Source: Membranipora membranacea (lineage: Eukaryota > Bryozoa > Gymnolaemata > Cheilostomatida > Membraniporidae). From it: 64,000 nucleotides of DNA. Location of the stretch: assembly GCA_914767715.1 (NCBI GenBank), contig OU612075.1, positions 8,930,001 to 8,994,000 of the forward strand, given 5' to 3'. The stretch's first letter is position 1; each line of letters starts with the position of its first letter. The notes beneath the pieces were generated by a model. The model was given only the letters and a program-made list of their open reading frames with translations, searched no databases and was not told the DNA's origin. Both the position numbers and the translations under genes were made by a program. This document shows positions 1 to 64,000 of this stretch, in pieces.

Positions 1-3000
1 CCCCAGTTTTGTCCAGGTATTTAGCATAGTGTCTGCTCTCACTGCGGTAGGGTACGGATATGGTTTTAAAGCGTAAAGTTACACACACATGTAGAGTATT
101 GGACTGGTCCAAAACAAAACTCACGACAATGTGTACATTTTCAATTTATCTTTTGAACGATTCCAATACAGATTCTTCGGAGCTTTGATTTTGACACAGG
201 TTACCATGCCATTGGCCTCTTGAGGCTGTTTATGGTGGTAGTAGAGATGTATGGTGCAAACAAGTGAAAATGTTGTTGAGTAGTTTGTTACAGCTGCAAG
301 CAAACTGAATGCCGCGATCAACAATTGGGGGGCAACATCAAAGGCAGGCAGACCACACTGACAAGTCTGACACTTGATAAGGCTGACAAGCTAACAGATT
401 TTAAACTTCTGATACTATAGCTTGTTGTGGGGAATTTCAGTCTTTGACTGTTATATATATTAAGCACTGAGGACACATTCTATTCATACATTCTAATCAT
501 ACATTCTATTCCTACACATGTTTTGTCTGTTATAATAATCCTTTATTAATGCTACGACTGTAACTATTTTTAGCAAGCTTACACTCTTCCCTCTTACAAC
601 TTGACACTTCATGTTTGCTAGCGGACGAGACTAAACGCACCGATCATTTTTACTGATTTATACATTAAATCTTTGTAACTCTGTTAGTTTTAGTTAGATA
701 GTTAGTACACAATAAAATCATAGTATAGTTGATAAACCACACATTTTTATGCCTGGCTGGTAGCCTTGATTTAAACAGACTTTTCAACTGGCAGGTTGCC
801 GTTAGGCTTTACGCGTTCATCCGAACAAGTTGGATATCGGGACTTATTAAAGCCAAGCCCACGCTGGCTATCCTGACAAGATAGAATTTCCCGACATTGT
901 CTTGTCAAGCCTTGTTTTGTCAAGACACACATCTACTGTTAGTTCATGATCCCCAACCCTCTGTGAAATATGCTGAGAAGAGAAATAAAACAAGCAAAAC
1001 TGAGTTCAGAAGGGTAGCAACTCATCATTCTCAGACACTTTGTGATATGTTCTACCTTGATGAACACTGCAATGTGAGTGAGTGAGTCAGCAGCGAGGGA
1101 GCATCAACAATCAATCAACAACATGTAATGTTCAGTTCTTTAAAATATATTTTACAATCCCAACTCAAAACACCACTGCACCACAAGACCTCAATACCCC
1201 TGATTGGTAAGAACTGACAGAGCAAGTAGCAAGTGCCACAAAATAACTAAATACTAAATAAATGTAATGAATGATGTTGTTCCTCTAACTAACCAATGAA
1301 CTCCCTCTTCATTGAACTAACTCCTTGTTTCTACTGATCTGAAACTGAGACTGATAGGGAAAAACCCCAAGACAATAGACAATTTGTATTTCTTAGAGTG
1401 TATACAAATTTTATCATTTCTAGCATATCTTTGTCAATTTGTTAAAAGATTAATATCAACCCACAAAAGTTTTCTTAGGTGGAAAACAATGGTAACAAGA
1501 GGACAACTCCCTTTATTGAATAACAAATAATCTGGACACCGGAGAGGGTGGTGGACAACCAAGGCGAAGTAGAAACCATTCTTGCCAGAGTGCAATATAT
1601 ATTTAAATCAAATTAGTTTAGTAACAATAAAACCTGGGAGCACAAACTAGAGTGAGATGCAGTCATACAAGGAATCTATTGGTAGTTAATGGGATATAGT
1701 ATAGATAGTGAAGCACAATTTTAATATCAATTCATCTGAGTTTTTTCCAGAGGTTACCAATACACATACCAAGAGAATCAAAGCTATGCAGAGAAGGGTA
1801 GCAAGAATGGTTAACAATATACAGACACAATATCACCAGTACCATCAAGCTGATCACAGAAGTTGAGTGGGACTTAATAACAAAATAAAACTCATCGTTG
1901 TCTATGTTCTACGGTAAAACCAATGAAGAGGGAGTTCATTGGTAAAACTATACCAGATAGCTGGCCTAATATTGGCTAGTATTGATCCACTATGTAGTTA
2001 GAATGAGTACCCCCAATAAATATATTGGCATGGCAAAGTGTGACCATAGTTAAATTAGGCCACTATCTCTACGTAGACATTGTGTTAATGATCAACAGGT
2101 CAGCGTCACTTGAATATGCTGTCGGGTTTAAGAGTGTTGAGAAATATTCCTTTGCATTGCAGACTCAACCTTCTATCAGTTATCAGGGATTTAAATTTTT
2201 GCAATGTCAGTCACTGTCATCTCATGTTTTATATCACTGTATGCTATTTTTAGTCAAAGATGCACAGCAGGTATATATAAGGCCCTGTCAAGGCATAGTG
2301 ATCACCCTGCCTTGTCAGCCTTAAACTTATTCAAATAGGACGGGCCCCATCCAAATTTCTCTTGTTTTTTAGGATATTTTTGAGCAGACTTCTTTTTTTT
2401 CTTATTTACAAGTAGCGCGTCCTGATGCAGAATTATGCCATCACATCTATCCCTTACCTGATAGTCTCGTTCCACTCAAACTTGCTCCGCCCTTATTGGT
2501 TGGATTTCCACTTCTATGAATTTTCAAGTGGTGCCTAGATTTCTTCGGCCACAACAAATTGACCTCTCGTAATAAAAAACCTATAATTCTAAAGTGGGAT
2601 TAGTCTGAGCCCCCAGACTTTTGAAACTCTCCCCCCCCCCCCCATCGGGCATGGGAAAGTGGGATAAGCCAACTCAACAAGGAAGTTTACCTAATCAAAT
2701 GTCATCATAGAATAAACATGATATTAATATGTACCATACATAACATGATATTCACTGTTATTCAGGTGAGTCTGCAAAGAAAATATTATCGGATAACACA
2801 ATTTTTCATTCTCCAAATATTCGAAACCTTAATCTAAAATTACAAGCCAATAGTCTTGCTTGTCTCGCAGGATTGGTCAACGGTATTTTGTCTGTAATAT
2901 CTATAATAATAGTTGTTAAGTTAGTTGTAAAATTGGTTAACACATTGACAGCATTTACACGATGGTACAAAAGGTGTATTTACCTCTTTCAAGCTGGTAG

Positions 3001-3071
3001 GCATTGCAATTTTTGTCAACGATCTTACAAACTTTGAGTCTTTTCTGGAGTCTAACCACGCTGTCTTCACA
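1..3071. other. Non-coding upstream region of the TLR gene
   Basis: No open frame here resembles a protein family and none has convincing splice signals. The stretch holds repeat debris. One pair is an inverted motif, CAATGAACTCCCTCTTCATTG-like near 1292 and its reverse complement near 1922. A poly-C run lies at about 2629-2643 beside a GTCTGAGCCCCC motif that recurs near 17.9 and 27.8 kb. The promoter of the Toll-like receptor gene must lie in or near the last part, but I see no diagnostic core-promoter element. Confidence 0.5.
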
Positions 3072-6000
3072 ATGTGGATATTGCAGACGATATTTGGCGT
3101 TTGGGTACAGGTAAGAATTAGACACATCATTCATGCACTCATCACAGCCTAGAAGACTGTGCGTAGAACATAAGCTTCTCGAAATTGTCACAGCAGAGGT
3201 ATACACCCGAAGGTGCTGGGGGCTGGAACAATCAACCATTGACAGCTGGCCCAGTGGGACACGAACCCACAACTCCTGCGGCACCAATCGCCTGGCAGTG
3301 AATAGCAAGCGCGCTTACCAATTGCCAAGTATGTCAATAGGTCACATATAGTAGGTCACAGTAGGTCACTTATACCAAGTAGGTAAGTAAAAGGTCAAGT
3401 TTAATTTGGTTTCCACAATTCGGTTTCTGTGGTGACAACAAGCGTGCAATTCACCATCTTTTTTCCTTGTTGATAGATTCTTCTCATCTTTCACGCCACC
3501 GATGGAGAGAGTGTATTAGGTTATTGTTCCTATGATAGCATGATCTTTACACTAGACTGCAGTATGAGACAGCTCAGCAACTTTCCTGATATACAAGACA
3601 CATTGAACAGCAGCGCAGTGAGAATAATCAAACTGAATGACAACCGCCTGACAACCGTACCTGATCTTAAAGTCTTTGAAGACCTGGAATACCTGGATCT
3701 ATCCTACAACAAGATCACACAGCTACCAGCAAAGGCCTTCCAAGGTCTGAGAAAATTGAAGAGTTTAGATTTATCTATGAATGAAGGATTTATGTTGTCC
3801 GACGCTACCGTCCACCACGAGGCATTCAACGATCTGTCAAAGTTGAAGATTCTAAAGTAAGTATGGTAGTTGTTTTTTTTTATCTGCATTCCATTTGTAT
3901 GTCTGTAGGCCAAGGAGTAAAATCCATTCCGTCCTCCTCCAAATATATCTTTACACCAGTTTGGTTTCAGCAGTCAGTTATTGTTGGGATCTGAAGTCCC
4001 AAATAGTTAATCCTGATTACATGACTGTTTTTTCACCATTTATGAATTAAATACTTTCATCAGTATTGTTAAAATAAAATCTTGACAGTTCAAAGAACAA
4101 TCTGTTAGTCACAATAAGCCTGACAGCGTAACATAGGTAAAGGAGCTTGATTTTGATTGTTTCAACTCCAGTTACCAATCCTAAAAACAAAAGACCAGAC
4201 AACTGTATAAGGAGAGGGGCACACCCGAGGGTGTTGGGGGTGCAACAATCAACCTTGAAAGCTTCCCTGGTGGGTCTCCAATCCACAACTCTTGCGGCAC
4301 CAATCGCCCGGGCAGTGAATAGCAAGCGTGTTAAAGAGTAGACAACTATTTAAGGTGAATAGAAACATCAAGGGCCGAGTTATTTATTATTCAACATAAT
4401 ATTTAATTTCAGATTGAAGCAGGAAGTCCGACCTCAGGAAGGTTACGCCTACGCACCTCTAGCTATACTGAACCAAACACTGGAAGAACTATTCATGACA
4501 GGGACGCATACATTCAGCAGTACATTCACCCGCTTCACAAAGCTTCATACTCTCAGCTTAGGTAAAATATAATAAATCATTAACTGACCTAAATAAGAAA
4601 TGTAATGGCAGGAGGATAAATTCACCTTTTCGACACATGTATGACATAGCTAAATTTAATGCTAGCTAATATTTACTCACTCCTATACATTTTATTGACA
4701 CTCCCTTAGCTAGACAAAATTTAAGTGGATTACATTCTTTCATATGAACTCACTTTTAATATACATTATATATATTTATATATATTCTTGGAGGATCCCT
4801 TGATGAATTAAATTGATACTGTTGATTGTTGGTCCCATGTTTTGTCTATGATCCCACCTTTTAATGAATATACATATTTCGTACTTGCTTTTACAGGTGG
4901 TGAAGCGTGTGAAATGGAAGCTTTGGGATTCCCACAGCTTGCCTCACTCCCGCCTCTGCCCCTGCGTAGGCTTTCCGCAAGAAACTGTAACATTCAGCGT
5001 GTAGATGTAACCTTCCTCCAAAGCTATCGCCGCACACTACAAAAACTTGATCTATCATGTAACCCTCTCCGTCCAGCCCTTGCAAACATAACAACAGGAG
5101 TTATAAACAGCAAATTGAACACACTGCTTCTAGATAACATCAATAGGGTTCCGGATTCAACGTCTGGAGAATGTAACTGGTATAATATCACAAATCGGCA
5201 GTTGGAGCCTCTTCAAACAGTTCCTCTGCACGTGCTATCAGTTCAAGCAAACCAACTTGGAGCTTACAGTAATTTGATGCTGCGACGCTACTGTGTCGAC
5301 CTGATATACTTAGATGTCAGTCTGAATAACTTCAACAAAACAGCTTTTTACATTGCGCATGTCTTTGAGGGCCAAGTCATTGATGATAGCTCTCTATCCT
5401 TATTTCACAATGCCAATGTGAATCTGCCTGCCGTTAGATATTTGGGACTGCGCAGTTTAAGTTCCAAGTTGAGTTGTGGCCAACAGCCTCTAAATTGCAA
5501 CGCCGACAGTGAGCTGTTTTTGAACGATGACTTTGATTGGAATGTAAACCAAAACCCTTTTATTATGGACTTTACTCTTCTATTTGAAATGGCATTGTGG
5601 GTACTTCCTAATTGCCAGTCTCATATCGACACGCTGACGCAGTTGTGCTTTATCGATGAATTACAGAGCCTATCCAAATTTAGGCGTGAATTAGGACAGT
5701 ACACAGCTACGGATGATGCAATAAACCAAACAGTTCGCTACATTTTAAATGGAAATGGTCAAGATTTTAGAAACTTTCTGGCCTATCGTTTCTTTCCAGT
5801 AAATCTTACAACACTATCTATGGGTAACAACCATTTTTCAGATATAGACACCCCAAGGAACAGTCCCCTTTGCAGCAATATTGTTATGTATCCAAACAAT
5901 TTAGTGACATTCGACTTCAGTGGTTCTGAGCTTGGTTTTGTGCCGTGCCGCAATATTTCAGGATTCACACATGTAACAAATTTTACCTGCAACTACTGTA

Positions 6001-7875
6001 AGATATCCGGCTGGGACTCAGATCTACTTTCAAGTTTTCCATTGAAACATCTGCATCTAAAGGGTGTTGGAGGCCTTGCGCCTTACATACAGAATTATAT
6101 GGACGTCCAGTTGCTTTCCAAAGCACCTGGATTAGAGACTTTAGATCTCAGTGAGATGGGACTAGAATGGGTTACCGATAACCAATTTCTGAGCCATCAC
6201 CCAAATCTGACAAGCCTCCATCTTCAGAACAATAGGCTGAAATCGTGGAATATCACTATAACCGGCAATCCTAACCTAACACTCCTCGACTTGAGAAATA
6301 ACTCGATAAGTTTCATGGATGAAACTGTCCGTGGTGAGATTACTGTACAGCATTCAAACAGTCAGCTTCAAGTCTTCCTCTCCGGCAACGATGTGGACTG
6401 CTCCAACTGCACAAGCGCCTACATCACATGGTTGATTAGCTCATCTGCTGTAGTAGATGTTGCAAAGATAAAATGTCGTGGCACACAACGCCTAATCAAA
6501 CACTGTGCTGCAATGACCACTGTAACTAATCGACCATCAAAAACCGAGGCGATCGATGACCAAGAAAAAGCGGCTATTGTGGTTGGCTGCGTAGTGATTC
6601 TAGCCGTAGTCATTTTGATAGCAATCGTGTTTAACAACAGATACATTATTATCCATCAAGTACTCAAGAGAACCAAACCGAAGAGATCACAGCAGGAGGA
6701 CTTTACCATTCTAGCTTACGCCAGTCACAGCGAAGCACTCACTGAAAACATTGCAGGTAAATAAACTAGTTTATGATAGGTAGCTATTAGCCAACATGTT
6801 GTGCCAAGGTCATGGCTAAGACTACACAAACTCAAACCAAAGTTTTGATAATTTTTTTAAAACTCAACCATCCTCTCTTGTTAGCCAATGTGTTGGCTAT
6901 CCTCTAAAAGTCACCCACTCCAAATATTGAAATAACATAGATGCATAAAAGCACTTCATGTGTTGTGATTGGGGCATGCAATAAAAAGTTAGACCACCCT
7001 TCAACTTCCTGGTACAACTCGCACAACAATCGATATTAGTGTGGATCACTGCCAGTCCTCGGACTTTATGAATGTATTTGATGTGTGATATGTGACCTTG
7101 TCGTTATAGTGTGTACACTTACCCCGTGGTGCTGTCTTAACACACAACAGCTAAACAATCCTTGAGTCACTGATTGGGTTTATTACTTCTTTGCACAGGC
7201 CTTCTGTAGTTAGTGCTAGTCCAATGGTCGAGTGCTCCAGTGGTCGAGTGACCCAGTGTTTGAGTGCCCCATTGATTGAGGCCTCGACCAATGGGGCACT
7301 CGACCACTGGGGTACTTGACCCCTAGCCTTGCACCAACTACAGAAAGCCTGTGCTTTTTTGGATACATGCAGACAGCATTACATTTGGTTTCATACACTG
7401 TGTGAATGTTTAACAAAGGCTCTCTCTTCTTTACACAGAGCTTATAACGGGGATGTCCTTGTATGGAGTCAAACTCAAATCTCGTCAAACAGATGTCATG
7501 TACGGAGCTCTGTTGAAGACTTCGATAGTCAAGCTCATGGTGCAGTGTCAAAAGGTGGTTGTCTTCATATCGCCCGACTATATAAAGGAGGACTTGTGCC
7601 AATTTGAGATGGATATAATACAGCAGCGTGATCCAAAAGATGTCATAATTGTAGGAGTGAACATTGATGCTGCTGCTGGTCAGCTTGATGCGCTGCCACA
7701 GATAGTGACTGACATTGTGTTGAACAACAAACACCTGATTATGCCTTTGGGTATCTGTTCAGGAAACCAGGCAAACCCCAAAGCATTCATGTTAACTCTA
7801 GTTGATAAGGTGCAACCATCCCAATTAAGAGGTGGTGTTAGCCAAGCCATAGGCGAGGCCGAGCTAGAACTTTGA
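3072..7875 (+). CDS. Toll-like receptor (LRR ectodomain, one TM, TIR)
   Basis: This is a cell-surface or endosomal pattern-recognition receptor. Exons are 3072-3110, 3477-3856, 4413-4561, 4897-6756 and 7439-7875. Phases join cleanly to 954 residues plus TGA, typical of TLRs. Exon 1 gives 13 residues (MWILQTIFGVWVQ) that continue into ILLIFHAT of exon 2, forming one signal peptide. Then come an N-terminal Cys cap (GYCSYDS...LDCSM) and leucine-rich repeats (LEYLDLSYNKITQLP, LTSLHLQNNRLKSW). A single C-terminal cap with Cys residues (DVDCSNC) makes it a single-cysteine-cluster TLR. A hydrophobic segment at about residues 748-768 is followed by a basic stop-transfer (KRTKPKR). The TIR domain is about residues 791-935: FTILAYASHSE is box 1 and VVVFISPDYI matches the canonical xFVLSPNF strand, but the BB loop is degenerate. 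I started at 3072 because it completes the signal peptide in frame; that micro-exon is the least certain part. Confidence 0.92.
3180..3335 (-). repeat. tRNA-derived SINE copy 1
   Basis: On the minus strand this shows an A-box-like TGGCAATTGGTAAGCGCGC and, further on, a B-box-like GGGTTCGTGTCCC, spaced as in a tRNA head. It sits in the first intron of the TLR gene. It is not a functional tRNA because no full cloverleaf is present. Confidence 0.65.
4200..4335 (-). repeat. tRNA-derived SINE copy 2
   Basis: A second copy of the same element lies in TLR intron 2, in the same orientation, with the shared block CTTGCTATTCACTGCC and GGTGCCGCAAGAGTTGTGG. Its B box is damaged (GATTGGAGACCC). Confidence 0.6.
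7200..7325. repeat. Palindromic repeat in TLR TIR intron
   Basis: Arms built from CAATGGTCGAGTGC and CCAGTGGTCGAGTG pair with GGGCACTCGACCACTGG further right, giving a strong hairpin. A diverged relative of the left part (TGTAGTTGGTGCAAGTCCAG) occurs near 34068. Confidence 0.6.
7439..7875 (+). other. TIR-encoding last exon of the TLR gene
   Basis: The acceptor (TCTTTACACAG) joins in phase 1 to the donor at 6756/6757, so the TIR domain is split after about 19 residues by a 682-bp intron. Where TLRs normally have RDxxPG in the BB loop, this exon reads SRQTDVMYG, without the proline. The C-terminal FW box is not visible; the protein ends EAELEL. If the intron is retained, translation stops two codons past the donor (GK then TAA). 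That would give a receptor with a transmembrane segment but almost no TIR. Confidence 0.85.
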
Positions 7876-8118
7876 ATGCAATATCTGAGGTGGGCGTGAT
7901 CGACACTCATTATAATTTGGTTTTCCTTACAAGGAAATCTGTTTGGTTACTCTGTATACATTGGATACGCCTCACATTGTCATTGAACATTTTTATTCAG
8001 TCGGGAGTGTTCTGTGTTTATTTTACCTTGTCCGTCTTCCTTCGTTGGTTTTATATTGATTTACCCTTCATACTGGTATATGCTACTAAATAGCATTTGC
8101 ACGCATGGACAGAATCAG

Positions 8119-8124
8119 AATAAA
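8119..8124 (+). terminator. Poly(A) signal AATAAA of the TLR gene
   Basis: AATAAA lies about 245 bp past the TLR stop codon on the same strand and before the convergent exchanger gene. It is the first canonical hexamer downstream of the stop. Confidence 0.6.
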
Positions 8125-8129
8125 GTTAT

Positions 8130-9270
8130 CATGTTTTGACTTGATGTTTGCCTAAACTTCCGTCTTTTGGTTTAGATTATTAATTCATTTTACCAGAGCT
8201 ATTTTGATACTTTTTTAATCATCATTTTAATGATGAAGGTTTTTGTCAATAAATATATAAAAAAATACTGAACAAGAATTTCAGAGATCCCCTCTAATGA
8301 AACCATCTAACCGGATGTTGAGCACACCAGCGCCTCTTACAAATAATGGTGATGAGGGTGCCAAGCCGTCAAAGCTACTTTTTGCATGATCATCCTGGGC
8401 TGTAGTTTAGGAGAAGTTGTAGGGGAGGCGGAAATCCTTCTGGGTGTGAAGTAACACCATCATGTGTATTGTAAGCTCTTCCTGTGGAGTCTGGGGCTAA
8501 TCCCTAGCCTCCAAAGCGTTAAAATGATATAAAGAGCATATGGAAGTCACAAATTAGCTGATTCTGACATGGAATATTCAATTATAGCATTTTAAGGGCA
8601 CTCCATTGAGCATTCTAGGGGAGGGAGAGCGTCATTGCCCCCCTTAGACCTACAGGCCTGTCGTCTGATTATTATTCGACCTGTAAGACTAAGGCTTGAA
8701 CCGTTATCGTAATTTCATCGTAGTGATATACCAATAACAAAGTGTGTAGGATACTTCAAAACATAGAAATAACTTCCTCAATCACTCTCTTTCATCTATA
8801 TGTGCATTGTGCAATCAACATTAAATCTGCCTCAGCTGGTATCACTCTTAGTTTCTGTTCTAATCATGACAAGCTAGAAGGAAGTTATTCAACAGTGTAA
8901 ACATTGTCATGACTGATAATTAATGTCACCAAGTTCAAGCACTTAGCGATAGCTCAATGTGTTATAATTTTAATGGAAGTAAACCATAGGTTTCCATTCT
9001 TTTATTTTTTGAGCCTTCATCAATACACTTTCTCATTGCTTTCCATTCATTAACAGAAAATGCGACGCAGAATATCCTGAGAGAATAATATGGTTTATTG
9101 CTGATTTTTTTATAATACATCAAAAAATGTATCAAAACAAAACAATGGTATGTTTTTGTATTCTTCTTACATTTTTTCGGAAAATAAAAATAACAGTGAA
9201 ATATTGATTCAAATATAATCCCCAAAAATATGTTGTCATTAAGTCGAGTTCAATGCTTCTTGACATCATT
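8130..9270. other. Intergenic space between convergent genes
   Basis: This separates the 3' ends of the TLR gene (+) and the exchanger gene (-). I see no supported gene; open frames are short, A+T-rich and without recognisable domains. Confidence 0.5.
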
Positions 9271-9273
9271 GTC

Positions 9274-9279
9274 TTTATT
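9274..9279 (-). terminator. Poly(A) signal of the exchanger gene
   Basis: On the minus strand this reads AATAAA, about 105 bp past the stop codon at 9383. It is the nearest canonical hexamer. Confidence 0.55.
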
Positions 9280-9382
9280 ACAGAGCAACTATGATACAAA
9301 CGTTTTCAGAACATATCCTGCTTAATTTGGCATCATATTACTGTAGCCATTGTTTAAGCCTAAAGTGTATAGCAGTTATGCT

Positions 9383-12300
9383 TCAGGTTTTATGCCCGCT
9401 ACTGCCATCTTGGAATTGGCTGCGTTTAACTAACACTTCTTTTTCTGGATCCCAAGTCTCACTTTCAACATCCTCATCATTCGCATCGCTTTGTCTCTGA
9501 TCTTCACTCTCATCGGCTAGCATAGAGAGGACCACATCCCCGTCATCTCGGGGTGAGCTGCTGCTGATTGGCGTACCACGAGCGCCCACAAGAGGCAGCG
9601 AGGCACCGCTCGGGTGTGAGCTCACTTCAGAGAGTTCACGGACAGTTGGCAATGGTTTGAACCAATCAGAGTCTTGACTGCTCTGAGCCAATGGCTGATC
9701 AGTGTTACTGTCCCCTCTTCCCTGTTCAATGTCCTGATCATCTTGTAGTTGTACTTCCTTTTCTTGAGCCAAAAGCTTCATTTCAAGCTCATCAGTTTTT
9801 TGTCTGATAAACACGCTATCATCTGGACTTCCAGCGCTATTATTGTTACGATTTTGTGGTTGTGTATTTGAGTTGCTAGTTTTATTCAGCAGTTTGTCTT
9901 TACTTTTCCCTTTCTTCACGGGTTTGTCTGTAGCCTGAGAGGTCGGTTTGTCACTAGTTGACGTTGGTTGGTCCTTAGTCTGTGGTCCCTTTGCGCTGTT
10001 AGCGGCAGCATTTTCCTCGTCCTCTAGAGATCTCATACTATGAAGTCTCTGTAACCTCTTCTGCTTTTCAATGTCCTAAAAAATCAAAAAATTCAGTCAC
10101 AACTGGAAAAAGAGCAAGCGCTTCAGTGGCATAACATCAAATCCATTAATTTGTACAACAAAAAGCGGTTTGAAAGGTCGATATACCACATCGTATCAAA
10201 TCTGGTAAATAACTCAATTTTATGGACTTAAAACTGACCGGTTTGTTCTGTTGCTGAGAAGCAGTTTGGGTTTATATCATATAGTGAATAATATGGTGAC
10301 TAGGCAACCTAACGGGCTCATATCATCATATAATCACTTAATTAAAGTGAGGTACACGATGTATGGTCTGTTTAAAAGGCCAAGGAAGCATCCGCATATG
10401 TAGAACTAAAGACAAATTACATCACAAATAAATCAGTCGTACACTACAAATAACCATCTACTAAACATTGAGCACAGCAAAAGGATTCCACAACCACAAT
10501 AAGTTGGTACAATCAGATCAACAAGATGCACAATGGTATATAGCCTATGTGTTGGCTCCTGCCATGATTGGCTGTTGGGTGGAAACCCACCAGCCAATCA
10601 GAGCCAACATGTTGGCTAAATGGTATACACAAAGGATAGTAATATGGTTAGTGGGGTAAGTTATTAGTAAGTGGGTCAGGTATAAATTGAACGAGGTCAC
10701 AATCAGGTCTGGGACGAAGACAAGTGAGACTTTTGGAAATTTTTATTAAATGCGGGAGCTCAGTCTCAAACTAGAATCATATAGTGACCTGTTTCTCTAG
10801 TATGTCGTAGTCTCACAGCCCTGCTTACTCCATATCCTTTCAGAATTACATATCAAAAAAATATTTATGACTAAACATACTACACCAAGCATCTAGTAAG
10901 TAAATGATATTTGGGAGAACAGCGGAAAAAATTTGTTACCTTTGGGATTCTTCCTCCCACAGAAAAGGACATATTACTTATTGCGCCCCCTGGTGTCTGA
11001 CTGTTTGGTGTGTTGTTATTGTTGGGGACAGTCGGCATATTTTGCACCTCGTAAATCTGACTAGCAGTAGAAGGTCTAGCACTGAATACACCACGGCGGG
11101 ACTTAGGACCCATAACCAAGCGTGATTCCTGAAGAAACAAGCGAGCTGATTGGTCAGCGAGAAAATAGTTACATGCAAAGCAGTGCAAAAAGTATCGCTG
11201 AGTGGTGCAGCAAGAGAAAACAGTGCCTGCAAAGCAGCCAGTAACCTCAAAGAATACTTTCAAAGTTCAAACTCTGCCTGGGTTTGCTGGTAGTGGCATT
11301 CCCTTATCAACCATATCACAACACATGGTCGGTGGTTGATAATTGAATGCCGCTAAAAACAACCTGAACAACGCTTTGAGTGCTTCGGTTCAGCTGCTAC
11401 ACTAGGACACCATTTCCTCCTACAGTCACAGCGGGTTGCATTGAAAGGATCTTGACTCCACATTGATACAGAACAGAAAAGATTTTGCAAGCCAATGAAG
11501 CATATCAGTAAGCATGTGACAAATCGCCAAAATATTTCTCCCATTCTGTATCAATGCAGATTCTACAGTAGCCAATTAGTTGGATCTGATTGGCTGCTGT
11601 GTGGGAGGGAAAGAGCCAATGCCAGGCTCTCTCCCTCCCACCAAACAGCCAATAAGAGTAAACACATTAGCTAATTCTACAGGGGAGGCTGCTAAAAGTG
11701 CATGATCACATCTACAATGATATTCTTACCGACTCTTCAATATCAGCAAAAGTCTTAGCTGCGGCACGCTGCCACACCTGTTTCTGAAAGTTATCATCAC
11801 CAATTGAGAACCTCCTCGAAGGAGTCTACATAGTTGTTATGGTGAAAAAGTTTGTTAAAATTACATCATGTTAATGTGTATTAGAACAGGGAGCTTGAGA
11901 AAGTTTCCAAACTCCCTGATGTTGAACAGTGAATTAGTATGAGCGTAATAATGTGAGTTTAGAAGACAACTTTGTGACAAAATGGTGCGGACAGAAAGAA
12001 CCACCATATAAATATCTAAAATGTTTTTCGATGACGTTTTTCAATGGACAGAGGACAAGACTTTATACCCTAGAGGAGTGACAATGCGCTAAATTTGTAT
12101 GGGCATGAATTTGGGGAGCTAAGGTGGGAATTCATATGAAGTAAAGAGGGTGAGTAAAAGTGAGCCAGCCTTTTAATTTAGCTCTGACAAGCCGGTGCAA
12201 TTTGACCAAACTTTTCCTCCTGTGGATAGTTTACTCCTCTAAGGCACATTTTAATCAGAGCAGAGTTTGTAGAGGGTTGAATAGCTCTATCTCAGCAACC

Positions 12301-15300
12301 ACACTTTTTATTTTTTGCAAAAAAAAAAAAGTGGGCTCGCTAAGAAGAGCAAGAATGGAGGGGTTCTATAAAAACTCTTACTGGCCTGTACATTCTTCCC
12401 CTCATATCACTATTGTTGTTGATTGTGTGAGAGTGTCTCAGTGAGCCTAAGCTCCATCTCACAGACCTGCCCGACTACACGCATCAAACACATTATGGTA
12501 GAACCAAGGAGTTAGAGGGAAGGAGGGTGGTCATGTGACCAATCCAATGATACTATATATGACCTAACTACCGACCCACGAAAAATAAAATGGCTGAACA
12601 AGATGAATAATTTCAATTGCATATTGTGGCAGTAAACACATTAAGATAGCACGTATTATCAAATAAAGAATCCTCATCATTAGAAAAAATCTTTCTGTTG
12701 CCAAGTAAACCCAGCTGAATTACTGTCTTGTTAAGATTATCATGGCCAAAGTTGTAAAAATCCTGAAATCACGCCATTTTCACCTTTGTACTCTATGGAA
12801 ATTCCAGCACATGCACCTAGCACTTGTTTGTTGATATCATATGAAAGAGCAAACTCTGATTGGTTACCCAAACTAAATAAAATGAACAAACTATATTCAG
12901 GGGTAGTATGTATCAAGATTTTTTTTTTAGTTCTTCATTAATCAGCCATTAAATAGTCAAACTTTGTCGAAAGTGAACTTTACCTTAGTTACAGTGAAGA
13001 TGGTAGTACTTTTTTTTCCCAGAATGGTAAACACCTCATGATCACCCTAGTCTTTACCATTTTTCTAGGTTCTACCCCTGTTTTTTTTAAGTGGTGATTC
13101 TCTTCTTGACCCACAAAGATATCAGCCTCTCAAATTTGTTAACCTTAGCATGTACCTCCAAAAGCAGAGAGGAGTTAAAAACGGGTTATCCTCTCATGTT
13201 AATTTAGTTTCGACCAATCATATTGGGGCAATTCGTCACACCCCTATTTATGCAAATGCAAACAGTCTGAACATAAAACGCTTATTGTCACGTGACCACC
13301 CTCCTTCCCTCTAACTCCTTGGTAGAACTAAGGCTATTTAATGCTAGTGAGAGTGTCTCAGTAAGCCTAAGCTCCATCTCACAGATCTGCTTGACTACAT
13401 GCATCAAACAGATTATAGTACACCTAAGGCTAATCGAATTTCAGACCATTCACATTATTCAGATAGTACTGAAATTGTCACACATTTTGGGGGACCAAGA
13501 AAGTAGGGGACAGGCCGCCTTATTACAAGGCCAAGGAACTTTTTTTTATGACTTAATGATTTTTATATATTATAAATTATGATCTTTTTTTCAACATGTT
13601 ATCAGTGGTTTCTTTCTCTAACAACGATCAATAGAAAGGTTATCCAATATAAATATCGATAAAATTTCGAAATCGGAACATGTGCACCAAAGCTTTCATA
13701 GGGAGAAACTTACCATCATAGAGCCTTGTCGACCAACACCAATCTTTCTAACAATCTGACCTCCTCGCCCTACAACAACGTGGAAATATTTCTCTACACA
13801 TGTGACAGACATTATTTTGTTCTTTAAAACAACTAGAAATATTGCAATAAATGCAGCATCGATGTAGTAATCGCTGAAAATCACAGACTGTCAGGACAAT
13901 AGTGCTGGCTATGTGACGGCAATAAACCTCTATGCCGCTCGCACTCTGAGCGGTTACTAGGGCGAGTTGAGGAGACTTTTAATTGCACACCAGCATCTTT
14001 ATTGCTCTCTCAAACAACACACACTAAACTGAGTAAAAACTATCTCTTATATTATAGTATTACCAAAAGGATGTGAAAAAACTAGATAATAGCACAGAGT
14101 AAGGATAAACAGAGGGGACACTTCAATGATCGTTATAGTGCCTGCGGTTTTTGATTAACTGGGGGAAAATTGTGCACAGCTGGATGCCGAAAACTCATTA
14201 TCTCTATATGTTATCATGTCATTTTTCTTGCAGACATCTCTACCTTTGATGGGCCATAATTCATTCTGTATTTATCCTAAAGACTGATTTCCAACTTTGT
14301 TGGAATGTCCAACCTTCAGGCTATACACCATATTATTTTCATTTTTTGCTAGGATACATAGGCTATGAGCTATCTGCATTTGTAAAATGAGTTTTATTAT
14401 ATAGATTTACGTGTGACAATTGATAAACTTCTGGACATAAAAATTAGGAAATGTCCGTGTATTGACCCAGGCCACATGTAAATCTTTATGATATAACTCA
14501 TTTTAAAAACACAGATAGCTCATAGCCTATGTATCCTAGCAAAAGATGACAACAATATGGTGTATAGCTTGAAGGTTGGACATTCTAACAAAGTGTAAAT
14601 TCAGTCTTTAGGATAAATACAGAATGAATTATGGCCCATCAAAGGTAGAGATGTCTGCAAGAAAAATGACATTATAACATATAGAGATAATGAGTTTTCG
14701 GCATCCAGCTGTGCACAATTTTCCCCCAGTTAATCAAAAACCCCAGGCACTATAACGATCATTGAAGTGTCCTCTCTGTATATCCTTACTCTGTGATAAT
14801 AGCAAAGTGATAATTAATTGGCTCACACTCATCAAGAAGGCAAAGCGTAACGCCACACACCAGGACATAGCCCATAAGTTGATCATAGTTAATGTAATAA
14901 CTGTTTATTAAAAGGTTATTATTTCTGCCACTGGAAGTGAATAAGAAATGTTTAATATTATGGCATTTCCAGTGACAGCCAGAACGGTCACTGTCATGAT
15001 CTGATACATGACAGGTGATGGCTGTTACAGCTACAACAGAAATAAAACTATCTATTCTGAAACTTTTTGACTAGCCATACTATTCTGCATCTTGTATTTA
15101 CAACACCACCTCCCCAAGCATAGCAACAGAGCTGAGATGTTTCAACTTGCTGTTCGATTATATCCTCAGAGAGTATACAGGTGTCCCTTTCAATTTCGTC
15201 AGCAAGAGACAATGCAGTACATCTAAAGCTGCGTTTAGAACAATTGGAAGGTGTTTAAATAAAATCCTTACGCAGCTCAATTGATACTGGAATTTATCAA

Positions 15301-18300
15301 CAGTTGGTTCAGATAATGTTTAAACATTTTTTTCCGGAGCGCAGTCGCAGTAAAATCAAGGATACCTTCACCCAAGGAGTTAGAGACTCCTTGCTTAACT
15401 GCAACCAAAGCTTTGCTAGCGCATCTTTTTTTATCAGGAACCCGAGAGGGATTGCTATACTGGGTTTATGAAGCACAAGGGGTGTAAGCGTACAATAGAA
15501 TGAAGGCATTATATATCAGATGCGGTCTATTGTTACCCATAGCAAGTATATATGGGAGTAAAATGGTGTATACAGAAGTTATAAAATAATAGCGCATACT
15601 AAAATCACACCAATGCATACCATCGTCCGAGTCAGGGTTGTTCTTATCTGTACACATACAAGGATTTTGAATTTTCAAGAGAAAAAAGACACAGAAATGC
15701 TATATTTGAAGTAAATCGCATGAATCTTGGCATAACACCCAGAACCAGTTGGATTTTAGGCGAATGGGATGAATAGCTTCCATCCAAGGAGTAATTATGA
15801 GGGGATGGTAATCTTTGGCAATGAAGTATGGATACAATGATCAGAATGTCACAAAAAATATGCTGGGGGTCTGTCAATTGAAATCTGCTAAATCACTAGA
15901 TGTTGATGATTTCAGTTGCTGAGTGAGCGAGATCTGTCAGAGGACTTGATCTCAAATTTCTCACTGATTAGTCGAGAGACCTGTCTGGTAGCGAATTTGC
16001 CTAATTGAAAGGCGAAACCAGCGAGGATTTACAGCGATGTGATAATCATTGACATGTAAATACTTATTTATGAATGTTTCCGGCAAATATAAGGCTCAAA
16101 ATTTCCTCGTTCTAATTGAAAGATGACAAGGGCAAGGATAGCCAGCGACTAGATTTTGACAATTGTCCATTCTAATTAATCATTCTAATTGAAAGCTGAA
16201 AGGGCCGGGATTTTCAGCGATTTGATTGCTATAGTTATGATCAAAAATGCATCGCTGATTCTAATTGGCTATCCACAATACTGACCTTCAGGTATAGGTG
16301 TCATAGCGGCCTGTACTACACTATATAGTGAGTTATCTGGTGCTACATTACCGATGCTACGCTTAAACCGCTCCAGCCTCTTATTCTTCTCTTGTAACTG
16401 ATACATTAGATTAGATCTGTCATCCATATCAACATCTGATCGCAGCTCTCGGGCATCCATCTACAACAACAACAATAATATCTAAAGCAACAGAAACAAT
16501 TAAAACAGCAACAACAACAGCAACAATACTAACAACAGCATCTAAAACATCAACAACAGCAGCATCTTCAACATGAGCAAGACAATCTGTTGTTACTGTC
16601 CACCATTATGGATGTTGTCTTTATTATAGTAAAGTGCCTGGTGGGAAGTTACTCAAACGATCAACAAACCAAATGTTCGAGGCCAAATATATGGTCGATG
16701 AGATTTTCAGTAGTGTGATGTTTGTTGGGCCCCACCGTAAACTAGCAAAATCAGGTAGGATGGCTGATAGTGGAGGGCCAAAAAAATCACACAAAAAATG
16801 ACAGTTGGGAGCTTAAGATAATGTCAAAGACCGATCCGAATATAAACATATCATATACCGTTGGGAAGCTGCCGAGCTACTGAAAATAAATACCTGAACA
16901 AAAACTTGATTTGATCACGTTGTGTCATTTTAGGGAGGAAATGGGGCAGAAAACGCTGTTTTTTTTCAATGCAGATGGAGGTGTCAAATTAATTGCAAGA
17001 AAGTTCAACACAGGTGGAATGTATACTTGGAGATTGCGTTCATCGTTAAATTTGATTTTCTTTGATATATGACTAGTCTTAATTGACTTTTTACGTCACG
17101 CCATACAACGCATTTTTTTTGGTGAAGCCATCAAAATATGCGAAATTTCAATCATTAATTCAGAACAGATCATAGGCTTGAAACAAAATTAATTATGATT
17201 TCCTCTTAGAATACACTTCAAATGTCATACACATAATGTCAAATATGCTGCCCGAATGACCATTATTGTGGCCAAACAAAGTTTTTTTGGAAGTTCTCAC
17301 ATACGAAGCCGCTTTCATTAACCATGGTGCACACAGGAAATTCCAACAGAATTTTTCAATGCATCTTCATTTTTCTTGAATTTAACGCAAAAGAATGCCA
17401 ACAATTTTTTTTGGGACTTTTGAGGTGTTTTTGGGCATTCTCCCTAAAATGACACAACGCCATCGAATCAAGTTTTTGTTCAGTTATTAATTTTCAGTAG
17501 CTCGGCAGCTTTCCAACAGTATATGATATGTTGATATTCGGATCGGTCTTTGACATTACCTTAAACTAGGTATAGCCTAGGGTCCAATAATACACATTGT
17601 ATGACCTTTTGTCAATGTCATGAATGACCGCCCTTATTCAAAATGAAAGAAATTCTGGCTGACATTTTCTTCACTACTTGGCAGTGAATATCTCTGCTCA
17701 TGGGTATTTCCCAAACATGAGGCTACTTTTCCCAGAGTCTGACTGGAAAACTCTCATACCTGAAGCAATATAGTAGGTGGCATGAATAGAAATCAATAGA
17801 TATTTCAGTTTTAGCGCTCCCCTTGATTAACTTATAACACTCAAGAGCAGACAACTCCAGCAAGATTCTGCATTGTTCTCAGACTTTCCCTCGCCGGGGG
17901 CCGTCGGGCAAAAGTCTGGGGGGCTCAGACTAGGTATATTACAATGTATTAGGAAGTTTTATTCTGTTTAAAAATTTTCTCATCTGGTTATGTTGAGAGA
18001 TGTATACATACACTGGAGCCGGGCTGGGTGAGAAGTAATCTGAACTGTTGAGCACTCGTAAGATCATTAGTTATCACACTCTGCTGTCTCTGGAATTTCT
18101 TACGCTGCACCGATGTCGGCAATTCATCTGTGAATTACATAAACGAATTTAACGGGCTTTATTACTGCTCAAGGATTAAGACAATGATGAAAACATCCAT
18201 TACTGATCTATTCAATAAGGTTGAAAGTGTTTATAAATGAGAGAGCTAAAAAGATCTCATGTTGTATAAAAATATATGTCACAGATAAAATTAAAAAAAT

Positions 18301-21300
18301 CATTTAGTCGTGCCAGTATTTGATGATAGGACATTTTGACCTGAGCACCATTCTTGATATATATATATATTATAATATATATACATATATATGAAATCAT
18401 TTATAATATAATATAATATATTTTTGATCAAATAAGTCCAGAAGCTAGTGCGGAGTAAATAAAGGGGAGCTGTTCCAAACTTGTGGGAAGGTTAAGTTAC
18501 ATTGTACAAACTTGTTCAGTGGAAGGGGAGGTTGAATATTGTCATTGGCCAAGTTTGGCAGAAGGCTGTGTTTAGCCGGTGCAAATAGAAACAATTTACA
18601 GTCCATAAAGAAACAGCATATCCAAAGCGAGGAGGAAGATTTGAGCAGCCAAAGCAACCAGAAAGCAGAACCTAATTTTCTAAATCAATTTCACTCTCGC
18701 TGTCATTCAGTTGTAAAAGAAATTTGTGAGTAATTCAAGCCTACAAAATGATCACAACAGATCCATCATACCAGCTTCAAAAACATCGTCATCTAAAACT
18801 GTCCAGATATTGTAAAAGATCATAACTTTCATTATGAAATGTTTCAACAAATAGTTGCAGGGCCATAAACTTTTGAATTCCTGCATTAACGGAGTTGTAA
18901 CTGAATGCTTCAGCGTAGCACAACCAATGGTCGGTTGTCTGCACAAGCTCTGTTCATTACAGTTGATATAGCTCATAACAAACAAATATTTATGAGTACC
19001 ATCCCAGAGCTAAGTCTAATTTGAAATTATGAACAGTTAACTTAGGTGAAAGAGAGTGTTCTGCTAATGGAATACCTTATATGGAATAAATAATGGCTAA
19101 CCAACCTACGTATAAATCAGCCACCATTACCTTATGCGTTGGCTATGATTGGCTGTTGGGTGGGAGAGACAGCCAATCACAGTAAACACATCAAGTAATG
19201 ATGTCTCCCACCCAACAGCCAATCAGAAGACATGATTACCTATAATGTTGGCTCTGATTGGCTGTTGGAAGGGAGCGACAGCCAATCAGTACCACGAGGT
19301 ATCCCCCACCCAACAACCAATCAAAACCAGGCTAAGACACCATAATAATGTACATACCCTCGAGCATATCTGGTGTGACATAAGCGATATCGTCCACATG
19401 CTCAGGCTCCTCTATATCTCCGAATCTGGTCAGCTGACTGAGCAGAGAAGCTCTCGGATGGTGACGAGCCATAGTAGCTACAGCTGGATGTAATGAACCT
19501 ACACTGTCTTCTATTGGTCTGTAAGTATTGAAAACCGAATGATATACAGAGCTTTATAATTCAGAGATATAAATACATATATCGAGTTTCATATAGGAGT
19601 TGATATACAGTGTGATTTATTATACTCATATTGATGGTAGATATTTATTGACAGATTTTTTATATACTCATTATCTGTATCTCAAAATCAGTGAGAGACC
19701 TTCGAGAAACTGAACATATTCTATTTTGTTAGACATGCTGGAGTAACTTCCCAAACGAAAGAGTTAGCTCACTACACATGTAGTGACACATTGTATGATA
19801 GTGTGATACATATCTACGTAAACATTAGCTTAGCTTGTTGCATGTAACTGATTTGAACTTTTTAAATAATTTTTATAGACTCATTCCATCATGTAATGCC
19901 AACTGGTCTCAAAATATGCCCTTCGATATGATCAGCCCATCGATATTACTGGCACCGTATGCTGTGGATATCTTCAGATATAATACAATACTTACTGGGG
20001 TCCCTCTATGGCACTGATAGACTTTTTTATATACTTTTCGGCAGCATCGCAACCCTTCAGATTCGCAAAATGCTGTCTACAAATAATCAAAAACGAAACA
20101 ATGTATCAAACCTGAGCACAATTTAGTTTTGAAGCATGGTGGAAAGACTATTTTCTTACAATGAGGTCAAGATGGTGCTGGGGACCCAACGTCCCAAACA
20201 ACTGTTTTGTTCAGAAGCACCTTCTACACTTATCTCATAGACTTATCATCGTTATATAAATCTGCTGTAAAATCTCGATATAAAGTTTAGTTGTTTTGGA
20301 CAATAAAACATTAACTATTAATCAAATATTTAATAAGTGTTTAACACATAGCGTACCTTCAACTTGTACCTACACCTATGAGGGTGGAATACTTTGTCTC
20401 CACATTAAGTCTTTATCTGATCTCCCCCCCCCCCCCACCACTCCTAAGCCTATGTCGCATGTTTTGGGCAGTGACCGGTCTCTCAATTTTGAAGGGGACT
20501 GTGTGTACAGAGTATAAGTTGATAAGCTATGAGACATCTAGTGTGTATGACTCAAATCCAATAAGACCGTATCACATCACTTTACGCCTGACTCTGATAC
20601 ACATCTGTACTCACTTGAGAGCGATCTTTTCGTATAACTTCATGATCTTCTCATCCTTTCTAAGAGGATTTCTCTGTAGTTTATGTTTGATATACTTGTC
20701 ATCTAAATGTATCAACCAGTCCTGAAAATACAGATTCAGTGATAAATCAATGCTTAATTTTTGAATGTAGTGATAAGCAATTCCCGAGGGATTCGGAATA
20801 AGTATGAGATCAAATGTAAAAACTTACATTCAAAAAGGACCTTAGCAGAAACAGAGAGGGGCCAAAGTCACTTGATTACATGTAATTGAGAATAATCATT
20901 ACTCACATAGAAAAAGAATTGACCATGTTTGCCTACGATCTCTTCTATTCCAGCCATGACATGATCAGTAACATTTGAGTTGAGCTCAGTGAATAAATGA
21001 AGCTTTTCTTCTTTGTTTTGTTTGCGAATATCTAACAAGCTGACTAGAGGTTTTATAGTCCCGCCCTAAAACAGAGTACAAAACAACATGGTTAACTTTA
21101 ACAGATACCATAACAACATAGTATATTACTAACCGCTACCATATATCATATGAGTTTACTTTTACAGAGTACAAAACGACATAGTATTTTGGATTGAAGT
21201 AGCAACAGTTATATGATTACCGCGATGGTCAGTCAACAGCGTCAAATCTTTACAGAAAACAAGCATGGCACATCACACACTTCACAATGTATTTTGAATA

Positions 21301-24300
21301 CAAGCTGGGTTGCAGAATGCTGGGTTGCAGAATGCTGGGTTGCAGATCGCTGGCCAACATAGTTTATCAGCAGAAGCAACAAAACATCATGCCATCTGTA
21401 CATCATGTCTTCTCAAATGAACAGAATGTCAACGAGAAGATTATTCACTTCAGAGGTGAAGTGTACCTCCTCACAGCAAAAAATTAAGAAGGAAACAATC
21501 TACAGACCTGTACAAACACTGTGAAGATAATGACTACCAGTGTCGTAGTCATAAACATACTCTGTATCTTCTGATCTAGTTTTCCTGTCAGCAGAGAGAC
21601 CAGAGAGAAGGCTACAGCACCTCGTAAACCTCCGTACGCCTACAAACAATCAAACAATGATAAGAGGTGCAGTTATTTACAGGTAGGGTGATGGCAAAAC
21701 CCTCACAAGTACAGGTGATACGCACACAAGCCGACATTGCAAACAAAGACACTAGATAGCAAGTTCACAATACAGTTTGTACATATGACAATACGGAACC
21801 CACCCGATATTAGGCGCTGGGATAATACCAAATTGATGCCTTAACTTAACATAAACTTTTTCTACGCCTGCACTAAGGTGCACTAAGTAAATGGGAATAA
21901 TGATCGCCCATAAGTAGATCTGAAGAATCAATACAATCAATTGAGATTTAATGCTGGATCCAGAATGATTAGCAATGGGTAATCTTGACGCAGATTTTGT
22001 GTTTATTGTGAAATTATATTTTGTGAGGATTTTTGTGTGAATAAACTTGATATACACTGACCATTATAAACTGCTCTCTGTGTGTTATTTGTCGAAGTCT
22101 CAAAGTATTCACGACTCTGCTGAGTCCGTATGTAACTAAAATAAGAAAATGAAAACATTATTCTGCAATTCGTTGGTGAAAGGAGAGAGCAGACAACAAA
22201 TAAAAATGCATGGTAATGCCGTGTTCTAATTTCACATCGAATAATATAAGTCACATGCGCTAGAAATCTATATTAACAGGGTATGATTACTCAAAATTAC
22301 ATGCTTCAGGCTATGAGAATAGGGACAAACCTCTCTGATGTGTTGTAACAAAGAGACAGACATGCCATCTGTATGGTGACAATAGTTGGTGAGGCTATTA
22401 TTTTGATGTCAAACTTACTTATAAATCTACCGATGAGAGTAAGTAGTACTGTTGCTATAATGAATCCTGTATGCCATTCGTGGTCCAGTCTAACCAAGTT
22501 TAGTCCCAGGTACAGAAATATCACTGAGTCCGAGGCGTTGCTGTGATATAGTAAAAAACAGTAGAGGGCCATATTCAGAAATATACAATATCTGTGAGCT
22601 TATTGATTGCTATCATGTCTGAATAAGTAGTAAAACTTCTTGTCGTCAATGTCAAAATTTATTACTTCATGTACACCCAATTTAAATGGTAACACTAGAT
22701 ATATTTTACCAGTTAATATTAATGTAAGATATTTATAAGAACCTTTACTGTAGCAATGTGACAAGATTGATTTTAAGGCACTTTTTGGCATGAATATTCA
22801 TCGATTAACTGACATTGATGAAATAAACTTCTTGAATAAAATGACAGTATGTTTATATGGCATATATATATCTTAGCTGACTCACCTTGCCATTTTAGTG
22901 AAGTATTTGACAGTGACATATGATTTATGAGAGATGTTGTGGAATGCGTATTGAGCTTGTATCAGACCACACATGGTGAGACTATATCAAAAGAGAAAAT
23001 GTGCAGATGATATTTATATTTATACATATATATATATATATGTGCAGATGTTATTTATGTATATATATATATATATGATCTTGTCCTAGCTGGAAGATTC
23101 AACCCCTTCTTGTTCAGGCCAGACCAGACTTCTTGCACAAAACCCAAAGTTAGATCCTATATACATGTCATTGTACGAAAAGTTTGTCATTTGCTACACC
23201 ATTCTGAAAGAAAATATGTTTCCTGGTTTGTTTTCTGGTTTAGACTATGCTCACCACACTTTCCTTTGGATCAACACACACATATATATAGTATATATTA
23301 ATAATATATATTAATATCAATATTAATATATTAATTATATATTAATAATAATAATGCTTAATAATAATAATTCACTCATTCTTATTACTCTATATAAACC
23401 ACATCCTTGACTAGCGAGTATGGTAGGTTTAATCTTACCCAACAATGCCAGAGAAGTGGAATAGCTCTGATGATACCCAGGATAGATAGGCCAGCGAGAA
23501 CAAGATCAAAGGCTCAATCACTACAACAAGCATAGATTGTAGCATCAACAGTAACATTAACAATAACATGATGATAACATATTAACAATGGATCAACCAA
23601 CAGAGTCATATTAAGCTGAGAAAGGCATAGCAGTGTAACGTCCTCACATTTTAATTGTTACAAAATGCATTCTGCACACTTGTACTCGGAATGGATCATT
23701 AAATTAAGGAAGGTGCGTCTCAATAAAAGAGATAGCCAAGTATGAAATTTATTCAGGACTCCTTTGATTGCTCAAACATTGTCTGGGTTGTTTTTAGTGG
23801 CATTACTAACCACTGCCCACCTAGTGATTGGGCTGATTATATATTGGCTGATGTTGGAATGCCACCATCAGTTAGCGAGGCAGATTTTAACTACTTTAAC
23901 TAATCCATGGCGAAAACAGAAGATAAAACAAACCTCTTGTTTCGACGGTGTATTTTGTGAGTAGAGACGTCAGAGCACCAAAAAACATTCCTATAAGAAT
24001 ACCACCGAAACTTGTGGCAAAAAATTTGAGCAGAGCTATCACATACATAGATGCTGTAATCTCCTGACCCTCTTCCATGAAACAGTTCATGCCTTCCACA
24101 GTATGATATAATACCAAGGTCACAGCATCTGTCCAATAGAAGAAAGAATCTTATGTTAGAATAAGAACCAGCATGCTTCTCTCTATGGGGTTTCGCTCTT
24201 AACAATCGGGCTAATTTTCCTCTCACCTTCCTACTTTCACACTGTATGCGTCATTTTATCGAATTACATAATTTAAGTTTCAAGGATGGATGCGTATCAC

Positions 24301-27300
24301 TTCCTGAGATAAAGCCGAAAAATAATGCCCCTCCAGATATTGTTTATTTGTTTTTCTTTTAATTTCTCCTTGCAGGTCACATAATTGTCACGACATAATG
24401 GCATTTTAGTCGAGTGAAGGTATTGGCTGTTGTGATAATAGCTTTCATGGTAGCAATAAAGATAGATTGGGAAACTAAGCGTGAGCTATTCAAAAACTTT
24501 ATGAATATCCATGTACACATCTATCTGTGGTTCGCTGCAGTAAGCACATCATGTCAATATTTTGGATTTGCGCCCTGTTTTCTATGGAACCATAACTCCT
24601 AACCAACTCTTTTTTTCGATCCAGGCATTGAGCTCGGGACAAACAACCTGATCCTTGCAGAGAGTATTTTATGATGGCATGTGGTCAACTTGAATATGTC
24701 AATGTTGATGGATGGTCAATAATGTAATTATAGCAAAAATAACAGTAATTGGTCGCTATGGTAAAAATGAAAACCAAAGTTAGTAAGTGAATCACACGCA
24801 CATACCATTGAGCAAAGATTCACCGAATACAAGAAAGTATAGTACACTGTTCACTCCAATCTCTTGGAAGATGGCCAATACCTAAAATAAACAAAGGTAT
24901 TAGTGAGATAGTAAGCTTATCAGAAATACAAATACAAGGAGAGGTTTGTGAAGTTCATAGCATACTACTAGGAGGTATTAATAGCCTCTTAGAGGAATAT
25001 CGCGTTACTACTCCGGCTTAGACAAATATTTGATCAGCAAAAGTCAACTTAAGACATTATCATACTATAGTTATATACAAGTAAAACAACAGCAACAAAA
25101 TTCATTGCCTTACCTTAAAAAGTACATAACAGAATCACTCCACAATCGAACGCACGCTAAGACTTAGACCGGTGTTGTGTTAGGTAATGGACACTCACTG
25201 GTTGTTAAAAAGCAACAGCAGCAACATTCGCTTGTTTACCTCATTAATATCTTAACAAAAATTATAAGTAATTAACTTATCTTTTTTACAGTAAATGAGT
25301 TTGCTAAGATTACAACAAATTATCGAAGCGGTGTTCCATAAAGCTTCCGCACTTTTCATGATTGATGATAATGCGGCACATTCAAACCATAACCAAATAC
25401 CCTAGGAAATTTATTTTTAGCTAGATCCTAGATCAGCTACATCATATCTGACTTAATATTAGCTAGTACCAATTTCCATTATCTAACTTGGAAGCATCTT
25501 AAATTAAAAGCTTAAATTTTTGCTATTTCAAGCCGGTGTAAAAGGAGAACTGTTCTTCATGAGAAAATTTCACCAACAAAGATTTCCACCAAAAAATATT
25601 ATGGTAATATTTTAGCAGTTACCTGAGTGACCCAAATATTATTGAGCAATACATTTTTTCTCATGCATACTTTCAGCCTTTTACAGTGAAACATAAAAAT
25701 GTCTATCCCTCCAGCGAAAGTCCTCATTCATATCAAGTTATTATGAATTATTCTTATATTATTATTCTTATTATAGGATATTAAAATACATGATATATAA
25801 ATATTGACTCACAGCCACAGGGTCGACAGCTACTATGATAGAAGCAAAGAGCATACAATGTATAAATGATATCTTATCTCCTCCTGGTAAAGCACCCGCA
25901 TAGGAGAGACCGTATAGCACCGGACCTGAAAAATAGAGGGGAGACGACCATCAACACAACGCAGTCACAGGATTATGATTTAACTACAATCTTTAAAGCC
26001 TGGTTCACATTGTCCCAGACAGCCAGCCCAGAGAGCCATGCTAGACAAACATACTCTTTCTGGGACCATCTGGAATCAGCATCCCAGATGCCATCCCAAC
26101 GCTCTCTGGGATACTGTGAACCAGCCTTCAATCTCATTCATGTTTAAGAAGAAATGAACATCCAAGAACATCCAATAATTAACATAGTTTTCCAAGTATA
26201 GCATTCGGCATCCCAAGATATGAGCAGAAGAGCATCAGTGTCTAGCCTCTTTCAGAATACATCATATATATATTTATATGTTGTATCCTGTGTCTGCAAC
26301 ATGTGGTTAAAAGGTGCAAAAGCTAAAAAATTCAGTACTTATATTTAAAATTAATCCTCTAGGGAAGTTTTTTTATCAGTGATTATTATTCTGAAGAATT
26401 GCTTAGCATGTTTGCATAATAACTTGGACATGTCATGAATGTTATTTTACTTTTGTCAACCCTGAGGAAGGCCAAATAGGAAAATGTAAGAACAGCAGTG
26501 TATCTCCTACATTCTGTTGTTGGTGAACCAGAATTGTTCGCGAGCTCCACTTATTTGTTGTTTGACCCTTCATGCTCATTCAAAACAATACACTCCTACA
26601 TACTACATACTACCAGGTAGTAAACTCCTACATACTATGTAAGGCATCAGCGATAGGTAGCAAACGATAACCAGCAGCATGTACAATTATTAATGAGCAA
26701 ATCACAACGAGCAGAACTATCCTAACAAGATATCGCTACTCACTCATCTCCCAGGGGCCATTATAAGAGTACTCTTGTGATTATAGCAGTTTTAGAAGTA
26801 AAATAAGTTCAATGCCACAGACATGAGAAAGTGTAACATGAATGCAGATAATTCAATATAAATGAATTGGCAAGAATGCACAAAGGTAGGTAGCCCCCCC
26901 CCCCACTCTCCCTGTTTAATGAGTGGATATGAATTGGATGTAGTATAGTATGAGTGTTCAAGTGATGTCCAGGTTGCCAGGAGTGGCATTCAATTATTTA
27001 CCACACCCAGGTCGTTGTCGCGGTTGCTGTTAGTGGCATTCCCTTATAAACCACTACCCAACACATGATGTAGTTGTTAATGGTGTGCCACTATAATCCA
27101 ACCCGTAGAGTTTGAGCGCTTTGAGCATAATTATTGTTGCCAACTTACCAATAAAGAAACAACTTGTCACTGTTCCCTACAAATTACAAAATAAAAGAGT
27201 TTAGCAAGGGGTCAACAAACTAATTGTGCCTTAGTATGTGATGGGAAAATTTAACAAAACATCAAATCAAAGTGATGGTGAAAGTGGAACAAAGAATTTG

Positions 27301-30300
27301 GGCTGCCAGTATCTGTCTTTGAAGGATGTTAAATTTTGCATCCACTTATTGTTTATAATTCGACACTTTACTGTTACGCCATCACTACAAAACAAGACTA
27401 GGCAAACCTAATGCCTGTTTTGTGGATCCTTTGAGCGGCAATAAATATTTTTTTTGTTATAGTTCAATAACCTTCCAAGCATTCAAAAAATGGTAAGAGT
27501 TCTATCACAGGCAAAGAGTATATCGGAGGCCTCGAAGAGGCTATGAGACTAAAATCATATCACAAAGCCATCTATGGAATTTCAAAATTGGGGCCGTGCT
27601 TCTCAAAGGCCCAAAAAAGTCAAGACCTAGATTGCTGTTCAAGTTATAAATATGATGTTCATTGTGAGAGTATATCGAAAGCCTCGCAGTATGCTGTTCC
27701 GGAAGAATCGAAAAAAATGTTTACTCTTGTGGAGTGAATATTAGCTAGAGTTTAGTTTAGGTCAATTAGGTGTGATTTAATGCTAGCTAACACCCTCGCC
27801 GGGCGGCCGTCGGGCGAGGGGCAAAAGTCTGGGGGTCTCAGACTAATTTAACACAGTTTATAGCAAATACATTAATGAGGTTGCGTGAATGTTAGCTAGC
27901 AATGAATTTCACTAGTTCAAGCCGATATAATAGGGCAAACTTCTCTTCCAGCAAATACTTTACTCCTATAGTTAGGGTATTACTGTTGAGTCCATGGCTG
28001 TTCCAGAAAGATACATAATGCAAAATAATAGCTATACTCACTATCACAGCAAATACTAGTATAGATCCTAAGTTATCAAAAAATACTCTGTCATGTAGAC
28101 TATAGGATGCCTCCAGTACAATTCTGTAACAGAAAGAGAAGAAGACCATTACAATCTAGATCAAGTTTTCCCTCTGTCAGTAAGAGGTGTTTTTCCACAA
28201 AGCAGAGAGGGAGTCTTCACTTAAAAAAATTAACTGAGATGAGGTATACCTGCCAGCACTGTATCCTTCCAATATTGCTCACTGATTGATGGAACTACGT
28301 ATCAAGAACTTTGTACTTGTTTACTGTCACAACAATCAAATGATCAATGTATAACAGCGTATCCAACTTCATCCATTTTCATTCAACAACAGTGCAGAAT
28401 GTAGTTCGCAACGGTGAAAAAGCGTGGGTGTTACAAATAATAGGATCCCTAATTTATACCGGTGTCAGCAGTCAACATAATAATAATGTATATAAATAGT
28501 AATATAGATAATATATATTATTTTAACTCTATGGTGTTTACATACGGAGGCAGTAGCACCATAAAGAAAAGCTCAGGACGTAACGTCTTCAAGTCTTCAG
28601 GGAATGTTTCAGCATCTGTTGTAAATCTGCAAAGAATCGCAAGTCATTGTGATGGAGTAATTCAGCTGTGGAATGAGGGGTGATTCGCTTACCAGGAATG
28701 ACACCAGGTGCCACATAAAGTAGAAAGGGATATGGCCTTGATACTGAAAAGCCACAACTGTATCTTAGTAGTCAATATTAATCATCATTATAATATAATT
28801 TGATTATGATGATAATGATATTGTAGAAGTGATGGAATTCAAAACAATATAATTGTTTTGAATTCCATCACTTCTACAATAGCATTATCATCATAATCAA
28901 ATTGTTTTTTAATTCCGTCTTAACACCATTATTTATCAGCTTGAGGGTTTCAAGGTCTACTCTCATCAAATTGATGGCCTTCCAGACCAGTAAGCTGGGA
29001 GATGTTGATAAATAAGCTTGAGAAAACAAAGTATAGGGAAAGTAGAAGTTAATGGTTTTTGAGATATTGACATTTACAGTATTAGAGTTTGAGGCTATGC
29101 CCACATTATTATCAATTATAACGTATAGCAGATATATGTAATAGGTTTCCGCACATTCAAGTAATGTTATCAATGACTTGTGCTTAGCCTGATGATAATT
29201 TACCAAACTCGAGTCATTGATAACATTTCTTTTCTGATGAAAATTGAATAAAACTCTCCGATGTCGAATATTTCGCCTCAAACATGCGTCTGAAAAGCTT
29301 ACACTGCATAATAATTTACAAATCTGAAGTGCCAGAATGTTTCCTACAGCATGTTGAGGCAATGAGTTTCTTCGTCAGGCAGTGATATTCAATTTTTATT
29401 GGAGATGAAATCTCTTAACATCCCTGTTAAAGTTTGCCTAAAGCTTTTACTTACGTAAATATTGTGCCACAAATTGTTCCAAGGATGATCAATAAACTAC
29501 AAGTTAGAGGAAACAGATTTTAATTTACTTATTATCAATATTCAATAAGATGAAAGGGATAAACAGGAGTGAATGACTAAACCCATTAGCCTCATACTAA
29601 ACAGCATTAGCGACAACTGATACCCATCCTCCCTCAAGACGTGGCATCAGCTATAGCAACGCTCTACTTCCTTAGCTGTGTTTCCATAGCCTTGTCACGT
29701 AGCTATATTTTTTGTTTTGGGGGTAAAAAGAAATAAGTAGCCGTGTGACAAAGCTGGCGTCACCTGGTTACCTAGCGTTGAATAAAACGATTCCAGCAGA
29801 GTGGTAAAATAAGATTAATATGAACTCCTGAAACTTCTAAATAAAAAGTCGTTGACCATATTGAGGGTACTTAACATTTCAAGAAATAGATTATTTATTA
29901 CTTGATGCTGATAGTCTTTGAATTAATAGGGCAATCATGATATCAAAGTCTATGGATGTTGAGAAAAAAGCCTGTGAAGCTATCATCTCCCAGGCAACAT
30001 TTCTGTGAAGTGTGAACATGGCAGTTCCAGAGGGGATAGTCAACAAACTCATAATATGATTGATACAAATCTAAGTTCCCTTTTCATGATCATCAACGAT
30101 CATTATCAATTAATCTTTACACACAGCTGTCTGTACCATGGTAGGTTTCTATCAAATGCCGCTACTGGCAAAACCCAAGCGTGTCTAAGACGCTCATCTT
30201 AACAGAAGCATGAGTATAAATGATGATAACATCAAGCCATGTGACACTGCTACATGCCAAGTTTTCATTGAAACAGTAGATTAAAAAATGGAGTCAATTG

Positions 30301-33184
30301 TTGATGGATTTTGAAGTCTATGGAATAAAAAAACATTCCTAATTTGATTGACAATGAGAATCATATCCTTGGTTATCGCTATCTGTGACTTATTTGATGT
30401 CACGTCACATGATGTACTTTAAACTCATCTTCTTCATTGAGCTGAAATTGGGACATGAACTTTTCAAAGTACAAGAACAGTGCCCTTGTTCCAATGAACT
30501 CCCTCTCCCCCCCCCCCCCCCCCCGAGTTCGTTGTTCGTTTTTACAAGTACAAGTACACTGCTTGGATTGGTTTTCGTGGTATGTTAGAAACAGCAACCA
30601 AGGCAAAGAAGAACCACTTTCCAGACGTGTCATACAGATGCCACCTAGATGATCATTGTTCTAGATGCCACCCATTACAATATTGATCGATTTGTATTTG
30701 TATCTTGTCCCATATTTTTTCCATTCTCACAGGCAAGATTATTGCTCGGGTTACTACCCAAGGAAAGAAAACTGCACAATCAGAGTGACATGTTTTTGGC
30801 ACAAATTTCTTCCGCCCAACCTCAAAGAGGGTAATAAATTTCCAGGAACTGGAAATCAAAGTTGACATTAAAATGTAACCACACACAGCACGATTTGGCT
30901 AAAAAAATATGTTGGTCATGGCAGGACTGGTATTCTCATTATACATTCCTGGGGGCAGGAAGAGTTGACATGATTGAATCATCAATCAATTAATAGATTT
31001 TCAATCTTTGAGACCAAAGCTGTCATTTTCACAATGTTTAAAAACTGAAAACACAACATGACAAAGCATGTGGGTTCATCACATTCCGCAACCTCAAATG
31101 GAAACTCTTGTCATGAATCAGGTTGGTGCCAAAATTTGACCAGTTTTCTTCAACAATGAAATATAGACTGTCATAAAATCAGAGAATCTAGAGCCAGCGT
31201 TGCCTTTCTTTCAAGATTGCCTTTCTTTCAAGATTCAAATGGAAAGAGGAAGAGATGGCCATTTTTTCATCATTCCAATCCATCATTATAACAGCGAAAT
31301 ATGCCATCAGGAGACTGGATTACCTTGGTAAGAAAATCCTCATTCTACCATAAATGAACAGGTGACATGGAATGACAGAAAACTCTTTTTAAATATTGCC
31401 GCTGGTTTGGATGAAATTTCAGTATTAATAAATTTATGCACATACCATGACTCGGGAACCTTTGTGACCAGAAATCCAGCATGATGAAAACCTGGATAAC
31501 AGAGAGATTCAGCTACATATACATGTATACACCAACCATAGCGTAGCCTGTGACATTTAACATATCATTGAGGGATGTGTCAATCATTTTCTCCTATTAT
31601 TATGCTATAAATCCATTACTACTAAAGCTTCACATTGATGCCTCCCCCATACTTATGCCCTATGCTAACCATCTGCATGCATTACTTTTTTTTTGTATTT
31701 CAAATCTACATATATTATTTTAAAAACAAATAATGGCGCTGCAGATTAATGCAAGTGATTTCCTTCAGAGAAAGCGGGAATTACATGTAAAACATACATG
31801 ATATAATTGCTTGAACTTAAACAATAGTCTACCAAAATTATTTTGGCAGCAATAACTTTTTGAAGCAAGTATTTGCATCAGCCTCAGCTAATCCTCAGTG
31901 GTACGATCAGAGGTCGCAACCATAGAGTGCAGATTGGTCTATTCAGCCTTTTCATACGGCCACTGTGTTTTGTTTGTGTAGTTTGTTTGGCTCAAAAACG
32001 GAAAAAGTGGCCGAGTGACAAGGCTAGGTTTAGATGATATCACTTTGTTAAGATATAAGCCTCAGCTGATCCTCAGAATATAAGTGAAGGTTCCGTTAAG
32101 CCTCCAACCATTGTCAGTGTGCTAAGACTACAGTCATCCGGGTTGGTAGATTGTACTTACTGATTTTGGTTAGAGCAGAGAAGAAAAGAAAGGTAGCGAT
32201 GATCATAGGGTTCTGTACATTGGCCCAGTCAAAGCTGGCCACAGCTAGCTCACATTCCTCATGCTCAGGGCCACCCTCGGCGTGTTCGCCCTCTTCGCCC
32301 TCACCGTGATGATCTTTCGCCCCAGCTCTTGCTCCGCCAGGTCCTCCTAATAATGGTTGAAAATCAGATGGTAGTGAGAGGTTGTAGCCGTCTGTAGAGG
32401 AGAGAGGATGAGAGAAGAGAAATGAGAGAGATAGAGAGATGAGATAGCACGGGGTAAGAGTGATCATAGTGGATGCTTAGGGTATCTGTGATGCCATAGA
32501 ACTTGACCTATATGATGCTTCTATTAATGTGACTTTCAATTTTGCAGTTTACAATATGCAACTTATTGGTATAGCCTTGTCATGCAGCCACGAAACAAAA
32601 AAGTGGCCGCCGCGTGAAGTCTTTTAATACAAATGAATAGACATGATAGTACCAATATAGCCCGCATACTTTTTCAATCATTTTCTATGAAATAATAAAA
32701 AAAGTTCATCAGTACAGAGGAGGAGCGGTGATAGAGTTTCCATCTCCGAAGAGAGCTTTGATATGTGAGGGATTGAAGATTGAAAAGGATGACAGACTGA
32801 TAGATAAAAAGTAGTACAGGAAGACAATTTTCTGGATTATAATGCCATAACATACAAGTCTATCAGTGGTACATAAGTGGTTATTTATTTTTTCTGCATT
32901 CTTATCAGCGCAAGTGATCATACACAAGTAAATATACAGTATGGCTGTCTAGAAATTATTAAGCGAAGAGATAAAAAGACCGCATTCCTATCCTATAGGA
33001 GATACTAACCACTGTTATTGTAGTAGGAGCCGTCCACATGTGTCACATTTTCCACGACATCTTCAAAAACTTCAGCATGACCGTCAATGCTTTCCTCATC
33101 ATCTGAATCTACTGCACCAGGAAATTGAGTCAACACCAGAACAACTAGCACTAGTACAAGGCCAAGTCTGTGATGAGCAGTCAT
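9383..33184 (-). CDS. Na+/H+ exchanger, plasma-membrane NHE type (NHE2/3/5-like)
   Basis: Electroneutral Na+/H+ antiporter of the SLC9A1-5 group, for pH, Na+ and volume control at the plasma membrane. Twenty-five exons join in phase to 3408 nt (1135 residues plus stop). An N-terminal signal-like hydrophobic stretch (LGLVLVLVVLVL) and a Glu/His-rich extracellular segment precede the transporter core. Family landmarks are in order: VPESCLLIILG, FFMVLLPPIVLEASY (amiloride-sensitivity region, LLPP), VAVDPVAVLAIF, FGESLLNDAVT (Glu and Asp of the ion site), SELFHFSGIV, KSYVTVKYFTKM, AYGGLRGAVAFSL and GGTIKPLVSLLD. The GGTIKPLV and KIMKLYEKIAL stretches look more like NHE3 and its invertebrate relatives than NHE1. 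The cytoplasmic tail is long, about 600 residues, with an RRFS site. The start at 33184 is the first Met of the signal-like segment. The family assignment is firm; the exact paralogue is an inference. Confidence 0.95.
10541..10618. mobile_element. 78-bp palindromic MITE, 9-bp target duplication
   Basis: The ends TAGCCTATGTGTTGGCTC and GAGCCAACATGTTGGCTA are inverted. The centre is ATTGGCTGTTGGGTGG with its complement. It is flanked by AATGGTATA on both sides (10532-10540 and 10619-10627), a perfect 9-bp duplication. It lies in an exchanger intron. The 9-bp duplication suggests a Mutator-like source, as inference. Confidence 0.8.
11250..11365. repeat. GGCATTCCCTTATCAACCA palindromic repeat family
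   Basis: The left part, CTGCCTGGGTTTGCTGGTAG then GTGGCATTCCCTTATCAACC, pairs with TGGTTGATAATTGAATGCC to the right. Diverged copies occur at about 26990-27120, 37970-38060 and 23785-23875, all in introns and often ending GAGTTTGAGCGC. A dispersed MITE family. Confidence 0.55.
11569..11673. mobile_element. 105-bp palindromic MITE, 9-bp target duplication
   Basis: The TAGCC end and the GATTGGCTG core are shared with the 10541 element. It is flanked by ATTCTACAG at 11560-11568 and 11674-11682, a perfect 9-bp duplication. This confirms the family and its insertion length. Confidence 0.8.
12505..13321. mobile_element. 817-bp element with CAAGGAG inverted ends, 7-bp duplication
   Basis: The terminal inverted repeats, about 35 bp, begin CAAGGAGTTAGAGGGAAGGA, with one mismatch between ends. 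It is flanked by GTAGAAC at 12498-12504 and 13322-13328. There is no transposase frame, so it is non-autonomous. An extra imperfect direct repeat of about 75 bp (GAGAGTGTCTCAGT...) lies on each side of the element. Confidence 0.8.
14093..14795. mobile_element. 703-bp foldback element with 7-bp duplication
   Basis: Two arms of about 335 bp are near-perfect inverted copies meeting near 14430-14450. The ends are CACAGAGTAAGGATA and its complement. It is flanked by ATAATAG on both sides. No transposase frame is present. It lies in an exchanger intron. Confidence 0.8.
16004..16225. repeat. Three imperfect repeats TAATTGAAAG...CAGCGA
   Basis: Similar segments of about 55 bp start near 16004, 16116 and 16182. 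Each has TAATTGAAAG, a purine-rich stretch and (T/C)CAGCGA. They lie just 3' of exchanger exon 21 in transcript order. Confidence 0.4.
16817..17560. mobile_element. 744-bp element flanked by TTAA
   Basis: Inverted arms of about 130 bp begin GATAATGTCAAAGACCGATC on the left and the complement of GGTAATGTCAAAGACC on the right. Both flanks are TTAA (16813-16816 and 17561-17564), the target of piggyBac and Kolobok superfamilies. No transposase frame is present. Confidence 0.7.
19130..19330. repeat. Compound cluster of the ATTGGCTG palindrome family
   Basis: Four to five copies of GATTGGCTGTTGGGTGGGAG or its complement sit head to head in about 200 bp, just beside exchanger exon 19. They look like nested or tandem insertions of the same family as at 10541 and 11569. 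I could not resolve the individual ends. Confidence 0.6.
25996..26128. mobile_element. 133-bp MITE with AAGCCTGGTTCACA ends
   Basis: The left end AAGCCTGGTTCACATTGTCC and the right end ACTGTGAACCAGCCTT are inverted copies, with inner TCTGGGA/TCCCAGA pairs. The flanks CAATCTTT and CAATCTCA share six of eight bases, so the duplication is tentative. It lies in the intron before exchanger exon 8. Confidence 0.6.
28798..28903. repeat. 106-bp near-perfect palindrome in exchanger intron
   Basis: Arms of about 52 bp differ only near one internal position (ATA against TAGC). The inner 25 bp, TTGTAGAAGTGATGGAATTC onwards, pair perfectly around a 2-4 nt loop. It could be a MITE or a hairpin RNA precursor. 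Confidence 0.7.
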
Positions 33185-33358
33185 TGTAACAGGCAGCCTC
33201 TCAGATATTTTTACAGTATATCACAGGAGAAATCGTCACTGATATGCATGTAGTCACCTATCACATAAAAAAAAGTAAATAGGTACTGCTTCAGATAGGG
33301 GAGGGCCACTGTTGGTGACAATGAAATGAATTTACCACTGAATCCCACAATCCCTGAC

Positions 33359-33379
33359 CAAGGAGTCTTTAGCTCCTTG
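33359..33379. mobile_element. 21-bp CAAGGAG palindrome with near 7-bp duplication
   Basis: The sequence runs CAAGGAG, seven bases, CTCCTTG. The flanks CCCTGAC and CTCTGAC match at six of seven positions. It is probably the smallest member of the family. Confidence 0.5.
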
Positions 33380-35901
33380 CTCTGACAGTACATTATTTGC
33401 AGAACGACATGATCGCAATTACATGCAGGCTTGAAAAACTGGACTTTGTGGCTACCACTACATGATACTGACTTCCAAAATTTAGCTAGCGCTCGCTACT
33501 ATTGAGTCAACCCCAAACTATCCAAATTAAACTCTAGTTAATAACTACTGCTCCTTTCTAGGTTAATCCTGTTCTATTACAGAAGAGGTTCACTATTGAT
33601 GACAGTAAATTTAATTTACCACTTAATCCAATATATAAAGATTTAATCCAATGAAATTTTCCCCGGCAGAGAGAGAAATATGACTTTTTCAAATCACTCC
33701 GACCATTATAAATAATCTCATGCACTGATTGAAAATACATGTAGCATGTCAACTGATGTGTATACACATAAACAACTTTTACAAATTCAAAACATGTCTA
33801 TGTATACATGTAGGAGCATTAAGACAACATGCATTCAATTCCACTGCGCCTTTCGATTAGATCGAGCTTCTTGCAACTAGACATGATTTGGTGTGAATGA
33901 GCGGTAGGCCTACCTGCGAAGGCGATGGACTTTCGTGAAGTTTAAGCTTTCTGGCTCAGTATTCTATTTAGATCAGAAGAAACATTAGCTAAAAAAGTAA
34001 ATATGAGGGTTAAAGTATTGCCAAGTGACTTTTGGGATTAAGGAAAGAGCTGTTCACCACAGGCCTTGTGTAGTTGGTGCAAGTCCAGTGTTCAAGTGCC
34101 TGTGCTGTTCGCCTTGCCGTTGCAGGCAAAGAAAAATCAAACATAGTATATGCTGCTTTGCAAATCCTCATTTTATGGCTATCATCACAACACTGTCATT
34201 GATACTGTTGAGCAATTTAAATACCAAAGTAACGACTTCATAGCTCATTGTTATCACATATTGTAAAAGATAACCAGGCACTTTATGTTGATAAAATACA
34301 GGTGTCTCGGTGAAAAATCACTACGGAATCTGCTGAAGCGCTAAATCATAATCGCAGAAAAACTTTGCTTTTAGCTTTTTCACAAAGAGATAGTTTGTGT
34401 AAGCATTGGCGAAATGCCAAAGTCTGGATATTTAGACACAGCTATTTGATTCCTAGTCATGCCTGACGAGTTAGCAATTTTTGTTCCTACTTCGGCAATT
34501 GCTGGTTCATTGTATTGACAGTAGCGTTTCCAGCTAGTGTTATTTTATAGAAGCAGCATTAACCCCGTACCATTGCGTCAAGTCAACCCCAATTTTGGCA
34601 GCTGAAATCCCCACACGCCCTGTTCTTACATTATAGACATTACATTGCATCGAATACCTCCATCATCATTGAATTTGTTTTTTTTGTTTTTAAAGAAATT
34701 CGACTTGACATTTGCCATGACTCATGTAAAAAGTGGAAGGTTATCCCAAAAAAGGGATTGGCGTGGCTTGCCAGTCACTTAAAATAAAGTGCCATAATGA
34801 AATGAGGTTTACAGCTGGTGAATATCATCACCTAGCGGATTTGCCAAAGCGGCACTCTATTATTGGGAGTTAGTCACCTCATCATGTAGGCAAGTTTGTT
34901 TAGTAAAATATGATGGATACTCATCTAGTCCATACGGCATTGGTCTAGTCTACTAGTCATAAATATATAACCCTTCATCGCCTCATGATCACAGCCGAGG
35001 CGTGCTTTGTTCCACGCACGGATCACGGACCGGACAACCGACCGGGTAGAGCAAATGTTTGCACACAAGCCTATATATCAGTCCGTCAGTGTCTGTATTT
35101 ACATACAGTCACCTAGGAAAGAGGTGTGGAGGTATTGCATGGCCAAGTAGCCAACTTGTGCCCATGTATGACCATTATTAGAATAACATTTACATACTAC
35201 ATATCAATAAATGTATGTACTTAGTATGTATGTATGTATGTGTGATAATATAATCAATGTATGCAGTAGGTAGGGAGCAATCCAACTGCTATAGCCTGCA
35301 AAGCTTACATCAAGGTGTCAGTTACTCCTTGTTGGCATATGTGAAAGTTCAATATGTTTGAAGTAGTCTAGTTATTAATTAATCAGCAATAATTGTATAT
35401 GTATGCTATTATATAATAATAATAAGATTATCATCATCCTAGAATAACTAAATTAGTAAGTAACATTTACTTCAGAACTTCTTGCCAGGTTGGATTTGGA
35501 TAGATAGATGAGACAAGTTTATAACTCACCTGCATGCAATCTGGTTATGATCTTTTGAATACACCGTGTTCACTGATTATAATTCAATGATCAATGGCAA
35601 TTATAAGGTGAATATTGTGTCAATGTTGCATGCTTGGAAACTCACCAATCCCTCCACTACAGTAGCTTCCTTCACACAGCACAGCGTGCTCACGTACCCG
35701 CCAAATAATAATGTAAATAATGTCTTAGTGTGGCGTATGTTCATACCCTACTCTGATCTGAGAACTGTGGGCTAGCTTATGTTTAATTGGTCAAAAAAGC
35801 TGTGCGCTGATTGGCTCTAATTTATCCTTATGACAGTGCATTATTATGCAAGAAAAGACAACTCATTCACAAGCAAGTGAAAGATGCCCAGCTAGCTAGG
35901 A

Positions 35902-35999
35902 CAAGGAGTACTCCTTGGCTCAAAGCAGGGAGAACGGAGAAGCAGGGAGAATGAGAATTCCATTCTCCCTGCTCAAAGGAGTACTCCTTTTACTCCTTG
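35902..35999. mobile_element. 98-bp CAAGGAGT-ended MITE
   Basis: It starts CAAGGAGTACTCC and ends TACTCCTTG. The centre is an inverted pair of AGCAGGGAGAAT. It is flanked by GCTAGGA at 35895-35901 and 36000-36006, an exact 7-bp duplication. Confidence 0.75.
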
Positions 36000-36585
36000 G
36001 CTAGGAGTTGGTACCAAACTCCCTGGTTAAAATACAGAGTGAATTGAAAGTTTGATAGGGCAACTTGAGGAATGCAGGAGCACCTGTGATATGAAATTTA
36101 TCAATTACTGTCAGACAGTGCATGCTAGGGAAATGGCTCGATTTTGATGCTAATGCAAACTCAACACGGTTTATCTATCAACTTATATTGTCCTAACACA
36201 AACTGTATTTTGAAGACGCTACTGCTGCTGATTTATGTATCAACTCATTTTATGTGTATTGTATTAGGCAGTAAAACCTGATGAAAGCACCAAAGTAAAA
36301 ATATAAAACTTACAGGGGCATCCCAGCGTGCGTCTATCAGTTGAATATAAAAGAGATTTAAATTCGTCTAAAAACATTTAAAAATTGACAAAATTTCGAT
36401 TGACTATAAGAACTGATACAATGTATTCTAACCTATCAATTTAAATGGTATAAAAAAGAGTTACAAAGTACTGGAATGATTCGATTCTAAAACCACAGGA
36501 ATGAAATGAGTAAAACAACCAAGACATATCATACAGCTAAACAGATTGTTGAAGGAACTAGGATGCCTTTAGAACCAGAGAGTTA

Positions 36586-37029
36586 CTACAATACATCTTC
36601 ATCCGGCTCTTCTTTGATAAAAGTCAGTGGAGAGCCGCTTGGAGTATTATTATCTATTCTAGAAGAGAGTATATCACTGTTACTACTTGAGCTATTAGAT
36701 TTGGCAGGGGAGGACGATCTATCATAAGGTGAGGTATCTCGCTGCTGACCATAAATTCCCTGCTGAGGATAATGTTGTGGAGATGGCGAAACTGTCCGGA
36801 TGAAAGTTGGACCACCGTTGCTAGTTGGAATGTAATCTGGGCTATGATTGCTTGAATGATTATGAGTAACTGGTAGAGGAGGTGGAATGTATATTGAGTT
36901 GTGATTGGTTGGCTCAATGTAAGCAGGACTGTGATTGGCTGAGACAGATTGTAGATAATGGTTATACTCAGCGCAGCCTGCGTCATCTGCTGGATACTCC
37001 GCGTCAGCTGGTAGTGAGTCCATCTCATC
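36586..37029 (-). other. Last LRR-Ig exon: tyrosine-motif cytoplasmic tail
   Basis: This exon encodes 147 residues of intracellular tail. Three similar segments follow one another: NHSPAYIEP, NHNSIYIPP and NHSPDYIPT, each with Tyr-Ile-x-Pro or a close variant. Further tyrosines lie in EYNHYL, GIYGQQ and SPYDR. A Ser-rich stretch and the acidic end FIKEEPDEDVL follow. YxxP is a known preference of CRK-type SH2 domains, so phosphotyrosine signalling is plausible but inferred. Confidence 0.8.
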
Positions 37030-40000
37030 CTGTAAAAAAAAATTGAATATTAAAATATATTAGAATAAATTTAGGTTTGCTATTGGTCAATATTTAAACC
37101 ATGAGTTGACTCTATTATGTAGCTATGAGTTACACAGCAAGATCTTACTCAGATATATTTGAAAGAAAGTTATTGGCCGGAATTGATTCCCCTGTCTGAA
37201 ACAGAAGACAACTCCCAATCCAATTATCTAAACTTGAAGAAATATTGTGGTCGCTGCAGCATAAAACTAGATTTCATGGCGTCATTGGTGATTACAGATA
37301 AGGCCTGCCCTGCACACTGACTCCCAACTACAGACACCAGAACTAACAGAAACAGTAAAATGTAAAAAACACCTAGTTGATCAAACTTGCAGAATTTTCC
37401 ATGAAAAAGTACCCTACCCTGCCCTGCACTATTCATCCTTATATCTTAAAAATCTATTAACATCTGCCCCTCAAAAAGTCAATTCTACAAACAACCCATA
37501 CTTGTTAAGATATAGTTTTGCACTCTAGTGGTGAAATTAGCCTCAGTGAAAATACGGCTGTATGACTGCACCGAGGTGCGTGCTAGGAAGAGGTTGTATA
37601 GTGACGACTAGTTTTCCAAGTCATTATTGCCACTCTTCAACCACTGACAGCCTTAACCCAGCGTGGAGCATATCACTACAAGGCAGGAGCAAATATACAA
37701 AGATATAGACTAGCTAACCTGGTCGTAACACTTGAGTATGCCAGGCTGTGTGGTATCAGCTGTGTATGCAGTGTCTGATGACATGTTCAGTGGTGTCATA
37801 GCTGTTACCACATCGTCAGCTCTCGTCTGCATAGATATATCAGTCTCTGATTTATGGCTCATCTCCTGTTGAAAGAAATCACAAGGAATCATTAAATACT
37901 GACGCTTACTATGCTAGCAAAATTATTACCATCTGAACATCCTTATTTTAAATGTTCAAACTTATCCTGGGTTGCTGGTTGCTTTCATTATCAACCATAT
38001 CCCCACCATGGAAGGGATGTGGTTGGTAATGCAACGCCCAACCACAATCCTGGTAGAGTTTGAGCACACAAACTAGAAAATCCTTTTTTCAACAGGAGTA
38101 TACAATCAAAAGTGACACTCTTAGACGATAAATCTTGAGGAAATCGTTGTCACTTGGGCATGGTGTGTAGCATTCCTTCCCTACAGACGAATAAGGAAAT
38201 AGTAGCTATACCATAGCAAACACAAGTATCCTCGTTCCTTCAGAAAAATTGACATACTATGTTATGATTCAAAAGAATGGGATCCAAATCATTGTATCCC
38301 TTATTACTTACACTGATAGCATCCATGTAGAGTTTGCCCCGATGGACTAAGTTCTTCTTGAGATAAAAGGCGATCAGTAAGGCTACAGCTATGACCACCA
38401 CAACCACCACTACGACCACAGCTATTATAACACCAGAGTTTGGGGCTATCTGTGAGGCCGCAACAAGCGGGGCCGATACTTCTGTGACTTGTAGCAGTGA
38501 TCTACAACAAACACAAATGAAGATGTTTGTATAAAATGGTCATGAGTGAGGGAAGATCCAAGGCTGATAGGTGGGGAGATGAGCTACAAATCCCACTCAC
38601 TAGACTGACTAGACTTGCAGTAAATTTTCCTTGCCTTGTGAAAAGTAACTTGGTACATAAACATACACAGCTGAGAAATACCAACATAAAATCATTGCTT
38701 TTACTGGATGACTCATAGAAAGAAGGAAAAAACATGGCATGAATGTCAATTATTTATGAGACTTTCGATGCCATATTGTGCCACACACTTGAACCGACAA
38801 GATTAACTTTGACCAATAAAACTGCTGGCAGCACTGAGGTTTGACCCAGCAGGGAGAGCTTCAAGCATGCAACCAAACCAGTCACAGCTGTGAGATATCG
38901 ATCGATCACACAAAAATATAAGTATAAATGAGCATATAACATGGGTTATAGTCACAACCCTACTGCTGTCTTGGTATGCAATAATAAAAAAGTGGACATT
39001 TTACTACAACTCACTTGTAAGTATCATACATAGACTTAATAATATTATTAAGCCTATGGTATGATATAAGTTTTGAGTTGGACTATTATAACACTGCCAC
39101 CATTTTAATTTTGCTGCTTAGATTTTAGAGACCGTCTTTCTAGCATAGTGAGCGCAAAAGTAAGCCAGAATTGTGAGGCAAGGTTTTTGTTTAAATTTCA
39201 TGGTTTTTTTTCTGCATTTAATTTACCATGTAATGGGTTATTTTTTTTAATTTCCCATGTTCTCAATATCTATATTTACACTGCAGACTGCTGGAGAAAT
39301 GAATCTGATCAAAATTGTCGCTGGCATGTTTGTCGCCATGGCCATGATTATGGGCGGAGCCAATGGATGTGACGGGGGAAATGAGATGCCTGCCCCTCCT
39401 CCACCACCAGCAGGTAAGCCTCCTCCTGGAGAGGAGGGCAGATCAAATACAATCAAGTTGTGGCTTGTGGACAGGTAGCTGATTTAATGGGAATGTGGTG
39501 ATTTAATTGAGCTTTAAATTCCTTGCGATGCACTGCATGTATACTCGTTGTAACAATCTTGAGCAAGTAAACTGTTATAAATATGTGGGCTATCCGTATC
39601 TTTGAGGTATAAATAAAAGTATTATTAGTATAAGTCCATGAATGTATACCTAGATAAAGTTTGAATTGATTTGCTAGCATTGGAGTTGGCCCTCCTCCGT
39701 CCATTAAAATGTGTCAGTAGAAGGGGGGGGGCAACTCAAACACTGGCAAAATGGATCAAACTCGATATAAGATGAGCCTATCAGGATTATCAGAATGTCT
39801 GTTTCACTTTTTACAGGCGATGGTGGCAACTAACTCATATCTGATTGCATCACAGTATAGTAAAGAAAAGATGAACGTTCTAACATATCGATAATCACGA
39901 GCAAAGAATGATATGGCAAAAATCGAATTAATAATAATTACAACCACTTGGATGATGCGTTCAAAATAAAATAGATTGTACTGGACACTATACAATGATT

Positions 40001-43000
40001 TGTTTTATTGACATGGCAACTTTCTACAGATTTAACTATCAGTTTATTATAGAACATCCAATCATAGACCACATCGATATTTCCAATCTGGCTTACATAA
40101 GCACTATATCTTGAGAGTGCCTGTCGTTGAACATAGACATAAATTCAGTCATGGGTGCATATTTTTGAACAATCGCAGGTGCTCCATTTTGAATATGTTA
40201 GTAATCCGAGCTTCGTTGTGTTACACCTTACATTCTAGCATACAGCTCTAGCTCTAGTATACAAGTTTTTCATTAGAATTTTAATTTCACTATTTTGCTA
40301 ATCAAAATTTTGGTGTCACTTTCCCATCTTTGAAATAATTTGAGAACCCTTAGTTCAAATTTGAGAACTGTGACAAGCTCTTAAGCAGAAAAGTTTCAAG
40401 TTAATTGCAGTTGATGGAGGAAATCTTTTCTCCCCAACTCCTTGCATGATTAACACTACCACTCACCCAAAAGTTGTGTTGACAGTGCACTTGTATAGCC
40501 CATAATCTCGTTCAGTCATGTCAGTCACTGTGATGGAAGACAGCAGTGACATTCCATCATATAATGTATCAGACCTGATCCGGGTCATGTAGTCTATAGT
40601 GACATCATTTTGAAGCCACTCCACAGAGCTAGGTTTAGTGAAGGTCTGCACTGAGCAGGATATATTAAATGCGTCACCTGTTTCAAAAAATAAAAAATAA
40701 TTGCACAATAATTCGGAGTTGCCTCCTTAATGTCAAAGAGAGGATAAATCAAAGCCAGAGACCATACAAGTTTAATGGGTAAATGTCCTCATAGTTTCAG
40801 AGGTTCCAAGGTGCACTCTCCCAATGTCCATTTAGGGGATAGGCATGAGCATCAAGATACATCAGCAAATTTTATGTTAATTTTATCTCATCATGCAATC
40901 AAGTTTCAAAATGCTTGCAAGTTTTTCAAATGTAACTGTATATTGGTGGTGAACCTCTTTCCGCGGTTTGACAATTTATCAAGATAACATACGGTTCACT
41001 AGTCAAGAAGCGACCCTAAGACAAAGATCAGATCCATAGTCTTGACACTTTGAGACACCGGTATGGTCTTAGTTTAAGTCTTACCCGGTTTTGCGGTGAT
41101 ATTTTTCTGTTGCTGAGTAAGGAAAGGTGGACATCCAAATAATTCGGACCTCGCTAAGAACCAGTTTTTATGTTTGAGAGCTTTGGGTTCCTCACACATC
41201 GGTATGATATCATATCCCTGGAAATACCAGGCAGCTCGGGTCTTCTCTATCTCCTCTCTCAACCATCTGACATTTATAATCATAATAAATAAGATTGTAG
41301 AGGAAAAGCTATCATCCTGCTGAAAAGCTTATAAATTTAATTCTGAGCAAAGTTTGTAGGTGGGATAAGGTTTCATTGGAGTTTTTCACATACTTAATAA
41401 AAACGGGACACTATATGGAGCATTAGCATGGAGGCCAGTTAAGGCTTTTAATTGTGGGTTACGTCAAGACATTGAAATGTGTAGTAGCAATAATTGATTT
41501 GCAGTCCACAGTGCAGATTTTTTGTGGATAACTCAATCAATATCGATTAGATTTTGAGTTTGGGTTTGAAAACTGAAACAATTCGAGTAGCTTGTTGTGA
41601 TCAATTTGACATAGTTTTTAATACAAAAATCTTTTCAAGGAAAACAACATCAATATCGAAATGATCGCAAGAAGTTGCTAAAGGTAGAGCAATTTCCAAA
41701 CTTAATTGTGTAATCAACAAAAAAACCTGCACTGTGGACTGCAAAGCAATGATGACATCATTGCTAATACACAATTCAAGTCAGCCTTACTTTAGACAGT
41801 GTCCTGCCTAGGTTAAATATCAAGTCTATGGAGTTTCCTCCTTTTGGTCGATGCAGGGACAACTCCACAACTACCGATACTGCTCAGGTACAAACTTATA
41901 ATATCTAGTTACAGTAGTTTGATACAGATTTAAAGATCTTCATTTTGCTACGGACATTTTGCTTGAGTTACTTCCTGAACTTCAAATTTATTAGAATTGG
42001 ATCATACTTAATCCAATTGCTTAATCTAGTCTTACCTGAGGTGACAGTCACAGACCCAGAAGTTGTCATTCAGTTTGAGAGACATGAGAGAATCAGTAAA
42101 TATATCAGTCTTTAAGTCTGGGCTCAGAGTCTCCAGGTAGTTGTGTGACAGGTCCAGCCTCTTTAGGTTAGAAGCAGAATCTGGAACCATAAGAAAACTA
42201 TCAATTAAAAAAGATATAATTGTGCAATATGTAGTTCACGATGGCTGTCAAAGATCACAAGTCAGCACCCTTGACCATCAGAGGTGGGGGTAGGCTGTCA
42301 GATGGAGAGCAAGAGTTGGAGGAGGGGGGTCAAATATACTGACCTATGGATCTGAAAGCTTGACGGGATATAGTCTCTATCTCACAGTGTGATAATGTCA
42401 GCTCCTCCAATCTCGGCATATTCACCAGAAAGTCTGCAACAAGAAAACATAGTTAATACAGATAATAAACATGTCTTTAAAGTTGAATATGTCAATCTTT
42501 CTATTGGGTGTCTATATCTTGGCTGAGATGAAAGACAGTGGAAATATGAATGACGCTACAAATGGTAGTATTCAGCTTGTACTATCTTGCTATCTAGTAC
42601 TTCACGTCGTTTTATTGAGTATCTTTATATTGGCCAAGACTGTTGAAATATAAATGATGTTACAAATGGCAGAATTCAGTTTACAGTGGAGTTGAAAACA
42701 TTTTCACTATCGCCGCATAAGTAATTTCAATTTTTAAAGAATATATTGTATCATGTAATAAACACATTTTGTTTATTTGTGGCTGCATCACAGTCCCACG
42801 CATATTACTAAAATTCTTCCAAAACTGTTTGTAATTTCATGGCAGTGAACTCCCCTTGGTGTAAAGCATTATCCAAACCTAGCGAGGGTGCAATAAGCTT
42901 CTAAGTCCAAATCAATCACATATAGGACTCTTTTAAGTGGGATAAAATCTCTAATCTGATAGATTTAAGTGGTTTTAGGGGACAATACATGGATAATTCA

Positions 43001-46000
43001 CTCCTTGCAAAATCAAAACCTCATTATAAAATATCAAAACATCTAAAATAGTAGAAATACAATAACGATGGTATCCATTTCTAATGTGTTGCCAAATTCT
43101 TTCAGATAATAATCTTCAGCTATCAGGACAAAAACTTTGAAAGGATCATTCGAATTTTGAAGAGGTTAGAGCCCGAACCAACAAAGTTCAAGGCCAAAAT
43201 ATTCACACATTTTGTCATCACAACATATGATCATGGAGTAAGGATATATCCTTATTCTGTGATATGATATTTTAGGATGGTTTTCCGATAATAGCCTGAA
43301 CAATTTATGACTCATAATAGCAATGGTATTTCACTGACTTTGATAATGAGCAATAAGCATGCACTCATAAAAGGGCTTCACATCAGACATTGCGATACTC
43401 TGCGGTGTTATTAACTTTAAATGTGAATCAAATACCATCTACTCAACTTTACTCAAATAGTGGAGCTCTAATCAAGTAAGCAGAGACCTCAGCCTATCAA
43501 GTGGCCTTTTCAAAACTATGAAAGTAATACCTACTTATTCATCTAGGGTTCTTCTATAACCAGCTATCGCAGAACCTCAAAAACAATATTTAGAGCAATT
43601 TCGCTTGGCCTGTTTTCAGTTAGAAAAATTTATGTTGGACTGAATCGGTTCAGTTGGACCAAGGAGTTAGAACTACACGTTAGTCTAACTCCTTGGTTGG
43701 ACTAAATCGGTTCAGTTGGACTGTATCGATTCAGTTGGATTCATGGATATATATTATGAATTCATATCGATGGTTGAACTGAATTGGTTTTCATCATTTG
43801 GACGCATCAGCGTCTTGGTCTTGTACGCAGAGCTTGATCAAACGATAACAAAAATCCACGCTGTTTCGACACAATCAAAAGCTCCCCTCAAGGCTACATG
43901 TAACGCTTGTTGATACCTTGTAATCATCTTTAATTGTCAGATAATGGCATTCCATTATCTCAGATAATCTCTCTAAACATCTGCGGAAGGTTGTTTGACA
44001 ACAATCTCAATTCCCTACAGCTTTTTATCCGATCTCTGCAAACTCTAAGTCATGCTCCTACATAGAGATTGACTGCTTCAGGGTTTAGTCTAGACAAAAT
44101 ATCGGCAAATTACAGAGATTCCATAAGCATTATGTTAATTTTAATAACTTGAGAGAAATATGAATACATCTGAGTGCGGTATTTGCTGTGGGCCTTTCAG
44201 GAAAACCAGTGTCATTTCCTTAAAACTCATCAATCTGCAATTTTAAAACTTGCATTGATGCTTCAGTTTAATTTTTCATACCAAAGAGTCCCTACTTCTT
44301 ATGGCCCGTAATATTTCTAGAGGTTCAAATTCAAGCAGTTTCCTGATTAGAGTTTCACAAAGACTTTTGTCGAAAAACCAACTAGAGCTAACTGAAACAC
44401 AGACTAGATGCTCAAATTTATGAATGAACTTAAGATATCTCACTATGATGCTAATAACAAGACTCAAAACAAACACCTAAGCTATTGTTTTAGTGAAATG
44501 ACTATGTTTTGATAAACCTGGAGGGTGCGGCTTAGTTGTAAAGACAAATTTAAAATGAAATCCTAGACAAAAATGCACTGAGAAAGCAAAGATATTGATT
44601 TAATCAGACAATTTGATAGCTTCTAGCAAGAAAAGTCAGGGTACCACTACACAAGAATAATCGGAGGCACTTAGCCAGTTTAGCACACAGGCCTGTCATA
44701 AAAATAAGCACCTTGCAGTAAATGACAAACAAGTTTTGTACCGCTTGACATTTACAAACATGTAATCAACAACGATTTACCACTTATTACAGGTCATTAG
44801 ATGGAATATTACCACTTGATGTTTACAAACATCATCCCTAACCATCAAAGAATGCAAGAATGAAGTGATGTCCTAATACAAATCTACACTAATAATTTAT
44901 GCGAATAATTGGCCATATCGCCAGGCGCAAATTTTGAACAGCGCATCCATTAATATACATAAGTGATCGCATCCCCTTTATTTGACTCTAGATAAGGGTC
45001 TGAAATCCTCTTGTTGACTGAATAATTTTCGCACCAACAAAGTGGCCTGTGTAGTATAGTAGCAAAGATACTAAATTCTGTCATTGGCTGTAGTAAGATA
45101 AATTTGCATGTTTAGATCGGCTGGCTAGCCATACCATAACACATAACACCCTTTGTAGCTGGTGCTAATCATAAAGTGATAATCCTGTACTAAACAATTA
45201 TTAGCTTATTATGTCAACAAAAGGATTATGGTGAGCATTGTAATTGACAAAGAGTCTCGATACCCTGGTTACACAACCTATTGTGAGATTAGCCGAAGGT
45301 GTAAAACTGAGTTGGACACTGAGTGTTTAGTATCTTTACCATGATGAGAGGCCTATGATGGATTGATAATAACCAAGCAACAGTCTGCCATGGATGTCAG
45401 GCTCATGACAGACTCCCGGTCCCCCCCCCCCCCCCCCCCCGCTTCATATTTGGTACACCTAGACCAAGTTTGGTCAATTTGCCTGCATTCAGAGTTACTT
45501 CCGATCTAATGGTCATACGTGACCAGTGGAAGGGAGCAACTGGAATGCAGGATATAGGATTAAACTTGATCTGTGCGCCCCCAGCAACGTGTTTGGCACA
45601 CGACTTGGTCTTACCAGCAGTTACGTGGACGATTTTGTTGTAGTCCAGCTTGAGGACTTTAATCTGTGCGTTTCTTATGTAAGGCGACGGCAAGCCAGCA
45701 ATTCTACAATCAACAAAAAAACAGACAATGCAAATCATTTGCATACTGTTTGTTGGGGGTCCTTGCCCATTTTGCCCATTACCACAACAAAGAAAAATAA
45801 CTTTTGTTGTTCAAAGTCAAATAATTTATGAATAACAATCCTTTTTTCTTTGATGTAATCATCATTGATTTTTCGTGTCATGTCAACTGCAAGCGTCAGA
45901 AAAGGCCGCCATCAATTCATATCATGGCGATTCCGTTTGTTATGCATAGACATGGATTGGATTGATCAATCCTCTGCCATACAACGTAGGGCTACTGTTA

Positions 46001-48614
46001 CACAGGGCTGTTAGCTGACATGCTTAACAAATCGCTAAGCAAACATAGCTCTTATGTTAAGACAAGAAGCTCTCATATTCACAAACTATGCCACATTTGG
46101 AAATCAGATAAAAACTGAGATAAATACTTGTAAATTAAACACTACTAGGCCTTTAACAACACTATTACCAAGAGTCTATCGCAATTTTACAAGCATCGAA
46201 ATCAAATTAATCAAGCTTGTAATACTATATCACCAACTTCACACTCGTGTCATGGATATTGCTAACAAAATTGCTTCTTGTGGAAGATATACAAGTTTGA
46301 CAGAGAGGAAATTTAACAACATTACAAAATCGAACAGGCTTGGGGTTTCTTTAGGCACCGAAGGTCATCGCCTGAGGTGACAATGAAAAGTCCTCTACAG
46401 TAGTTTGCCCTTAATATTAGACACTGTGACAATGGATAACAATTTGATTGAGTGATCAGGAGTCTTTGTCGCCCTGACAAAGAGATTGCTATCAGCTAAA
46501 CGGAAAAGAAGTTGCCACTATTTAACAAAGATTTTACAAGTGAACCCCCTGCTATCAAATCATTAGGACCAAAATTGAAGAAGTTTGTACGGAAATCCTT
46601 GAGGCTTAATATCTGGGAATAATCTTGGTCTAGGCAAGACAGTTAATGTAGTTGAAGAAACTCATTCATAAGAATTGGCTTCAACTAAATGTCAAGCGAT
46701 TGAGTCACTGTAGTTACATAAGAAGCAGATGGAGTTGATTGCAATCGCAATAATTTGAGCTTGTTATCGGTGAAATTCACTGGAGACATTTAATGGCAAG
46801 AGGAAACGGAATTCTAAACTTATTGTCGGAAATGATGCAGGCCTAATGTTTGTGTTGACCTTCTTGACACTGACCTGTTACGCTGAAGATCGAGAGTCTC
46901 TAGAGTTCTGATGTCAGCAAATACATCCGGCCTGAACGACTCCTCGGTCAAATAGTTATGAGACACATTCAACATCTGCATAATTAAAATAAATATATTA
47001 ATAACGCGACCATATTAATGCTATGTTACCTTATGTTGTACTCATGGTACATGGAGTTGTAACAAGTGTTTGATCTCAGTGCATCGGGAAATAGGTGTAG
47101 GCAGTAGACTACATTTGAGCGTGTGACCGGTGCCTAAAGGTGACCTGGGTGATCAGTCGAGATCACAATTTTGTGTTGATGGTCAAACATACAGCTCCCC
47201 TACCCGAGAGAGGAAAGTATTAGCTGGAGTTTGTTTGAGCTAGTTTTGGGGTGATATTATTTTAGCTAGCGGCAATTTCCATAGGGGAAGGCGGGGTACG
47301 TTGAGCCAGTTTTTACATATTTGATTGTAACATGCAGTTGAATTGTGCCAGATTAACAAAAATTGGCACTGAAATTGGTCTTCATGTCTTCCATCAACAT
47401 GAGTGAGGTCAGAAACCTATTGCAACAAGAAAAGGAAATATTGTTGTTTAAAAAAAAAATCTGGAAGCGGCTCAACGTGCCCCAAGCACGGGGCACGTTG
47501 AGCCGGGTCCGAATTTTGTATGGGGCACGTTGAGCCACTATGTTACGGCTATCTCTTTGCTGGTCATAACTTTTTAATTCATTGCAACCATAAGAAATAA
47601 AGAAAAACAACCTAATTCATTGCAACAGCGCATTTTTTTCACTCAATTGAGCTATAAAATATAGCTCGCTACACAAAATAAATCTCTGAAACATTTTCGG
47701 TATAGGAAAACTTGCATATGGCAAACTTGATGATAAGTGATGGAAAATTGAACTCAGAGTAATTGCTAATTTCATTAAAGATACATCAATTCCAATGTTT
47801 TTGTTTTTGCGTACATATACTTCATCTACACTTTCATCATATAACATTCATATACTCCAGGGCATGGCTCAACGTGCCCCAACGGGCATGGCTCAACGTG
47901 CCCCAACAGCCTGTTTTTCACTTTCAATTCGAGTTAAACAAAATCTCTCCATCAGAGATAAGTTTAGATTATGTGAAATTGAGACTAAATATGATGTTAT
48001 CACATAATAAAAGTTACAACTTCTCAGCCACGCCTTGTTGGGAATAGATGATATTTCTGTCGATTAGCGCATTACTTACTTTTTGCGCTAAAACCGATGA
48101 AAAACTAAATAATTATCTTCCCTTAGTAGCTATCTTTACTCTTGTCTGCTCAAAAAGGGTGCCTTTGGGCACATGGCCTCTGATGGAGGGGAAAACTCAA
48201 AACATAAAATGGTATCAACGTGCCCCATGGCTCAACGTGCCCCGCCTTCCCCTATGCCAAGATCAAGTTTCAAGGTTGAGTAATCGTAAGTTAGCCGTAT
48301 ATTTCAATTTTTCAAGGCTGATCAAACTTTTCCTCCTTCTTTTTAAAGTTCATCATAGGATTAGTGCTAACCTTTAAGTTGAAGAATCTGCTGAGCATAT
48401 CGCTGTATGTAATGTTTGATAATCTGTTGCTACCCAGTAGAAGTTCAGTGGTCAGGTCTGACACGTCGCTGGGTATGGAGGAGAGCTGCTGCCTATAACA
48501 GTCTGCTGTTAGCACCCCACCATCCTGACGAGACGAACATCCATTCACTGAGCCAATCAAATGGACAACCATCACACACAGAATAATGATGTGCGAGTTC
48601 GTTCTTGCTGCCAT
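36586..48614 (-). CDS. LRR and Ig domain single-pass membrane protein
   Basis: A cell-surface receptor or adhesion molecule of the LRR-Ig type, seen in many families such as Kekkon, LINGO and AMIGO. Exons: 48372-48614, 46875-46975, 45615-45703, 42344-42433, 42036-42180, 41085-41266, 40467-40677, 38312-38501, 37719-37865 and 36586-37029. They join in phase to 1842 nt (613 residues). Order: signal peptide (about 1-25), N-terminal Cys cap, about five LRRs (LETLDLQRN, LKRLDLSHNYLETL), a C-terminal cap (FWVCDCHLRWL), one Ig domain at about 275-355 (ISC, EWLQ, DYGLYKC), a valine-rich TM at about 378-400, and a 210-residue cytoplasmic tail. The tail repeats tyrosine motifs (NHSPAYIEP, NSIYIPP, NHSPDYIPT). 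Family is clear from domain order; the orthologue is not. Confidence 0.9.
39287..39833 (+). CDS. Small secreted peptide, nested antisense gene (putative)
   Basis: Two exons, 39287-39413 and 39817 onward, lie in the LRR-Ig intron between 38501 and 40467 but on the opposite strand. The ATG is at 39299. It encodes a classic signal peptide (MNLIKIVAGMFVAMAMIMGG) and then a short mature part: CDGGNEMPA, five prolines, and a tail. The donor (GCAG/GTAAGC) and acceptor (TTTTTACAG) are good. Splicing finishes the protein as AGDGGN followed by TAA, 43 residues in all. AATAAA at 39965-39970 could end the transcript. An unspliced reading would give 59 residues. The family is unknown; one Cys and a proline run suggest a secreted peptide, not a folded domain. 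The acceptor at 39286 before the ATG implies an upstream 5'UTR exon that I did not find. Confidence 0.5.
39965..39970 (+). terminator. Poly(A) signal of the nested peptide gene
   Basis: AATAAA lies 132 bp past the stop codon of the nested peptide frame on the same strand. Confidence 0.4.
43660..43695. mobile_element. 36-bp CAAGGAGTTAG palindrome with 7-bp duplication
   Basis: A minimal element: CAAGGAGTTAGA, a 12-nt centre, and TCTAACTCCTTG. It is flanked by GTTGGAC at 43653-43659 and 43696-43702. It sits inside a run of GGTTCAGTTGGACT repeats in an LRR-Ig intron. Confidence 0.7.
45421..45440. repeat. Poly-C tract (others at 2.63, 20.43, 26.9, 30.5 and 49.88 kb)
   Basis: A 20-base run of C in an LRR-Ig intron. 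Six such tracts of about 9-20 bases occur on the plus strand in the window, which is high for A+T-rich DNA. Confidence 0.85.
47284..48252. mobile_element. 969-bp element with CACGTTGAGCC inverted ends
   Basis: The ends are GGGGAAGGCGGGG(T/C)ACGTTG and its complement, flanked by TA on both sides. Inside, GGGGCACGTTGAGCC or its complement recurs at least five more times, including a palindrome at 47470-47507. No transposase is present. It is in the first intron of the LRR-Ig gene. Confidence 0.7.
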
Positions 48615-50830
48615 TGCAACTGACCTGTTGCGAGTACTTTATCCCTGTACGCTGAAGATCAGCTCGGTCTACTGAAAGCACATTTTGTGTTGTGTTAAAC
48701 AAGTAACAATAATATATTATATATATATGCATATTATATGAGGCATGCTGGGAGCAGGGAGAATGGAAGTAGTGGGAGAGAAAGAGTGAATTTTTTCTCT
48801 CATTCAAATAAAGTGCAAACCCTTGCATTCCAAGGTTCGGGTGACATGCAATAATCCTGCAGTCCTAAAAGAGGTAAACCACCGAAAAATACACTAGCAA
48901 TAGTCAAATTTTGTTTGTGAAACTGAAACTAACAATTAAAAAATCAGTAAGTTAGTTTACACTTAGACTAGAGAAAAGAAGAAGTCACTACCAAGTACCA
49001 ACCGAAAGAAAATAAATGTTGATCTACTAGCAGTACCTGACTTACAATTTCCTGCATCAGATAAAGGTACAGATGTAGTTAACAATTGTTGGGTGCAGAA
49101 AAGTTGTTGTATACTCAGTCTGTCTGTCCCCTTCTAGTTCCTACTCCTTGCTTGATCATGAAATAAAAGTCACAAGTGTTTGTCTCTTCAGTATGCTCAC
49201 TACTTACTATAGAATGGCAAGTCCAAAACAATAAATTGAATGTGTTTACATGTGCTTGTTAGACCAAGATGATAGTCTGCCTAAGGTACAGTAATATGCC
49301 TTAAAACCTTGGATGTCTTAAGGGAGTTTAATATTTCCACCAATCATAAGGGCACAGCATCTCTAATTGCTCATTGGCCTATACAATCCACATTAGCCAA
49401 TCATGTTGTTACATTTAGCTATAATTTTAAATACAGAATAGAGCGTCTCTTCACCTCCATTCCATAGATATAATTAGCAGCAGACAATAATCCTTCCTTA
49501 TTTATCATTTGAATATTAGCATCCATCTAGTCACAGTTGTACTCCGAAACCTGGGTCTGTCCCCACAAGGAGGGCAGTCAAACATTGCCAGAGACCCTCG
49601 TTCGTCATAAACATTGGAAAAGTTTACATGCTTGTAAGTAACCCTCTCACATAGACGAAGTGAAGTGATAGACGTATCAAAAAAAATCTTCAGGCAATAC
49701 CATCATTTCAGCAAAGGCGTCATCAACAACTTCATCCAAACAGTCAACATTTCATCAGCTAGGAGACATGCGGAGCAGTGCTTCATCCCTATGTCAACCA
49801 CCCTCCACTACTAGAGATCCGGTTTTCATACATACTGCCAAGGACTGCCATGCTCTACCCACTGGAACCCACTTCTTGTCCCCCCCCCCCCCGCGTGTAT
49901 AGCCCTGAAAAGCTGTTCAATTATCCAAATCGTTGCGGACCGGAAACAAATGACATTAATGACATACAAGAAAACAAGTTTCTCAAGTCACAGCAGACGC
50001 TGGCGCTGGAAACTAGACTCTTCAAGGTACGAATCAAGGTAATGATGCCTATGTCTTTAGCCCCTCTAGTCACACCAAGGAGTCTCTAACTGCATATAAT
50101 AATATATTACTTCAAAGTTCAGTTTTCAAGCAATGGTTTTGGTTTTGCCTAGCCTGTCTTGATAGCTTTATTCGAACAAGCGTGTCAAGACAGGCTAGGC
50201 TTTGTTAAACTATACATATTTAGGGTTATACTTTCATTAGCCATAGTGAGGCAACTCCAAAGTATATTGTCTGCTGTCTGTAATTTTTTTTTTTATTCGT
50301 GATTCAGATTGTTTGCTGTTTTAGACCTCACGGAATGAAAAGTAGAAACACGTCCTAAATAAATGGACCTATTATGGGTTAGAGCTGAAAGTTCAACAGT
50401 AGTTGGCGGCTTAGAGTGAATAACTTTTGCTGAACCATCTTCTTCTATATTTTGTGTAAGTTATTCTTTCTGATCGTGTTTCTATTTGGTGGATTGTCCC
50501 AGTGAATCACCTTCTTCTACCAGCCTGCATATTCCTTATCTTTCATTCAGTCATTTATCAAATTGGCACTTTGATTATTATTATCCTTATTCAGACACTT
50601 CGGTACAATAAAGATGATATCTTGAAAACATTGCCATTTGAAATGATAAAGTAAGCCAAATAAAATATTAATAAACAAAAGAAATGGTCAAGGGTAGCCT
50701 GTCTTGACAAGCCTTGTTCGGGGGTGGGCGGGTGGGTGGGGGGAACTTCAAAGCTTGCTAGTTTTATTACTATTTTTTTCTGTTCTGATCTTCTCAATGT
50801 TAAAATTCCTATGACATCATGAATCCTCAT
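48615..50830. other. Intergenic region between LRR-Ig and hairpin-RNA loci
   Basis: The LRR-Ig gene and the hairpin-exon transcript point away from each other here, so both promoters should lie in this interval. I see no supported gene. It holds a TA run near 48715-48730, a poly-C run at about 49879-49890, and a palindrome at about 50145-50207 whose arms are GCCTAGCCTGTCTTGA and its complement. Confidence 0.45.
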
Positions 50831-53173
50831 GAAGCCATAATCAAAAAATTCTCAAATCAGTTGGGCACCAGTGGGCAAACTGGACAGACTTCTTTGTTAA
50901 GAGAGGTAAGTGGTTGAACCAGTGTCTTCAATGTATGCTGTTACATTGCTTCAAGCTGATTTACTTACATATCCCTCGTACATTATTGGAGAATGTAACA
51001 TCTGATCTGATTCAATTCTGATGATCGGTTTTTGGTTCCATCCCTGGTTTGATAAATTTTGATGTTTTGTTGATTGTATTATCTTTAATTTCACATGATG
51101 ATAAGTGTCAGAATAATCTTAGCTTATATCTCTGAATTTTTTTGCAGGGATTAAAGGTGTGAAAGGTGCTCAACATTGGTAAATCTAAGGTTTCAAAACC
51201 TATACAAACTGAGTAAGACACAGTTCTTTCAACATAACCTCAACAGGTAGGTATCCTTAGCTTTTTGATATTGTCAGTGTTAGGTGTACAAGTGTACTTA
51301 TAAAAAAAATATTAATACATTTGTCAGCAAAATGATACTATAATGTAGGCAGCCGACTTCTGCTTTTTATTGTTACAAATGCTACTGCTCTGCGTTAAAC
51401 CTCAGTGTCGTCGTAATCTTTTGACACATGCCTCTGTTGTTACGTGATGTAAAATACACTGTTTCAAGACTTTATCATTGTCAAAATAATTCTTTCACAG
51501 GCTGCTGTGCTGCTCCGGACAATTAAGATGAAGAGGGTTTCTGAAGGCTGAATAATTTGCCATTGGATCGGTAACACTCATTCAACCATTTGGTCAATTA
51601 CATAGAGCAATACCTCCTATCACTACATCATGGTTCCATATGGTAAGTTTATGCATGGTATCATTTTTCCAAGAAAACTGTTAGAAAATAAGTTAATTGT
51701 TTAATCCATAGACTATGGTCTAATCATTCAAATTGGGTTAAGAGTTATCACCACATGCATCACGACTGATAAGGTATGTTACATTCCTTGAATTTCAAAT
51801 ACAATTAAATTTCTGAAGCCATACTGAGGGAGAGAAATTAGCTTATACTGATGATATTCTAAGCTCTGATATGCTGCTGGTCCCTAAATAGTAGTGAGTT
51901 TGATTGCAGACCCATCATTGACTCAACTATGTCTACCATTTTTTTCTTGTATGAATCGGTGACTCAATGTTATTTAGCAGCTGAGGCCTGATGCTATGTT
52001 TAATCTAATAATTTTATTCATTGATAGGCTTTATTCAATCTTATGCATTCTCTTTCGATCACAAGTTTTGAGGAGCTCCTTGAGCAGCATAATTTTTATG
52101 CCAAATGTACAATGTTATTTTTCTCTCATTTTACTTGGCCGCTGTTTGCAGGTGCTGATTGTACCAATACTGGTCTACCTACACCAACAACACTGAGACT
52201 ACAAGGCTTTACAAGACAACACAGATCAACCTGAACACACAGAGGGAGGCCCACAGTGCTGGATTGATGAGATCAGCCAGGCCTCCCTCTATGAACTTGT
52301 GAGTAACTATCAAATCATTGGAGATCATTCGGTGTTCACCTTAGCAATTAAAGCTCCTTACTTACATTGATACTTTCTCTGAAACTTGTCTGGTGGTACA
52401 TTTTACCAATTCAGTAACTCATAATTGATAGTCAAAAGAAATTAAAATAAACAATGGTTTAAAATATGGGTTAAATTGCATATCTTGCTGTAATTTGTTG
52501 TTTTTGATAGATAAGCCATAGGGACTGAGTTTTCTTACCAGGGGCAATCCGATTTCGGCATCGTCTGTTTTGTTGTATTTTTACATCCTCACATGAATTT
52601 ATTTATATTGACAGGGCCTCACTCATCACAGAGAACTGTAATACTCAGAGTCAGAGGGAGGCTGCTATTTCCAGATACACAACAAGACAGATAAACCTGA
52701 ACACACAGAGGGAGGCCCACAGTGCTGGAGTAATGAGATCAGCCAGGCCTCCCTCTATGAGCTTGTGAGTAACTATTTAATCATAAGAGATCATTCAGTG
52801 TTCACCTTGGCAATAAAACCCTCTTGCTTATACTGATACTACTCTCTAAAACTGGCGCTGCAGGTAACAATTCAAACACAGTAGCCCCAAATTGGTACTA
52901 CTCACAAATAATGAAATTCAAATAACAGTGTCAATGATTATGCAGCCGTTTGAGCAACTCTGGATGACTTTCATCCCTGATTTATCGTTTTTTCATTCAA
53001 CTTGAGTGTCTAAAGTCTGCTAAAGAGTATAGGTAAGTTTTGAAAAGGGAAACAATCCGTATCTACAGTTTATTCAATAACATACCTGATGTGTCATTTT
53101 ATTATTCTTGTTACAGGCCACACATTTGCTAGTATAACTGGTTGCTGGGAAAGTGGTAGATGAATTTGTGACA

Positions 53174-55493
53174 GGGAGGCCGTCTACCGTCAGTTAGGCC
53201 TCCCAGATCTCAATGGGGATGACTTTGTTGGTAAGTTTGACAACAAAAAATAGTACTTGACAATAATTATACCAGCATGATGCAGCCTGGCTTTTGACAA
53301 AATCACATTTTGTTGTATGGCACGTTCAATTATTTGTTCAGTATAAGCAAGGAGAAAAACCCTTGGCATAAGTCGTGCATTTACCAATTTTCCAAGTGTG
53401 CAATGTTTTATTTGTCTCATTTTCTACTGGCTCATATTACTTGGCTGCTGTTTGCAGGTGCAGATTTTACCTATGTAGTATAGCAGCACAACACCGGTCA
53501 ACTCCAACAACACTGAGACTACAAGGCTTTACAAGACAACACAGATCAACCTGAACACTGAGAGGGAGGCCCACAGCGCTGGATTGATGAGATCAGCCAG
53601 GCCTCCCTGTATGAACCTGTGAGTAACTATCAAATCATTGGAGATCATTCGGTGTTCACCTTCACCTTAGCAATAAAAGCTCCATACTTATATTGATACT
53701 TTCTCTGAAACTTGCCTGGAGGTACAGTTTACCAATTCAGTAACTCATAATTGATAGTCAAAAGAAATTAAAATAAACAATGGTTTAAAATGTGGGCTAA
53801 ATTGCGTATCTTGCTGTAATTTGTTGTATTTTTCTATAGATAAGCCAAGGGACTGAGTTTTCTTACCAGGGGCAATCCGATTTCGGCATCGTCTGTTTTG
53901 TTGTATTTTTACATCCTCACATGAATTTATTTATATTGACAGGGTCTCACTCATCACAGAGAACTGTAATGCTCAGAGGGAGGCTGCTATTTCCAGATAC
54001 ACAACAAGACAGTTAAACCTGAACACAGAGAGGGAGGCCAACAGTGCTGGAGTAATGAGATAAGCCAGGCCTCCCTCTATGAACTTGTGAGTAACTCTTA
54101 AATCATTTAGAGATCATTCAGTGTTCACCATTTCAATAAAACCTTCTTACTTACATTGATGCCGCTCTCTGAAACTGGCCTGGCATTGGTGATAACAATT
54201 CAAAAACAGTAGCCTGAATTGATAGTCACAAAGGATGAAATAACGCTGGATGTGTTTCATCCCTGAATTGTCCTTTGTAGGTAAGCTTTGATAGGGGAAG
54301 CAATTCCTATCAACAGTTTATTCAATAACATACCTGACGTGTCAATTATTATTCTAATTACAGGGCACACATTTGACAATAAAACTGGTTGCTAGGAAAG
54401 TAGAAGATGAATTTGTGATAGAGAGGCCGTCTACCGTCAGTTAGGCCTCCCAGATCATAACGTGGATGATTTCATTGGTAAGTTTGACAATAAAAATAGT
54501 AATCAACAGCGGCAATAATTTTACCATCGATGCAGCCTGGTTTTTGACAAAATCACTTTCAATTATTTCAGTATGGGTGATAATCAGAATTGTTCATACT
54601 TTTATGAGTTTGCGATATGCTAAAGTACATACACGCCTCATCCCATTCCTAAACACAATCAAAAATGATGAAGCCCTTCTGCTCAACACAAACACTCTAC
54701 TAAACTCTACTAGGATAAAACTAAAAAATCGAGACAATATTATTGTGAGTTTACAGTTATTGCTCAAGTTCTGCAGAGGTTTTTCATTTGGGAACAGCTT
54801 CATGTAGGCTTGATATGATCCACTTCCCACTGCCTTCTTTTAATATACACATCATCATAGCATAGTGATGATTTGCTGACGCATCTAAAATTGCTGCATC
54901 AGTTTCTTTCCTCACATGACTTGATCTATATTTACAGCGCATTACTCAACATGGGAAACCACAGGGAAATACTCTACATGGGAAATACAATAGAAAACCT
55001 CTACAGAAACATGAGAATTACTCTACAAGGAGGCTGCATCATATAGATGACAGCACAAGTCCACCTAAACACAGAGAGGGAGGCCCACAGTGCTGGAGCA
55101 ATGAGAACAGCCAGGCCTCCCTCTACAAACTTGTGAGTGACTCTCAAATTTTTTAGAGCTCATATAATGTTCACCATTTAAATAAAACCTTACTACATTG
55201 ATGCTGCTCTTGCCTGGCATTGGTGATAACAATTCAAAAACAGTAGCCCAAATTGATAGTCGCAAAGATTGAAATAACGCTGGATGAATTGCTCATGTTT
55301 CTAAAGTCTGCTTAAAAGTATGGTAAGCTTTGAAAGGGGAAGCCATCTATATCTACAGTTTATTCAATAACATACCTGATGTGTCATTTATTAATCTTAT
55401 TACAGGGCACACATTTGACAATATAACTGGATGCTGGGAAAGTGGTAGATGAATTTGTGATAGGGAGGCCGTCTACGGTCAGTTAGGCCTCCC
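53174..55493 (+). repeat. Type B exon hairpins, 3 copies
   Basis: The stem is GGGAGGCC with GGCCTCCC around a 15-nt loop, GTCTACCGTCAGTTA. Arms: 53174-53181 with 53197-53204; 54421-54428 with 54444-54451 (one mismatch); 55463-55470 with 55486-55493. Each is in a 114-bp exon that ends GATGACTTTGTTG or close to it before GTAAGTTTGAC. Confidence 0.7.
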
Positions 55494-56073
55494 AGATCTC
55501 AATGGGGATGACTTTGTTGGTAAGTTTGACAACAAAAAATAGTATTTGACAATAATTTTACCAGCATGGATGCAGCCTGGTTTTTGACAAAATCACATTC
55601 TGTTGTATGGCACGTTCAATTATTTGTTCAGTATAAGCAAGGAGAAAAAACCCTTGGTATAAGTCTGGCATTTACCAATTTTGCGATTCAATAAAGAACA
55701 CGTTGCATTCCGTTCCTAAACACAATCAAAAACAATGAAGCCCTTCTGCTCAACACAAGTTCTACTAGCCTAAAACTAAAAAATTGGTTCGCCATGGAAG
55801 CATTGTGATGTATCTGCTGACGCATCTATAGTTACTGTATCGTTTTCCTTCCTCTCATATTTGCAGAGCCTCACTCAACATGGAAAACCACAAAACTCGA
55901 GAGGGAGGCTGCCTCATTTAGACGGTAGCACAGATAAACCTTAACACAGAGAGGGAGGCCCACAGTGCTGGAGCAACGAGATCAGCCAGGCCTCCCTCTA
56001 CGAACTGGTTAGTAAATGTTAGTCTGTAGATATTATTCAACGTGAACCATGATACAGAAAGCTCCCTTCATCT

Positions 56074-56096
56074 ATTCAAGGAGTTTCTTTGACTCC
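56074..56096. repeat. CAAGGAG mini-palindrome in hairpin-RNA intron (also 56464-56486)
   Basis: CAAGGAGTTTCTTTGACTCC then TTG occurs in two introns that are copies of each other. The flanks ATCTATT and ATCAATC or ATCTATC resemble a 7-bp duplication. The pair was duplicated with the 387-bp exon-intron unit. Confidence 0.5.
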
Positions 56097-56803
56097 TTGA
56101 TCAATCAATATCACTTTCTGAAGCTTGCACTGGCTGATTTCAATTCGCAAACAATCATTGTAACCCTTAATTGGTTTGCCATGAGAGCATTGTGATGTAT
56201 CTGCTGACACATCTATAGTTACTGTATCGTTTCCCTTCCTCTCATATTTGCAGAACCTCACTCAACATGGAAAACCACAAAACTCGAGAGGGAGGCTGCC
56301 TCATTTAGACGGTAGGGCAGATAAACCTTAACACAGAGAGGGAGGCCCACAGTGCTGGAGCAACGAGATCAGCCAGGCCTCCCTCTACGAACTGGTTAGT
56401 AAATGTTAGTCTGTAGATATTATTCAATGTGAACCATGATACAGAAAGCTCCCTTCATCTATTCAAGGAGTTCCTTTGACTCCTTGATCTATCAATATCA
56501 CTTTCTGAAACTTGCACTGGCTGATTTCAATTCGCAAACAATCATTGTAACCCTTAATCGACAGTTACAAAGAGTCATGGTGCCTATTTTGAGCGACACT
56601 CGATGGGTTCACATACTCGCCTTTTTCCTTTGCAATTAAAAGTAGCCCAAGGATAGCTTATAGCGTATATTTTTTCGTTAAAAAATGCTGACCTCATTTA
56701 GTTAGAAATAATATTACATTTGATGTATATTATTATTCACATTACAGGACACATAGTCATTTCCTGAGAGAGACACAGTATGATTGGGAGATAGATAATA
56801 TTA

Positions 56804-57475
56804 GGGAGGCATTATGGAAAACTACCGTCACGGCCAGGCCTCCCGAAGCATTTTGGAGCAACTTCTTTGGTAAGTTTTGAATGTTATAGTGCGAGTTTAT
56901 GATACTTTTCAGTTATTTCTTATACAGGATTGAAACTTGGTACTTACTTTGTACACATTGACTTACTGTTTTTCATACGCAGTCACCTTTTATCTCGAGA
57001 GTTGAGACAAAGATGTGTAATACAAAATAAGTTGCGATTATTCACCATTTGTCATCTACATGATGAAACTGAGGCACTCCATTCGATAGGCTTGGTTTAA
57101 TTCACATGCTGCGGCAGGCATTCATGGTACCATTTGATGTTAATTATGATCTATAACGATTGAAAACTTTCACCTCCATATGTAATAAAAATTACATGTG
57201 GTTTTATTTATATTCACAGTGACTCACTCATTTTGATGGCCCGCGACACGACTTGGAAAGTGGGAGATACATAATGGTAGGGAGCTGTTTGCCAGCCAGG
57301 ACTCCCGAGGCACTTACGGAAAAATTATTTCGGTAGGTAATACGAACAAAAATCCAGCCAATTTTTCTCACTCAATTAAAACTTGTTACATGGTTTCCTG
57401 CATTCCTTGCTGTCTTTCCTTGCTTTCCGTCAGCTTGGTTGGCACACACTGTATTCCTGGTTTGCCATTCACCTA

Positions 57476-57510
<35 letters not shown>

Positions 57511-58375
57511 ATATATATAACAAACATTAATAGAACAATGTTTTGATGAGTTAGTCAGTTAGTCATATGAATTATTGAATACTTCCATAGAAAGTGAAAT
57601 AATACTGATGTGTGAAGGATTACCATTTCCGGTACTCAATGAAGATTCTCCAATCCACTAAGCTTGATTAGCCATATTCCAGTAATCTTCATATGTACAT
57701 GACATGACATATGTACATCACACGGTTCCATTTGTTCTGTAAATAGTTATGTCACACACTTGATTTCATTAAACCTCCATTGATGACTTTTTACTCATAT
57801 TTACAGCGACTCACTCATTCGCTGTGAGCAATCGCACGTGGACTGGGAAAGCAGGTAAACAGATAATGGTAGGGAGGCACTCTGAGCAACTACCAGTCAG
57901 ACACAGACAGGCCTCCTGAACCATCTTTCGACATCTTCAAAGGTAGGTTTGATGACAGCGGGTGATTTATCAAATATTAAACTTCCTTTCCATACAGTTG
58001 TTTCAAAAAGCTTTTAACTTGGTACTTGCTTTCCTGCCTCCATTGCTTCTTTTCCATGCTTTCCTGCAACTTGGCACACACTGCTTATCTGGAATTCTGC
58101 ACAATTGCCTTACATTAATACTGATTAGTTGCTCATGATTTATGAAAATGTCAGTAAAGTTGTAAAGTAACGTGGATGTATGATAGTTTAACCTTTATTA
58201 GTATCGGGATGAATTCTTGGTAGCTTGCCCTTGTGGTTATAATTTACCACATTACTAATCATAGTCGATGTTTATAAATTGTTTTTGATCACACAGGCCA
58301 GACAAGCAGTGAAAACATGGAGACAAAATACAAGTAGGAAGGCAACCTGAGACTCCACTATCAGCCAGGCCTTCC
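56804..58375 (+). repeat. Diverged exon hairpins, 4 copies
   Basis: Four downstream exons share little outside the stem. Arms: 56804-56810 with 56838-56844; GGGAG at 57280-57284 with CTCCC at 57302-57306; 57872-57878 with 57911-57917 (one G-T wobble); and GGAAGGC at 58337-58343 with GCCTTCC at 58369-58375. In the last, both arms changed together, which keeps the pairing. Several share an upstream GATAATGGTA-like stretch before the stem. Confidence 0.65.
57476..57524. repeat. (TA)n microsatellite; others at 18.36, 23.03 and 23.28 kb
   Basis: Alternating TA is nearly uninterrupted for about 45 bp. Comparable tracts lie at about 18356-18420, 23030-23075 and 23280-23350, all in introns. Confidence 0.85.
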
Positions 58376-59210
58376 GAATCACCTTTGGGCAGCTTAGTTG
58401 GTAGGTTTTGACAGCTTTTTTTTATAAGATTATAACTTGGTGCCTGATTTTTATGTTGCGTCAATGGAATTCCGCACTTTCCATTATCTAAATAATTAAA
58501 AAAGCATTATGTTTTTGTGATAATTAAATGATACAAAAATTATCAAGTCCTGGAAATTCGTGAAAATCTTTGTAAGTATATAATAATTGAAAACTTTCAC
58601 CTCAATAAATGTCTTTATTCGTATTTACAGGGACTTTTCTTCAACAACACAAAGATCGAAGAGTCGCCTGTCCTTTTTTGAGATTGAGAAACCGACTGGA
58701 GAACTTGCTGCCGACTGGTTCTTTACATACGACATCAACCAGACAACATTAATATCTTCATTGCGTTAATTGGCAGATGATCTTGTTGGTTAGAGTTCAA
58801 CTTCAGTCGCTGTGAAGAACGACCGTTCGAAATAGAAAAAAGACTCCATCAATGACCATAGAGCAATGTAAAGAGATGCGGATAACGTGGTAATTAAGTG
58901 TAAGTCTTCGCACAGTATTCTATTCTCTAGTACCTGTATATAATTAATAATCTTATTCACACTTCTTTAGGACTGATCCTCCGTGTTATATAGGGTTGGC
59001 TGCGCTAGACACATAAGGGTTGTTTGTATTTGATAAAACTGATCTCTAGGAGCCATGAAATTGACCTGTAAGTTGCCCTCTAAGAAATCAAAGACCGTGG
59101 CAAGAGGTTAACCTAAATATACACTATGTGTAGAAATTTAGCGCATTTATCAAATTGAATATTGCGCATGCTTAAAATCACTTGCTTGTTACTTAGAAAA
59201 TCATTTCCAA

Positions 59211-62200
59211 GTGTACAGGTGTATGTTGTCGATCTATTAATGGTTTCAAGCTGCCACTGAAAACCTGTTGTTATAGTATTTCTTATTGGTTTAGAACTGT
59301 GTGCCAGTCGCTTGTTTTAAATTCCTTGATTTTAACTTTTGCGCATTTGCGATTCCATTAACTAATTACGAATAATCATAAATATCTTTAATGCCTAATC
59401 AATAAGCAAGTCAGCAGTTTTATGGCATTGACACAGCATTCCATTGTAGTTACAGCTTTCTTGATTTTTGAAGCAGTCACTGTCATAGAGTTATCCTCCC
59501 TTTTGACACACCAGAATAGTTAATTGAGGTATGCGGGTGGCTTCAGTTCGTATTGTTGACTGACTGTCCTAACTACTAGTTTACTAACCAGGTCCACCTT
59601 GCTGTTAATGCTGTTGTCACTCTGTCGGATGAGCTTGATATTCTGTTATGACTATATGAGATGCTCTTGTGTATTTCCTCTTATGTAGATAGGGATATTC
59701 TTGTCTCAGTTGCTGCGCATTATCTCATCATCCCTTAGAAAATCTTCTATTCTGTCTCGCTGCCGTTTTCTAGATGTACCGGTGTATGTTGACGAGCTAG
59801 GAGGGTTTCAGCTGCCACTGAAAACCTGTGCTTAGTATTTATTTGCTGGTTTAGGATGGTTTACCAGTCGCTCGTTTTAAATTTCGTGGTTTTAACTTTT
59901 GCGTATGATTCCATATGACTTATTAAGAATAATATGACATGAAATACTTCAACTGTATGCCATATAGAGATATTGGCTGCCGTTTTCTAGATGTACCGGT
60001 GTATGTTGACGATCTATTAGGGTTTCAGCTGCCACTGAAACCTGTTGTTAGTGTTTCTTTGTTGGTTTAGGACGGCTTGCCAGTCGCTTGTTTTAAATAC
60101 TTTGATTTTAACTTTTTAAGTTTTTCGCATGATTCCGTATGACTTATTATGAATAATATGACATGAATTACTTTGAGAGTATGCGGTAGAGCCCCTAGCC
60201 ATTGACATATCTCTCTATATATTGGTGGGTCTATCCCTTCGATCTTTAATCTATTGATTCTGCTGTAAATAGAAAAAAAATCTGTGATTTGTCTCACATA
60301 AAAACTATTACTCCAGCGCCTATTATTAGCACTCTTAGTCAATCACTCACCAAAATTCGATATCAGTAAGCAGAAACTGCACAATCTTGCATCAGGATGC
60401 ATCTTGGTGTAATTTTTTAGACATTTCTTACAAATTGCCATCTTAATCAATTTTACTATTATGGTTTAAATTGGTACAAGACTATAATCCAAACTACCTC
60501 ACCGTAGAATAAAGTTACTGTGGTAAAGCATAGAGTGATGACTCTGGTTGATACTTACCGAATACTTTTTCCAAGTCAGCATCATATTTTCTTGTTTTGT
60601 ATGCCATTTTTAGTGTTGAAGATAATTTGTGATAAGTGTTGATAAGTGTAGTAAAGTAATGTAGCAGTAGAGTAAGTAGCAGCTGATTGTAATAGAGTAA
60701 GTAGAATAAACCTGTGAGTAGGTAGAGTTTGTAGGTTAATCCGTAGTAGAGCACTGAGGGCCAAATTGTTGAAAGCCGCTGTCAATGCTTTGAATGAGCT
60801 TGATATTCGGTAATGGTTATATGAGATACTCTTGTGTAATCCATATTTTCATGTAGATAGAGGCGCTTTTCGTCAGCTCATCATTACTTAGAAAATCTTC
60901 TATTCTATCTTGCTGCCGTTTTCTAGATGTACCGGTGTATGTTGACGATCTACGTGGGTTTCAGCTGCCACTGAAAACCAGTTGATAGTATTTCTTTGTT
61001 GATTTAGGACGGTTTGCCAGTCGTTTGTTTTAAATTTTGTGATTTTAACTTGTTTTTAACTTTTGCCCATGATTCCGTATAACTTATTAGGAATAATATG
61101 ACATGAAATACTTTGACTGTATGTATGCCATAGAGCCCCTACCCATTGACATATCTCTCTATATTGGCTACCGTTTTCTAGATGTACCGGTGTATGTTGA
61201 CGATCTATGAGGGTTTCAACTGCCACTGAAAACCTGTTGTTAGTATTCTTTGTCGATTCCTTTATTTTAACTATTTAACTTTTGCTCATGATTCCGTATA
61301 ACTTATAAAGAATAATATGACATGAAATACTTTTACTGTATGCCATAGAGCCCCTACCCATTGATATATCTCTCTATATTGGCTACCGTTTTCTAGATGT
61401 ACCGGTGTATGTTGACGATCTATGAGGGTTTCAACTGCCACTGAAAACCTGTTGTTAGCATTATCTGTGTTGGTATAGGACGGTTTGCCGGTTGCTTGTT
61501 TTTTTATCTTGTATTTTAATTTTGCTCATGATTCCATATGACTTATTAAGAATGATATGACATGAAATACTTCGATTGTATGCCATAGAGCCCCGACCCA
61601 TTGACATATCTGTCTATATTGGCTGCCGTTTTCTAGATGTGCCGGTGTATGTTGACGATCTTTTTATGTGGGTTTCAGCTGCCACTGAAAATCTGTTAGT
61701 ATCTCTGTGTTGGTATAGGACGGTTGCTGGGCGCTTGTTTCAAATTCCCTGATTTTATCTTGTTTTCAACTTTGCTCATGATTCCGTATAACTTATTAAG
61801 AATAATATGACATGAAATACTTTGACTATATGCCATAGAGCCCCTACCCATTGACATATCTCTCTATATTGGCTGCCGTTTTCTAGATGTACCGGTGTAT
61901 GTTGACGATCTATGAGGGTTTCAACTGCCACTGAAACCTGTTGTCAGTGTGTATTCTATGGTTTAGGACGGTTTGCCATCGCTTGTTTTAAACTCCTCAT
62001 GATTTTAAGTTTTGCGCTGATTCTATATGACTTAATAAGAATAATATTCATATAAATAATTTAATGACTGAATCCACAAGTGTTATCAAACCTACCAAAG
62101 ATTTGTCCGAAAATGCTTTAGGAGACCCATTTGATTCTCTTCTCTGCACCTACATAATGGGTAACATGGTCTATTGATACCTACTTAGGCCTGAGTCAGT

Positions 62201-63640
62201 AACCAGTGTTCTAGATGGCTGCTGTTTTGTTCTGGTGTCATGTATAGTTATTTTGTTCAGTATAAGAATAGCTCAGCTAATTACTTAGGGATAGTTGAGG
62301 TAGCAACTAGACTCCTCTCTATATAAGCATCAGATATCATCGGAAAACATCCCATGATCGCAGATTTTTGAGTGAGGCACTGCTTAGCACTGGACATAGG
62401 CATCCCATGTTAACCCCAAGTGGGTTTGACTAGCATGAGGCGCCTAGTTTCAGTATCCTGTGCCACTGGTTGTGACTGAGGCTTCATGTCGGCATGGATC
62501 CTCAGTCACAGCCGCAAAAGTTTGAGTGATGTACAGTCTTAGCGCTTTATAGCATCCTGTACAACTGGTCATGGCCGAGGTTAGAAGGTGATGTCTAATG
62601 CCTTTATTCCATATCTAGATGTAATGGTGTAGGCTGACGATCTAGGAGGGTTTCAGCTGTCGCTGAAAACCTGTTTTCAGTATGTATTCTATGGTTTAGG
62701 ACGGTTTGCCAGTCGCTTGTCTTAAATTTCATGATTTTAACTTTTTAACTTATGCACATGATTCCATATGACTTATTAAGAATAATATGAAATGAAATAA
62801 TTCAACTGTATGCCATAGAGAGATATTGGCTGTCGTATTCTAGATGTACCGGTGTATGTTGACGAGCTGTCGGAGGGTTTCATGTGCCACTGAAAACCTG
62901 TTGTTATAGTAGTTCTCATTGGTTTAGGACGGCTTGCCAGTCACTTGTTTTAAATTTTGTGGATTTAACTTCTTTAAACTTTTGCGTATGATTCCAAATG
63001 ACCCATTAAGAATAATATGACATGAAATACTTCAACTGTATGCCATAGAGAGATATTGGCTGTTGTATTCTAGATGTACCGGTGTATGTTGACGAGCTGT
63101 CGGAGGGTTTCATGTGCCACTGAAAACCTGTTGTTATAGTAGTTCTCATTGGTTTAGGACGGTTTGCCAGTCGCTTGTTTTAAATTTTGTGGATTTAACT
63201 TCTTTAAACTTTTGCGTATGATTCCAAATGACCCATTAAGAATAATATGACATGAAATACTTCAACTGTATGCCATAGAGAGATATTGGCTGCCGTATTC
63301 TAGATGTACCGGTGTATGTTGACGATCTATGAGGGTTTCAGTTGCCACTGAAAACCTGTTGATAGTATTACTTTGTTGGTATAGGACGGTTTGCCGGTCG
63401 CTTGTTTTAAATTCATTGACTTTAACGCTCGCTCATGATTCCGTAGAACTTATTAAGAATAGTAAGATATGAAATACTTTGACTGTACGCTTTATTACTT
63501 AAAAATCTTCTGTTTGGTCTCGCTGCCGTTTTCTAGATATACCGGTGTATGTTGTCGAGTTAGTATCTATTCTATGGTTTAGGATTGTTTGCCAGTCGCT
63601 TGATTTAAATCCCTTGATTATAGCTTTTGATCATGATTCA
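59211..63640. repeat. Degenerate tandem array, 13 cores, mostly 215-255 bp spacing
   Basis: Core TAGATGTACCGGTGTATGTT starts near 59211 (diverged), 59771, 59988, 60924, 61179, 61394, 61634, 61884, 62616, 62841, 63071, 63301 and 63534. Each unit then has GGGTTTCAG, a CTGCCA loop and CTGAAAACC (a potential hairpin), GGACGGTTTGCCAGTCGCTTG-like sequence and a run ending CATTGACATATCTCTCTATA. Two insertions break the array, at about 60060-60900 and 62040-62600. Copies are too diverged for a young satellite. Confidence 0.85.
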
Positions 63641-64000
63641 ATAATAATATAACCAGGGAGAATAGAATGGAGAATTCTCCCTGATATAACAAACTGAAAT
63701 AATATAAGAAATACTTGGACTGTATTCTGTAGGTATTTTGATGGGTCTCTCCTAATTTTTTCTCTGTTACTTGTCTACAGAACTCTCCATCAATAGGTAG
63801 AAGGAGTCACTTGTATATTGAAATCCAGAAGTCAGCTGCTGGTAATTTAATAACTGAATGCTCAAGTGTCGTCAAACCTACCAAAGATTAGTCCAAAAAT
63901 GCTTCAGGAGACCTGGCTGTAATTTGATTGGTTACATGCGAGTGTTGTTATATACCAAATATTTCCATATCAGTAGGCAGTTCGTTAATATCATAGGTAA

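Follow-up and report, generated by a model that had tools for sequence, protein, structure and literature searches.

The window, a 64,000-nt stretch of the Membranipora membranacea assembly (GCA_914767715.1, contig OU612075.1, positions 8,930,001–8,994,000), contains an array of 14 hairpin-bearing exons at 52152–58400, preceded by exons E1–E3 and followed by E18 and E19 (Table 1). The AG acceptors and GT donors of these 14 exons lie where the original prediction, which counted about 18 exons with good splice sites, had placed them. These splice signals, together with a promoter-like block upstream, predict a spliced RNA. Within the block, CATGAAG and TCAGTTG are taken to be TATA-like and initiator-like elements, and the TATA-like position is of the TATAAA type in some loci. 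A GTAAGT downstream of E19 suggests further exons.

Table 1. Predicted features of the window locus (window coordinates)
Feature	Position	Strand	Remarks
Promoter-like block	50743..50858	+	aligned in 13 loci (window included); further matches across the genome
TGACATCA	50812-50819	+	within promoter-like block
CATGAAG	50828	+	degenerate TATA-like, in promoter-like block
TCAGTTG	50857-50863	+	initiator-like
E1	50859..50905	+	donor GTAAGT; from alignment and donor; start from initiator-like site
E2	51148..51246	+	no hairpin; splice signals
E3	51501..51642	+	no hairpin; 7 genomic matches, own copy counted
E4	52152..52298	+	type A1; hairpin 52244-52287
E5	52615..52764	+	type A2; hairpin 52710-52753; second GGGAGGC, unpaired, at 52656
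E6	53117..53230	+	type B1; hairpin 53174-53204
E7	53458..53618	+	A1 copy; hairpin 53564-53607
E8	53943..54086	+	A2 copy; hairpin 54032-54075; second GGGAGGC, unpaired, at 53978
E9	54364..54477	+	B1 copy; hairpin 54421-54451; left arm GAGAGGC, single A-C mismatch
E10	54938..55132	+	A3-like by small margin; hairpin 55078-55121
E11	55406..55519	+	B1 copy; hairpin 55463-55493
E12	55867..56007	+	type A3; hairpin 55953-55996; second GGGAGGC, unpaired, at 55903
E13	56254..56394	+	A3 copy; hairpin 56340-56383; second GGGAGGC, unpaired, at 56290
E14	56748..56869	+	type B2; hairpin 56804-56844
E15	57220..57332	+	type C1; shortened hairpin 57280-57306; GGGAG/CTCCC, 5 contiguous pairs, 6/7 aligned positions paired
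E16	57807..57942	+	type C2; hairpin 57872-57917; right arm GCCTCCT, one G-U pair
E17	58297..58400	+	type C4; hairpin 58337-58375; compensated A-U (GGAAGGC/GCCTTCC)
E18	58631..58899	+	no hairpin; end set by GTAAGT donor at 58900
E19	58971..59067	+	in block 77-88% identical in 14/15 fetched loci, not found in L016

Hairpins of the window exons

The hairpin exons are ~104–195 nt long, and their GC-rich stems of 7–11 pairs enclose variable loops of mostly 13–38 nt. Ten exact matches to GGGAGGC-N(5-35)-GCCTCCC occur in the window, all inside the array, compared with none in 100 shuffles; the other four hairpins are mismatched (E9), shortened (E15), G-U paired (E16) or compensated to A-U (E17). The expectation of exactly one GGGAGGC/GCCTCCC stem per exon holds for the hairpin, present once in all 14 exons (10 exact, 4 variant), but not for the motif, which recurs unpaired in E5, E8, E12, and E13. 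Stems lie ~11 or 24–27 nt before the donor, donors having been sought only near such offsets (accepted: 10–12 (A) and 23–27 (B)). In five comparisons of old copies among E6 and E14–E17 (with the arms of E15 and E17 placed up to two bases off), arms were 79–100% identical, against 46–63% for the exon remainder and 47–57% for introns, in agreement with the earlier view that the hairpin is retained while introns diverge. E12 and E13 are 96–97% identical, introns included.

A multigene family with conserved hairpin arms

The window gene belongs to a multigene family in the 339-Mb genome. Hairpin exons are kept in 14 of 15 fetched related loci, the remaining one (L019) being degenerate, and exon order is broadly collinear in most. 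A more divergent locus, L031, carries 12 hairpins, most with different loops; its pair count is biased upward because these hairpins were found by pairing, and its donors occupy the expected place in 9 of the 12 (search open over 45 nt). The predicted layout of a spliced gene with a stem-loop kept in each exon is strengthened by this family. Genome-wide, the exact hairpin pattern was matched 45 + 41 times, against 0 + 0 for the reversed pattern used as control; these correspond to 56 distinct sites, 48 of them inside fetched loci. Hairpin exons were not found within the 6.5–6.6 kb fetched at three further promoter-block loci, nor was a copy of a 21-base exon piece found in the viral contigs searched. 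L018 and L019 appear to be decaying.

A sequence-only profile of the right half of the exon recovered 108 exons in the window and 15 loci, with 7 pairs in 67, 6 in 18, 5 in 12, and 4 or fewer in 11. Removal of all 6 exons of L019 and of 7 with low arm-and-flank scores left 95 exons (all 7 pairs in 67, six in 16, fewer in 12). The full stem is thus missing in 28/95 kept exons and in 41/108 overall, and pair-breaking arm changes are common. At least one of the 108 (L021 3858) is a one-base mis-anchoring. Spacing, identity, stop, and folding counts used 94 exons, one of the 95 having no donor; an alignment of the kept exons comprised 92 of the 95, with three window exons left out.

Across 384 orthologous exon pairs, identities were.887/.897 for the arms and.893 for the donor (5' splice site), against.69–.75 for the exon remainder and.56–.64 for introns; donor conservation and spacing are partly built in, because the profile spanned the right arm and donor and donors were sought near expected offsets. 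Between loci, the remaining exon diverges more than twice as much as the arms, and intron sequence decays fast past the splice sites. With the score filter lifted, giving 453 pairs from 106 exons, the corresponding values were.849/.887 for the arms,.657 for the loop, and.699/.744 for the sides. A check independent of this profile selection used 59 exons of the other loci that were detected from the left half only: 47 have a complete 7-pair partner no more than 55 nt away (4/59 when that stretch is shuffled), and 57 have a donor-like site.

Mean folding z was −2.25 for 94 hairpin windows vs 0.03 for 94 intron controls. In the full-length fold (E1 taken from 50858, modelled E18 end one base short), just 8 of the 14 window hairpins were local with probability ≥0.7, because arms from different exons can cross-pair. 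Of the envisaged mature RNA as a string of 14 stem-loops, the stem-loop in each exon stands, but the fold retains only these eight as local.

Covariation of the hairpin is weak: clear compensatory changes number two or three, and substitutions that preserve pairing through G-U are modestly in excess. For the 7-pair stem alone, 46/500 shuffles reached the covariation score, two pairs changed on both sides (1–4 in slid controls, above the stem in 5/6 slides), and RNAalifold called no pair. For the extended structure, 2/500 shuffles reached the covariation score and 0/500 the paired cells; the 7 of its pairs with changes on both sides were equalled by one slid control, and its 10 both-side-changed cells were matched or exceeded by 3/6 under the same measure. 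Pair-keeping C>T changes in the right arm (28/460) outnumbered pair-breaking G>A changes in the left arm (15/460), with flank rates of 53/512 and 62/516, respectively (Fisher p 0.049; 0.012 with L031 added). Counted as tree events, this bias was 26 to 16 and not significant (p 0.16).

A candidate modular RNA and its alternatives

Hairpin arms that change far less than the exon remainder point to an undescribed RNA of repeated stem-loop modules. The original prediction knew of no named RNA family with this layout, and Rfam likewise yielded no match in the window at gathering threshold; weak matches below it number two in 49–60 kb and one in 58.5–64 kb. On the sequence evidence, we give roughly even weight to the reading that this gene is one of a multi-copy set encoding spliced non-coding Pol II RNAs, whose many equivalent stems would act as a multivalent protein-binding platform. 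Each middle exon would be a module with one short GC-rich stem-loop near the 5' splice site. Arrays would have grown by duplication of single exons and three-exon units, followed by whole-gene duplication within and between chromosomes. The putative spliced RNA E1–E19 (~2.5 kb) would display up to 14 near-identical stems, together forming a platform most likely for a stem- or dsRNA-binding protein. More tentatively, these may be modular RNA genes of a new class, with the exon as the unit of RNA structure: such genes would grow longer by copying stem-loop exons, much as protein genes copy domain exons, and at least 15 genes would supply multivalent scaffolds of differing length in one animal. 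If so, exon duplication would be seen building RNA structure instead of protein domains, and the many gene copies, with ~3–14 modules each, would offer a natural series in which stem-loop number could be tested against non-coding RNA function.

The main rival, which we regard as unlikely, is splicing control, with the stems acting in the precursor instead of the mature RNA and, together with cross-pairing arms, deciding exon joining, skipping or circularisation. It accords with stems placed 11 or 24–27 nt before donors (sought near these offsets), in L031 also under the open 45-nt search, with arm conservation equal to that of the donor, and with cross-pairing between separate exons in the full-length fold. 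Plain descent could, however, explain the constant spacing, and introns decay quickly outside the splice sites. We consider it quite improbable that the stems are functionless, belonging to a segmental-duplication family that decays at different speeds while palindrome-directed repair or gene conversion keeps the inverted repeat. The near-identity of E12 and E13 through their introns, the largely degenerate locus, and the weak covariation fit such a history; yet palindrome repair equalises two arms and would not hold the same sequence across many loci, and divergence in the arms is below half of that in the exon remainder.

A small-RNA precursor, in line with the small-RNA processing suggested by the original prediction and with one small RNA released from each hairpin, is very unlikely, even with many near-identical hairpins on one predicted transcript. 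The usual microRNA precursor stem has ~22 or more pairs; 7–11 pairs around loops of mostly 13–38 nt are too short for ordinary microRNA precursors and lack the long precursor stem of a microRNA cluster, and no Rfam microRNA family matched at gathering threshold.

The possibility that the exons form a protein-coding family or its pseudogenes, having formerly encoded a repeat, receives slight credence. Its initial appeal was an open REAF/SQASRSI frame common to two exon types: in some loci, B2 and C1 read open through WEI..REAF..SQASRSI (for B2, in the window and in L009, L011, L012, and L013, but not L010). An open frame occurs in 36/94 exons against 29.8 expected (17/200 copies as high), and exon length is divisible by 3 in 43/94. 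The reading was nevertheless rejected: stops total 629 vs 632 expected by chance, length differences among loops and among exons do not preserve a frame, phase shifts from exon to exon, a search found no protein related to the 101-aa spliced frame, and Pfam gave nothing above cut-off. Stops in all three forward frames, noted in the original prediction for two fully tested exons, occur in 11 of the 14 hairpin exons of the window (one open frame each in E5, E10, and E14), and no frame is kept. Nor is the short E1 open frame (MNPHEA...) conserved, its ATG and frame being broken in other loci.

Last, a snoRNA host gene, with exons as by-products and the functional RNAs in introns, can practically be set aside: the layout resembles 116HG and 115HG, the SNORD116 and SNORD115 hosts, described in PMC7917289 as repeated non-coding exon arrays spliced into one RNA, but a simple C/D-box scan found no candidate in 18 window introns, Rfam matched no snoRNA in the window, and conservation lies in exon arms, not introns. 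The likeness thus extends to arrays of repeated non-coding exons, with splicing predicted in the window; those introns carry C/D snoRNAs, whereas here the conserved element is exonic.

Relation to other repeated structures

Repeated stem-loop RNAs of the roX type are known from two genes per fly species, and their roXbox motif, GTTNTACG, has 7 matches in the window, none between 50.8 and 59.1 kb and so none in hairpin exons. According to PMC4719309, roX1 and roX2 of Drosophila are long non-coding RNAs with a short motif repeated within stem-loops, more repeats giving better function. Sequence and folding indicate a comparable arrangement of repeated stem-loops in a putative long non-coding RNA here, but each exon has a single stem, the genes are numerous, and the sequence that recurs is another one. 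The Xist A-repeat consists of tandem copies of one structured motif that form a protein-binding platform; the present family would share this organisation, but the Xist copies are confined to a single exon of a single gene and here the repeats are separate exons across a gene family. Dscam-type arrays likewise combine tandem exon copies with complementary elements; those exons are protein-coding with intronic pairing elements, whereas here the exons are non-coding and the complementary elements exonic.

The hairpin exon array and its conservation

The predicted gene (exons E1–E19) contains an array of 14 hairpin exons bordered by E1–E3 on one side and E18 and E19 on the other. AG acceptor and GT donor signals flank 14/14 array exons, as the original prediction had it, although splicing itself is a prediction. 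The pattern GGGAGGC-N(5–35)-GCCTCCC matched 10 times in the window, always inside the array, and never in 100 shuffles. The four remaining hairpins are variants: E9 has one mismatch, E15 is shortened, E16 has one G-U pair, and E17 carries a compensated stem (GGAAGGC/GCCTTCC). The predicted stem is present in its exact form in ten exons and as a variant in the other four. The second, unpaired GGGAGGC in four A-type exons is possibly an alternative left arm. Array growth in the window appears to have proceeded by duplication, judging from a three-exon unit (E4–E6) recurring as E7–E9, a piece at E10–E11, and the pair E12/E13 (96–97% identical, introns included).

Coordinates of the features in and around the hairpin gene
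Feature	Position	Strand	Remarks
Hairpin exons E4–E17	52152–58400	+	14 exons; AG acceptors, GT donors
Extra unpaired GGGAGGC	52656, 53978, 55903, 56290		upstream part of four A-type exons
MITE-like inverted repeats	50147–50200; 50690–50712		
Second tandem array	59204–63643		3' of hairpin gene; units ~215–240 bp
Further hairpin	62468–62513		14 + 6 pairs, UCGG loop; z −4.1 for 62440–62540
Block holding this hairpin	62127–62608		70–85% identity in 10/15 fetched loci
Relics of B-type exon end and donor	62076–62127; 63867–63922	−	within second array
E18/E19 block, inverted copy (L024)	~66.07–66.24 kb (window numbering)		~7 kb downstream
Toll-like receptor-like open frames	3477–7875	+	leucine-rich-repeat/TIR-like
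Toll-like receptor-like open frames	45403–48638	−	leucine-rich-repeat/TIR-like; called by eye

Among 384 reciprocal-best exon pairs between loci (found with a profile extending over the right arm and donor, after removal of low-scoring rows), identity was.887 and.897 in the arms and.893 at donor positions 1–6. Elsewhere in the exon it was.754 (3' side),.708 (5' side),.691 (loop), and.695 (acceptor), and in introns.644 to.564 downstream and.614 upstream; unrelated 40-mers under the same alignment procedure gave.50. Because profile and filter could bias this set, we repeated the comparison with all 106 donor-bearing exons (arms.849 and.887, donor.891, loop.657, sides.699 and.744). As the original prediction had it for older copies, the arms are kept between loci while introns diverge. 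A search restricted to left half-exons located 59 sites outside the window. Of these, 47 can complete all seven pairs within the next 55 nt (4 after shuffling of that stretch), 56 can form at least six (39 after shuffling), and 57 have a donor-like site. Mean folding z was −2.25 in 94 hairpin windows vs 0.03 in 94 intron windows of equal length, and was weakest in locus L018 (−0.57).

A dispersed gene family

The window (C11:8930001–8994000) belongs to a 339-Mb genome of 18 contigs, in which E4 matches at least 39 places, one B exon at least 9, E3 at least 7, and the conserved E19 block at least 28; the promoter block before E1 has at least 49 matches, many merely a dispersed repeat of ~50 bases. 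Sequence-only profiles of the window's right half-exons detected 108 exons in the window and 15 fetched related loci. After filtering, hairpin exons number 14 in the window and 3–8 in each of 14/15 loci, the exception being the degenerate L019. Typed on sequence outside the arms, exons follow a broadly common order (A1 A2 B1 A3 B2 C1 C2, then C3 or C4). The fit is good in L009–L014, where some exons are absent and two rows (L012) deviate, and poorer in L015, L016, L021, L022, and L023, where score margins are small. Wherever found, the blocks upstream (promoter, E3) and downstream (E19) of the hairpin exons are arranged in one consistent order.

Genome-wide, AGGGAGGC-N(8–36)-GGCCTCCC matched 45 times forward and 41 times reverse, and the backward-read pattern 0 and 0 times. 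Merging both strand readings left 56 distinct sites, 48 of them inside fetched family loci. The other eight comprise two at C1:24.58M adjoining a promoter-block match, one at C4:2.03M adjoining an E19-block match, and five on C6. One C6 cluster, fetched as L031, holds 12 hairpins (search rule: at least 6/7 pairs; mean folding z −2.07), nine with a donor-like site 11–12 or 24–25 nt past the stem. Two fit the family model well (48.6 and 45.9 bits); the remainder, whose loops differ, score weakly (at most 24.3 bits) or go unmatched. The stem and its pre-donor position thus seem to outlast the loop sequence. By way of counter-example, three loci with the promoter block (L028–L030) showed no hairpin exons within the 6.5–6.6 kb fetched.

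Pairing, coding, and possible function

That the two conserved boxes are exact complements argues for pairing, but covariation of the stem is modest. Across 92 of 95 kept exons, the 7-pair stem had 94.1% paired cells vs 93.5% when shuffled (5/500 reached the observed value) and a covariation score of 0.097 vs 0.092 (46/500); two pairs changed on both sides, and most slid controls show more. Whole-arm shuffling gave 620.4 paired positions against 624/665 observed (92/5000). Adding inner pairs, picked by eye on the very alignment they were tested on, yielded 83.1% vs 81.8% paired cells (0/500), a score of 0.088 vs 0.077 (2/500), and seven pairs changed on both sides vs 3.8 (11/500; one slid control also had seven). 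RNAalifold predicted no pair. Compensation is clear in window E17 (G-C to A-U) and in L023 (G-C to U-A), and the E17 stem GGAAGGC/GCCTTCC recurs in L020 with a shift of one base. In the arms, C>T transitions, which leave G-U, outnumber pair-breaking G>A (28/460 and 15/460; Fisher p 0.049, or 0.012 with L031 added; 26 to 16 as tree events, p 0.16), and flank transitions are symmetric (53/512 and 62/516). This direction lends moderate support to folding of the sense RNA.

Coding was tested because some B2 and C1 exons have one open frame with a common motif. Stops in three frames of 94 exons numbered 629 vs 632 expected from Markov copies, 36/94 exons had an open frame vs 29.8 expected (17/200 copies as high), and loop lengths differ out of frame between exons. 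Lengths were divisible by three in 43/94 exons; the window count is 9/14, most of these having been copied recently from one another. Pfam gave no match above cut-off, and a search with the longest spliced frame, of 101 aa, found no related protein. We therefore reject protein-coding exons; stops in all three frames, asserted earlier from two exons, occur in 11/14 window exons.

A spliced RNA bearing many equal stems would offer repeated binding sites, and the array is probably best explained in this way by analogy with roX, whose function improves with more stem-loops according to an excerpt of PMC4719309. Stem-loop repetition is alike, but the roXbox was not found in the hairpin array, and membership in roX was rejected. 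The strongest rival is control of splicing by the stems, since each would sit directly before a donor. A snoRNA host gene was discarded, as a simple scan found no C/D snoRNA in the introns of the hairpin gene, and the stems are too short for ordinary microRNA precursors, which makes the suggested feeding of small-RNA processing unlikely. No named RNA family with this layout appeared among the open-access papers listed, in line with the original prediction.

Promoter-like block, predicted transcript, and neighbouring elements

An alignment of the promoter block from 13 loci, interpreted by eye, contains TGACATCA in 12/13, a box we take to be TATA-like (TATAAA in four loci, variants in others, CATGAAG in the window), and, ~31 bases beyond it, TCAGTTG in 12/13, followed by the donor. 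The block suggests, but does not prove, Pol II transcription. The predicted E1–E19 RNA measures ~2.5 kb; in its computed ensemble (modelled with E18 and E19 each lacking their last base), local formation has a probability of 0.7 or more for 8/14 hairpins, 0.49 for one, and 0.15 or below for five.

A ~50-base piece adjoining the promoter block has many dispersed genome matches. The Toll-like frames have leucine-rich repeats above cut-off and TIR just below, and mark the genome as that of an animal; 48312–48638 had no Pfam match. In the window locus BLAST divides the second tandem array into 14 pieces; the array recurs in 11/15 other loci, ten as a single piece and L013 as three. The stem of the hairpin at 62468–62513 is damaged in some loci. 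The inverted copy of the E18/E19 block is also present in 8/15 other loci.
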